From: Branchiostoma floridae
Lineage: Eukaryota; Chordata; Leptocardii; Amphioxiformes; Branchiostomatidae
Assembly: GCF_000003815.2 (NCBI RefSeq)
Contig: NC_049993.1
Coordinates: 19,212,134 to 19,276,133, forward strand
Length of the DNA: 64,000 bases
Direction of reading: 5' to 3'
The notes beneath the pieces were generated by a model. That model was not told the origin of the DNA. It ran no database searches and saw only the letters and a program-made list of their open reading frames with translations. The position numbers and the translations under genes were made by a program. Shown piece by piece: positions 1 to 64,000 of the stretch (the stretch's first letter is position 1; each line of letters opens with the position of its first letter).

Positions 1-1166
1 CCCGGTAAAAGTCGGATGGTGCCCAGGCTACTGAATAACTACCTACCTGCAAGGATTCTTCCATAGCATAAAAAATGTCTGAATTTATCCACAAACTGTT
101 GAATTGTCATAAAACGCATATCACCATATCGTATTTTACAGGCCTGGCCCTGATATTTTTCTACTTTGCGCGTTTTAAGCCGCTACACCTCTTAAGGCGC
201 TAGATCTTAAGGGACTGAGACACTTGGAAACCCTGCATTGATCACACATCGCTCAATATAGATTTGCGCAACGGAACCACCATCTTCTGAACAGTGCAAT
301 AATTGTTTTCTCCTTTGAACTATCGAATTTGACGAGGCAGTATAGGATTTCAACAGCCCAGCGGTGGAAAACGTAGCCTTACCGATACGAGCAACAAGTC
401 GTATGCGGCCAGGCGGGGCCGCCTTGCAAGCGCACAGGTAAAATATTACAGGTGTTCTCGTTAAGCTTTCTCACTCCTCCTTACCTTAACTCTGGGTAGT
501 CGAGTGTCTTGAAAGTAGACAAAGTCTTGAAGCCACCTGACGACGTCTTGAAGTGTTAAGGACAACTTTTGTAGAGCCGGTTGTGCGTCTGCCGTTTCTC
601 TCCGCAGCTCTGGTGTTTTACGCGAAATTACCGCAAAACGTTACAAGCTTACCTAAAGCGACTGTCGTAATTACAGTTGCCGTCGTAAGGCAAACTATCG
701 TAAAATTTTGAACATGTCACGTTTTCAATATTCCTCAAAAAGGAAGAAAACTACTTGCTCTTTCAGCATTGGCATCCACTACCAAGTGTTCTGCAATTTT
801 TATTCTACTGAGGTGATTAAAAATAAGTAACACTATTATTGCTATGATCCATCTGTACTTCACAAGCATGTATAGCAGTAAAAGCCAGTGAGGAGCAACG
901 ACCAACAAAGATTTACATGGGAAACAACTTTAATATCAACATGAGAGGACACTGGTCAGAGTAGGACATACATGCAGTAGTATGTGCTGCTTAAAGTTCA
1001 AGTTGCAGCTTTTAATCATAATGTCAGGAAAGTAAAATAAAGTAGTATCTACTTTAACAGCGGAGCTGTAACAGGTTACTGTAGTACATTGGAAGATGCT
1101 TGTGATGGACAAGTTTTCATTGCTGTTGTCAACTTGTACATAAGACTACCATTACTAAAATGAAGA
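1..1166. other. No gene recognised
   Basis: No recognisable protein domain, RNA gene or splice-consistent exon was found on either strand. The sequence is AT-rich and shows no tandem structure. Confidence 0.5.
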
Positions 1167-1170
1167 CCGT

Positions 1171-1260
1171 CCATGGCAACTGTCTCCATGGCAACTGTCT
1201 CCATGACAACTGTCTCCATAGCAACTGTCACCATGACAACTGTCTCCATAGTAACAGTAG
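1171..1260. repeat. 15-bp tandem array of X-box-like motifs
   Basis: Six 15-bp units start at 1171, 1186, 1201, 1216, 1231 and 1246. Each has a core like GTCTCCATGGCAAC with small changes (GACAAC, AGCAAC, AGTAAC). This matches the two-half-site layout of an RFX X-box, with GTNNCC, a two-base spacer and a RRNAAC half. Whether it is a bound element or a chance minisatellite cannot be told from sequence. It lies about 0.75 kb downstream of the UQCRH stop. Confidence 0.5.
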
Positions 1261-2004
1261 CAGATCTATGCAGTCTGCATTATTACTTGAACTAGTCTGA
1301 CATCACCTAGATGGAACTGCAAACAGACAAATACTGATTTCTACAGTTACAGTGTTGAGAACTATTCTACGATAAACTATTTTTCTCTATATTTTTTTCT
1401 CCACTCCAACACCATTGTTTGGAAACAGCAAGCCTTGTGTGCAGGAGTGCAGCAGAGAGGAGTGTTCTTATTTCATGGTCGGCCACAACTTGCCCACTAG
1501 CTGCAGGGGAAGCAGAACAGGAAGCAAAGCAAAGGTTACACCAAGAGCAAAGCAAGCAGCATAACAACAAAAACAAGCACATGGTATTTGTAGCAAGGCT
1601 GTCTCTAGGTAGCGTCCGTTGCTTATTGGGACAGAAAAAATGTCTTCCCATCTCAGCTTCATGAAAATTAAACAAAAAATGAACAACATTTTCTTCCAAA
1701 TAATGAGTGGGATAGAAGAAAACTTGAATTTGGAGACAGCCAAGGTTTGTAGGTATGGTGTCCACTATTAAGTATTATGGCATTTTGGACAAAAAGACTC
1801 AAAAGACCATTTTTCTGTCCATCAAAGCTGGAAAAACAAAAGCCTGCTACTTTGCAAGCAGACATAAAATGCTGCAAAGAAAAGCACAGGTTATGCATAG
1901 ATGTAGCACCCTATAACTTCTCAGAGTTAAAAAAAGTTAAGATGTTCACAAAGCCTCTCCTACAACCAGTGTCAACATAGGTCTAAATTTTACTGCTGCC
2001 TGCT
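1261..2004. other. UQCRH 3' flank, no other gene seen
   Basis: This stretch follows the UQCRH stop codon on the minus strand and should include its 3' UTR. Short ORFs on both strands have no recognisable domain. No clear AATAAA was identified in the minus sense close to the stop. Confidence 0.4.
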
Positions 2005-5000
2005 CTATACAATGGTCTTCCATAGGGTCTCCGCAAGCTGTGGGGAGAAGACGAGAAATGGTTAAAACAGTTACTGGAGTTTACAATCATTTAGATACAG
2101 AGGGCACACTAAGAACAAGGCAATATCAGATAATTCTTAGACGATGGCACAGTAAATGAGAGGGACATAGTACCAGTATACACATTTTTGTACACACGTT
2201 TTTTTGCCGGTGCATAGCACCGGCTTTGAATCAACAGAAGTGGTTTGTTCAACCGTTCGTTTGGATGCATGGATGGATGCATGGATCGGTCAATTTAACC
2301 AAACCCTTCTAATAGCCCTTCTATACACCTGATTGCGTAATTGAGTCAGCGTGGCCGACCGGTCTAAGGTGCTGGGTGCAGATAGCTTCTGCAGCCGTGG
2401 ATCGTGGGTTCGAACCCCACTTATTAAAATTTGTTTTTCTTAGTTAGACAAATGTCATGTAATGTTTTTTTAATAGAAAACAGACCAATTCAGTGATTCG
2501 ATGTTTAAAAACTCTTTTTTCATGTGATTTTGTTTAACATCCAGGCTTTTCCCAAAATACGCAACGGCCAGCTTTTTTCAGAAGATTTCTTGTTTAAAAT
2601 GAGAGGGACATCAGAAATAAGCTGTAGAATGGTAAGGTTAGTTCCTTCATGATGCAACATTGCACAAATATCTAAATACAGCAGTGCCCAGTCAAACATT
2701 ATGTGAACAGCTCCAATTTTTAAACTAGGATATGCCAGCACTTTCAAATTCTACCTTAGGTTTACCCCCCCCCCCCAACAACATTTGAGGGAAAACGGAG
2801 CTATACGTAGGAACTACAGTAAACTACAAAGAAATCTACACTCACTATACTGTATACTGTACAGGGCTCGAAATACCACCTGCATATGCAGGTTAGTGCA
2901 GGTAAAATTGGAGCTGTGCAGGTATTTCTGGTGTCTACCTGCACCTAACCTGCACTGGTTCATGTACTGGGTTTTATACATAAATGTCCTATGATGTAGG
3001 TGTATACAATGTATGGATTGTTACTAGCTGCATTAACTGTTACCACCATAAAGTATAAAAGAAAAAAAAATAGGAATGGTTCCTGAACAATTTTAGTATG
3101 ATCAATACTTCCTAAATTCAGAGTGGTGCAGGTAAAATTAGTCTGGTGCAGGTAATTTTCAATGTTACCTGCACCAGTGCAGGTATGCAGAAAAGAGTAT
3201 TTCGAGCCCTGAACTAGAAGTACACTGTAGAAACCAAGACTTACACAGTGATCGGCGCACAACTATACCGTACACTGTAGAAACCAAGACTTACACAGTG
3301 ATCGGCGCAGTGTAGAAAGTCGAGCAGTTCCTCCGTGCAGTGTTCGTCGGGCTCGCCGTTCCCGCTGCTGACCCGGTCCTCACACTCCATAAACCTGGAC
3401 TTGTACTGCGAGCAGTGGTGGCTGTTCTGGCACTCCTCTTTGATGGTGTCCATCGGGTCCTGGGGAAAAACACAAAGTCAAGTTTCTCCTATTTCTAATC
3501 TTCAAGCAGATTCCAGGTGCCGTAAGATACTGTAAATGCACAAACTTTTGTGGTGGTTTAATGTTCGCGATTTTAGCGGTGGCTGATTTACCGCAAACTT
3601 AAACCACCACAAACATTTTTCGATGGCAGTTAGAGACTACAGTGCATGGTGCAACCGCGAACTTAAAACCACTGCGAAAAGTTTTATTTCCAGCTACCGC
3701 GAAATCAAATACCCGCGAACTTAAATGCATTTACAATAGCATCAAAGCTGGCCAAGGAGTATAGCCAGCCAAAGGGAGTCCGCCGGCTATACTTCTTGGC
3801 CAGCTTTGATACTATCTTATGCTACCTAGAATCTGCTTGGAGATTACCTATTTCTAGGTCAGTGTGTTCAGTTTGAGAACATTTTTCCCTTTAGGGCAAT
3901 GGATTATGTCCACAAAATGATATAAGTTTCAATTTTAACAGCCTTCCCTAATTTTACTCATGGGTACTAGGGCTAGACTGAAAAGCTATTTTCTATTTTC
4001 TGGTTTGTGAACGTTTGACATACTTTTCAAGGGGCAGGTCAGGGTTGGACAAGTTTTCAAAATTTCACTTGTCCTATCGGACAAGTACACAAAAAATCCA
4101 CTTGCCCGAACCAACTTTTCACTTGCCTGGAATTCAAATGACATTTTTTCTGTGTATTTTGCACTTCCAAAAATGGAAGTCTTTATCATTGACTACTTTT
4201 CTGTGTTCACCAATGCTCGACACCATGACTATGAAAAGTTACAGTATATCAAGATCTCACCCATGGAAAAATCTTACTTGCCCGATCGGGCAAGTGGGGT
4301 TGGACATGCACTTGCCCGAACAACATTTTCACTTGCCCGGGACAATCGGGCTAGTGGACTTGTCCAACTCTGCAGGTTATGAGCAGAAAATACCATGTCA
4401 TGTTTAAAACATTGCAGTGGGGAGTAGGGGCAGGCTTGCTAGATAGGAAGGCATCTACTGACAAAGCCATCTCTACACTTATTTGGGAAGCTTTCTAAAG
4501 ATCACAACATTTTCTGGACACCATATTTCCTGACATGCACCCTTCTTTAGAAAGATGTGGCATTACAATCCCCCTGCGAACATCTGCTTAGAGTTAGAGA
4601 TAACTGGCCCACACTAGAGATGAAGTTTGGTGTGAACTCTGACCTCCAGGTCTTCCTCATCTTCTTCTTCCTCCTCCTCCTCCTCTGGAGGATCCTGGGA
4701 TAGATGGAGAAGAGAACAAGCTTGTTACAAATACTGTACAATGCAAAATACCTCTGTATCTGTACTGTTCTGTTGGTATAACCTGCTTTTGCTACATAAA
4801 CATTTGACACTATAAGTTATCGGCGTATAAGTATAAAAGGTCCACAAACAATACACACATAAACATGATTAAGTGTTTGTGGTCCCAACTTGCATATGTT
4901 CATCACACACAACAGGGTTATAACTTATAGATAGTGCATTTTAGCATAATGGTCATCAGCACCCATCACCCTGTAATAGTGTGTGTGTGGGGGGGGGGGG

Positions 5001-5963
5001 GGGGGGNNNNNNNNNNNNNNNNNNNNNNNNNNNNNNNNNNNNNNNNNNNNNNNNNNNNNNNNNNNNNNNNNNNNNNNNNNNNNNNNNNNNNNNNNNNNNN
5101 NNNNNNNNNNNNNNNNNNNNNNNNNNNNNNNNNNNNNNNNNNNNNNNNNNNNNNNNNNNNNNNNNNNNNNNNNNNNNNNNNNNNNNNNNNNNNNNNNNNN
5201 NNNNNNNNNNNNNNNNNNNNNNNNNNNNNNNNNNNNNNNNNNNNNNNNNNNNNNNNNNNNNNNNNNNNNNNNNNNNNNNNNNNNNNNNNNNNNNNNNNNN
5301 NNNNNNNNNNNNNNNNNNNNNNNNNNNNNNNNNNNNNNNNNNNNNNNNNNNNNNNNNNNNNNNNNNNNNNNNNNNNNNNNNNNNNNNNNNNNNNNNNNNN
5401 NNNNNNNNNNNNNNNNNNNNNNNNNNNNNNNNNNNNNNNNNNNNNNNNNNNNNNNNNNNNNCTCCTCATCATGAAAGGGCTTAGACCGCCTTCCTGATCA
5501 GTGCAGTTACATAGGGGCTAAGTTATGAGCTTCAATATCATAACTTGACTGAAGTCTTGACCTGAGCCCGGCCGCCCCCCTCCCCCTTTCCAACCTCGCG
5601 CCTTCACAAAAAATAAGGTCCTAGTTCAACTTTAGTTGGTTAACCTTCCTACACATCATTTCTCGATAATTTCGTCAAATACAAGAAATGGTGTTTATTT
5701 CATTATTTCGATCACTATCGATGGCTGTATAGTAGTTTTACGCAACAGAAACCAACGTGCGAACTCGGCGCCCTTGAAAAGCGGACAGAGACAAAGCACT
5801 TTCGCACAGAATATTAAGCCGAATATGTCGCTCCCTGTCTCAAAACATTGAGTACATCCTCAGCAAAGAGCTACACCTTCTTAATTGGTAATAATTCAAC
5901 TATATCGAGAAATATACTTACATCTTCGAACTCGTCAGCGATTGCAAGTTTTTCCACCACCAT
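2005..5963 (-). CDS. UQCRH: Cytochrome b-c1 complex subunit 6 (hinge protein), 4 exons
   Basis: Small acidic hinge protein of mitochondrial complex III in the inner membrane, which supports interaction between cytochromes c1 and c. Coding exons on the minus strand are 5922-5963, 4644-4694, 3295-3459 and 2005-2037. All introns are phase 0 with GT/AG ends, giving 96 aa (human about 91). Exon 1 starts MVVEKLAIADEFED; exon 2 is the family's acidic run (DPP, eight Glu, DEEDLE). Exon 3 carries the twin-cysteine hairpin, including a CX9C (CSQYKSRFMEC), then CTEELLDFLHCADHC. Exon 4 supplies LAETLWKTIV and a stop, matching the short basic/hydrophobic tail of the family. The start ATG lies in an AAGATGGTGG context resembling a YY1 site. 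A 455-bp gap and several transposons sit in introns. The exon-3 donor is duplicated (see 3221-3309). Confidence 0.93.
2349..2424 (+). repeat. tRNA-like sequence (type II, pseudogene or SINE head)
   Basis: There is an A-box-like TGGCCGACCGGTCTAAGG, a long variable-arm region, and a B box GGGTTCGAACCCCAC in which the T stem pairs GTGGG/CCCAC. The overall shape is that of a Leu/Ser-type tRNA. The seven bases 5' of the D arm do not pair with those 3' of the T arm, so an acceptor stem is missing. It is therefore judged a tRNA-derived pseudogene or SINE fragment in UQCRH intron 3. Confidence 0.5.
2862..3211. mobile_element. Short inverted-repeat element, CAGGGCTCGAAATAC termini
   Basis: The element opens with CAGGGCTCGAAATAC and closes with GTATTTCGAGCCCTG, a 15-bp perfect terminal inverted repeat. 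The inside is filled with direct and inverted copies of the word ACCTGCAC/GTGCAGGT. CAGGG-type ends suggest a non-autonomous hAT element. No exact 8-bp target duplication is visible (ATACTGTA before, AACTAGAA after). A second, longer copy lies at 45605-46250. Confidence 0.65.
3221..3309. repeat. 50-bp tandem duplication spanning the UQCRH exon-3 donor
   Basis: A stretch of about 39 bp beginning TACACTGTAGAAACC occurs at 3221-3259 and again at 3271-3309. It contains the last bases of UQCRH exon 3 and its GTAAGT donor (minus strand, 3289-3294, copied at 3239-3244). Using the distal donor would add 50 nt and shift the frame. Confidence 0.85.
3490..3855. mobile_element. Nested inverted-repeat elements with hairpin
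   Basis: Outer arms, TAATCTTCAAGCAGATTC near 3500 and GAATCTGCTTGGAGATTA near 3828-3845, are inverted and form the ends of a family also seen at 18864-19448 and near 25200. Inside lies a second element of about 3533-3737 with TGTAAATGCA ends and internal TTCGCG/CGCGAA words; a related copy is at about 41510-41700. At about 3740-3812 there is also a strong palindrome, with arms ATCAAAGCTGGCCAAG and CTTGGCCAGCTTTGAT and extra paired bases inside. Confidence 0.6.
4040..4372. mobile_element. Short inverted-repeat element, CAGGGTTGGACAAGT termini
   Basis: The left end CAGGGTTGGACAAGT pairs with the right end ACTTGTCCAACTCTG with one mismatch. The interior holds repeated CACTTGCCCGA / CTTGTCC words in both orientations. 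A fragment with the same CTTGCCCGATAGGACAAGTG word is at about 15613-15632. It is probably a non-autonomous hAT-like element, but no exact target duplication is seen. Confidence 0.55.
5007..5461. other. Assembly gap (455 N) after a G homopolymer
   Basis: A TG/G-homopolymer run at 4980-5006 leads into 455 undetermined bases within UQCRH intron 1. ORFs drawn through it are artefacts. Confidence 0.98.
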
Positions 5964-6559
5964 CTTGGATGTTCTCGAAAGGACGCACAGTGTCCCGGAT
6001 GTATGATGACCCCTGACCCTTTACCTGGTTATCCAAATAGCGTCTGTCTTACTATTGGACGGACTTATAACGGCTATCAACGAACGTTGCTTCGTCGTGG
6101 ATTGTCCAAATGAAATAATAAAAGCTCAAGGTTACTTCTCCCTGATTGCCCTAAAATTGGAATAATTAAACGTTTGCAGAACAGTCACCTACAAAGCTAG
6201 GTTTTCCCAACAACATTGTGGACAAATGATATACAAATTTCAACACATTTTTCTCGTTTTGTTTACGTAATTTTCAACAAACATACTGCGGTTTCTTCTT
6301 CATTTTCTTCTTTTTCTTCAAATAAGGTCAATGATCTGGAACAGACGGCCTTCGCCATGGTTACTAGAAATGTATCACCATGTGGTGTTCGATTACATTA
6401 TATAACAAGTGGCAGGACAGAGCTGGAGGGCTGGTCGCCATATACACGAATATGTTTGAGTAAGAATAAACAGAGCAGCGATTTGTTGCACTAGACCATG
6501 TGAATGGAAGTGTTATGTATTTGTATTTACTATTATAGCATCCAATGCCGCACTTAGCC
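5964..6559. promoter_or_regulatory. UQCRH upstream region
   Basis: This stretch lies immediately 5' of the UQCRH ATG on the minus strand and must include its promoter and 5' UTR. No TATA box or opposing gene is recognisable. The ORFs here have no known domain. Confidence 0.35.
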
Positions 6560-6713
6560 CTAGTGGAGTGGTTTGGTTTTCTTTCAGTAAAACATAGAAA
6601 TAGAACAAGATTATGTACTTGACTCAATCACATTTAAGGATAAAAAATATGACTAAATCAAGTACATAATAATATTGTACTATTTCTATGTTTTATTTAA
6701 AGGAAACCACTCC
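6560..6713. mobile_element. Foldback element, arms about 55-60 bp
   Basis: The sequence from GTGGAGTGGTTTGG through AAGATTATGTACTTGA is repeated in inverse orientation as TCAAGTACATAAT through GAAACCACTCC. The two arms are separated by about 35 bp. It is a MITE-like palindrome with no coding content. Confidence 0.6.
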
Positions 6714-6939
6714 ACTTAAAGTACCGAATATATATTTAGATTGATCCACTTAAAAAAAAAACTTTGAAAGTTTGAAAGGGGCTAGTATTAGGAAACGTTG
6801 AGATTTTCCATTCGAAATTTCTTTCTTTGTTCATTTGTTTTCATTGGTGCACTAGTACATATAGTCACATGTGAACATAACAAACGCTTACGCAATACAT
6901 ATAGCGCACATTCATAGTACATGTAGTGAGTTCATAATA

Positions 6940-7119
6940 CAGTAGAAGCCGTTTAATTGCACACTTCATTTGCCAGCATATTTCGTGCAATTACCTGGGT
7001 GGTGCATTCGACAAAGCGAGGTTATCCAGCTGGACCATACACCACCACGGGACTTTCGAATCCTGTGCAATTAACAGAAGTGTGCGATAAACCCGTGTGC
7101 AATTAACTAAGTTCTACTG
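6940..7119. mobile_element. 180-bp MITE with CAGTAGAA ends (pogo/Tigger-like)
   Basis: The left end CAGTAGAAGCCGTTTAATTG pairs with the right end CAATTAACTAAGTTCTACTG. The left flank is TA and the right flank CA, consistent with a decayed TA target duplication. A CAGTAGAA terminus with a following AATTGCAC word is typical of pogo/Tigger-type miniature elements (family assignment inferred). Confidence 0.6.
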
Positions 7120-8198
7120 CACCTAACTTTCTATCCCATTGAGATAACGCTGATATGTAATTAAACATTAACCTACATTACTCATGCACACGTAGAACTC
7201 ACGTAGTTTTGTACTGAAAATGATTCCTGTGCAATACTTTGCACTTTTACGTAACNNNNNNNNNNNNNNNNNNNNNNNNNNNNNNNNNNNNNNNNNNNNN
7301 NNNNNNNNNNNNNNNNNNNNNNNNNNNNNNNNNNNNNNNNNNNNNNNNNNNNNNNAACACATGAACTTTTAACGCTTACGCTCTGTGAAGCGATGGCAAA
7401 ACTGTGCACTGCGGTATGCACCGTACTTAATCCATAATGTTTCTCAAACCGCTACCTAGATTAACTTAATATGGTGATTTGGGGGCATTGTGTGATTTTT
7501 CAAAGAAAATTCAGCTCGTAGCTGTAGTGTATGTTGCTATGTTTTTGATAAGCAGATGCGCCAACCTAGGTAAAGTCGCAGGTGTAGTCTGCGAAACGTT
7601 ACGCCTTCGCCACCGGCCGAACTGAGTGATGTGTGTCACCGACAGACAATGTTGGTAGGATTGCACGATACTCAAGCTGCATCTAAGGGCAAAGTCTTGG
7701 CGCTGTTTCAATAACAAATAAAAAAAACAATTTCGACTGCACTGTGCTACATGTACTATACTAGTATATATAGTTTTTTAACACAAGGTGACTTATTTTC
7801 ATGGACAGTAATGTACACTAGTATATAAACGTCCTTGGCTATTTTATTATGATCGCGAAAATGGGTCATACGGATTTAACATTGTGCATCTTTGAAACTG
7901 AAATGGTCAGAGAAAACTTTTGTGGTTACCACATCTTCTGTGGTGCCCCAACGGGAGATGAGGGGTTCGAGACGTGCAAATACTTATAAAGACCTAGTCT
8001 GAAGATGTAGTGTTTAGGATTTGTTTAACGAAGAGGATAATGATATCACGGTTTCGTGTTACTAATCAAATCATGAACCAAAAAAAAAGAGTTTGCACAA
8101 AGAAAAACGCAGTTTACACAACGTAGTTTACGCGTGTAAGCTACAAATGCTAATGCAAATGGGACATTGTACGAGGAATAAATGTTCCAGTTAACCGA
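7120..8198. other. Gene-free stretch with a 100-N gap
   Basis: It contains a gap of exactly 100 N at 7256-7355, probably a placeholder of unknown size. No coding exon, RNA gene or clear repeat was recognised in the remainder. Confidence 0.6.
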
Positions 8199-9478
8199 AC
8201 TTTACTCAGCACAAAAAGTTTGGAATATCAACTTTGGTATATCATATTTCCGTTATTTCTGCATAAATTTCAATGTATTATATATCAATAGAAAGCTTGT
8301 GCAATTTTCTTTCATATGGTATCAAAGTTATTATGATTGTAAACACATGAAACGAGCTCTAGGCCTGTTTACGTGAGTGGGTCACGAAAAAAAAGTGCCC
8401 AAATTTCCCTGCTTCTGTTCAACACTGCATTGTCCTGTTGATATTGGCGAGTGTGTCAGTGATTCAATCAATCCTCTTTTCACGTTACATTTGGTATACG
8501 GAACGTACAAGGTTTTAGCATACTTGAATAGAGTATATCTAGCCTTTCGGTAGTTGGATGGGAGAATCAAAGCGGAGGTAGCAAGGAGAACCGCACGCTG
8601 ACACGAGTACATGTTGAAGAGTAACTTTCAGTATTTGGTGGTGCAGGCAGCGTCATGGTTCGGGGCGGTATAACCGCCATAGAAAAAAAAAATCATTCGT
8701 CATCATTCCAGGCAACTTCAATGTGGTGAAATATAGGGACACCATCCTCCATCCAGTCGCAATATCCGACCTCTTCAATGTTGGACCAAATGCCATTCTG
8801 CAAGATTACAACACCAGTCCACACAGAGCAAGGACCATTGGATGCTGAAGTACAGTCTTAGGATGGAATATGAGCCTTCTTACGGCTTATGGCTGCCACT
8901 CGATTGTTCACCTCTTGGTTCAAATTGTTTTCTTGACTAAAGAGTAACAGTAGTTTTGATTGACATGTCCTGTTTATTCACGTATCCCTCATTCACAAGT
9001 CAATACCGATGGAAGAAAATGAGCTGAATGGAGTGTTTGACTTTAGTAGGGTAATTTTGGCACTTTATCTTTGTGACCCCCTGTACGTAAGCAGGCCTGG
9101 TGCTTGTTCTATGAATTTACAATCATAAAATATTCTACTCAGATATACTAAGAATAAACTTGGATGTTCTGTATACCAAACGTCGGATGAAAAACGGATG
9201 GATCGAATTATTGTCACCCGCAGCCATAACAACGGGACGATACAGTGTTGAACAGAAACGGGGGAATTTGGGCACTTTTTTTTTCGTGACCCACTCACGC
9301 AAACAGGCCTGGTGCTTGTTCCATGAGTTAACAATGATAATGAGTTTGATACCATTGGAAAGAAAATCATTCAAGCTTTCTATAGATATATAATGTATTT
9401 AAATTGATGCAGAAACAACAGAGATATGATCAACCGAAGTTTATATTCTAAACTTTTTGTGCTGAGTTTATTTCCCAA
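8199..9478. mobile_element. Tc1/mariner relic with long inverted arms
   Basis: A ~325-bp arm at about 8199-8525, beginning near ACTCAGCACAAAAAGTTTGG, reappears inverted at about 9155-9478, ending near CTTTTTGTGCTGAGTTT. Shared words include GTGAGTGGGTCACGAAAAAA and TCTGTTCAACACTG. The arms flank a decayed transposase piece (8638-8848). A further partial arm in the inverted orientation is at about 9055-9150, so copies are nested. Long internal arms are seen in some Tc1-like elements; a composite of two fragments is the alternative. Confidence 0.55.
8638..8848 (+). pseudogene. Tc1-like transposase fragment (C-terminal half)
   Basis: Translation shows GGAGSVMVRGGI, matching the GGGSVMVWGxI block of Tc1 transposases. 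After a frameshift in an A-run it continues with GNFNVVKYRDTILHPVA and then LQDYNTSPHRARTI, the block that holds the second catalytic Asp (family pattern QDNxxxHxA). A stop follows directly. The frame is broken and the third acidic residue is not found, so it cannot be active. Confidence 0.7.
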
Positions 9479-9689
9479 CTACACATATTTGGTTCGGATT
9501 TCTTGACACGATTTACTAAATCTTGACATATATCTTATCAAAATATTGTAGAGATATAACTGTATGAAATATCTCATTATGATACCAAATTTGTCATGAT
9601 CCTACATTGAAAGGATGAACACCAGGGCAGACTATGTTAGTGAGTTACAAACAAAAGTGCAGTCCCCTGCCAACATTAATAAATTGTCT

Positions 9690-10140
9690 GCAGCAGACAG
9701 GAGAACTTAGGCACTTGGGCTGGGGGGTCAGCCATGGTGGCCATTTTTGCAATAGCGTAAAAGCACAACAAATGAGGGATAACTTAAAGGAGATATACAA
9801 GCTGGCCAATGATGCAACACTTAATGCTAACCATTAAGACAAACGGGATATATGATCAAGAGAAATGGCGGCGTTTTTTTTTCGCGACCTTCTTACATAA
9901 ATACCCCTGTTGCTAAATGTACAAATATAACAAACAGAATCGTTGCAAAGGGAAGCAAGCTTTCTTAGTTTCCTTCTATACATGATGCCATGCAATAGAG
10001 AACCATGATCGGCCAAAATCCAGTTTTCTAAGTTTTGTGCTGAGTGGCGCTGGTAAGACTGAAGAACCAGTTCCAAAAAATGTCCATTTGCATTTGTAGC
10101 TAACACACGTAAACCACATTTTTTCCTTGTGCTAATGAAC
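9690..10140. repeat. Diverged partial copies of the Tc1 relic arm
   Basis: Words resembling the 8199-9478 arms recur, such as GGAGAACTTAGGCACTTGGG near 9700 and GGCGTTTTTTTTTCGCGACC near 9870 followed by a diverged CCTGTTGCTAAAT. They suggest additional, older copies in the same cluster. Confidence 0.35.
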
Positions 10141-10729
10141 AGATTCGTAATGTGTTCCCTTTTTTACAACGCACGACACTAATGACGATTAGAACATACT
10201 TTTAACAATAAAAGGACATACATTGTCGTATAAATGAACTGGCTTTCATTTAAGTTGTTATGCAAAAGAACATTTTAGCCTAAGGGCATGAAAGGGTCTG
10301 ACTTGCCAGTGAAAACAACTATAAGAAACTCATGAACAGTCGTAGATGAAGGTTAGACATCTAGGTAATATGATACATAAGGTAGCAGTTACTCAAGCAA
10401 CTGCCAGATACGAATTGGGAAACGGTCAGACGTTTAGGATAGTATTTACTATCTTTCATGAGTGAATGGTCGTGCAAGACCAGGATAGGACTAAAAGAAT
10501 CTGCGAGCTTTATGCTTTATAAAGTTTTTGTTATGTTTCTAATAGAAGTTTGTGTTGTTTTATTACATTTAATTTGGTTTCAAATGTTTTCCTAAACTCC
10601 TGTAATGTGTGCCGATTACATGATCTACGGTAGAGTTGGTCTTTTGGCTACTGAATGCATATCGAAATAAAGAGACGTTTTGATTGACATGCTGACCACG
10701 CCTCTTCTAAAAACACAATGATTCTGTGC

Positions 10730-10840
10730 GCCTCTATAATCTGCTGACCCCTGAAGTCTAATTTGGTCTCATCCAGAAAGAAGTTGTCGACCCGGTTCAG
10801 TTCATCACGGTGTCCCCATGCATGACCTCCCGGGATATGT
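10730..10840 (-). pseudogene. Tc1-like transposase fragment (first catalytic Asp block)
   Basis: Reading the minus strand gives WGHRDELNRVDNFFLDETKL followed by DFRGQQ. This resembles the Tc1 transposase block with the first catalytic Asp (family pattern W/F-x-DE-T/S-K-F). It lies opposite in orientation to the fragment at 8638 and no longer ORF surrounds it. Confidence 0.5.
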
Positions 10841-11555
10841 GTTCAACATCATCTTTATTTCGCACACAACATTTAAAAACACGAATACGAGATGAAGGTT
10901 AAAAATACACCTTAATCAGATACACAAAGATCTGCAGGGCGCAAGGTTAATAAAAGTGTTGCTATGCATTAGCCTTTCAACATTTCAATTGTATACGTCA
11001 CTTCTGAATTATTGCACAGATGTCATGATAAACTTCACAAATAATGTACAAGTGATTACGTGTATAACATTATGTTATCATCGGCTGGAAAACAGACGGC
11101 GACTCCCATACAGGGTTGTTCCTTGCACAGTATATTGCGTACGATGTGCAGAGGGCACAGTGTCCTAACCGGCGCTTTAACTCTCTCACCTCACTGTCTT
11201 GCTTACGTACAGGGCATAAGGATTTCAGCTTTTTGACATTCTCACTGTTCACCCACCTCCTGCTACCAATTACCTGATTATTCTTTCACTTAACACGACT
11301 TTTATCACTCCGCCCAGTTGTAAAAAAAACGATAACTGCCTTCGGTTGGGGAGGGGTTTTTTTTTACTTAATGGTCACCACGAAACAAGACCTGAAGCTT
11401 AAAGGCCACTCAAGATTACGGGTTACATTGTAACTGTAAGCATCTCTTCGCCCTAGGTCAAAAACATCATGATTGAGACCAGCCCAATTGCTCACTATGA
11501 GTGAGGACTAAGTGACCCAATAGGCGGAGCAGGGGTTACGAGGGCTGCTCGGGAA
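10841..11555. other. Gene-free stretch
   Basis: No exon, RNA gene or repeat unit could be recognised. Confidence 0.4.
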
Positions 11556-11996
11556 ATTCCCCACCCATTTAAAAGGCGGTTGGAGGAGATAGTTTTTCTT
11601 CGCCTCCCAATACCGTGCTCCAGACACAGTAGATATCAACCCACTGACGTACCTAGTTACCTACCTACTTACCTACCTACCCACCTAGTCGTTGGTGGGA
11701 CAAGGTAGCCATGAAGATAGAAAGCTGTCTCCGGCCAGTCTTTCCCTAGCCAGGGCCAGCCTTCCCTGCAGACTAAGGGAGGTCCATTCTGCGATATTGT
11801 CCTGCCAAGCTTTCCGTTGACGTTGTAGCTGGCCACGGCCACAAAAAAAGCTATGGGAATACTACCTTTACATACCTCGGTCAGGCAATGAAGGTCCCCA
11901 TGTATATGATAGCACTCACAAAGTTTGCTTGCTCGCAGCTACATGTAAATCGGTACTACATGAAATCGCTTATCTGTGACATGTTTTCTTTCACAG
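11556..11996 (+). promoter_or_regulatory. Possible promoter and 5' non-coding exon of the patatin/EF-hand gene
   Basis: The first coding exon begins at 11997 after a clear acceptor (TTTTCTTTCACAG), so at least one upstream non-coding exon is required. A TTTAAAAGG motif near 11568 followed by a GC-richer stretch is a plausible TATA-type promoter. A GTAGCC near 11705 could be a donor. None of this is certain. Confidence 0.3.
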
Positions 11997-12002
11997 AAAA
12001 AA

Positions 12003-15000
12003 ATGGGCAAGAAGAAGGATAAGAAGTCTGAGAAGGCAGAGGAGACCCCGGCACCTGAAGCACCTGCAGCGGAGACACCACCGGCCGAGGAAGGTGCCCC
12101 TCCTCCGCCGCCCCCACCACCACCCCCACCACCACCGCCGCCGCCGTCTAATGGAGGTGAGACATTTTTTGCAATCTTTATCAAAATAGCATGTTGCAGA
12201 CTTTTTGCCAAGTCGGAATTGTGTTGGCATTTACATATATACTCCTCCAGGGAGAATTGCTCTAAAAGTTGAGTATAGCAATTTAAAAAAAGAACATAGT
12301 TCGAAATCTTGCTCACAAACAATTATCATCAAGGAGCTTTAGTCTTTAGAGTTTAGACTAGATATCACGAGAGTCAATACATGTGTACAGCTAATATGCA
12401 TAGGCATTCACAAATAGTAATCATGATTGACATGTTGTCTTGGAGTTCATTGTGGGTCATTTAACAGTTCAATTAAAAAAGGGAATAGCAGAATACCTAT
12501 TCAAACTTCATCCGCAGAAGGCACTATTTTCACTGGCATTTCTACATTTGTTTGCTACTTTGTATGTTTGAAGCATAACGCAACTGTCTTCTGCTACTGC
12601 ACTGCTCTGGGCCGAATCAGTCAAGTCCATGCCCCCATTGTAAGATGGGAAGAGATGATAATTATGAAATTCCTTTCCAGCTACTGCCGCCGAGGATGAC
12701 CCTACCCGCGCATTAGATGACGTAGTGGCAGCGGCAGAAAAAGGTGACAAAAGCACGTAGTCAGGCTGTTTGCTGGGTACAACATGTTCTAACTTCTAAC
12801 AGAGTGACGAGTGTTTTAGGGTACACATTCTTGGAAAGGTCCACCACTCTAAAACTACTGACAGCATCCTCGGTGATGTGACTCACTCACTGCCATCTCC
12901 ACTGCCAACAGGTGAAACATACGCATGAAAAAAGACAGCTTCACGAATTTCTTTGCACAACTTTCTGAGATATTGAAGATGTCTCTTTTTCTTTAGATGA
13001 TGCAGCAGTAGTGGATGACGGCAATGCGATGGAAGCAACCATCACCTTTAACGGGGAGGAGGAGATACCAGCAGAAGGAGGTGATCTGATTCTTTCATTA
13101 TCTTTGATGAGGAGGTTCCGACTTCATCGTCGCTTGTCTGTTTGTCTTCTTTGAATAATAAAGAATAAACTGGCAGAACAATTCATTACCAGCACATCTA
13201 ACTGGGAAAACCAGTTGAGTTGAACGTGTCGAAGTCACTACTTCAACAGTTTTGTCATATGGACAGACATGTAAAACCTACCTATTATCCTTTACCCTTT
13301 TCTCCAGCTACCGACAACACGGAGTTTTATAAGAAACTGTCGGATGACGAGGCCAGCGAAAAAGCCTCTCTGCCCCCGGAGGAGGGGAAACCCGTGGAGA
13401 GGACTCCTTCCTTCTTGGAGAGGATGTCCCGAAGATTCAGCTTCAAGAAGTCGGAAAACAACGGCGAGCCGAAGCCCAAGAAAGCCGGCCCCTTCGCAGG
13501 CATGATGGCCATCCTTAAAGAAACGTCGAAAATGCCGCCGAAGGATAACAACGCCAAGGCGCTGGCCAAGCCGAACATGATGGATAATCTGTTCTCCAAG
13601 TTCCGGCCCAACAAGAGGATCGAGTTTAATCTGGAGGGGCTGCTGGATGATGACGTCAGAGGGAAGTACGCGCGCTACGACTTTCCGTTTGAGAACCTGG
13701 TGCTGGAGGGTGCCGGGGGGCACCGGGGACTGGCGTACGCCGGGGCAGCCAAGGTGCGTCTTGGTGAAAACTGCACATTTTTGACTTGATACAAAAGCTA
13801 ATCCACAGGATATAAGATATAATGGTCAGAGATTCCGAACAGCATCCACTGTTTTTGCATTTTGCCGCCTTAGCGGCAAAATGCTCTGAGGCCAGAATAG
13901 TGGCCGTTGTGATGTTGAGATGAACGGACCTGTTCAATTCATGCCAAACATTTATATACCTTCTAAAACAGGCATTTCTTTAGCATTGTCGCATTGGCGC
14001 AGTGGTAAAATTTACGCATTCTAAACTAATGCACCCGGTTCGAATCCGGGGAGGTATTTTTTTCAACTTTTTTTTTTCTTTTTTACATCCATTAAAATAC
14101 TAATTTTTACATCCATTAGGCCATACCAATTTAATTTGTTGCTTCTCGGAATCGCCGCTTCTATTTTTCCCAATTTCAAAAAAAAAAAAAAAATCCAAAA
14201 AAAATTCCTGTAACGTTACGGTAACGTTAACGTTAACGCAAGTTGCTGGACTTGAAACAAACTTTGGTTCAGTTGAAAATAAAAGAACTTCTGAAACTAG
14301 TACTGGACTTGCAAAATAACTATCACCTGCTTATGTTCTCCTTTATGTTGTAAATCATCGAAAACCACCCATAGATCGTTAAATTTGTGCTTGAAAAAGA
14401 CGAAAATGTTGCAGTGGGACAAACAAAATGGCAGCTGCCATATTTGGAAATGGCTTGGCCAATGCTGCCATATTTGGAAATGGCTTGGCCAATGCTGCCA
14501 TATTTGGAAATGGCTTCATTAATATGGAATGAGTACACTAACGCCCTCAAGCGATTTTTATTCAATCTGCAGCTTTCACAAAGAGAATACAATGATGTTT
14601 CAGGCACTATCTATTCTTTGGGGTGAAATTAAGTCAATTTATTGTTCTTGTTGCTACATTAGACATTATACTATGCTGAAAAAGTTTTTCAACCTTCTTA
14701 AAGGTTTTTAAAAGTTGTGTGTGCTGAAATACTCTATGTTTTTGTCTTTATTACTAAGCATTATTACAGCAATGTTACTGTGAATACTTAAGCAATACTG
14801 ATTGCACATAATTTTCCATTTGTATTGCTAAAATTCCACGTAAAGTGTATGACAAAATGCAAATTTTGCATGTAAGTGTAACTGGATCTACCACACATAC
14901 ATGTATACACCAGATTACTATTATTATCATTATATACCATTGGTTCAAGTCTGGAATTACGAACCTGAAACTTTGGACCTGACTGAACCCAGAGTTGTTG

Positions 15001-18000
15001 CAAGTTTTTTTTTTTTTCGCCCTGTCGCTTCAACTTTTTTCTGAAAAAATCCGAGAACCAACAAATTAAATTGGTATGGCCTTATTATACTAATGAACAA
15101 TACTTTTGTACAGAACATTAAAACTCACCTTTGCACCTCTTCTACTGCATTTTTCCGCAGTTGGGATGTTTGAATGAACGAACCGTGAGACGTGCGATAC
15201 TCTGCGTATATGTTTCTTTCTAACTTTCCATAAAATGCCCATACAACATCTATATCACAGAATTACACAAGAACAAACTGATTTTCTCGAAAATAACTGC
15301 ATACTGGATAACAAAAAGTTTCAGGAAACATATTCATTTTCATATTCCAGGACATAACTCATTTGCATATTTGTGAATCTCTCCATGCGCCCATATCAGG
15401 TTTTTTATTCTGTTCTATTTATATGACATTCTAATAACTAGAAAAAAAAAACATTCACACACGCAAACCTTGGCAAAATGCCAGCTTTTTTAAAAGCACT
15501 TGTTTTTATTGATAGAAGGGTGCTGTTTGAACTGTTTCTGTTATTCTAAGGTGGGCTAAAACTATTATAGTTATTGAACCAGTAACTTCGGCCATGTAAT
15601 GTTTTATGTACTTGCCCGATAGGACAAGTGAATTTTAGAAAACTTGTTAAACCCTCCACATTCTTGAAAAGAGCCACAACTCTAAAAAAAGGCTGAAGGG
15701 TGCTGTTTGAACAGTTTCTGTTATTCTAAGGTGGACTAAAACTAGTTTTTGAATCAGTTAAAGAGTCAGATGTAAATGAAGTACCAGCTACTTGTACAAC
15801 ATGGCTGTAAATCATATTGCGCATGGAATTGAATCATTTTACATCTATATTATTGAACTAGTTAAAGTGTAATATCCAACACAAAAATTGGACTCACCCA
15901 AATTTTCGACTGAACAGCACCAGTCATTGTCAAAGTCCATTTTTTTGTGTTGGAATTTCAGTTTAACTAGTTCAATAATGACTTCTACCAACACAGATGA
16001 ACTTTCAAGTTAACATTTTACATCTAATAGTACTTAATAGTTGAAAACTTTCCCCCCAGGTCCTGCACACCATCGGAGTGTTGCAGACAATCCGGCGGTT
16101 CGCCGGGGTGGGGACGGGCGCCATCCCCGCCACACTGCTGGCGCTGGGCTGCGCACCGGAGGAGGTGGCGGGACTCACAGACGAGAGCTTCTACGTCATC
16201 TTCGAAGGTACATGTAGCTATAGAATCAATTCTATTTACTTAATATTCATTGAGGTTTACCACATTTGTGGAAGGATTGACATAACAGGTGACTATCACC
16301 TTTTCAAGATGTCAACCCGGAGACCAGACTATATATACACTCACACTAGGAAAGGGCCCCAATAGCTACTCCTTTTGTTCAGTGTGGTGGGTTAAAATAG
16401 ATTCTCATCTCTTTAATATGCCATTGTGACCCGGTTATACTGATATCGTATAATACACAATGCGCAATGTAAAACTCAGCTTATACAATTATAATTTATA
16501 TATCTTTCATTTATCTATTCTATAATTACTCAAAGTTAGAAAAGCACACATGAACATGCCAATTTCTTGTTTCTATTTTTGTCACTTCTTTGTTGTTTAG
16601 ATCATTACTATGGAGCTTTCATGATTGATGAAAGCTCCTTGTTTAGATGAATAAAAAATACAAAAAAATATGTCATAGTAAACAACAAACAAACAAAACA
16701 AAACCATGAATTTCCGTGACCCCCCCTTCCAGACAGCAAGCTGGCCTACCTCAGCATGATGCCCAACATGATTAAGGGCTTCGGCATCTACAAGGGGCAG
16801 AAGTTCTTAGACTGGCTGGGCAAGATCTTAGCAGACAAGACGGGCAACGCTGACATCACCTTCGCACAGGTACGAGGGTGGAGGAACAGATGGATGGATG
16901 AGTGAATGAATGGATGAATGAATTGATGGATGGATGAACAAATGTATGAATGAAATATGGATATAGATGAAGCAGACAAGATGCACAATGCTTGCCTAAC
17001 CATGGCACAGTTGAAGACAGTGATGATGAATGAATGAATGAATGAATGAATGAATGAATGAATGAATGAATGAATGAATGAATGAATGAGAGGCAGGGTC
17101 ATATTACTGTAGCGTGAATATTGAATGGAGCATGGCAACAGTTTGTTAGTTAAGTCTGACAAAAAAAGCAAACACAAAAACACATATGAAATGGCAGTTG
17201 TCAAGTGAAACATCCATATATTTTGTAAACTAGTAAAGGATTTAGCATAATGGATATTGCATTCTTTTGGTTCAAGAGTTGACAAGTCGCAGAACCTTAA
17301 CAACAATCACATGGCCTTATGCACATTACAAGTAGGCATATCTTTTATCAGTAGAAATGCTTGCAGTTAAATGGGACTAGATTTCAATGCCCGAACATGA
17401 TAAGTTTGAACTTGGGTGACTCCAAGTCATTTGCCGCTTTAGCTACAACTTGCTGGTCTTCCGTGCCCATGCAGTGCCTCTGCTGGTTCCTGGAGGGCGC
17501 ATCTTGTTTAATTCTTCCATCGTTTCATCCATGAAGAGGTCTGGATAGAGATCATGTCCTGGAATATAAAATATCATGTATGGTTTCAGCAAAAGGCAGC
17601 TTGATTGAAAAAGACAGTGCACCTTATCATATTGTATACAATGTATGTATATAAACACAAGACGTAGACGTGTTTACTTTAAAAACAGTGTGATAATTTT
17701 CATACCATTTGCTGCATGTATGTAGTAGCTTAGAGCCTGGTCACTTTTGTTAGGTGTTGTGCGATCCCAGACTGTGGGCCTTCTTGAGGTATAGACGCAA
17801 GTGCGTTTGTGGTACTGTCAGAAATGTAATTTGGGGGCTTCTTGGAAAGCCAACAGTCACAGAGTTTATAGATTGTTATTGTTCTGTTATTAGGTCATCA
17901 TCATCATAGCGTTCCGTGCCAGTATTGCAGCCAGGCCACGGCCTTCTCGTTAGCTTCTAGTAGGTCCTGGTTGAAGATGTTGGGGCCTAATACGCAGTCC

Positions 18001-21000
18001 TTCGTAATGTGACCCATGGTTTGGGTTGGGTGGCCACAACGACACTCAGCTGAGTTGTTGATTAGGTGTGCTGACTGCTGTCTTCAGGGGATGAATTGCA
18101 AGGAGCTTACAATATTATTGGCAATTACAAAAAGCAAACTGGGTTCTTGTTACGAAAAAGGCTCTGACAGTCGTAGAGTCTTATAGGTGGTTAATCCCTT
18201 TACAGTCTGCTTGAAAATTAAATGTTGTACAATAATGTATGACGGCCAATGACGGATGTCACCACGCTGTTATGGTGGTCCCTCTTTCTTTGACCCTGTA
18301 CACCCCCGCTGGGGTGGTATGACCCACTCTCCCTGCACTGTGTCCTGTATTCTATAGGACTATGATTGATGCCCAGTTGTCTGCCTGGTATGTACATTTC
18401 TGCAGGGCACAACATCTGCAACCTGCACTTTGTCATGCCTGCATGGTAACTGACAAACAATCTTCTTTTTTTTCTCCTGGTCTGTTTTCTGTTTTTACCT
18501 GACTATTGGACAGTCCTTGTCAGAGAAAATTACATGTTCCTGTTCAGGATTGTAATGGTTTCTTTCCCATGCAGTTGTGTCTAACAGTTCTCTACTATCA
18601 AGTAATCATTTTGCAAAATGCATGCTCAGCAAAGAAATCACCATGGAAACCCCCCAAAAAATAAAACACAATACAACATAAGGCTGTGCATAGCAATTGC
18701 TAGCTAAGTATAGGCTTAAATATTAGCTGCTGAAAATTTCCAATTGTCACTAGAATTTACCATGATATCAGAAGGCCTGATTTCCAAGCATCTAAAAGCT
18801 GATCAATTAAAGAAGCCTAGCAGTAGGGTATAATCAGGCAGCCTATTCTGAGGAACAAACTTAATCTCCAAGAAGATCCTACAGCAGCATAAGATAGTAT
18901 TAAAAACTGCCAGAGGAGTGAAGCCGGCTTAGGAGTGTGTTTCACTTGCTTGCCGGGCGTGCGGTACGCCGCCATTTTAACACTGAAGACAGGTGATGTT
19001 CTGCCGCGTGGGCGGCTTTTTTTCCAACATGCCTCAATTTTTAATAAAAAACTATCATTACCTGGCGAGGTATGACGTTTGTCGAGAGCACTGACGGGGT
19101 TAAAGTTTTCAATGTTGTGATTTAGATGAACTAGAAAGGGATTTGTCGGGTTAGCGGCCGATTCCACGGGCCGGCGGGGGTGTTGGAGGGACGTCCCCTA
19201 TGCCCGATGACCATACCATTTCCGGAGGAGCGTCCCCTAATTGAGGGAGAAACATCCCCTTTCCAAGAGGAGCGCCCCCTTGAAAGTCGAGGAGTGTCCT
19301 GTTTTCTAGAGGAGTGTGCACATTCGCGAGGGATGTCCCCATTCGATTGGTCGGGGTGTACAAGGCAAATGGGCATCTTTTAGCTGACTTCACGCCATGG
19401 CCAGTTTGGTGCTATCTTATGCCATTGTAGGATCTGCTTGGAGATTAGAACACACCTGGCACACAGGAGTACTGCTCGAAGTCTCGGACCCCAGCTTCCT
19501 GCAGAACGTCCTCGTCGACGGCGAGGTTTCCCGTGTAAGTTCTGCCGTCACGCGTCAGCATGACGTACGCGGCGTCCGCCATGATGTCAGTGGAGCGACA
19601 ACCGTCCCGGCCATGCCCCCTGACGTCTATCGCAGCTGTGCCGATTACTAGGATGTCAACATCAAGGATTGTTAGCATTTGCCAAGAGCGAAATTTTTTT
19701 GTACAGTTTCTAGAGGTGTTTATTTGTAGCTTAGCAACAGAACCCTTGAGTCTACAGGATCAGGAAGCTAAGAAATTTGGTGTGTGGGTAGGTTTTCTTC
19801 TATCAAAGAAATTCTTAGCTGTTGGGCCCCAAGGAATCAGAGATGGCAGACTTCACACCCTTACCTGGTAGGGCTTCAAACCCAGAGTCTTCAGATTCTA
19901 ATTATCACTCAACCATCCTAAACAGATGATTGAAAATCTCAATAGACTAGAACCACCATCTACCCACAGTACAACACCCCCTCTGGAGGACAATTACCCC
20001 TGCCAATAGCATGCCTGTCATGGTACATGTTTTATAATTACCACCATGAGTTGCAGAAGGGGAATTGAAAATTACTAGATCACAAATCTCTTCACTTACT
20101 TGTCCTTGGCCAAAGGGCGTTGACCCCTATCCCATCTTCCCTGAACTCCTCCGCCATCCCCAGCACACACATGGACATGCCATATTTGGCCATAGTGTAG
20201 GCTGGAAAGAAGTAGAAAAAATTTTGGGAAAACTCTTACCATTAGAACTTGAAGCTGGCACTGGGAGACTAGATTTGGTATATTGCTTTACTGGTCTATA
20301 ATGATAAAAGTACAGTTAGAGTATGAAGACAAAATTTGACAGTTTTGCCTTTTTAGTGCCAATGATGTCACAACTGATACCTCATCAACCACTCTAAAAT
20401 TCACAAAATGTTTCTGATGTTCGTTCCTTTTTTTCCCATGAATAATGAAGCAAAATAGCCAGAAACTGCTGCATTTCAGAATGCCTAAACCAGCCAACCC
20501 TAACAATGAACAAACATCCATACCAACGTTTCCCTTGAACCACTTGGCTGTCATGTTAAGGGGAGGACTGATGTTTAAGATGTGAGGGTTCTTGTGGCTC
20601 TTCTTTAAGTAGGGGAGGCACTTCTGAGACCTGGACAAGGGTGGAAAATGTCTTAAGAATATAGGATGAAGATCGAATAGTGGTCTGTATCGAATAGTGG
20701 TGGAAGAAAACAGTACGTTCTTGTGTGATCTTTTCCCAATAACTTCCCAAATGCAGTTCCTTCCTGATAAAATGAGGCTTCCCTGTCCATGGCTTAGACC
20801 ACAGCAAGTAAATCTTATGGATAATCATGTTTTTACCCGTCTTGTTTTTGCCCTGAGCGGCTCTTAAATTATATCTGGAGTCTGTAGAGGATGTGATAAA
20901 CAGAATTTACTTGCGGCCATAGCCTTATGCTCAAAAGCTTTCTGGAATGCATATGGAAGAAAACAGTGTTGTGAAGTGATGCAATTTTGCACTTCCCAAA

Positions 21001-24000
21001 AGATGGCGTTGAGCAACAGTCACTCGTTACATCATACTCAGCAGGCTTCAACAGTTTAATTGTGAATGCTTGCAAATGGTAACCGTTCACACTTATTTAA
21101 TTTGCATTCTTGCAAATGGTGTACTAAATGACACGAACGGCTTCAAACTCAGAGATACAGGGGCGAACCGGCGTTCAGGACGTTTGGGCATTTTCATTTT
21201 TACAGACTCTGAGGTAGATAAAAGTCACGTCAACTCACACCATGAAGGTTCCCCTGGTGTTGATGTTGTTCATGAGGTCGTATCTCTTCATGGGAGTCTC
21301 CAGTGTCCCAGTCAGACTGATGGCGCTGGCGTTGTTCACCAGCACGTCGATCCCTCCAAACTTCTGCACAGCCTGCTCTACTGCAGACTGGACCTGGTCC
21401 TCAAACCGGATGTCCACGATACATGGCAGACACTTTCCTCCTGCTGCCTCAACTGGGAGAGAAACAATACATTTCAACACATCCTAACCTCTAACCTTCA
21501 ACCTCTAACCCCAATTAACCGCTGCCTGAACCTGGTCCTCAGACCGGATATCCATGATAAACGGCAGGCATTTCCCTCCCGCTGCCTCAACTGAAATAAA
21601 AGAGGAGACATCCTTAGTTAAGAAACTTTAAGATTTTACAAGCATTCCTAGTTTAGAAATGAAATTCAAGTAACAGGAACTATCTGTGTCTGGTATAGGT
21701 TGATATTTTCTTGGAGCATTCTGCTAGGAACACGGTATGATAATTTGTTGTGAGTTGACAATCTGTGTTTTTATCCTGACTGTCTCCCTGTATTCATACT
21801 TGTGACTGATTACATTCTGCCTATGTTCCGACAACCATTGCACCCTAACCCAGACATAGAGTTGCCCGAAGAAGGCGTCAAACACAGGGCTGTCCTGGTC
21901 TGGTTCTTGTCAAGCCATAAGTACAAATAGAAGAGGTCCAGATCTTACAACTTTCAGAATCAACTTTCCCAAGGTATGAGAAAAAGACTCACCCTCCCTA
22001 GCTGCTGTGTAGATGGTGCCGGGGAGTTTGGGGTGGGGTTCTGCTGTCTTAGCTGCGATGACGACATTGGCTCCGTCACGAGCACACTTCAGGGCGATGG
22101 CTTTCCCTATCCCCCTGCTCGCCCCCGTGATGAAGATGGTACGACCCGCTAGCTCTCTGAAAACATCAGCATTCTTCAAACATGCATGCCTTAAAAAAAA
22201 TGTTCACGATTTATGAGCAAAAAAAGGGACATTACAATTTGCAACTGCTGTGTATTAAGAATGCTAACATCCTTAACAATTTTGGCCCAGATAGCTTGGG
22301 GCTTATGGCTCACAAATAGTAATCGAACTGGTTTGGCTCCGAGTTTCTGATAAGCTAAATCAGATGTATAACACACTGCTCTGAGTTCAGTTGTTATTAA
22401 GATTAGGCATGATTCTAACTTTAAGAAACTAAAAATGAAGCCAGCTCACCCAGTGTTTTCCATTATGGCTCCTCTTTGGTCACTGCCACTAGTGCCAGTT
22501 TGCTTACAAAACTTCCACTGGACTTTACACCTGTCTGACCTGGGGGTCATTCACCCCAGGGCTGGGTAAAAGGTCATGGGGATATACCATTCACGAAAAG
22601 GAGGGAGGTGTTATACAAGCCTGATTGTAGCATAATGTCTGTGTATCAAAAGATCAGTTCTTCCAGATCTCTTCAGTGTGACTGACGAAAGATAGAGGAT
22701 CCTATCTGAAACGTCTGACCGTTTCCAAAACCATATCCCGTAACTTGAGTAACTGCTTTTTGGCATATCTTATACCTGGATGTCTAATCTTCATCAAAGT
22801 AATGTCTGTGTACATGTATGTCTAGCTGTTGAGTTATACCTGCAATTCCTACCTCAATCTGTAGCTAAGAACTTTTTATAGCCAACAGAAGCATGTGCAT
22901 TTCCATTCATTGCTTTGAAAACCTCCTAGTTGAAGACTTTATCACTTTTGGAGATCAGTACACTCATAACCAGCTATGACTTTTCAGTCATTCAATATTC
23001 TTTATTGCCCATAGGAAATACTAGTACATGTTTGCTTTCATTTACAAGATTATACAGTTAATGTATTAAAATAATTTTTTCAACCAATGCAGGAAAAACG
23101 TGGTTAATAATCTGCCCCAAATGAGAACATGTTGTTTCTTATTACAACTTGCTAGCCTTGGCAGCCCCTGCAGTTCTGGCACCGCCCAACAGGTGGCGCC
23201 TCTTGTCCATGTCCTCTTGAGTATGGTCCAAGAAGCCACAGGGCATTAGGGGGTTGCCTGTGCAGGTAAAGCAGAAAAAGTTTGATAATGTTAATGTTCA
23301 TGCCAAAATGACCTAACAGGGGACTGCTTTTCTTACCGCAAGTTTGTTAGATAGTTTGGGAACACTTGGAAAATAAAGATCACAACAGTTCAGCAGATGA
23401 CAAGATTAATCATTGCCTTGTCTTATAACATATTGAACAGCTATCATGAACAATTGTCCTACAGCCATACATATCAATGACAAGAAAATGGGGATACATA
23501 TAGCTAATGCTCCTGACTCTACAAATTATACAATGTACAATATTTGTAGCAACCAGAGCAAACAGTTTCCTAATTAGAAGATTTACTTAATTTGATTTGA
23601 TTGGTAATGCCAGCCTTGTATGCGCTCTAGTCCATTTTTGTTGTTAGTATTCTTGTTATTCTTACATTGCGAAATGACTTTATGTTCATGTCATCTTAAG
23701 TTATATGTTTCATTATAATCTCAATTTTGTTACTTTTGATTGTCATTGTATGTAATATACAGAGCAGAAGACCTCCATAAGCTCATTGTGAGCTAAATCT
23801 TGTCCCATGCTCAAAAATGAATGCGAATAAAATAAAATAAACAGTTTCATACCTGGGACGTAGGCATACTGCTCAAAATCCTCCACTCCTGCCTCTCGTA
23901 GGACGTCCTCGTCAACAGCGAAGTTTCCCGTGAATCTCCGACTGTCTCGTGTTAGTATGAAATACGCGGCGTCCGCCATGATGTCCGCCTTACGACACAT

Positions 24001-27000
24001 CTCTCGCGGGAATCCGAGAATGTTGTCTATGGCAGCTGTGGACACCGCTATGGCAACAACAGATTGCTTAATCAGTCTAACTGTATTGTGTGAGCCTTGA
24101 ATTTGTTTCTCTGATATGATAGCGACTGTTTGCCTATTTCAACTTACAACCTGATCTAAGCATTCACTTTGTCATGAAGTCATACATGTATTCTTAATGT
24201 CTAATGATAAGCAATTATTCTTATTCATTGTAATTCATCAGACTCAAAGCAGGATCATAAGTGGTTATTATGGCTATATTACTGTACATTTGCTTGGTAT
24301 TGCTTGTATTTGTTTCATCTGTTGTAAGCCCTTGTATGTTGTAGAAGAACTTGGATGGGCAATTGGGTAATTGTGTTTCTTAGTTGCATTGTCAACAGGA
24401 TATTATCAGTAAGATTGATAATAATAGTAGCTGCCAGTACCTTTCTTAGGCCAGATTGCATTGACGGCTATCCCATCATCCCTGAACTCCTCGGCCATCC
24501 CCAGCACACACATGGACATCCCAAATTTGGCAATGGTGTACGCTGGAATTAAAAGAGATTTTTAGAAAGAAATCTCGCATTTGGCCTGTTGTTTAAGTTA
24601 TTGAAAATGCAACAGTTAAGAAATGATATAAGGGTGGCTGTTGTCTAGCATCAGGAGGTCAGGAGGGTAGACTCACTTCCATTCTGTTAGCAAACAATAA
24701 TTATAATTTATAATCATAAAAATCAATCTGAATATTAGTCATGTTAGTTGTAATCCTTTAATTCACAACAATTGCAGGATGATGCCATTGTCCAACAGCT
24801 TTTTTTCTGACTACGTTGATAAATTATGTTTGTTTGGCAATTTAAGCTTTGTGCTATTCCAATGCTGCTTAGTTTTTTCAAGTGCAGCTAGGAATCCCTG
24901 ACATAATTTTCCCTTACCAACGTTATCCTTGAACCACCTTGCCTCCATGCTCAGGGGAGGGCAGTTGTTTAAAATGTGGGGATTCCGACTTTTCTTCAAG
25001 TAGGGCAGGCACTTCTGAGACCTGGAAATAAAGAAAGAATTCATCAGTCAGCAGAAATAAACTCTTGTAATTGTCTTATTATCAAACTTTCATGTTTTTG
25101 AGGAGAGGGTTTTATAAGCACTTTGTAAACTAAATTGTGATAATTTGCATATAAAAAACGGTAGAAATCATTTCCAAGCAGAAGTTGGGAAGGGAGATCT
25201 GAGTATATCCTGCTTGGAGATTAGGTGGCGCGGCCAACAACTGTTATAAATGGGAAATGGTTACTAGAATAGAAGAGGACATGCAAAACGCATTTTCAAA
25301 AATGTTTGAGATTACCATCACGACTGTCAATCAATCAATCAATCAATCAATCAACCAACCAACCAACCAACCAATCAATCAATAGCATGTCCAACACTCA
25401 CACCATGAAGGTTCCCCTTGCGTTGATGTTGTTCATGAGGTCGTAAGTTTTCATCGGAGTTGCGAGCGTTCCCGTGGGACTGATGGCGCTGGCGTTGTTC
25501 ACCAGCACGTCGATCCCTCCAAACTTCTGCACAGCCTGATCTACTGCCGCCTGAACCTGGTCCTCGTACCGGATGTCAACGATACATGGCAGACATTTTC
25601 CTCCCGCTGCCTCAACTGGGGGGAAACATGACAGTTTACGGGTTCGATGAAAGAGCTGGGCTGTCTACCTGGGCTGTCTACCTGGCCTGGCTATCACGTC
25701 AGGCTACTCAGATCCCCCCATTCATAGCCCCATCATATGGCACTCAGCTGATTGACAGGCATAGTAATTGCTAATCTCTAACCCTGCTAGTGACCTGAGG
25801 TTGGCCTGTCCATGTGCACCACTGGCTGGGCCCTTCGGGAATGTGTCTGGGAGGCATTCCTTGCAGGAACACAAGTACCAGTGTGTAGTAATAATTAGCA
25901 TTATGGTGATGTGTCCCAGATCCTAATTTTGAAGCTGTTTAGTTTTGCATTTCAGGACTACATGTATTCCTAAAAGCTGTTAGTCAGGACTATGGATGGG
26001 GGGTTCTGAGTAGCCTGACGTGATAGCCAGGCCAGGTAGACAGCCCAGGTAGACAGCCCAGCTCTTTCATCGAACCCGACAGTTTACATCACACACTGAC
26101 CTGTAACCCTTAAACTATAAGTTTTAGTATAACCTTTAAGCCTGCTCTACTGCTGACTGTACCTGATCCTCATACCAGATGTCCACGATACATGGCAGAC
26201 ATTTTCCACCTCCTACCTCTGAGTCAACTGAAGAAACAACGAAGATCATCTGTAGGAAGTCAGCTGCTGAAAGAAATTGAAACCTAACAATACGCCGTTT
26301 CAAACTCGGCAGGTTGTGAGTTGCCTGCAACTTTCAGATTAGAAACAATCTACTTCAAACAGACAGTTAGAAGAAGCAGGAAACACTGAACACAGATGCC
26401 AAAAAGCATCAAACATGTACTAGGTAACCCTATCAAGATCATAACAACCTGTGAAAATGACAATTAGCATTTTCTCAACTCTTCATTCCCTACTGTTGTA
26501 TCATCATAAAAGCATATTATTAGGATTTGAAGGCCTTAAGTAATTTGACATTTGCTAACTTTTCAAACATGGCTAAGACCTTATTCGTAGCTTTGGGAAA
26601 ATGACACCTCAGAGACGGCTAAGACCTTAGTAAGATTTTAAGTGGGACAAGTTTGATAACACTTAGACACAGATGATATCTAACTCACTCTCCCTAGCTG
26701 CTGTGTAGATCGTGCCGGGAAGTTTGGGGTGGGGTTCTGCCGTCTTGGCTGCGATGACAACATTGGCTCCGTCTCGAGCACACTTCAGGGCGATGGCTTT
26801 CCCTATACCCCTGCTCGCCCCCGTGATGAAGATGGTACGGCCCGCTAGCTCTCTGTAACACATTGATCGATTATTTAACAATCCATGCCAGATCAGCATA
26901 CATATACGGCCTGCATGTGTAAAGGACAACATGTTCCATATAACTATTCCACATACAATACTCCATTTCTAACATGTTTCTTTGGTGGAGACCCTATTGT

Positions 27001-30000
27001 CTCTCTCTCTGTCCGTCAGTCTATCCAGACTATGACAAACTACGCAAAAGGACTTAATGACAAATAGAATACAAGTAATTGTTGCTACGCATTAATATCT
27101 CACCGACTGCATAAATGAAATAATTTTCATTACTAAATGTAGACATAAAGTAGTGCCATGCTAAACTCTGTTCACAGTCTTCTTACTAGATAAATAGATA
27201 GGGTGCCTAAAATGATTGGGGAAAGAGGACATAGTCTACATGTGTAAATAGGTTACCTTACATAAAGAGCTTTATATTAAGTTAATCAGTTACTCAGTAA
27301 CTAAAGGACTACCTTAAGACGAGTACACATCTCAGATGTCAAGATGCTAAGAATTCCAAATACTGTTGTCAGTTCTACAAAACATCAGACTCAAGTATTG
27401 TAGGGTCTCTTTTCCTGTCCCTATGTACATGTAGGTGTTACCAGTGGACTAAATAATACAGTTTGGACCGATTGAGTAACATACCACAACCTTCCCTGTA
27501 TCCAAAACTAGACATGATTTTACTTCCCTGCTTCATCTGAAGTGGAACGCTCCTTCATATTTCTTGAGAAATCAAAGAAAGTAAGCTTACCCAGTATTCT
27601 CCATGGTTGTGTTGTGATCAGCTGTGCCTGCAGTTCCAACTTGCCCTTAAGGTCATTCACCCCAGGGAGTGCGGGTGAAAGGTCATAGGTGAAGTTAAGG
27701 AAGAAACCATTCATTGGGAAGGAGGGACATTTGTCTGGAAAGTTAGAAAAACCTGATTATATTTTGAATACACTGTATATCAGAGAATTAAACTACAAAA
27801 TGTGATGTTTCTGACTTCTCTTTGGTCAATTTCAACTAAAGTGATTCTAACCAAGTCACAAATAGCATAATGTCCTGTAATGATTAACAAGAACAAAATT
27901 GTAACACTGCAATGGCATAGACATGCCTAATTTATTTTTCACCCCTAAACAACAAAATCACTGTTATGTTATTAAAATACAACAATGGGTCCTTTACTCG
28001 TGGACGTTAATATCAATTTGCATTGTTTGCAGCATTTGTCAGCAAGTATAACAGCACTTCTTTAAACATGTGCACCAAGAGTAATGAAAATAACAACAAA
28101 GCCTTCATAATATAATATAATACAATATTCCATCAAGAGGCCTTTAGTCATATTCGTTTAAGAGGAAACTGTGCTAATCAGCCAACTGTATTTCTACTGT
28201 TAGCCTATGGCTGAATACAATTTACTCAGGCAATTTTGTACACCAAAGTTATCCGCTACCTATTCCTTTGGCCCGCTATTTTCCTCAATCCAAATCAACA
28301 ATCAAGTAGATAAAAGTGTTATTGGGTGGATACAGTGTAGCAATACGCCTGTCAATGTCATTAGGTGAATACATAGTGTCAATGTGATAGTAGATGGCCA
28401 CATTGTAGCACTACAGCAGCCTGTACACAAACTTCAGACGATATTGTACACAAGGCTTTATTGTCTCTGCCATAATGTACAACAACATTCACTAGAGTTT
28501 CAAAGTTCACAACCTCTTCATTTGGCCCAAAACTTCCACAATTCAAACTACAACTCAGAGGATACAGTTTAGCAATGTGCCACTCGGTATCATTAGGTGG
28601 ATACATTGTAGCAACATGCCACTCGGTATCATTGGGTGTATACATTGTAGCGCTACATATACAGCCAGTTTAAACTTCCCTACTACAACTTGGACTTCAT
28701 CTGCCCCATGAGTTTCTCAATTCAAAATACAACTCAGTGGATACAGTGTAGCAATATGCCACTCGGTATCATCAGGCGGATACATTGTAGCAACATGCCA
28801 CACAGTATCATCAGGCGGATACAGTGTAGCAATATGCCACTCGGTATCATCAGGCGGATACATTGTAGCAACATGCCACCCGGTATCATTAGGTGGATAC
28901 ATTGTAGCGCTAGATATACAGCTGGTTTAAACTTCCCTACTACAACTTGGACTTCAGTTGCCCCATGAGCTTCTCTAGTTTGATAGCCATGGCCAGGTCG
29001 CCCTTGATCCGGAGTTTCCCGGACATGAAGGCCTGGGTCGGCTGCATTTCTCCCGCAAACATCTTCACAAAGTCCTCCGAATCCATCGTCATCAGGACGT
29101 CCGGTTTCCCTGACGACACCTCGCCTGCCCCGCCACCTCCCGGAGCGTTCTTTAAGTCCAGGTGCCAGGTGCCTTCATCCGCACCTGGGGAGAGGATTTG
29201 ATGTTTATTTGTTTTGTTTATTTGTTTATTGAGATAGTGGCAGAGAGGACATTTTGTTTAATGCTATTACTAGTATTAGTCTTATCTATCTTTTTTTATC
29301 CAGATTCACAATTTTTTTTTCAACCTTTGTTTATTCATGAAAGCTCAAATTGGCCAGCAGGCCGCTCTTCATTGAGGTCATGAGGGAAGAGGCAAGGGTC
29401 AGACAACGTATATAACAGAGATACAGTTTATATCACAAGTCTTAATGAGTCTTACAAGTCTATAAGTCTATATACACAATTTTTGGATATTTGGCAATGA
29501 TCATCCTGCTTGTACTGTATGACCTGAAAACTGTTACAACATCTAGCCAACAATGCCAGAAATCAAACCTTTCAAGACATTTCAAACTCAGCATTAATAA
29601 TGGCACATATAGAAGTAGCTAGCTCTGTCGACCCACCTGTGAGGTTGAACTGGAAGACTCCCTTCACAGAGTTGAGGATCTCCTCAGACACCAGCGAGTT
29701 GATGACCTCAAACGTCTTGGCCGGCCCTCCCGCCGTGCCTTGAGACGCGCCGCCGGCCGCCGTGGCCTGGGGAAGCCCCTTGTTTAACTCCTCAGCAGTG
29801 ATGTCCAGGAAGAAGTCTGGCATCAGGGGGTGGCCTGGAAGACAATGTTATAGAATTTTTCATCTGGTTTAATTATAAAAATGGATTACCGTCTCCTGTC
29901 CATTCATGGTTACAGATAATTCAAACATTGTCCTTTTGTGGCAAGGACAGATTTCTTTTTTAGCAAACAGGCGCAATTCAATGAATAATGGCAGTTCATC

Positions 30001-33000
30001 AAGATGTTAGTTTTATAGAAAACATGTACAGGAGCATCCTGTACATCTGCCACCTCAGCTCTGAGACAATACCAGATGGGAAAACGAATCACTTCCTGTT
30101 GCAGTTTGATAGCTCAGACTATAAGTCATTCTTTTATACTGTCAACAAAATCTTTTATCATTTTCTTCTCAATTTAATTTTGATGAAAAGGAGGTCAAAG
30201 TCAATGGTAGCTTTCATTAAATAAAAATTCCAAATTGCATACAGATTCTAACCTTTGCAACCAAAAAGTACTGTTGCACAAACTTTGGGTCTAGGCAAAA
30301 GCATGTTGTCCCACCAAAATGTTAACAAGCGTAAAGTGCCCTACAAGAAAAAAATCTCAACAAAAACCTTTAATTGCAATCAAAGTACGAAGCAAGACCT
30401 CTCACCAGGCACACAGGCGTACTGGTCCATGTCCTGTACTCCCTCCTCCTTCAGAACATCCTCATCAATAGCAAAGTTCCCGGTGTAAGACTTGCTGTCC
30501 CGCGTTAGAACCACGTACGCAGCGTCTGCCATGATGTCGGGCTTACGGCACTGTTTCTGCGCATCAACCCCGGCCAGCATGTCCATGGCAGCTGTGGAGA
30601 TGGCTAAGGGAAACAAAAATTAATGAAGCAAACAAATGCGCAAACTCTTCTTCATCTCTTAAAGGGCGAAAAATAAATCTTTCATACGAGGTGCCTATAG
30701 CTATACAATATAAAAAAAACCTTCAGTGCTTCATGCATTTCCTTATACTATGTACTTATTCTGCTTCATTTAATTTCCAAGTCCCTTTAAATGTGAACTT
30801 TTGTGGATTCTGCATGCATTACTTTACAGGTATCTTGAATTAAGGTCTAAAACTTTTTTCCAACTTTCTAAGTGCAGATTTTGTTGAGGTAACGTGAAGG
30901 AAGTACAATGTACTTCTAATGACTGCCTTAGTATGGCCTTGTAAAAGAACGTATGTTGTTGTGTGATGTATTTTTTAGAGTCATTGTCATTCTAGAATTT
31001 TGTTCAGCTTGATTTTGCATCTGATTTGCTAGAAACACAAAGATATATAATGTTGTGGTTAAGTTGATTATAGACTGCAAAATAGCATGCTAGACTTAAC
31101 ATTTTCTTTACATTAGATATCAATTACTCTTTTAATGGATTCTCATGCCTAGTATGACTTTAGTGATTCGACTTCTCTTGCATATTTGAATTTGGTCCTG
31201 ACAATCAGTTTGGGAATTTTGGTCTGATCGTAACCATGGTTACCCGTCAAAACCTACCAGTCTGAGGCCAGAGGGCATTCACTGCTATCCCATCATGCCT
31301 AAACTCCTCTGCCATGCCCAGCACACACATGGACATGCCATATTTGGCCATGGTGTAGGCTGCAACAACGTGAAGAAAACACACCTTAAACAAACAAACA
31401 AACACCATGTCAGAGAGGCTTAAGCAAGAGGTGACAAAAAGCATTTGTGGCTATTATTGAGGGAACAAATTTCAGTAAATTTTGGGATTCTAAATGTTTT
31501 GGAAATTTGTTTCTAACTTGGAGAAAAAAAAATCACATTTTTCCAAAGCCAAGTTGCTTAGTCACCTCTGAACTTTAACCTCTCCCTGACACTTGACCCC
31601 CAGCCACCTACCGGTCAGAGGCCAGAGGGCATTGACCCCTATCCTGTCAGGCTTGAACTCCTCTGCCATGCCCAGCACACACATGGACATGCCATATTTG
31701 GCCATGGTGTAGGCTGTGTATGGGGTATAACGGATCATGACATATGAATTATCATACAGCAGCATTCATTATCACCTGGCGATTTTTTATTACCCCTTGT
31801 GATTTAATTACATAATCACAAACACTGCTTGGATTGGTTTGAGTGTGACAACTCTTCCCTTGTATTTGTAACATAGCCAGCTGCCACCTAGAGAAAAAAA
31901 GGCATTCTGTATTGTAAATATGAAATAAAATATCACCAATCAGAACCAGAAGCTCATATTTTAGTCTCATCTTAAAGCAGAAGCTTTCTACAAACTTCAG
32001 CAACTTTAATATTACAATCCGTATAAAAACTTTGACTATGAAAATAATACTATAATATGCTTAAACAAGCTACATTAGTGGTCTGACTTCTTCCAACTGT
32101 TTGTAAAACTTGGAGGCAGATGAAAGATGATGGTCAAATATTTTGTAAGACGTCTTGTAAGACTCCTTACCGACATGCCCCTTGAACCAGTGCGGCTGCA
32201 TGTTGAGGGGAGGACTGATATTCAAGATGTGAGGGTTCTTTCCACCCTTCAGGTACGGAAGGCACTTCTGGGAACTGAAACCAAAAAAAAAAAATTAAAG
32301 TTTATCTTAATCAAATGTTGCACCTGGAAAATGTAATCTTGTCATAACACTAAGATGAACAAGAACTCTCTGTATGCACATTTGAACAGCAAACTAAGAT
32401 AGGTTTGATTAACCACTAAACTTAGTGAGCCAAACAAATCTGCTGAATATGCTGTCCTGAAGACTACCTATTTCCACTGGTTCAAAAGCTGGCTTGCCAA
32501 ACCACAGAAGTCTAAGCCAGATCTTGACTATCAGTGGTATTACCTTTTGACTCAACTAAGACAGTATCCATTTACTTTGATATTGTCTATGGGGTTGTAT
32601 GTCTTCATAGGCATCTCTAAGGTTAGTTAAAGAAGCTGTTAAGTTTATAGCATTACCAAAGACACTTCCCATTCTTTGATTTTATCCACGGCATCTCCAA
32701 GGTTAGTTAATATAGAAACTCATACGAGTAAGTGAGTGAGATAAGTTTATAATACATGTAGATCATTACTTAAAGACTCACACAAGATACGTTCCCCTTG
32801 CGTTGATTCCGTTCATGAGGTCGTATCTCTTCATGGGAGTCTCCAGAGTCCCAGTCAGACTGATGGCGCTGGCATTGTTCACCAGCACGTCGATCCCTCC
32901 AAACTTCTGCACAGCCTGCTCTACTGCTGACTGCACCTGGGGGTAGGGGAGGGGGGCATGGGTTAAGTCTTGATTTAAAAAAAATCTATCTGCTTGGTTC

Positions 33001-36000
33001 TTTCCTGTCTTTAAGTAAAACTTCATAAAAACGTTATGGAAACAGAGGACTCGGAGCAAAACTCGAATCGGACTATATTCAAATCAACATCCCTGAAACT
33101 GAGTATACCTATGAGATTACAGAGCACTACAGATTTGCCCTCAGACTCAGTTTTCAACATTTTTTACCATGTGCAGATGATCATAGAATGAGCTGATTAG
33201 ACATGGATTTCAAAAGCATCGATGGAAGCTAGCAAAAGATTCTTTTTGTTTGTACTTTGTTAGGTAGAAAATAAACCATTACTCATTACAACTATATCAT
33301 ATAACATTACACTTGAAGCTGTTTACATACCTGGTCCTCAAACCGGATGTCCACGATACATGGAAGACATTTTCCTCCCGCTGCCTCAACTGAGGAAGAA
33401 TGCAACAAACTTACATTGTAAAATGCTACCAAAGACATCATTGAACAAACTCAAAATTCTTCAGTTGTGGACATTTTCTAAGACTGGAGAATGAAAAAAA
33501 AAAAAACGCATTTTAAAATGCAACCAAAAACATCCTTGAACAAGCTCTAAATTCTTCAGTTGTTCATATTCTAAGACTGGAGAACTGAAAAGAAAACTCT
33601 GCAGAAGACATACTTTCTTCAGCTGCTGTGTAGATGGTGCCGGGGAGTTTGGGGTGGGGTTCTGCTGTCTTGGCTGCGATGACAACGTTGGCTCCGTCTC
33701 GAGCACACTTCAGGGCGATGGCTTTCCCTATCCCCCTGCTCGCCCCTGAGATGAAGATGGTACGACCCGCTAGTTTCCTGCAGAAAAAAAAGGCATATCA
33801 CATAAAAGATCATTATTATAATACAGCTTACAGTACAAATGTCTTCAAATATTCTTCTGTGAAATCTTACCAATCTAGATATACATTTTTACAGGCATTA
33901 GCTATGTACTTGAAGATATAAAGCATAACCAAACTTTGAAACTTTGACAACATTAATGTACCACCCCTGAGTAACATCAGGGAATCTGAGAAATGTGACA
34001 AAACCAGTTCTGCCAACAAATCAGAGAACCAAGTGGCGAAAGGTCCCCATTTGTACAGTCTGTTACGAGGTGGCACTATAATCTACCTTTCGTTTAACCT
34101 GATATAAACGAGAATGGGGGAAGGAAGGTCATATCCTAGCTCTAATTTCAAAGAACTTACTTAAGTCAGAGAGGTTTCAATGTACAGCTAAGAATTCCAT
34201 TGATTTAATTATTTGAAAGTCCCATCCACTCATACAGTGCTAAGTAAAGTTGAAAATTATATAACCAAAGCCACACAACGTTTCAAGTTTAGTAGTAGAC
34301 TGGCGAGTAATGTCTCCAGAATCCCACTCTACACGTAAAAAAATAGGGCAGTGAGAAATGAACAACCAATCCAGTGTAAAGACTTAAACACAACACACGG
34401 CGTCCAACAAACATACTCCTACACCGCCTATCTAGATCTAGATCTGTTGTACAGCAATGCCCTTCGCCCCCCTCCCCCTTAAAAATAAATCAGCGCTTTA
34501 CCCCCTTCTTCTAACTCTTTCCAACTCATAAACTCGTCCACAAGTTGTTGGCCAACTTAGGAAACAAGACAAATGCATTATTCTAGCGATAGACCCAGTT
34601 TTACCCCGTATTCAGCATTTTGTCCTGCCGGTGTGAGCTGTTGGACCTGACACACGATACCACACGCAGGCACAGAGGTCAAAGAGCACAAAGGGCTGTA
34701 CCATTATCAAGAAGGGAGGGGATTTGTTACTAATTATTTATCGCCTCTGGCAAATTGTTTATTGGCTTTGCTGACTGGTTGTTCTATCGGTTGTCTGGTA
34801 TTTTCAAACCGTGGAAGTCACTTTAATACTAACGTTAGCAGTTGTTTGGCTGGATGTTGAACAATGAACGTTGAGAATTGAAAAAAGAAATCACTTTACT
34901 TTACACCCGGCTCCCTTATTGAACTTAAAACACAAATATCATCTAAGCAAGCTTATGATCCTAACTAACATTACCTAAGTAACATAATATTGTGCTTCAT
35001 ATTAGTATTGCTTGCCCCCTAACCTATGAAAAACACCACATTACCCTGTATTCTGCATGGTTCCCTTCAACCACCTGTATAGCGAAAGAAGAAGAAGCGT
35101 TTCGTCCACCTGTTCTGTAGGTCAGTGACCCCGGTCTGTGAAAGTCCAGTTTGTGGAACAAACCATCAGAAAGGGGAGGGGGTCCTAAATACTTGCTTCG
35201 ATCATCTGTGGAGCTATTTGCTTTTGGACCTGTCCAGATGTCTGATGTTTATTGCTTGTAGGTCAATGTCTTTGACCCTACACTGCAAGTCATTATTACC
35301 ACTTCATAACAAGCAAATAATGGAGTGATAGAATGGATGAATGGATACATGAATGGATCATTGAATGTACCTGTATATATAGATGAATGAATGAATGGAT
35401 GGGTGGATGAAGGAGGGAAGGAAGGAATTGATGAATGCACAGATGAAATAATGAATGAATGAATGAATGAGTGAATGAATGAATGAATGAATGCAACTAC
35501 TGTACGATACAGATCTGTAAATGAATGTCGTGCTATATTGTTCCAGTTGTACAAGCTGTACGAGACAGAGCTGTGCATCGTCGTGACGAACCTGAACGCT
35601 AAGATGGAGGAGTACTGTCACGTCAAGACCACTCCGGACATGCCGATCCGGATCGCCATCCGAATGTCCATGTCCATCCCGGGTAAGGCCATGCTTATCT
35701 TACCCTTAAATCCTCCAGCCTCATTTGCAGACTTCTAGTAGCGGTAGAGACCGAGATTAAGGTGATAAGGATTTATTACGGCGGTCTCTAAATTATAAAT
35801 ACCGAGTTTCAAGTCAATCAATAATTAATTGATCTGAACTTGAGACATGAATCGGGTTGAAAATTCCAAAGTCTTTTAAGCAAATATCCGCTTGCACAAA
35901 ATTATATAGACTCCGATCGGAAATCTTGAAAAGTTAAACACTATCAATTTGTGAGCACTTAAACTTTCGTTTCTACCTCTGTATTTATCCTTTTCCATGT

Positions 36001-39000
36001 TTCCGTTTCCGCAGGTTTCTTCCAGCCCGTGAAGTACACTAAGAACGGGCGGGAGTGTCTGTTCGTGGACGGCGGGATCTGCTGTAACTACCCCATCCAC
36101 TCATACGACGGTAAGTTACTTGTCTGTTTAACGACAGTTCTTAGATAAGCAAGTGCATCTGAATGACTTTCCAAATTGTGTCGATATCTGGCATGTGGTT
36201 AGCTGTCAATAAAAACTGGAATAAGTTTGAATTTTGGCCCTCTAGTTAATTCTAGTTTGTAGGAGGCCCTCAAGTTAATTCTAACCTTGGAGCAAATTTA
36301 CCATCCGTGATGCTGCTTCCCTTAACTATGGTAGCTAGTTTCCGGCGGGATTTTCTGAACTTAGTTAGCAACAGGGGAGAGCAACACATTGAGCACGTAA
36401 AAGAATCCGCCACGCTTATCGAAAAGAGCAAGGGTCCTTCCCGGTGTGTGTAAACCTTTCCTGCTAAATGGGGTAGGGAATTACCCGAGCAGCCTTGTAA
36501 CCCCAGCTTCGTCTGTTGAGTCAGTGAATTGAACTTGCCAAAGCTTAATGTTCTGACTTAGGAGAAGAGATGCTGCCACAGTGAGCGTAGTACGGTGCCT
36601 AGAAGTGGTCAATGGCCTTGCACTGAGCAAACGTGTCAAGAAAAACATATTCATGGGTCTTCTCTGCATGTTCCAGGCTGGTGGCTGTCCATGGACAGTC
36701 AAAACTCCTTCTTCAACCGGATGGGGGAGGTGGGCGAACTGCTGGACGTGAATGAGATGTCGGACCGGTTCGACTCTTACAACAACAAGACTCTGGGCGT
36801 CATGGTGGTGCGTACAGCTTCGTTGATTATTTGATTAGTTAATTGACTAGTAGATTAGTCAAATATTTCGTTGGTTGACTTTTTGATTAGGTGGCTACTA
36901 CTTTGAATGTGATGATGGCGGGGTGATCAGTTCACTGGTTCAACGTTGGGACAATCGAAACCACTCAAGGATAGTCAAAAAGCCAAAAATCAAAACAATA
37001 GCTTAAAGATTCGTTTCATTAATTGGTTTGTCAATTAGTTAGCTACATAGCTTATGAGTACAGAATGTGTAGCTAGTAGTCGACTGCACGTTAAATGGTT
37101 ACTAATTAATGAATTACGTGGGTCCATTGAAAGCATTACGAAAGAGTAAATAGACCTTCATCTTAGAACACCTTAATTTCTTTGATAGTTTGTTAGTTAG
37201 CTTACTAACTAATTAGCCAATGAGTTAAAAACAGACAATGGCAATGTAAGGAATATATGTACATGTCCGCATAAACATTCATACGATTCAATGGACTACA
37301 ACGTGCACTGTCCTGATTCGTGGATATTATTGACGTATTTATCTGTTTGTGTTCGTTCATTTGTTTGTTTGTTTGTTTGTTTGTTTAGTACTCCAATGAC
37401 GACCCGGAGGACATGAGGAGCACGCTGAAGGCTCGTGAGGGGAAGAAGAAGACCATCAGACCGGACACTGTGCTAGCCGGGTGAGTCCCACGTGTCTGAC
37501 ATAACGTGTGATGGTTCAAAAACACGCTTTGAGTAGATGCACTTCTGTAATTTCTTCTTGAATTTGTTACATTAATGCTACGTCACAATTCGTAAAAGCT
37601 ACCACAGAATTAGGGACTGCGTAAACGTCACAAAGGGGTACAAATGTCTTGAAACTGACTTCTTCTACCATTCACCACCGTTTCTGGAGCTAGGGCTCTT
37701 TGAAGTACTGTGGCGCATTACTTTGTACCCGAACTACTATTGAACACGGAAGTTGTTGAAAAAACCGTGAGGCGTGTTGGATACACCCGATCCATCGATC
37801 TCGGAAGTTAAGCAACGCACAGTCCGGTCAGTCCTTGGATGGGAGGCCACTCAAGTACGACCGGATGTTGTAGCCTCAAGAGGCATTCCACGAAATCGTC
37901 TTCCGTGAGGGACGTACGCGTAAAACGAGGGTCCCATGCTCGAGGAGGTGCCTTGACCACGTTAAACAGTCTCATTACCCACTCTTTGGGTACCTACTGG
38001 CTGCAAATACAGCCGATATTATCATATGAATACTGTGTTCTGTCTCAAATGGAATAACACAACATTCTAACCGAACTTTCAGCACCAAGGACAAGGCTGA
38101 GCGGGATAAGATCGGCGCGCAGGAGTTCCGCAAGAGGACCAAGGACATGATCGGAGACTTCCTGAACGCCGTCAAGACGAGCGACGCAGACGGAAGCGGC
38201 ACCATCAACAGGAAGGAGCTGGAGGACGCCTTCTTAAAGGTTCGTCCGTTTGTTTGTTTGTTTGTTCGTTTGTTTGTTTCTTTTGAATTTTGGACTTCAT
38301 TGACCATTGTCACTGCTTCTATTGGAGACTTTAAACGCACCAACACTGGATAACTAAACAAATGAAAATTGTTGACAAGTAGGATGGTTGAAAGGAGGAA
38401 AGAAACGAGGTAGCCGGGAAAAGAAGGATGAGAGAAAGAAAGAAAGGAAGGAACAGAGGGAAAGAGAAAGAGAGAAAGAAAGAAAAGCTGCAAGGAAATT
38501 ATGGTTTACAAACATAGAATGATACATCGTCGTATTGCGTACCTTTGACAGCCAGATACAGAATTCGTTTGCTACCCATCGTGGTAACAGATCTACTTTA
38601 AGTTGACAAGTACATGTAAACAAATGTCTAACTTGATCCCCAAATCCGTCTGCCCCCCAGGAGGCTGAGAACATCAATGACGGTGAGACCATGCCGACAG
38701 GCGTGTCCGTGGCGCAGCTGTTTGATGCACTCGATGTCAACAAGGACGGAGAGGTAAGATGACCATGACCACAATTCAGAAACAAAACAGTTAAAGTGAT
38801 GAAAGAACTTACGTTGTCCAGTTCTTTAAGAACCTGTTAGAGCTGTTGTTACAGTATCGGAAACTGGATAATGATAATTGATACTGAAACGGTACAGTAA
38901 TGAAATAGACTGAATCTGTTGACACGATACGACCTAAACTACACCCACACATCACCTACCAGGATGTTGTGTGATTCTTTGTGAACCTGTTCAAACTTTG

Positions 39001-41421
39001 TTTAAGTTTGTGTTAGAGGTATTGCTACAGTATAAGAAGACAGGATAAAGACCATTGATACTAAAACAGTACATCAAGAAAAAGAGTCTATATCTGTTGA
39101 CATGATACGATCTACCCTGCACCCACCGATAGCCTACCAGGAGGTGGTACAGTTCTTTAAGAAGCTGCCCTTGTTTTAGTTTGTGTTAGAGTTATTTATA
39201 CAGTATCGGTGGACAGAATGAGAATCTTTGATACTGAAAACAGTACACATAGTAAAGTTCTTCGATACACAGAATTGTACTCACTTCCAACGTTTCGATG
39301 TCTGTCAGACACAATCATCAGGGTTACAATGACTGGGTCTGATCCTTGCTGCTACGTATAGCCGATGTAGGTGGCGTTGCAGCAGCAAGAATGCCGTCCC
39401 AGACGTGGCTCAGCTTGTATCCCCCCTTGTCTCTGTTCATGACTGGAGCTGATTTTCTGATCCAGACTACCTCCTTAAAGCTTAATCCAATGCCAATTCT
39501 GGTTGTGTGTCGAAGAACCTTACTATATTTGTAATTTAACAACCTGATGAAACGGATGAAAAGAGTGCAGTAAGAACATGATACGATCTACCCTGTACCC
39601 ACAGATCACCTACCAGGAGGTTGTGCAGTTCTTTGAGAACCAGGGCTACTCCCTCATGACGAAGGACATAAAGGAGCAGGGCACGTCCGTCAACTCCCTC
39701 AGCGAGTATCACGTGTCCTACCAGCAGCTGCTCAACCTGCTGGCCAAGAGGGTCACCCTGGAGGTACGCTTCCGTTTGTATAATAGTATTTTCTTAACCC
39801 TGGCCTATTAAGAGAAGGGAAATGTATTTTTATATTGCCCCTGCCAGACTAACTACGTTTGCTAGAGAGAGAGATATCATAGGTTTCATTTGCCTTCGGA
39901 GCTGGACATGTTAACCTTAGCGTAGGCTGAATCTTCTGGCCACAATCCCCTTTTTGTCCAATGGCCCCATAAGGAAGGCCTGGTGGAGGCTGTTCTCTAC
40001 ACAAAATGTATCAGATGTAATTACCCAGTCAACATCCACCCCAGTCGATTGGAGTCTTGAGAAGGCAGATTGAGAAAATGTGAATTGAAATTGTTGATGA
40101 TGATGCATTTTTAGTACTCGTGATGTACTTTCAATTCGGACTTAAGTCATCATGATGACATTGTTTGTAAAACAGCAAACTCTAGAAAAGGTATCGGTAA
40201 TAATTTGTTTTAACGTACATTTATGGTCGAACAAACAAACAAACAAACAAACAAACAAAATGTAACCACCCCCCACCCCCTCTCTCTCCCTGCAGCCGCG
40301 TGAGTTTGACCGGACGGTCGGCATCAACACGGACTACGTGCACGCCACGGACCTGTTTCTGGAGCTGGCGGACAAGGAGTTCGCTCTGCAGGTACCACAT
40401 CATCATCATCATCATCAGTCACTGTCTTTTGTGTCTGTCTTTGAAGAGTCCTGTAGCTGTATTCAGTTCTTCATCTTTCTCCACTGTGCTCTGCATCCTG
40501 CAAGCTTCCTTAGCTCTTGGAGTTTCTTTACTGTTTTAAAAATGGCTCGCCCTCAGTGCTTAAGGCCTGTTTTCAGCAAACTGAGTAGTTTGACACAGTG
40601 TCTTGTGCGCATGAAATCTGCTGGAGCATAGTATTGAGAATTCAAGGGCTTCTTGTGCGGGTGTGTCTTGAGGCATACTGAGGATGTGTCTAAACATAGA
40701 CCACCTTAGGTACCCCATCCCTAATTTTTATAGTTTTATTGAACTGAATGACACGCTACCTGTTGCATGACTAGCAGGAATCTGTTGCTAAAGGCTATTA
40801 GCTTGTATGATTAGAATGCAGAAGTTTTGGTCTCCGCGAAAGTTAGTAAATAGGGTGTTGTTTAACTTGCTGCCTAATGCAATGTACACATACTTTAATT
40901 CAAATGGCCCAAACGTATTTTTTAAACTCACTTGCTGTGCCTTAGAAGTAACTTGGGTGCCTTTAGCCGCATGTCAGTCGAATCAATGAAAGGATTTGAC
41001 CACATTTCCCGCTGATATTTTTTATCGTTTTTATTTTATTGTAGCGAGGAGCGATTATATTTCTCCAATATGTCAAGAGATCATAAAGAGTCAACATTTT
41101 GAAGTTGTGCTGAATTTTGTTGTCGTCTGTTTTTCTCTGCAGCAAGGCGTGGCGGGCACCAAGGCCTTCCTGAAGAAGTACATCAAGAAGTGGAAGCTGA
41201 AGCCGCGACCAGAGGAGACCCCCGCGCCGCCGGAGGAGAGTGACGCCATCATCATCATCCCTCCAGAGGAGGAGGTTGCCATGGAAACGGAGCAGCCAGC
41301 CGAGAATCATGTCGACGAAGGCAAAGAGGAGGAAAAGCCGGAAGAGGCAAAACCGGAAGAGGCAAAACCGGAAGAAGCAAAACCGGAAGAGGCGAAACCA
41401 GCGGAAGTTAGCGTAGCCTAG
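12003..41421 (+). CDS. Patatin-like protein with two EF-hands; predicted pseudoenzyme
   Basis: Fifteen coding exons: 12003-12156, 12681-12743, 12997-13080, 13308-13753, 16060-16207, 16733-16869, 35547-35682, 36015-36110, 36677-36807, 37389-37480, 38083-38239, 38661-38753, 39605-39763, 40296-40391, 41143-41421. All junctions are GT/AG with matching phases, giving 756 aa. Domain order: Lys-rich start (MGKKKDKK), poly-Pro near residues 33-48, basic linker, patatin core about 225-490, EF-hand loops 530-541 (DADGSGTINRKE) and 573-584 (DVNKDGEITYQE), acidic tail of PEEAK repeats. Patatin lipases use a Ser/Asp dyad. The oxyanion loop (GAGGHRG, 235-241) and the DGG motif (Asp408) are present, but the G-x-S-x-G elbow reads GVGTG (265-269), so the Ser is Gly. 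No signal peptide, so probably cytosolic or membrane-peripheral. Intron 6 (18.7 kb) contains three HSDL2 genes on the other strand. A patatin-fold Ca-sensor or scaffold role is inferred. Confidence 0.85.
13990..14056 (+). repeat. tRNA-derived sequence (SINE head or tRNA pseudogene)
   Basis: An A-box-like TGGCGCAGTGGTAAAA and a perfect B box GGTTCGAATCC, with a T stem CCGG/CCGG, lie 33 bp apart as in a tRNA. A T-rich tail follows. The acceptor stem is poor, so a functional tRNA is unlikely. It lies in intron 4 of the patatin gene. Confidence 0.5.
14119..15081. mobile_element. 963-bp PIF/Harbinger-type non-autonomous element
   Basis: The left end GGCCATACCAATTTAATTTG and right end CAAATTAAATTGGTATGGCC are perfect inverted repeats, extended by TTG / CAA and a diverged TTCTCGGA stretch. 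The element is flanked on both sides by TTA (14116-14118 and 15082-15084). A 3-bp TTA duplication and GGC-type ends are hallmarks of the Harbinger superfamily. Inside is a 30-bp unit (CTGCCATATTTGGAAATGGC...) in three tandem copies at about 14434-14515. No transposase is encoded. Confidence 0.75.
15515..15985. repeat. Direct and inverted repeats in patatin intron 4
   Basis: A ~65-bp direct repeat starting GAAGGGTGCTGTTTGAAC occurs at about 15517 and 15696. A palindrome follows, with TATTGAACTAGTTAAAGTG near 15850 pairing with AGTTTAACTAGTTCAATAA near 15958. This is probably a decayed MITE. Confidence 0.5.
16870..17442. repeat. (GAAT)n / (GGAT)n microsatellite and gene-free DNA
   Basis: GAAT/GGAT-rich tracts occur at about 16888-16950 and 17028-17088, just after the donor of patatin exon 6. 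A minus-strand ORF rich in His-Ser-Phe-Ile is only the translation of this repeat. The rest, up to the HSDL2-C stop codon, shows nothing recognisable. Confidence 0.8.
17443..22463 (-). CDS. HSDL2-type dehydrogenase, paralog C (no SCP2 domain, ends SKL)
   Basis: Short-chain dehydrogenase of the HSDL2 family, NAD(P)-dependent and peroxisomal in vertebrates; the substrate is unknown. Exons on the minus strand: 22450-22463, 21993-22156, 21239-21452, 20524-20630, 20100-20201, 19456-19647, 17443-17558. Phases join exactly to give 302 aa. Starts MENTGELAG; cofactor loop TGASRGIG; NNAS motif near residue 100; catalytic YTMAK (Tyr168/Lys172). The last exon begins GHDLYPDLFMDE like the full-length paralog, then runs into KTSKL and a stop, so the whole SCP2 domain is missing although a peroxisomal PTS1 tripeptide is kept. 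A partial extra copy of exon 3 lies at 21532-21590. The reading frame is intact, so it is judged a real gene rather than a pseudogene. It lies in patatin intron 6, last of three head-to-tail copies. Confidence 0.85.
17886..18075 (-). pseudogene. LINE reverse-transcriptase C-terminal fragment
   Basis: The minus strand reads SAECRCGHPTQTMGHITKDC and later AVAWLQYWHGTL before a stop. This matches the cysteine/histidine cluster (CxCGxxxQTxxHI..DC) found at the C-terminus of many LINE ORF2 proteins. It lies in intron 6 of HSDL2-C and is a 5'-truncated relic. Confidence 0.65.
18864..19448. mobile_element. Foldback element carrying a G/C-rich degenerate array
   Basis: The left end TAATCTCCAAGAAGATCCTA pairs with the right end TAGGATCTGCTTGGAGATTA, and similarity continues inward for about 50 bp. 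The same termini flank the element at 3490-3855. Between the arms, at about 19185-19345, lies a degenerate array of a ~28-bp unit with the core GGAG(C/T)G(T/C)CCCCT. It sits in an HSDL2-C intron. Confidence 0.6.
21532..21590 (-). pseudogene. Partial duplicate of HSDL2-C exon 3
   Basis: A second acceptor (TTTTATTTCAG) is followed by sequence encoding VEAAGGKCLPFIMDIRSEDQ, and similarity to true exon 3 (VQAAV) runs about 15 bp further before decaying. It lies just upstream of true exon 3. It could be a cryptic exon but has no useful downstream partner. Confidence 0.7.
22600..22810. repeat. Dispersed repeat fragment with GAAACGTCTGACC word
   Basis: The segment CGAAAGATAGAGGATCCTATC ... GAAACGTCTGACCGTTTCC ... 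AGTAACTGCTTTTTG shares words, in inverse orientation, with 10345-10440 (CAGTTACTCAAGCAACTG, AAACGGTCAGACG). Such sequences are common near the ends of Penelope-like or LINE elements (inference). It lies upstream of the HSDL2-C start. Confidence 0.4.
23142..27604 (-). CDS. HSDL2-type dehydrogenase, paralog B (no SCP2 domain, ends SKL)
   Basis: Same family and domain plan as paralog C. Exons on the minus strand: 27591-27604, 26689-26852, 25402-25615, 24918-25021, 24441-24542, 23853-24047, 23142-23257. All phases agree and the protein is 302 aa. Starts MENTGELAG; TGASRGIG cofactor loop; NNAS motif; YTIAK (Tyr167/Lys171). Where paralogs A and C have LNISPPLN, B has LNNCPPLS, a change next to the active site. 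The last exon begins GNPLMPCGFLDH, diverges, and ends GAAKASKL plus stop: no SCP2 domain, but a PTS1. Sense-strand AATAAA lies about 140 bp beyond the stop (23001-23006). An extra partial exon 3 sits at 26141-26227 and a foldback transposon at 25640-26077. It is the middle gene of the nested cluster. Confidence 0.85.
25328..25385. repeat. (AATC)n / (AACC)n microsatellite
   Basis: CAATCAAT repeats pass into CAACCAAC and back. It sits about 15-70 bp past the donor of HSDL2-B exon 3. Confidence 0.9.
25640..26077. mobile_element. 438-bp foldback transposon with 10-bp target duplication
   Basis: The left arm GGGTTCGATGAAAGAGCTGG and following sequence through about 25722 recurs inverted at about 25993-26077, ending CCAGCTCTTTCATCGAACCC. 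The arms are about 83 bp and nearly perfect. The exact decamer GACAGTTTAC flanks both sides (25630-25639 and 26078-26087). Long arms plus a 9-11 bp duplication fit a non-autonomous Mutator-like element; the family is inferred. The insertion is recent, judging by arm identity, and lies in an intron of HSDL2-B. Confidence 0.8.
26141..26227 (-). pseudogene. Partial duplicate of HSDL2-B exon 3
   Basis: After a good acceptor (GTTGTTTCTTCAG) the minus strand encodes IDSEVGGGKCLPCIVDIWYE, then DQVQSAVEQA, and similarity ends abruptly. It parallels the remnant in paralog C. True exon 3 follows downstream at 25402-25615. Confidence 0.75.
27605..28319. other. Intergenic DNA between HSDL2-B and HSDL2-A
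   Basis: This should hold the HSDL2-B promoter and the distal 3' flank of HSDL2-A. No conserved motif could be recognised with confidence. Confidence 0.4.
28320..28939. repeat. 39-bp minisatellite incorporating the HSDL2-A stop-codon end
   Basis: Units of 39 bp start GGATACA(G/T)TGTAGCAA and run to ATCATCAGGC or ATCATTAGGT. At least four tandem units lie at 28739-28894, two more near 28559-28636, and decayed ones near 28330. A higher-order unit also carries a copy of the end of the HSDL2-A coding exon: 28678-28730 reads, on the minus strand, LMGQMKSKL and a stop, like the true end at 28940. An AATAAA in the minus sense lies at about 28457. The array occupies the 3' UTR of HSDL2-A. Confidence 0.8.
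28940..34618 (-). CDS. HSDL2: HSDL2, full-length paralog A (SDR + SCP2, ends SKL)
   Basis: Peroxisomal short-chain dehydrogenase fused to a sterol-carrier-protein-2 domain. Exons on the minus strand: 34605-34618, 33614-33777, 33331-33389, 32782-32936, 32171-32274, then one of 31612-31713 or 31258-31359, then 30406-30603, 29637-29834, 28940-29184. With a single copy of the duplicated exon the phases close exactly to 412 aa (human 418). Starts MLNTGKLAGRTIFISGASRG, like the human MLPNTG start; NNAS at 99-102; YTMAK with Tyr167/Lys171. The SCP2 domain spans roughly 290-412, with DSEDFVKMFAGEMQPTQAF and GKLRIKGDLAMAIKLEKLMG. It ends LKSKL, a PTS1. Unlike B and C, the segment DQ|VQ is interrupted by an intron. 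First gene of the nested cluster; it probably represents the ancestral form. Confidence 0.92.
31258..31359 (-). other. HSDL2: HSDL2-A exon 6b, alternative active-site exon
   Basis: This is a 102-bp exon, phase 1 at both ends, with acceptor GTTGTTGCAG and donor GTAGGT. It encodes AYTMAKYGMSMCVLGMAEEF then RHDGIAVNALWPQT. It is the downstream copy of a tandem exon pair and carries the catalytic Tyr/Lys. The sequence between the copies is 252 bp. Confidence 0.85.
31612..31713 (-). other. HSDL2: HSDL2-A exon 6a, alternative active-site exon
   Basis: This is a 102-bp exon, phase 1 at both ends, with donor GTAGGT. It encodes AYTMAKYGMSMCVLGMAEEF then KPDRIGVNALWPLT. The first 20 residues equal those of exon 6b and the rest differ at a handful of sites. 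Inclusion of both would repeat the active-site helix and keep the frame. Confidence 0.85.
35045..35058 (-). other. HSDL2: Second candidate HSDL2 first exon (MQNTG)
   Basis: On the minus strand ATG CAG AAT ACA GG is followed by GTAATG. It has the same length, phase and sequence type as the first exons of A (MLNTG), B and C (MENTG), and lies 427 bp upstream of the A first exon. It may be an alternative first exon or the remnant of a fourth gene copy. Confidence 0.6.
35290..35500. repeat. Imperfect (GAAT)n / (GGAT)n tract
   Basis: GAATG and GGATG repeats fill the region before the acceptor of patatin exon 7. The perfect part is at about 35451-35494. Minus-strand ORFs here only translate the repeat. 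Confidence 0.9.
37363..37388 (+). repeat. (GTTT)n abutting the acceptor of patatin exon 10
   Basis: Tandem GTTT units run directly into the TTTAG acceptor of the exon starting at 37389 and so supply its pyrimidine tract. Confidence 0.85.
37765..37876 (+). repeat. 5S rRNA-derived sequence (SINE3-like or pseudogene)
   Basis: Blocks match eukaryotic 5S rRNA in order: ACACCCGATCC, GATCTCGGAAGTTAAGC, then CTTGGATGGGAGGCC and GGATGTTGTAG near the 3' end. The 5' strand and middle are diverged, so it is not a working 5S gene. Unrelated sequence follows to about 37970, as in 5S-headed SINEs. It lies in intron 10 of the patatin gene. Confidence 0.75.
38815..39230 (+). repeat. Decayed tandem copies of the EF-hand exon 13 start
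   Basis: Exon 13 begins ATCACCTACCAGGAGGTTGT at 39605. Diverged copies with the same upstream context lie at about 38958 (ATCACCTACCAGGATGTTGT, then an in-frame TGA) and about 39128 (ATAGCCTACCAGGAGGTGGT). The surrounding ~175-bp unit, with GTTAGAG...TACAGTAT...GATACTGAAA, repeats about three times. They are ghost exons within intron 12. Confidence 0.7.
39240..39540 (-). mobile_element. Penelope-like element fragment
   Basis: The minus strand encodes VVWIRKSAPVMNRDKGGYKL then SHVWDGIL. This resembles the C-terminal IRK..xxNRDxGxYxLSHxWD block of GIY-YIG Penelope-like proteins. It is followed by ACAGACATCGAAACGTTGGA, typical of their terminal region. It is truncated and lies in intron 12 of the patatin gene. 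Confidence 0.6.
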
Positions 41422-42961
41422 GCAAGGAAGAGTTAGAGAGGAGACACTGAACGTTGGAGGATCTGAACTGTATCAAAACTAAGAGTTGACTGATTTGCTG
41501 TAAAAGGGAAAATGTTGGTTCGCGGCTTTAGTATTGCGATGATTTCCTATTCGCAAAATGAAAACCATTATGAAAATGTTTGTGCTGCCTTCACTCGCCC
41601 TACCCCCTTGTTCCAATCGCGAATTTAAACCATTGCGAACGGTACATCTTCTCCCTACCGCGAAATTAACCTCGGGGAACATTTCCCCTTTAAAAAAAAA
41701 GCGTATTTACTGGTCTGTTGTTATATGGTCGAGAGGAGGTGAAGTTACTGAAAACAGTGCAATGGGGAAGATTTTGAACGACGGGAATTAATATATATCT
41801 ATAATATCAAAAGGCCAGGTCTGTGGTGGTGGGAGGGTGTTGATATCAGACAAAATAGAAAAAGATGATTTTTTTTCTACCTATCATACCGATTTTGACA
41901 CTGTTGAACTTTTTTGGGTGAAATTCGCTCATATACATTTCGTTTATTTCTTTGTCAGGTGAACATCGCTTGTAGCAATGCATATATTTACATATGATGA
42001 TAGTCAACATACATAGAAAGTTTTGTACGGAAGATTTCGTTAACTTATGATTTATATACCATGTTGTACATGGAAAGTATTTAAACTTTAAGGTCTGGGG
42101 ATGGTTAGTGTGTGGATATAAGCCATGGTAATATATGACGTGTATGTCTCATGAATTACAATCGATTGTTTTCTGAATGTAACGTATTGTGGTCTCTCGC
42201 ATGAGTTGCTGATTAAACTATGAACGTCTTGCTCGATATATCGTACGGTGGTCTCGTTTAGGAGTTCTCCAGTCAGAAAAAAAAATCATTTGTGATATAT
42301 TCATTTGATTTCATTTCATTTGGTGAAGTTACGAAGTTTATGTTATATATTTTGCCATTTTATAACGCATTTTACCAAGGCCACATTTACACATCATGCT
42401 ACATTAATTAAAAAAAGTACGTTTACTTATTATCATAAGTTTATACATAAGTAAGATAACATCACACGCATTGAAGCTACACTGGAATAAATGGAAATGA
42501 ATAAAGTGTGTCACATTATAGAAAAAACGATTGCGACATCTTTTTATTCGGTAAGGGAGGTATCTCACCGGACTGCCTATATCTGCCCCGTAGAGAGCCT
42601 GCACTAGCTACGCAGCCCATTAGCCACGAATAGACTGGATTCCTGGTTATGCAGGATGCGCTTCGGAGCATGACATGTCTTAGATAAGATCACATCCTTT
42701 CACCTTACAAACTTCCGGGCACCCAAAGCTCTATCCACTAATTTGCGCCATGATCGCGACGAATCCTGGATATCCAGAACGTGTAGCTCTGCTTGCGACG
42801 TGTTCTGGATATTGATACGGGCGTGCTTCGGAGCATGTCTTGCATAAGATCACGTCCTTGATGCAACAGGGATGTCATACATTCACCTTACAGAATTCCA
42901 GACACATTTAACCAAACGGTACATTATTAAAGACGTACAAAAAATAGAAGCTATTGTGTGT
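41422..42961. other. Tail-to-tail 3' region of the patatin and EGF genes
   Basis: Plus-strand AATAAA motifs at 42485 and 42499 could end the patatin transcript. A minus-sense AATAAA near 42542 could end the EGF transcript, so the two 3' UTRs may nearly meet. About 41510-41700 carries a copy of the TTCGCG/CGCGAA repeat seen at 3533-3737. About 42655-42715 and 42826-42905 are direct repeats (CGGAGCATG...CATAAGATCAC...ATTCACCTTACA). Confidence 0.45.
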
Positions 42962-45900
42962 TCATCCAAATATGGGGTTGTCCAGTGTAGGCAGCTGGCA
43001 CGTATCGCCCGTCCAGCCCACGTCACACAGGCACAGGTACCGGGACAGCAGGTTCACGCAGGAACCACCATTGGCACATGGGCCGCTCTCGCACTCGTCT
43101 ATTTCTATAGACAAACAGAAAAATGTATTATGTATAGCTTGATTATCTCGATTTCAGTAAAGAAAGAAACTCATTAAATGATATGTACGTCCTTTTTCGG
43201 GTTAGAATGACCAATCAGTTAGAACACGTGACTGCGTTAGTAATTGATCAAAAGTATCAGAAAAACCTACACCTTCACCATGCAAGTTATGGCTAATAAG
43301 CCTTGAAGTAGACAATCAACTGCCTTTATGTATCTATCCTATGTATTACTTAACTTTGTCAAGAGAAACAGTATGGTTTGTAGAGTCATGTTTAGGTTTG
43401 ACCGTTTGTAAGTTTACAAAACAACTTCTGATAACAATAAGTTGAGTCGTTTTCATTCAAGAAATTATCAGGTCGTAAGATCCAAACCCTCATCAGAGCA
43501 CCCCACCTGCACAGAACCCGGCTGGTCCGTCCGTGTACCCGTCCTTACACTCACAGCGGAAACTCCCCTCCGTGTTCTCACAGCGCGAGTTCGGGTCGGG
43601 GCAGGCGTTCGCGTTAGCCGCACACTCGTCTATATCTGTGAAGAGGCAAGATTCACTCTGCACGTCATCAAACTATCAACCAATCAATAGCCGATAAACT
43701 TATAGATTAAAAAAATTACTTGCCAAGTTTCTTTCTTTAAATTGTAAATGCGCATGTAGGTGTAGAATTTCTTCCTAGACATTATAACAGTAGACTTCAC
43801 TGGAATCTCCTTCAATGACATTGAACAATGGTGTAGAGAAAATTACATCTCCAAACAATACTTCATATAATTATAGTTTGTTTTTAACAATTGAGAATGT
43901 TTACCGAAACAGTTGTTGACAGTCCCGTCGCCTTGGTAACCGTTGCTACACTGGCAGGTGCGGCTGCCGGGAGTGTTGACGCAGCGGCCTCGGTCTTGGT
44001 CGCATCCCCCAGACTGCACCGCGCACTCGTCCACGTCTACATAGAATTAGGGGGGGACACTATTTTGCAAAAATGCAGTTTTTGATGAAATACGCCCCTA
44101 GAAATATGGAGACGGTCCATCTGAATATGAAAATGTAAAAATTTTGAAAATATTTGATTGCTAACCCCCCTGTACATGCCCCCTGAAGTTTTTAAGTTGA
44201 CAATGTACTAAACTAGTATAATGCTATACTACCAAACATGCTTAATGCCTTAGAAATTGTACTTTGGCATCCTTGGCAGAATATTTGACTTCAGGAGAGA
44301 TCATTGTGGATATCTGAACCTCCAAATGTATTTCCCATGCAAATATGGACTATTCCAAATCACCCCCATGGCAAAAATGGACTGATCCAAACTCAAAATT
44401 GGACAAAACGGGCTACAGGTATATTATAGTATAGTCTGTATTCATTTCGACCAATTTTTACATTCAATCGCACAGAGGCAGTTAGCCTTGTAGGATTTCA
44501 AAACGCCAGTGGTACTCAAGTACTCAAATAAACAGATTTCTTTGTAGCGAAATGGAGTATCACAAGTTTTCACTTACTGAATCAGGTCCAGGTTCAGGTC
44601 CGAACCTCTGGACCTGAACCACACCTGCATGACCCTGAATTTTCTGTACCGTTTACTCACCCCTATTAGGCACCCCTGTAGTTACATGTAACTTATGTTT
44701 TATCCTATTAAGAAATAAATACGTATGCATGTAGGTGGGGGAAAGTTGTGTTCCAACTGAAAAAATTCAGGTTGCCCACTGCGCTACCTGGATTTAAAAT
44801 TACGACTTACGTTGCGCCAACCAAAATGCAGTTTCAAGTGTGCAAGTGGGTATTTCGAGCATTGTTGCTGGAGGTAAAGGATGCAGCCTTTGGGTTTATC
44901 TCTAAGGAGATTCCTTTATTCCTTTATTCCGATACCCTTTAGCCCTATTTAGGGCTAGTCTACCAGGGTTCATATGAAACAATGAAACATACATAACAAA
45001 CGCAAATATATACACAAACATACATGTATATATACAAACAGATAACGGCACTAACGGCACAGTTCCAACAGACAAGGAAATAAGAAGTCTGTAGTGCCAT
45101 TGTCCAAGTGGTAACCACAAAAACCAATCTGAAGTGGTACTGAAAAAGATAAGAGAACCTGGATCGTTTAGACAGTACAGTAGAGAAGTCAGGAAAGGAG
45201 GCAGGATACCAGAGATTCTGATAGCTTGGAAGAGAAATGAAGAGGAGCTTAAGAAGCAAGGACTTAATGGGAAAGAGATTGCAAACATTGCTGTTGATTG
45301 GAAGAGAGACAAATACCTACTACAAACCCTTAAAACCCAACATGGATCTTTCACATCAACAGCAGAAGTTGATATATTGTACGTGTAAAGCTGGCCCAAC
45401 TCAAGAACACAGCCCTGTCCGATAACCACGAAAACTCCATCTGCGGTCAACCTAAAATTGTACTTGAACAATGTTACACGCCATTGACACCATCAATGAG
45501 TATAAATTTGACTATGGTTCTTTTGATTCTGTTGTAAATAGATGTACCAATAAAACATTGTTGAAATTCAGTATCGCAGGCATCTTGCTTACAATGACAG
45601 ATATCAGGGCTCGAAATACTACCTGCTTATGCAGGGTAGTGCAGGTAAACTTGGAGCTGTGTAGGTATTTCTGGTGTCTACCTGCACCTAACCTGCACTG
45701 GTCCATGTACTGAGTATATACAGGTTAGTGCAGGTAAAATTGGGGCTGTGCAGGTATTTCTGGTGTCTACCTGCACCTAACCTGCACTGGTCCATGTACT
45801 GGGTAGAGGTTAGTGCAGGTAAAATTGGAGCTGTGCAGGTATTTCTGGTGTCTACCTGCACCTAACCTGCACTGGTCCATGTAATGGGTATATAGTACAG

Positions 45901-48445
45901 GTAAAATTGGAGATGTGCAGGTTAGTGCAGGTAAAATTGGAGCTGTGCAGGTATTTTTGATGTCTACCTGCACCTAACATGCACTGGTCCCAAATACTAG
46001 GTTTTTATACATAAACGTTATATGATGTAGGTGTACGTGGATTGCTATTAGCTGCATTGAATGTTATCACTACCACCTATATTAAGTAATATTCTGTAGA
46101 AAAGAAAAAATAGCAATGGTTCCTGAACAATTTTAGTATGAACTATACTTCCAAAATTCAGAGTGGTACAGGTAAAATTTGTCTGGTGCAGGCTATTTTC
46201 AATGTTACCTGCAACAGTGCAGGTATGCAGAAAAAGTATTTCGAGCCTTGGGTATAGTATGTACAATGTACAAGAGAGCTTAGTAGTAGAGAGAACAGTC
46301 AACTGTTGCTTTTCTGTCCATACTTCTCGACACATATACAAAAACACTGGTTTTAAGCTTGGCAAAAAACTGTGTTTTTGTAACCTTGAAACAATGTTTC
46401 TTTTTGAAGTTGCCCAATTCCTTGGCATCGAGTGGCATCGAGTGCTGAAGCTAAAGGCACTCTGTAGTTGATTTGGTACTCTTTGTTATTCTCAGCACTT
46501 GTCGAATTACTGCCCTACCGTGATTTTTGGGCCAAATAATGGAAATTCGCCCCAATACTTGCTGCCTTGTTGCCATGGCAACCAAGAATATTAAGCCAAA
46601 ACCTGATAGAAAGGTATCTTGGAGTGTAATGTATCATTTAATTACACAAAATGTGCAAAAAGAACTGAAGTAATGCAGTCAGTGCTTGCAGACCTTAGCA
46701 ACGTCACACAAGTACATGGCGAGGGGGGTATCCAAACTTCAGGGGGTATGTACAGGGGGGTTAGAGTTTTACAATTGCCTAATTTTTGTGATTTCTGTGT
46801 TTATATAGATCATCTCCATATTTTAGGATGCGTATTTCAAAAAGTTTGTACTAATGTCCCCCCCTAATAGAATAATCATGGTGATGATGGTCAAAAACTT
46901 AACAGAAAAGTCAACCTTAAGGAGACTTTAGCTTTTCAAACTTCTACTGAGTTTCAGTCTTCTTCGGGAAGAATGACCCACTACTCCGTCACGTGACCAT
47001 ACGGACACGTGACTTGGACGATGACTACAAAATCCTTGTAGTTGTAGCTTAGACTATGAAGTTAGACCTTGTCGAAACGGATCTAATCTTATGCATAAAC
47101 ATGTATCATCATTTGCGCAAATGCAAATGTATGCAGTCCAAAATGTATGCATCTAAGATTATGGCTTAGTTCTTGCCTTGGGTCTAAGTAGTCGGGACTC
47201 GAAGAGGTAATGTTGAGTCCAAAGGAGGTCGTAAACAATAAACAACAAACAAACAAACAAACAGCTCTACCTGCACATTGCCCACCGGAGTCCTGGTACC
47301 CTTCCCGACAGGCACAGCGGAAGCTCCCGGCGGTGTTCACACAAACGGAGGTCACGTCAGGACAGGCGGCCGCGTCCTCGGCACACTCGTCTATATCTGT
47401 AGTTACGGGAGAACTGGCATCAACTGGCTGAGTGGATAGGATAGTATTACAAAAAGAGATCGAGGGGTTATAATTCCTGGCAATATACGCTGTGTCATTG
47501 GAAATGGCACTTAACACGTCTTTCCTCACTCTATTTAGGTATAGAAAAGGGTTCCGTTAGAGAGGGAAAGGCGGTGGAATGAAAGGGATGGGCTTCACCT
47601 TCAAATATATACATATTGTGACCTAGACACAGTGTATAACAACCAACTGCCCCTACCGCAAAAGGCCATGGGACTATATTTACCTGTCTTTACCTGCCTT
47701 TTCCTTAAGGAAGAAGTGAAAATGGTTATGACTTAAGCTCCTTGAGTAAGTTTGGGGTATTGACTTGTTTTCAACATCGTGTCCCTCGCTTTGAATTTTG
47801 TGCCTTTTTCTACGCATTAAAGATCTAGAGGGAGACCGAGGAAGACATGGCTCAACACTGCCCTCGAGGATACCAGACTAACCACCGGAAACAACAACCT
47901 GAAACTGAATGATGTAGAAAAGATGGCCCAGAACCGCCTGGAATGGCGACGGATGGTTCGCAGCAGACGGAAAATCCTTGATGCAGGCCACTCCACAGGA
48001 GGAGACCTTAACAAGTAACAAGTAAGTCTACGCATTATCTTCATTGACAGCCTCTAGACACGTTAGTAGATGGAGCATCCTTAAGGTTCCTGAGCAGATA
48101 TTGTGTTTCGGCTTTTTGCACATCATCTTGTTCCTGTCCTGCGTCTTGAAGTGCTACTCTACCTTTTTTCTTCCATAGTGACCAGTCACCATTCATGTCA
48201 ATCTGTTAGAAAACTACTCCTTCAAGTTACGCGTGCTCTATTTGACAAAAACAACTTCTAAGAGAACCATGGCCAGTGACCCCCTAGACAGTCTGGAAGC
48301 CGTGGGGTCAGTCGATGAATGTAAAGAAACCAATTCAGTCTCACTTCAACAGGTCAAGAGGACGGAACAGGTCAGGCGGCGGTGCTTGTACCACAATCCC
48401 CCTCCTTACACTGAGCTCGGGTTCGTGTCTCTCTCTCTGTCTCTC

Positions 48446-48477
<32 letters not shown>

Positions 48478-51400
48478 CCTCTCTCTCAGTGAGTCTCTCT
48501 GTGGTGTCTGTGTGTATGTGTGTGTGTGTGTGTGACATTTAACATTTGTCATTATCTATATGAGCCAAACAGTCAAGAGGACGGAACAGGTCAGGTGGCG
48601 GTGCTTGTACCACAATCCGCACCTTCTTACTCTGAGCTGGGTTCTTGGGGAGCAAACATCTTCAGTCAGAGCTGGGCCTGTCAGCCGGAATCGTGACGTG
48701 TGCTACGTCACGCGTGACGTGAGTGTGTGCCTTTCTCATAAATTACGTAATATCTCCGACTCAATATCGTCAGTGATTCACTGTTACTGCATGTTGATTG
48801 CTTGAGTCTCTCAGTCTTTCTCTGCGTGACTCTGTTTGTGGGTGTGAAGGTGGATGTGATTGATACAGAAAGATCTTTATTGACACAGCAACATCGTAAG
48901 GTCTATTACAACTATATATCTGAACAAACAGTTGTATACGAATAAACTACCTACATGAATTGATAAGCGTGTTTGTGTGTGTGCGCGCGCGCGTGTGTGT
49001 GCATGTGTGTGTGTTGTGTTTATCTGTGTATGTCCTAGTCAATATGGGCCTAGCAGTTGATGCATAGAAGTAGATTTTCAAAACAGGTATAGTTTTACCG
49101 AAACAGTTGTTTATTGTCCCGTCGCCTTGGTAACCGTCCAGACACTGGCACGTCCTGCCACCATCCGTGTTGACGCACTGTCCTCTGTCCACGTCACAGC
49201 CTCCAGACTGCACTGCGCACTCGTCAATATCTGTGACCAGGGGGAGACAAGCAACAAATCTGATAAACAAGAAACACCCGACATAATACCTGCAACCGTT
49301 GAGTAAAGCACCTTCTTCACTTGAGGCATTCGACGGTGACCGTGACTCAATGGGCATAGACTACTGGCCAGGCGATATATCACAGTGACTGTAGATGAAG
49401 AGGTAAAAGCCACCTATAACATTATTGGCCAATCTTTGATGCACGCCTTTTTCCTTCATTAACCCAATGGCATGCTTATGACGGTTAGCCTGGGTACCAT
49501 CCGGATAGTACTTCGCTTCTATGTTCGCTTCTGCTATCTGGCAGTATGGATGTGCAACCAATAAGAAGTACAACGCAAGCTTTTGTTTGGTCCACACATC
49601 GTAGCAATATGATGATAATCAATAATCAGCCTCACCAGTGCACTGCCCACCCGACTCCTGGTACCCGTCTCTACACACGCACCGGAAACTGCCTTCCGTG
49701 TTCACGCAGTCCGCGTTCGTGACGTCATCGCAAGCTGTCGCATCCTCGGTACATTCATCTAGATCTGACCGAAATGAAAAGTAAAAGTTAGTTCAACAAA
49801 CTTGGACTACTTTATCCTGGAATACTTGTAAGAGACTGCCATTTAGAAAAACACTGTTAAAGTAGCTTTAATAGGATGCATATATAGCCAGATAGACATG
49901 TAGATACTTAGATAGATAGACGGAAAGATTATAGGATAGCTGGATTATTAATAGATGGATGGATGGATGGATGGAGAGATAGATGGATGGATGGATGGAT
50001 GGATGGATGGAAAGATAAATGGATGTTACTTACCCACGCAGGAGAAACCGTCTCCCGTGAAGCCTTGTGCACATGCGCACTGGAAGGACCCTGGCACGTT
50101 AGTACAGACGGCTGTGACGTCACAGGCCGGAGCTGACCCGGCGGTGCATTCATCTACATCTGGGGCAGGCGGAGATGGCTTTAGTCAAAACAGACTTCCT
50201 GTTTCTTTGTGATTTTATCAACCATACGCCCCAGATATTGATATAGAGTTAATCTGTCGAAAGCGACCATTCAAGGGGCTTGAAGAAAATGATCACTGTG
50301 GACATGGTTTATATGGACAGGGTTTTTAATGCTCGGGTCAATAGAAAAACAATTTTAGGGACCACCTCTAAGAGGTGGCAACAAAAAGTGACCTCATGCA
50401 GAAGACACTAGTTCAGTTCACTGCAGTACTACGAAGTCCTTTTTATCTGCAAACCCCCACTGTAATCGGTCTACAAATTAATACAATAACACGTTTCCAC
50501 CATTTTTCACACAACACACATCTTTAACACACCAACATGGCGGACGCTGAATTACGTCACTGTCACGTGAGTGCAAACGCCATATTTGGAAATCGAGGTT
50601 ACCTCTTAAACAGTTCTGTCCCCAGAAGCCGTCCGCACAGATGCAGGTGTAGGTCTCTCCGTCAGCGTTCCCTACGCATACTCCGTCATTCCGGCACGGG
50701 TTGGACAGGCAGGCTGCGGGGCGGGGCGTTGCCATGGCTACCGACTCGGTAGCCACATCCACTGTTGTTTTAGGCGAGGAAATAGCATTACTTTTCTTAC
50801 GCGCAAAATCGCTAACATTGGAGACCAAACTGCCACACGCCGAATAGGTTCTGATTGTTTAAGAATTTCCTTTCTTTCCCATATCTTCGCTTCCTTCTTA
50901 TCCTTTCTCATCCACTCACTCAGTCATGTTCCTCTCTACTGAACTGAAACACAAGCTAGGTTGCTTATAGTTAGGAATGAAGAATCAGTCGTGATACATG
51001 ACGTCAGCAATGGGTCAAAGGTGCCAGGAAGTCTATACCGCCCACAGACTCTAATGGTTGATGTGCCCTGAACGAGAAAACTTCATAGAGTATTCCCCTT
51101 AATTCTATTCAAACAAAATGGCAATCTAAACAAAGGTGAGTTACCTATGAGATATGTGATGACGACAGCAACTATCAGTGCGAGCACGACCAGGACGATA
51201 CAGAAGTTCCTGCTGGTCACGTTCTGAGCTCTCGCGAGGTTCTGCGTGTCTCTGAGCAGCCGCCGCTTGTGCCTGATGACGGACAGGTACAGCTGCCTGT
51301 CTGTGTACCGATTTTCCTTGTCCGCCTCCTTAGGAAGGAAGGAAAGAGGTAAGAATCAATGGTCGTCATCATCCTCATCAACATCATCATCACAACATCA

Positions 51401-53860
51401 TCAACATCAGCACAATCAACATCATTATCATCAACATCAGTATTATCATCAACATCATCAGCAACAAAATCAACAATCATCAGCACAAACACCATCATCA
51501 TCATCATCAATACTGCCATCACCATCACCAGCAACACCATCGGCATTATCATCATCGTCGTCATAATGATCATTATCATCACTATTTGGCATTCTACTGT
51601 CTATCCCCGCTTTTGTAATGAATAGTGTTTATAAAAGGACCCACGATTTAAAACTTTTCCCATCAATTTCGTCACCTCTCATCAATAGTGTTATTTTTAT
51701 TTGGTATTAGCTATAGATTGAGTCAGTACCTGAGGCTTGCCATTTTCCTCCACAGCGCCTTCAGTGTTGGTAACATCCTTTTCGTCTCCTGGTGAAACCT
51801 TCACGGGAACTACAGCGGCGCTTTTCCTGTGGTGGTCGGTGAAGGAGCCCACCCCTCCCCGAACAGAGGTCTCGTCCTGCACGGTAAGAGCCGGCTGCCC
51901 GGCCCGGGAACTTGGGGTCCGAGTGGTCCCGTCTTCAACCGTCCCAGGCATTACACTGTCTGTCGTCAAGGCTCTACAAAGCGGTGGGCAAATGTTGCAA
52001 CTGTTTCCTCATTTCTTTCAACTTATTTGCTAGGAACTTTTGTGAAAAAAGTAGCAGCTGTTTCCTCATTTCTTTAAACTTAGAAAAGTCTTAAGTCTTG
52101 TAAACTTGAAGCAACGTTTAGTGCAAAATACACAGCAAGATGATGAGAAATGACGAATTAAACCAAATTAAAGAGGAGCATGTAAAAGTGCCTAGTACAG
52201 TTGTTTTACACGTTGGGCCGGAATACACGTCACACACAAACACAGCCATCATGAATTGAGCATAAGTGTTCTCAAAGCTTTCCAAACCTAACAAAGTCAA
52301 AGATTTACCTATCCGTGTCTTCGTGCACCTTGGAGTTCTCCGAGTCTTCTAGGAAGACGTCTTGAAGGCGCCCGTCATGGCTGTGACGTGTCAGCGGTCT
52401 CACGACGTGCGTGGACGGGCTTACCTTCGCGGTGAAGACGTCTTGGGAGAGTCTTCTGTCGGAGTTGGGTCTTCTGGGGGTCAGAAGAGATGTAAGACAC
52501 AGTGCTCCGAACGCTGCCACGCTTGATAAGAAAAAGATTTGTTGGCAGTAGCTACATGTTTCCGAGTCTGATACTTTATTGAATATCTTACAACTTACTC
52601 TTAGAAGACACCACGAGCAAAAAATCAGCATCAGTTTTTTTTCAAGTTGAAGAATAGAGCAGTCTTCCCTATAAAATCAGCCAATGCGAGATGTTTGCAA
52701 CAATCATCGAAATTAAGTGCATTTGTGTTGCGACCGTCACCAAATAAAGGCAAACTAAAGGAAATATGAATACGAAAATAAAGGTTACCTGTCTTCCGCG
52801 ACAGGTGTAGACGTCTTCGTGTTTGCCGTCAAGTCATGGGAACTTGCCGGGAGGGCGTCTTCGTTTCCAACTAAAGACTTCTGCCGGTACTTTCTGTCTT
52901 CTAGTGTTTTGATACAGGTGTTCTTCCGGTGGTCGAAGTACTGAAAGACATATAGTAGCGATTATTAGAAAACAGAACACGTACGGCCATAAACTACAGG
53001 AACAATGAAGGGTATTCGGCAGAAATTTCTTTTAAAATTAATCTAGAAAAAAATTCTGCCTACCCTAAGGCTTATAAGTTATATTATTAGGTCACATTTC
53101 CAAACCGGGGATCGGCCAAGCAGTTTTCGGGAGCGAAAAGAATGAAAATTTTCTTAAAACATCCCGGCTGGGCCCCGGTTTGGAAATGTGACCAAAGCCT
53201 AAGCACTATTGTTGAGTTCCTTACCGTAAATGTGATGTGTCGTTCTCTCTCCAGACCCTGTACAGCCAGGAAAGGACCCCGGGGTTCCAGCGAGCTCTGA
53301 TCATGGACGGCAGTCATCATGTGGCTTCTGCTTTTCGGGCCCGAGAAAACCACCTTCTGGAAGTTAGAAGGGAAATGGTAGAAGTGAAATTCCAATTAAT
53401 TTGTCGTCTGGATGGCGGAAGGGTTGTTCTGAATTGTATCCATCATATTTTGTTCCGCGTGTCATACTTTTGGATAGACGTTATGTAGAAGTAGCACTGC
53501 GAGAACCACTCTCTCACTACAACTGAAGAAAATGTATAGTGTTTGCATGAGAATATTTGTCCCCCAAAAGGTATCAGCCGATTCCATTTGTATTTGCGGT
53601 ATGGATCGAAGAAGTCTATAAGTTTCTAGTCACTTTGTATGATCCTGAATCGGCTCAGAAGGAAGCTTCATATAGCCCTAGACATAATCGGATTAAACAC
53701 ACTTACCTTGTCGTCTCTTCCCTTCTTACACGGATCCCCCGAGCCACTGTCTTGAGCGTTCGTCCGTCTCAAGATACCCGGGACGAAAAGAGGAGCACCA
53801 AGGCGTCGCTTCAGGAGACTCCTCTCTTTCTCAAGTGATTGCTCTTCCTTGCAAGACTGT
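42962..53860 (-). CDS. Type II membrane protein with eight EGF domains; 5' end unresolved
   Basis: Exons on the minus strand, 5' to 3': partial 53707-~53860, then 53225-53356, 52789-52940, 52309-52473, 51730-51973, 51145-51328, 50603-50761, 50034-50159, 49636-49764, 49099-49230, 47271-47396, 43905-44036, 43507-43635, 42962-43104. Phases agree from 53356 on, giving at least 650 aa. The N-terminal part is hydrophilic and Ser/Arg-rich. Exon 51145-51328 has basic residues followed by the membrane segment [20 protein letters not shown], and all EGF domains come after it, so the C-terminus is extracellular (type II). EGF1 ([14 protein letters not shown]) is ordinary. EGF2-8 begin D(I/V/L)DEC or EIDEC, the calcium-binding type, and each fills one phase 1-1 exon. 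The protein ends [13 protein letters not shown]3-4 and EGF5-6 are a duplicated pair. No known ortholog recognised; an adhesion or receptor role is inferred. The first ATG was not found. Confidence 0.78.
44885..45475 (-). mobile_element. LINE-like 3' end with GGAATAAA tail
   Basis: The minus-strand sequence ends GGTATCGGAATAAAGGAATA with a repeated GGAATAAA microsatellite, a tail style seen in CR1/L2-type LINEs. Upstream, hydrophobic ORF fragments are open but carry no clear reverse-transcriptase motif. The classification is tentative. A plus-strand ORF at 45134-45388 with no recognisable domain overlaps it. Confidence 0.4.
45605..46250. mobile_element. CAGGGCTCGAAATAC element with amplified core
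   Basis: It has the same ends as 2862-3211 (CAGGGCTCGAAATAC ... GTATTTCGAGCCTTG). The inner block beginning GGTTAGTGCAGGTAAA and ending CCTGCACTGGTCCATGTA is repeated about four times, which makes it nearly twice as long as the first copy. It is not autonomous. Confidence 0.65.
47815..48018 (+). pseudogene. LINE ORF2 C-terminal fragment
   Basis: The plus strand encodes [20 protein letters not shown] and then [20 protein letters not shown] before a stop. The RGRPxKTW...DR..WRR pattern is the usual C-terminal end of many LINE reverse-transcriptase proteins. It is truncated and lies in an EGF-gene intron, antisense to the host. Confidence 0.7.
48420..48540. repeat. (CT)n then (GT)n microsatellite
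   Basis: CTCTCT repeats with small interruptions pass into TGTGTG. ORFs here on both strands are repeat translations. The flanking sequence GTCAAGAGGACGGAACAGGTCAGG(C/T)GG occurs twice, near 48353 and 48573, marking a local duplication around the microsatellite. Confidence 0.9.
49950..50025. repeat. (GGAT)n microsatellite
   Basis: GGAT repeats lie within about 10 bp of the donor of the EGF2 exon (50034-50159). Confidence 0.9.
51355..51580. repeat. (CAT)n-rich imperfect repeat
   Basis: CATCAT/CAACAT trinucleotides dominate for about 220 bp in the intron before the transmembrane exon. ORFs across it are repeat artefacts. Confidence 0.85.
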
Positions 53861-55495
53861 TTCCTTAATGACTAGTGCGTTACTCACAATCCTTTCCATT
53901 TCTTAAGACTTACATTCTAGTTGTCAAGGCGTGCGCGTAGTTTCTTAAACGCAGAATCCGCACTTCCCGTCTTTTTACCTTTTACTGAGGAAAACCTACG
54001 CCAGCGTTGCCCTGTGCGACTCCTGTGGTCTAAAGAACGTTCTTGTGCGCCCAGCCCTGTATATCTAATCCTAGAGACAAACATTGTCTCATTAGTTAGC
54101 GTGCCCGCTCTTAAAACTGAAATCAACCATTGGAAGCAAGGTGTAAATGAGCAATTGGTCTTTTGCCAATATGTCTCCCATTCTAACCTAACAAACAAAC
54201 CTAATACATTGTATTACGAATCAGCCCACGAAAATGTGGCAAAGTGTTGTATTTACACCTAATGCACTCCAGTTCCATATAAAATCTATAGAACAAGGTT
54301 CTGAAATTCAATACGATCAGGCATCATCACAAAATTAACTAATAACTGTTTGGTGGAACTAGGTTCTGACATCCAATACTCTCCTTTTAGCGCTAATGTT
54401 TCACCTTTTTACAAAGTCAGTTTGGACATTACATACGTCAAATGGTTGCTAAGCGATGAAACACAGGAGAAACACTTTTTAGACTTCTATTTCTTCCTGT
54501 ACAAGACGTCATTGTGGCGACTCTGTACTAGTGGGAGGGGCATTATGTAACTTAAGGGTCTTTAAGGAGTGTTGGGTTGCAGAAGACGTTTTCATAGGTC
54601 GACCGAAATCTTGAGAGCTACTTGAGATAATTGGTCCAATTAACACACCTGCTATTGAAGTATCGTCGACGTTTGTTGTTACCAAATCGTCTGGAAAGTG
54701 ACGTCTGAGTGTATGTTCAGTTATTGAGTGTGTGGCGCATGTAAAAGGCTGGTCTGTGACATACTTTTTCCCCAACACTGGAAGACCACGTCAACATATT
54801 TGCTCTGAGATTTCATTGCAAAAATCAAGCAAGGTTAAGACAGTAAACCACAAATTTACAGTTTACCACAAGTTGCTTGTAGTTCTAAGCACCAAACACT
54901 ATTGAATAATCCGTGTGACATCTCTTTAATGTATTTCATCTCAGTATCTTGATCATAAAAAAGTTTAATCATGTCAATGTTGTCCTCAGACAATAAAAAC
55001 ATCCTCTAAAAACTAACAAATATCTATCCTAAAATCCCACATTTAGTCAGATAACATACATAGAAATAAAACATATGGCTACTTCACATGTAAATCACAA
55101 TATACAGTCAAACTTTTCCTACTTAATTTCTACTTCCATACTACTCTTCAAGCAGAGGTAATTAGTGTTGGAACAGTTTGGAAATATTGCACTTAAAGCT
55201 TCCCTCATAATATGTCTTCTCATTAAAAGCCTCGAGACTTACACTTCAAGAATTTCACCATGTCTTTCAATGCTACTAGTTCTCCTTTCCTTTTAATTAG
55301 AAGACCATGTTCCCTGTGTCTTTGTACAGGAAACTTTTTGTATAAAACATCTTCACATAAAAACTATCTCTTCATTCTCATGACAGCATGCATGAATTGA
55401 ACAAGTCTCTCACTGCTTGGTCCCTTTTAAGGCTTTTTTGAAAAATATGTTTCTTGTGGAAACTTACCATAAAATGCCTTCAACTTAAGATTTTA
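53861..55495. other. Upstream region of the EGF gene; no clear gene
   Basis: A consensus donor GTAAGT on the minus strand near 53909-53914 may mark a 5' non-coding exon of the EGF gene. Minus-strand ORFs at 53917-54198 and 54509-54778 have no recognisable domain. The rest is AT-rich. Confidence 0.35.
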
Positions 55496-55501
55496 TTTCT
55501 A

Positions 55502-58500
55502 TTAAGACTTGCACTTTAATGACTTGACCAGTTCCTTCACAGCCAGCTCCCCGTTAAGGACCAGTTTCCTGGTGTCTTCGTTCCCCTTCAGTGTGAAGAT
55601 GAGTTTCCTCATGGTTCTCTTGTAGCCCCTGTCTAAAAGCCGCCTGCACATGTGGAACGTTTCTCTCTCTATGGTCTCTGGTAACAGGTGGCCCTCCTGT
55701 GGGGGGTTAATCAAATAATCATTTAAGATAGATGAGATTGTCATGTTCTGTATACCACTGTCTTACTTTGCAATTAGCCACCGGGCATGATCTTGCAATA
55801 ATGTTATTTTCAATCAAAGATTAAAGGGTACAAGTGAAGAAGGTGCCATAGCTTTTTAAGGTTGTACAGGTAGTGGGCTGTTTTCCACTGTGTGAAGTCA
55901 GCTATCCATTCTTACATCTGGGTGGAGTGAGGAATGTTGAGTACAGTGCACAAGAGTAAGTAGTACGGCAGGATTTGAACCCAGGACCTCTGGATTCTGG
56001 GCTAACACTCTGCAGGTATGCCAAGCAACCCAACTTGATTAAAGGTGGGAGCAATAAAAAGACACATTTCCTTACATTTTGCACAGCAAATTTTACTACA
56101 GCCAAACCTTGATTCAGCAACCATCCAAGAGATCATGGAAAATGATTGCTGAGGACAGGTGGTTGCCCAGTAAGAGCCTGGTATCCAGCCGTAATATATA
56201 GCTCCCGAGTCACTTCTGTCCTCTCTGCAAATACGTATTTGTGGAGAAGACAGAAGTGACTTGGGAGCTATATATTACGGCTGGATACCATGCTAACTCA
56301 GGACAAGGTGGGGTTAACTACATAACATTGGACAGGAGTATTTTAATGCGGCTTGTGACCAGAGGTGGTTGCCTGTGCCAGGTGGTTGCCTGACAGGGTT
56401 TGACAGTAGCATAAGCAAACATAAAAAGTCTTACCTCGAGCCCGAGTGACTCTGCAAGCATCCTTCTCCCAGAAGTCCGAGTTTTCTCCGTCTTGAGATC
56501 ACAGCGAACCTCTAAGACTGGCTTGTTGTCCTGGTCCTGGATGAAGTGTTTCCATTTCAAGACGATGCTCCTCGCTAAGGAGGCCACCTCCTTGTCTTCA
56601 TGCCTCTTCAGCTTATTTACTGCATGTCCTGAGGAGTAAACAAACAAACAAACAAACATTCAAACAAATAGTTCTTCACACAACACCAGTATGTAAATGT
56701 GTAATCACCTGCTGATGTTTTGGTGACTGTTTTTCACCTAATCCTCATCACATTGAGGGCAATATTGACTGGTTTGACTTCCCACTGCATGTACGGTATC
56801 GCTGCTGTAGTGTGCAGAATGTGGTCCCAAATGAGACTAAGTTTATATCTTAACCCTTATTGTAGACCTCCATAGCAGGCTCTCTATGGCCTTTTTTGGT
56901 AAGGGTGAAGATATTAACTTAGTCTCATTTGGGACCACATTCTGCACACTACAGCAGNNNNNNNNNNNNNNNNNNNNNNNNNNNNNNNNNNNNNNNNNNN
57001 NNNNNNNNNNNNNNNNNNNNNNNNNNNNNNNNNNNNNNNNNNNNNNNNNNNNNNNNNAAAAAAGGCCATAGAGAGCCTGCTATGGAGGCTACCCTTATTG
57101 AGGCTTATAACGGGTGTAGATTTACTGATTTATTCTTATTCGAATTCAGCGATCTACAAACCTGATACTTAAACTAGAGATGCTGGGATAGAGCTAGATC
57201 ATTGGATAGAACAATGAAGAACACTCAGATAAATGTGGCACAAAATCCGCACTAACTTAGTCCTGACTTCGGTCTACAGATGACTATCATAATATAAGCA
57301 AACAAGCAGGCACCCACCTATCTTAGTGGACAGCAGGACTTGTTTGGACGGGATTTTCTTGTTGAGTTCTGTCAGAGCCTCCAGCAGAACTCGGGTAGAC
57401 TGGCCCTCCAGCTCCAAGGTCACCTTCAGACGTTCTATATCCTCGATCACCACAACTCTCTGGGGAAAAATAGAACATCACAGGACTCAGTCAAGGTCAT
57501 CTTCAGATGTTCTATATCCTCGATCACCACAACTCTCTGGGGAAAAACAGAACATGGCAGGACTCAGTCAAGGTCATCTTCAGATGTTCTATATCCTCAA
57601 TCACCACAACTCTCTGGGGAAAAACAGAACATCACAGGACTCAGTCAAGGTCATCTTCAGATGTTCTATATCCTCGATCACCAAAACTCTCTGGGGAAAA
57701 ACAGAACATCACAGGACTCAGTCAAGGTCACATTCAGACGTTCTATATCCTCGATCACCACAACTCTCTGGGGAAAAACAGAACATCACAGGACTCAGTC
57801 AAGGTCACATTCAGACGTTCTATATCCTCGATCACCACAACTCTCTGGGGAAAAACAGAACATGGCAGGACTCAGTCAAGGTCACATTCAGACGTTCTAT
57901 ATCCTCGATCACCACAACTCTCTGGGGAAAAACAGAACATCACAGGACTCAGTCAAGGTCACATTCAGACGTTCTATATCCTCGATCACCACAACTCTCT
58001 GGGGAAAAACAGAACATCACAGGACTCAGTCAAGGTCACATTCAGACGTTCTATATCCTCGATCACCACAACTCTCTGGGGAAAAACAGAACATCACAGG
58101 ACTCAGTCAAGGTCACCTTCAGATGTTCTATATCCTCGATCACCACAACTCTCTGGGGAAAAACAAAACATCACATAAAAGACTGAATCAATTAATCTAC
58201 TACTTGACAATTGTGTAGGACAAAACTTCTGGTAACTACTTCTTTGACTAACAAATACATGCATGTTCCTATATATGGCTTCTCTCTGTCAGTACCGACC
58301 ATCATGATGGTAAAATCAGCCCTACAGCTTTGGCTATGGCTAACACAAGAATGACAGTCTCTGATACATAAGGCACATCTGTAGGCTGACTCAGGTCTAT
58401 GCTATATGTATATTCTACAATGCCAGATACAGGTAAATGATGTCAACACTTAATTATAGATACATTGCATAGTGTTCAGACTATATATATATATATATAT

Positions 58501-61500
58501 AGGCTGGTAGAGTAACTCTGAATAGTGGTTATACCAGCAATACAGATTCAGAAGCTGGAGTGATACACTGAATGGTGGTTATACCAGCTACTATACAGAT
58601 ACAAAAGCTGGTGTGATACACTGAATGGTAGCTATACCAGCTACTATACAGATACAAAAGCTGGTGTGATACACTGAATGGTAGCTATACCAGCTACTAT
58701 ACAGATACAAAAGCTGGTGTGATACACTGAATGGTAGCTATACCAGCTACTATACAGATACAAAAGCTGGTGTGATACGCTGAATGGTAGCTATACCAGC
58801 TACTATACAGATACAAAAGCTGGTGTGATACACTGAATGGTGGTTATACCAGCTATACAGATACAAAAGCTGGTGTGATACACTGAATGGTGGTTATACA
58901 GTCAAACCTGTCTATAGCGGCCACTCAAGGGACCGGACAAATTTGGCCACTATAGACAGGTGGCCTCTGTATAGAGGTGGCAACTTGTAGATAAAATACC
59001 CAAGGGACCGACAAAAAATGGCCACTATGGACAGGTGGCCCCTCTGTAGAGGTGGCCCCTAATACAGGTTTGACTGTACCAGCTATACAGATACAAAAGC
59101 TGGTGTGATACACTGAATGGTGGTTATACCAGCTATACAGATACAAAAGCTGGTGTGATACACTGAATGGTGGTTATACCGGCTATACAGATACAAAAGC
59201 TGGTGTGATACACTGAATGGTGGTTATACCAGCTATACAAATACAAAAGCTGGTGTGATACACTGAATGGTGGTTATACTGGATACAAAGATGGCATGGC
59301 AGTCATGACAATGAGGACCTTTTCTTTTAAGTTAAAAAAAAAAGTGCATTTCTCTCGTGTGTTGTCTAGGTTGGAGTAAAGTTGTCACATGTAGGGTTTC
59401 ACACAATACAAGTGTGCTCAGTTTGACTCAGTTTCACTGTTGCTTTATCATGATGCAGGTAAGCCACACTAAAGACACCTGTAAGGTTTCTCACCTGTCT
59501 GCTTTCATGTGAAAAAAACCCTACAAATGTGATCAGAGAGACTTATTCTTTCTTCCCGTATTATCCTAGGTAGATGTCCTTGCAGTAAATCAGTCACAAT
59601 GGTCTCACTTGCAGGGTTTCTCGCCTGTTTCTATGTCTCTTCACAGGAGAGAAACCCTATACTATAGGTGTGATCAGTGTGACTTGGCTTCCTTGTTGTG
59701 TTTGAAGCCACACTGGCAACACTTGTAGGGTTTCCCACCTGTGATATGTTTTTGTATGTCACACAGCATAAAACGAAGTGTGATCAGTGTGACTTTGGTT
59801 CCTAATGTTGCATTGTCCAAAGTGGTTATCTTTATGGTACTCACTCACTCACTCACTATCCATTGAGTATCCATACTGTACATTTCAGCCATGCTGAAGA
59901 CACCTGAAAGGTTTCTCCCCTGTATACTTAAAGGGAGAAGTCCTACAAGTGTGATCAGTCAGACTTACAGTAATAACTGCTTTCTTCCTGTCTTATCAAG
60001 TGGATTTCCTTTCTTTCTTTTCTTTCGTTTTTGAGGCTACCAACTTCAATTTGCTGAAGACTTTTGTAGCCTAAATAGGAAAGTTGTGTAAAGTGCCTTT
60101 CCCAAGGGCACAAGATTGGTGACACGGCGGGGTTTGAACTCAGGACCTTCTGGACTTGAGTCAAACGTGCTGCCGATTGCGCCGCGCGGTCCCAAAACGT
60201 GATCTCCTTGGAGCACATTAGCCACCATGGTCTCAGTTGTAGGGTCTCCCCTGTATGTTTCAGTATGTTCTAATAGGAGAAACCCTACAGCTGTGGTCAG
60301 TGTGACTTGTGTTTCTTTGTTGCATTTCAAGCCACACTAGCAACACTTGTAGGGTTTCTCACCTGTATGTTTTTGTAACAGCATCACACTTTTAGCCAGG
60401 CAGCCGTACATTGTACAGCCTGTGAGGCCTACATTGTATGGCCTTTTATTGTGACTGTTAAAAAAATAACTCAAATTGTACGCCCTTACACTGGGGAGCA
60501 CATCCTCTGACAAGCATGAAATGCTGGTTGACCACGAATGCTACAGGTCACATGTGGCCTGTCTGACAGTAAATTTGCTTCATTCCCCAAAATTTGCACC
60601 TCAAGATGTGGGAAATGGTGTTTTAGAGAGTTGTAAATTTTGAGTGAGGATGTCCCCAGACCCCCACCTACAGTACTTGCACCTGCAGCGCTTGCCGAAA
60701 ATTGGCAAGAAATTTGGACACCCTATGATAAAATCCTAGCTAAAAGCCTGAACAGCATAGAAGTGTGACTTCAGGTACATTTAAGCCATGTTGAAGACGC
60801 CTGTAAGGTTTCTCACCTGTATACTTTGTAAGAAACCCTACAAGTGTGATCAGTCAGACTTAACTTGTTTCTTCCTGTCTTATCCAAATTAAGGTGGATT
60901 TCTTCACGACAGATGCAGATTGTTCACTAAATGGACTCTCCTGTTGTTTTAAATGTACCAATATAAAATTGCCAATAATCTAAAGCACAGAGGTATCTAT
61001 AAAATAAACTGGGAAATAGACAAATTCATGTAAATGCAATAATATTTCTAAAAATCATATTCAAACTAGAGTTTGGCGACCTCATACCTCCATGAAAATT
61101 TAGAGCTGTCGTAAATTTCATGCAATTGACCAAGACATTAACATAATTTACGCATGGTGTTGTTCATCATTGACTAACGTACACATGTCACAATTATAAA
61201 ATTCCCATTATTGATCGTAAAGCGGTTTTGAATTTTTACATAAATTATGCAAATAACTTCCTCATTACCATATTTGGTATCTGCTTATATTCCAACTATC
61301 ATAATTAACATGTGTCACATTTATTAAGGTCCAGTTATTGAAAACAATGGAACTATACAATTTCCTCATCAATTATGCTAATCAAGTCCTCATTTGCATA
61401 ACATGTATATCATTATGAACATCTTTGCCCAAGCTACCTGCATGCCTAAAATGCAGGCAATCCGTCGTTCCTTTCTGCAGTTATCCTCTTTGGAGTGTCT

Positions 61501-62969
61501 TGACAAAAACGCCCCTGCAGTTCCACAATTAAATGTTAGGGAACTCAAACTCGCCCCACTTTTTCATGACGCTAAAAGCTATTTACCACATAAATGTCAC
61601 GACCATATCACGTCCGTGACAAGAGATACATGGAAAAAAACTGCTATGATAGAATTTTCTCATTAATTATGCAAATGTACTCCTATTTTGCATAATTAGT
61701 ATTTTTCTTGTACAACATTGTCTAAGGTACCTACATACCAAAAATCATAGAAATCCATTGTTCCCTTCTTGAGTTATCCTCGTCAGAAGTTTTTGACAAA
61801 AATGCCCCTGCTATCCCAAAACTAGACGCTAGGGGCCCAAACTTATGTCATTTCTTCCTGAGCACAAGAGCTGTCCAATACTCAAAAATCGTGACCATAG
61901 CATGTTCAGAGCACCGAGATAGCAAAACCGGAAGTTGCGCTGCAGTACCAAGGGGAGTCGCTAGGGAGTCCAAAATCTAATCATTTCCAGCTTTTGTCAG
62001 ACACTACCAACACACCAAGTACGAAACCAATCCACCCGACCGTTCATGAGTTATTTTGTTTACACACACACAGACAGACAGACAAACGCGGGGTAAAATA
62101 TAACCTCCATGACATTTCATGGAGGTAATTAACTTCAAGTAGTTTATATATCAAATAAAAAAATCCACTGAGTGAGTCAAAAGAGCTAAGATAAGTAAGA
62201 TATTTTGATTATTCTATATGGCTATCAGGTAATACTCCCTTTCCCTCTCCTTCTAAGTATTTCTTGCTTCTTGATCACTTCTGGTCTTGTCTGGCTTCTG
62301 GTTCCTTGTTCCTCAGATGAAGGAGTTTCCCTTGCTCAGTTGTGCTCTTTCATGACGTATCTCAGGTACCCATGGCAGCAGGAAAGACACAGAGCTGACA
62401 GAAGACACAGACATCATGACCTGTGTCTTTCCTCCTCCACATGTGTGCCTTCTGTCGTGGCTTGTAGCGTTCTTCCTTCTCCTGTCCTTTGTGGTGTTCT
62501 TGTAGGGCACGATGTGATAAACATGGAGAAGAAAATCTCTTTGTTGCGGGTCCGTTGTGCCGAGTTCTTGCTTTGCTCCAAGACGTCCGTCTCAAAACCG
62601 TCCGTGTTCTGTAGTGTGCCTCCGGCCTTCCCGTCAGTGCCACATGCTTCATAGTACACACCCGGTTCTACCTGGCATTCCTGCCCACTCACCTGGCTGA
62701 ACACACCTGGGCAGTCTTGATTAGTTTTACGTCACCGTCGTAACTTTCGCGGGAAATTTTTAATTTAGGATTTGCAAAAGAGATTATGATGACAACTTAG
62801 TAATGCCCCCCTCCCCCTTCGACGTTACAACAACTTAGAACGAAGAAATAAGCATGTCAAAACCTACCTGTAAAGACTCTATTGTCGCCTGTTTGTACAC
62901 TTTGCCTTGGGACTTGGATTTAGCTTTCGCCGCAGTTTCTCGAGGCAGTCGGACGACAAATTTGTCCAT
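55502..62969 (-). CDS. TCEANC2: TFIIS N-terminal and central domain-containing protein 2, 4 exons
   Basis: Nuclear protein related to transcription elongation factor TFIIS. Exons on the minus strand: 62868-62969, 57318-57459, 56435-56628, 55502-55696. Phases close exactly to 210 aa (human about 208). It starts [24 protein letters not shown] ends exon 1 and is nearly identical to the human protein. Exons 2-3 form the helical LW/TFIIS N-terminal domain ([12 protein letters not shown] ... [20 protein letters not shown] ... [14 protein letters not shown]). Exon 4 is the central-domain-like part ([20 protein letters not shown]). A minus-sense AATAAA lies just past the stop. The acceptor and first part of exon 2 are copied ten times (57390-58163). 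The gene starts about 390 bp from NEK8, head to head. Confidence 0.95.
55950..56032 (-). repeat. tRNA-derived SINE-like sequence
   Basis: The minus strand carries a B box GGGTTCAAATCCTGCC preceded by CAGAATCCAGAGGTCC, with an A-box-like region near GAGTGTTAGCCCAG. A close relative is at 60120-60195. It lies in TCEANC2 intron 3. Confidence 0.55.
56099..56406. mobile_element. 308-bp CAGYCAAACC MITE with nested palindrome
   Basis: The left end CAGCCAAACCTTGATTCAGC and right end GCCTGACAGGGTTTGACAG are imperfect inverted repeats, flanked by TA on both sides (56097-56098, 56407-56408). Inside lies a second foldback at about 56178-56290: arms GGTATCCAGCCGTAATATAT and ATATATTACGGCTGGATACC continue for about 43 bp with a single mismatch. 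The outer family is the same as the element at 58899-59076. Confidence 0.65.
56800..57110. repeat. Long inverted repeat collapsed at an assembly gap
   Basis: CTGCTGTAGTGTGCAGAATG near 56802 and onward recurs inverted as CATTCTGCACACTACAGCAG just before a 100-N gap (56958-57057). After the gap, AAAAGGCCATAGAGAGCCTG continues the inverse of 56868-56900. The palindrome probably caused the gap. Confidence 0.75.
57390..58163 (-). repeat. TCEANC2: 77-bp tandem array of a splice acceptor plus exon start
   Basis: Ten copies at an exact 77-bp period (CTCTGGGGAAAAA positions from 57457 to 58150). On the minus strand each unit contains the tract TTCTGTTTTTCCCCAG followed by exon-2 sequence (AGAGTTGTGGTGATCGAGG...) up to about GTGACCTTG. 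The copy nearest the exon body (57459) is the in-frame acceptor. Copies are nearly identical, so amplification is recent or homogenised. Confidence 0.9.
58164..58532. other. TCEANC2 intron 1 sequence, no feature
   Basis: Only a short (AT)n run at about 58483-58501 stands out. Confidence 0.5.
58533..59283. repeat. 53-bp minisatellite
   Basis: The unit GATACAAAAGCTGGTGTGAT ... TATACCAGCTACTATACA, about 53 bp (some copies shorter), is repeated about a dozen times. It is interrupted at 58899-59076 by an inserted MITE. Confidence 0.9.
58899..59076. mobile_element. 178-bp MITE inserted in the minisatellite, TA duplication
   Basis: The left end CAGTCAAACCTGTCTATAG and right end CAGGTTTGACTG are inverted; inner words GGCCACTATAGACAGGTGGC and GGCCACTATGGACAGGTGGC recur. 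Removing the element and one TA restores the repeat word GGTTATACCAGC exactly, which proves a TA target duplication (58897-58898, 59077-59078). This fits a Tc1/mariner-type miniature element. Confidence 0.85.
59440..60880. repeat. Dispersed foldbacks resembling C2H2 zinc-finger linkers
   Basis: At least seven times (about 59485, 59612, 59725, 59907, 60237, 60345, 60803) a GTAGGGTTTCTCACCTGT word, which is the inverse of a sequence encoding TGEKPY, stands 15-40 bp before a forward GGAGAAACCCTACAAGTGTG-type word (in some copies decayed). The forward word is followed by ATCAG(T/A)G(T/A)GACTT. The pattern resembles the zinc-finger linker TGEKPYKC on both strands. No intact finger is present. Confidence 0.55.
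60040..60195 (-). mobile_element. tRNA-derived SINE
   Basis: The minus strand has an A box GCGGCGCAATCGGCAGC, a B box GAGTTCAAACCCCGCC, then TTGTGCCCTTGGGAAAGGCA followed by CTTTACAC, a core seen in many marine SINEs. The order of tRNA-like head then core supports a SINE inserted in TCEANC2 intron 1. Confidence 0.65.
61065..62135. mobile_element. ~1.05-kb element with CCTCCATGAAAT ends
   Basis: It starts near TTGGCGACCTCATACCTCCA / CCTCCATGAAAATTTA and ends with ATTTCATGGAGGTAATTA, preceded by ACACACACAGACAGACAGAC and AAACGCGGGG. Internally, diverged blocks with CTCATTAATTATGCAAAT, GAGTTATCCTC and ACAAAAA(C/T)GCCCCTGC recur two or three times. It is a non-coding repeat whose superfamily could not be assigned. 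Confidence 0.55.
62136..62867. other. TCEANC2 intron 1, proximal part; no feature recognised
   Basis: ORFs occur on both strands at 62205-62704 but overlap each other and show no domain. Confidence 0.4.
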
Positions 62970-63360
62970 TTTAAAACCTCTTCTTCTGTAGATTTCCTCA
63001 AATTTTCATTCAAAACGACTGCCGAAAGAATCGGCTGTTCACGCAAAATATAATTACGCCTCAAAAAATCGTTCACTAAATACGTTATAAAACGCCTCTA
63101 AAGTTTGTTATTTAACAAAAAAAATAGTTTAAAATCTAATTCAAAATTTATTTTATTATATTTTTACTGACATAGTCTATTTTGTATGGTTATTTAGGCA
63201 AAATATAACAGGCGGCAGTTTGACATACAACAGACTACCCTTCACCTTTGACATTTTGACACATTCCATGATGGCGGCTCCGGATGTAAACATTTGAACA
63301 CTATCGTCAGATTTTAGTGATTTTTACTCATCTAAAGTCAGCAAACGGCTAGAAAAAGCG
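62970..63360. promoter_or_regulatory. Bidirectional promoter between TCEANC2 and NEK8
   Basis: The two start codons are only 391 bp apart and diverge. A CATGATGGCGGCTCC motif near 63268 matches the YY1-type AANATGGCGGC core, common just downstream of TATA-less start sites. A/T-rich sequence (63110-63170) lies between. Both 5' UTRs must be within or overlap this stretch. Confidence 0.6.
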
Positions 63361-63407
63361 ATGGAAAAATACGAGAGGATTCGCGTCGTCGGTCGAGGAG
63401 CTTACGG
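63361..63407 (+). CDS. NEK8: NEK8-like protein kinase, first coding exon (partial gene)
   Basis: The exon encodes MEKYERIRVVGRGAYG and ends in GTAAGT (phase 2). This is the start of NEK8, a NIMA-related Ser/Thr kinase of the ciliary inversin compartment. The GRGAYG residues are the start of the glycine-rich ATP loop. The fit to vertebrate NEK8 (one substitution, F to Y, in these 16 residues) favours NEK8 over NEK9. The rest of the gene lies beyond the window. Confidence 0.85.
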
Positions 63408-64000
63408 GTAAGTCGAGCGCGCCATTTTAGTTATATTAGTGAGCGTTCACTGGTTTAGGTTTTTCACTGGTTGTTGTTTTCATGCCACTACTCTCTTTAT
63501 AAAGGGTTGTGAAATAAAGAAGTGTCGTAGAAACGGATCTTTATCACACTTTGTGGGAACCTCTTAGCCTAAGGAGGAAGTGCAATGGATTATTAAAACG
63601 CAAGCTTCTGTTGACTGCATGGAATGCCCAAATCCCAAACTGATGTGGTCCAACTGGATAAATTCACATCATAGCACCTGCCCGGTCAGCCTTTTTACCG
63701 GAAAACACAGTTAAACACCGGAAAACACACGAAGGAGTGTATAATCTACTGAAATACAGTATGTTTTGATGAGTCAACATGACAGGTCGCTATGTTTTGC
63801 CACAGAATAATCTACATATGGCCCTGGAATGATGTTGTTGTTGTTGATGTCCTTGTTTAACGTCTACTTCTCCGCTAGACATGGTCTCTTGGTGCTTTTT
63901 CTGCTGGGTGCTCTTAGATTTGTTGACCTCGCTGGTGCTTGTACACTGGTGCTTTGCATATGCGTGTTTGGGGTGTTCTAGACCTGCTCAGCGAACCTTC
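63408..64000. other. NEK8: Start of NEK8 intron 1
   Basis: No further exon is seen. A short (GTT)n run occurs near 63837. Confidence 0.6.

Follow-up and report, generated by a model that had tools for sequence, protein, structure and literature searches.

The C-terminal tripeptide SKL is the canonical form of the peroxisomal signal PTS1. In the accessible parts of the reports cited here and below, human HSDL2 was found in both peroxisomes and mitochondria and carries the PTS1 ARL (PMC3583843), while later work describes a mitochondrial protein that carries an N-terminal signal and whose endogenous ligands are unknown (PMC11141617). A polychaete HSDL2 combines a short-chain dehydrogenase (SDR) domain with an SCP2 domain and, in the accessible part of its report, is without ARL (PMC9863881). 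The premise of the original prediction that HSDL2 is peroxisomal therefore stands for one of the organelles in which the protein has been found, but not as a description of the family. Given what is described for human and polychaete, the two-domain plan is likely the bilaterian state, which would make the SDR-only genes reported here derived. A plant survey, in its accessible part, offered no Arabidopsis peroxisomal SDR with which human HSDL2 could be grouped (PMC10288848). Among the open-access titles and abstract openings searched, none described SCP2-less HSDL2 paralogs.

We analysed a window of 64,000 nucleotides from Branchiostoma floridae (C15:19212134-19276133), and coordinates given without a contig are positions in this window. 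Within it a tandem trio of the HSDL2 subfamily with two SDR-only members, here called A, B and C, was confirmed, enclosed on the opposite strand by one intron (16870-35546) of a host gene. The features are as follows.

12003..41421, forward strand: host gene, patatin-like with EF-hand, 756 aa (gene model)
17443..34618, reverse strand: HSDL2 tandem array of A, B and C, in that order (spliced models)
28940..34618, reverse strand: gene A, HSDL2 with SDR and SCP2, 412 aa, ending in KSKL (spliced model, Pfam, NF006133)
34618-34605, 33777-33614, 33389-33331, 32936-32782, 32274-32171, 31713-31612, 30603-30406, 29834-29637, 29184-28940, reverse strand: the 9 exons of A (spliced model)
28940..29834, reverse strand: exons 8 and 9 of A, with linker, SCP2 part and terminal SKL (spliced model, Pfam, tblastn)
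31258..31359, reverse strand: second copy of A exon 6, 102 nt, of the same length and phase (a model with this copy is also 412 aa)
23142..27604, reverse strand: gene B, SDR only, 302 aa, ending in ASKL (spliced model, Pfam, NF006133)
27604-27591, 26852-26689, 25615-25402, 25021-24918, 24542-24441, 24047-23853, 23257-23142, reverse strand: the 7 exons of B (spliced model)
23142..23257, reverse strand: last exon of B, 116 nt, with linker, SKL and stop (spliced model, B-C comparison)
17443..22463, reverse strand: gene C, SDR only, 302 aa, ending in TSKL (spliced model, Pfam, NF006133)
22463-22450, 22156-21993, 21452-21239, 20630-20524, 20201-20100, 19647-19456, 17558-17443, reverse strand: the 7 exons of C (spliced model)
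17443..17558, reverse strand: last exon of C, 116 nt, with linker, SKL and stop (spliced model, B-C comparison)

In the spliced models position 17443 is the last base of the C stop codon and 34618 the first base of the A start codon (ATG), so that the coordinates and the three-gene description of the original prediction proved exact. Every modelled intron of A, B and C is GT-AG and internal stops number 0. Pfam and the spliced models also agree with its description of the proteins: A has the full SDR and SCP2 plan (PF02036 at 82.9 bits) and a C-terminus reading GQLKSKL, and B and C are 302-residue genes with intact frames ending in AAKASKL and ARKTSKL, in whose spliced proteins Pfam detected SDR only and no SCP2 (PF02036). 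A search with the A SCP2 part by tblastn also revealed a spare copy of the A tail adjoining A, and extra copies of exon 3 sit in introns of B and C. The hexamers AATAAA or ATTAAA occur 477 nt from the A stop and 135 nt from the B stop, and none was found within 573 nt of the C stop.

The SDR part of B and C is covered over residues 6-277 by NF006133, a 278-residue SDR-only subfamily model of bacteria and archaea with a cut-off of 250 bits. Scores were 446 bits for A, 423 for B and 435 for C, the next family reaching 106-114 bits. Among solved structures, B and C have their three best matches in human HSDL2 (3kvo), which covers the whole SDR domain (E 1.2e-118 with C, 1.3e-117 with B), and the SDR-only bacterial chains 3sc4 and 3e03 (E 5e-89 to 3.5e-93). 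This coverage, together with the solved SDR relatives, suggests that a complete catalytic unit has been kept. Both the TGxxxGxG and YxxxK motifs are present (TGASRGIG in B and C; YTIAK in B, YTMAK in C), the glycine motif of A reading SGASRGIG. Near the active site B has NCPPLS where A and C have ISPPLN, which counts against our main reading below. By their tandem arrangement and the exon identities given below, B and C class as HSDL2 paralogs by descent, not as two-domain HSDL2 by architecture.

The evidence that B and C share their ending comes from their last exons, which are equal in length with the same acceptor position. Between them 51 of the first 104 nucleotides are identical, followed by 11 of 11 (AGCAAGTTGTA) and, past the stop, by 17 of 60. 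The identical block AGCAAGTTGTA spells SKL and the TA of the stop codon, and is the longest identical run in the B-C last exon, the next being 6. Among 20000 random reorderings of the match pattern, 4 left the last 11 nucleotides fully identical and 39 did so for the nine SKL bases, values measured on one pair of copies in one genome. Local DNA alignment of the 3' ends likewise gave B-C a score of 46 against a shuffle maximum of 39. The same 116-nt exon and the identical block suggest that the SKL end of B and C arose as one event, not two; most likely it was already present in the gene from which both descend, at about the point where the SCP2 part of A starts. The original prediction had proposed that B and C kept or regained a PTS1 on a new C-terminus, and the conserved block bears out the signal itself while pointing to one shared origin in place of two.

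The sequence shows SDR-only genes with intact frames, a common ancestor for B and C, purifying selection, this conserved block and, within the searches made, no SCP2 exon downstream. On this basis, with gene D below as a further case of the layout, our main reading is that B and C come from one copy that lost SCP2 at the inter-domain linker, and that they are SKL-ended, peroxisomal stand-alone SDRs. We assign it a probability of roughly 0.7. Expression, peroxisomal import and substrate we infer as follows. A keeps the standard two-domain plan, and a single ancestral B/C copy would have lost SCP2 at the linker, ending there in SKL. B and C would be produced as NAD(P)-dependent short-chain dehydrogenases that stand alone, and their free SKL tail would be bound by the PTS1 receptor PEX5 for import of the folded protein into the peroxisome matrix. 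Once imported, they would convert a substrate derived from lipids, with no lipid carrier tethered to them.

Searches of the species' own genome (513,431,437 bases in 431 contigs) placed the close matches to the array at this single locus among the candidates scored, a lower bound, and also identified an SDR gene on another contig with 42% identity:

C6:9387909-9389497: gene D, SDR only, 3 exons, GT-AG, 284 aa, ending in VTIPDSKL (gene model, Pfam)

D passes the NF006133 cut-off of 250 with 269 bits. Pfam found no SCP2 in D, and none of the five PF02036 matches listed for the genome lies on C6. D is thus a new, predicted fourth gene with the SDR-only, SKL-ending layout of B and C, and a C-terminal SKL is shared by A, B, C and D. 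Its tail, judged by eye in an alignment, is without likeness to those of B and C, which suggests that D may be a separate SCP2-free, SKL-ending case.

The alternative that survives best holds that the SKL tails are inherited or due to chance and without function, B and C being cytosolic (or mitochondrial) SDRs that leave the tripeptide unused. We consider this unlikely, for SKL is the canonical PTS1, its nine bases are identical within an exon that is otherwise 49% identical, and D ends in SKL too. At the residue level the case is weaker, since B and C agree at 13 of the 35 residues that precede SKL and, on that background, three identical residues in a row are expected about 1 time in 20. Human HSDL2 is moreover partly or mainly mitochondrial in the accessible parts of PMC3583843 and PMC11141617, which suggests that targeting in the family relies on more than PTS1. 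On the other side, the first 12 residues of B and of C contain one basic and two acidic residues, compared with two basic and no acidic residues in A. These acidic N-termini make a mitochondrial signal less likely and presumably weaker than in A, leaving SKL to decide.

The place of the shared SKL end can be judged by comparison with exon 8 of A. The last exon had been described as starting like this exon and then diverging; the likeness is real, but by window ranks it does not end early and reaches SKL. With the register shortened by 18 nt (six codons) relative to A, the stretch before SKL best fits A exon 8 ending at the T of AKT, a site ranking 1 of 187, 184, 178 and 169 windows for 12, 15, 21 and 30 nt, respectively, with ranks taken within one exon and uncorrected for the four window sizes (12-30 nt) tried. 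This T directly precedes F-E-V, the start of the SCP2 part in A, and aligning B and C each globally with A under BLOSUM62 also sets SKL against F-E-V. The ends of A, B and C all use AAG TTG, TTG making up 16 of 156 leucine codons sampled.

Other comparisons fit an origin in place or count against a kept SKL. The MAFFT register is three codons shorter and pairs the SKL lysine with that of AKT, as an origin in place would; the three-sequence alignment split the final L from SK, which affects the linker only. In an 8-residue window test the best site lay one residue off the expected one, which counts against a kept SKL, and GCC AAG ACG TTT of A matches AGC AAG TTG TAR at 6 of 12 nucleotides. Past the stop, likeness to A was at chance level (A-B 12/40, A-C 10/40). 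Aligning the 3' ends locally at the DNA level gave no signal of homology with A, the scores being 24 for A-B and 29 for A-C where shuffled sequences averaged about 24 and reached 36 and 41, and we rejected it as proof. Candidate origins of SKL are a deletion joining the linker to the last codons of A, a stop and SKL formed in place, or fusion to unrelated DNA. Since the linker can be aligned in more than one register, a kept SKL (deletion) and a regained one (new stop, SKL in place) appear about evenly matched.

Phylogenetic clustering of seq­uences that include the array, human HSDL2 (3kvo) and two bacterial chains (7 in all, the human and bacterial ones over their aligned parts only) recovered B and C as a sister pair with a bootstrap of 99, and of 85 on exons 4, 6 and part of 7; in the latter set the placement of human relative to A had a support of 43. 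Identity among the copies is 90-94% in exons 1-3 and 64-68% in exons 4, 6 and part of 7. Silent divergence is similarly uneven, with dS between copies of 0.26-0.50 in exons 1-3, 0.46-0.62 in exon 5, and 1.3-2.5 or saturated in exons 4 and 6 (B-C 1.3 in exon 4 and 2.4 in exon 6). These are Nei-Gojobori estimates with gap-opposed codons dropped, infinite for A-B in exon 4 and for A-C and B-C in the linker. By this measure B and C are old copies. That B and C are haplotypes or duplicates created by the assembly was rejected, since dS does not fall below 0.26 even where the copies are closest and since the close matches among the candidates scored lie at this one locus. Similarity in exons 2-3 is limited to the exons and a few bases, and is likely the result of local homogenisation or silent constraint.

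Over the SDR part dN/dS is 0.185 for A-B, 0.19 for A-C and 0.15 for B-C, so that B and C look like selected coding genes under purifying selection, the absence of which would have counted against the original prediction. Nonsynonymous changes are depleted in each pair (Fisher p of 2.7e-21 for A-B, 1.9e-18 for A-C and 7.6e-24 for B-C; 4e-15 for B-C in exons 4 and 6 combined; rounded counts). The linker evolves fast (dN/dS of 0.58 for A-B, other pairs saturated), which counts against our main reading. The second alternative, in which gene conversion maintains the likeness of a B or C copy that is decaying or not expressed, is improbable: frames are open and splice sites in place throughout both genes, and B-C dN/dS is low also in the unhomogenised exons 4 (0.09) and 6 (0.11). 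It draws on the greater likeness of silent sites in exons 1-3 than in exons 4 and 6, which makes some homogenisation likely, on the lack of a poly(A) hexamer near C within the distance given above, and on the extra exon-3 copies in the introns of B and C.

Splicing of B or C onto SCP2 exons had been named as the outcome that would overturn the original prediction, and in the window no SCP2 material was found in cis downstream of either gene. The SCP2 exons of A sit upstream of both, and SCP2 relics downstream of B and C were ruled out by tblastn of the A SCP2 part against the window, which gave noise only in that region, up to E 100. Among the PF02036 matches listed for the genome (best candidates scored), the five are A, one on C3, two on C2 and one at C15:69971. 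The idea that the terminal exon is mis-modelled, with transcripts ending elsewhere, e.g. in a further exon or in SCP2 exons that trans-splicing or A-to-B read-through may supply, is highly improbable in view of these searches and of last exons that agree in length and acceptor position.

If B and C are indeed peroxisomal stand-alone SDRs, they would bear on several open questions of HSDL2, namely its substrate, the need for tethering of its two halves, and the organelle that matters. Together with D, they would argue that the dehydrogenase works alone in the peroxisome, and SKL-ended SDR-only copies suggest a possible use there for the enzyme half by itself. They could also serve as natural constructs for probing HSDL2 substrate and location. 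A more far-reaching scenario, possible though on balance doubtful, is that the work of HSDL2 has been split, with A two-domain and possibly dual-localised and B and C confined to peroxisomes, following a one-step deletion that kept SKL and the loss of the basic, non-acidic N-terminus (K6E, L2E), which would serve targeting to mitochondria. D would then be separate, giving at least two origins of SCP2-free peroxisomal dehydrogenases of HSDL2 type in one animal.

Stand-alone peroxisomal SDRs consisting, as B and C do, of one SDR domain and a C-terminal PTS1 include DHRS4, PECR and DECR2. These belong to SDR subfamilies other than that of B and C, and to our knowledge no SCP2 domain loss is known for them. 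Proteins of the NF006133/PRK08278 subfamily (3sc4, 3e03) share with B and C the same SDR unit (residues 6-277) without SCP2; in B and C this unit is extended by some 25 linker residues and a PTS1. With HSDL2, B and C have in common the whole SDR domain, YxxxK and a C-terminal PTS1, ARL in human (accessible part of PMC3583843), but they are without SCP2 and carry SKL on the linker, whereas human HSDL2 is dual localised. Yeast IDP3, as far as the accessible part of PMC4526572 describes it, is likewise a duplicated enzyme of which one copy has a peroxisomal tag, whereas here a PTS1 already stands at the end of the parent gene, and what the copy lost is a domain. Taken together, B and C combine a probable domain loss with a PTS1 end inside a tandem HSDL2 family.

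The HSDL2 paralog A, which carries both the SDR and the SCP2 domain, was found to possess two copies of its sixth exon:

31258-31359 and 31612-31713, minus strand: the two exon 6 copies of A, 102 nt each, with GT-AG borders and the same phases

The copies are identical at 92 of 102 nt and encode the YTMAK motif, and the reading frame of A is intact with either one. From these sequence features, we propose the pair as candidate mutually exclusive exons carrying YTMAK.

Exon 3 is a single 214-nt exon in the SDR-only paralogs B and C and is intron-split in A (59 + 155 nt). Partial extra copies were also identified:

26160-26219, minus strand: partial exon 3 copy, upstream of the full exon 3 of B
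21530-21594, minus strand: partial exon 3 copy, upstream of the full exon 3 of C

In exons 2-3 of A, B and C, dS is 0.26-0.50, with silent sites far closer than in exons 4 and 6, and the surrounding introns share nearly no similarity. Either homogenisation limited to the exons or constraint on silent sites could account for this low dS. Near the active site of B, residues about 148-154 (exon 4) include NCPPLS, whereas A and C have ISPPLN.

The A-B-C cluster sits in one intron of a host gene:

12003-41421, plus strand: patatin-like and EF-hand gene, 756 aa model

GVGTG occupies the expected GxSxG position of this patatin-like protein, which may therefore lack the catalytic serine.

Elsewhere in the genome, we identified three further loci:

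L016:5410-6998 (C6:9387909-9389497): gene D, a divergent HSDL2-subfamily SDR, 284 aa, ending PDSKL
C3:18560672-18560878 (L002): SCP2 exon ending SRLKTS then stop, without PTS1
C15:69971-70039 (L004): SCP2 exon ending REKAKL then stop, PTS1-like

A search of the 284 aa model of D for an SCP2 domain found none.

Two features near A and B were also noted:

28683-28721, minus strand: copy of the coding tail of A, IEKLMGQMKSKL plus stop, in the 3' flank of A
25639-26078: inverted-repeat element in intron 2 of B, with 92-nt arms, 97% complementary, spaced 256 nt

The tail copy lies in a repeat-rich flank and matches A itself at 37 of 40 nt after the stop. The inverted-repeat element is flanked on both sides by GACAGTTTAC; judged by its sequence, it is a MITE-like insertion.
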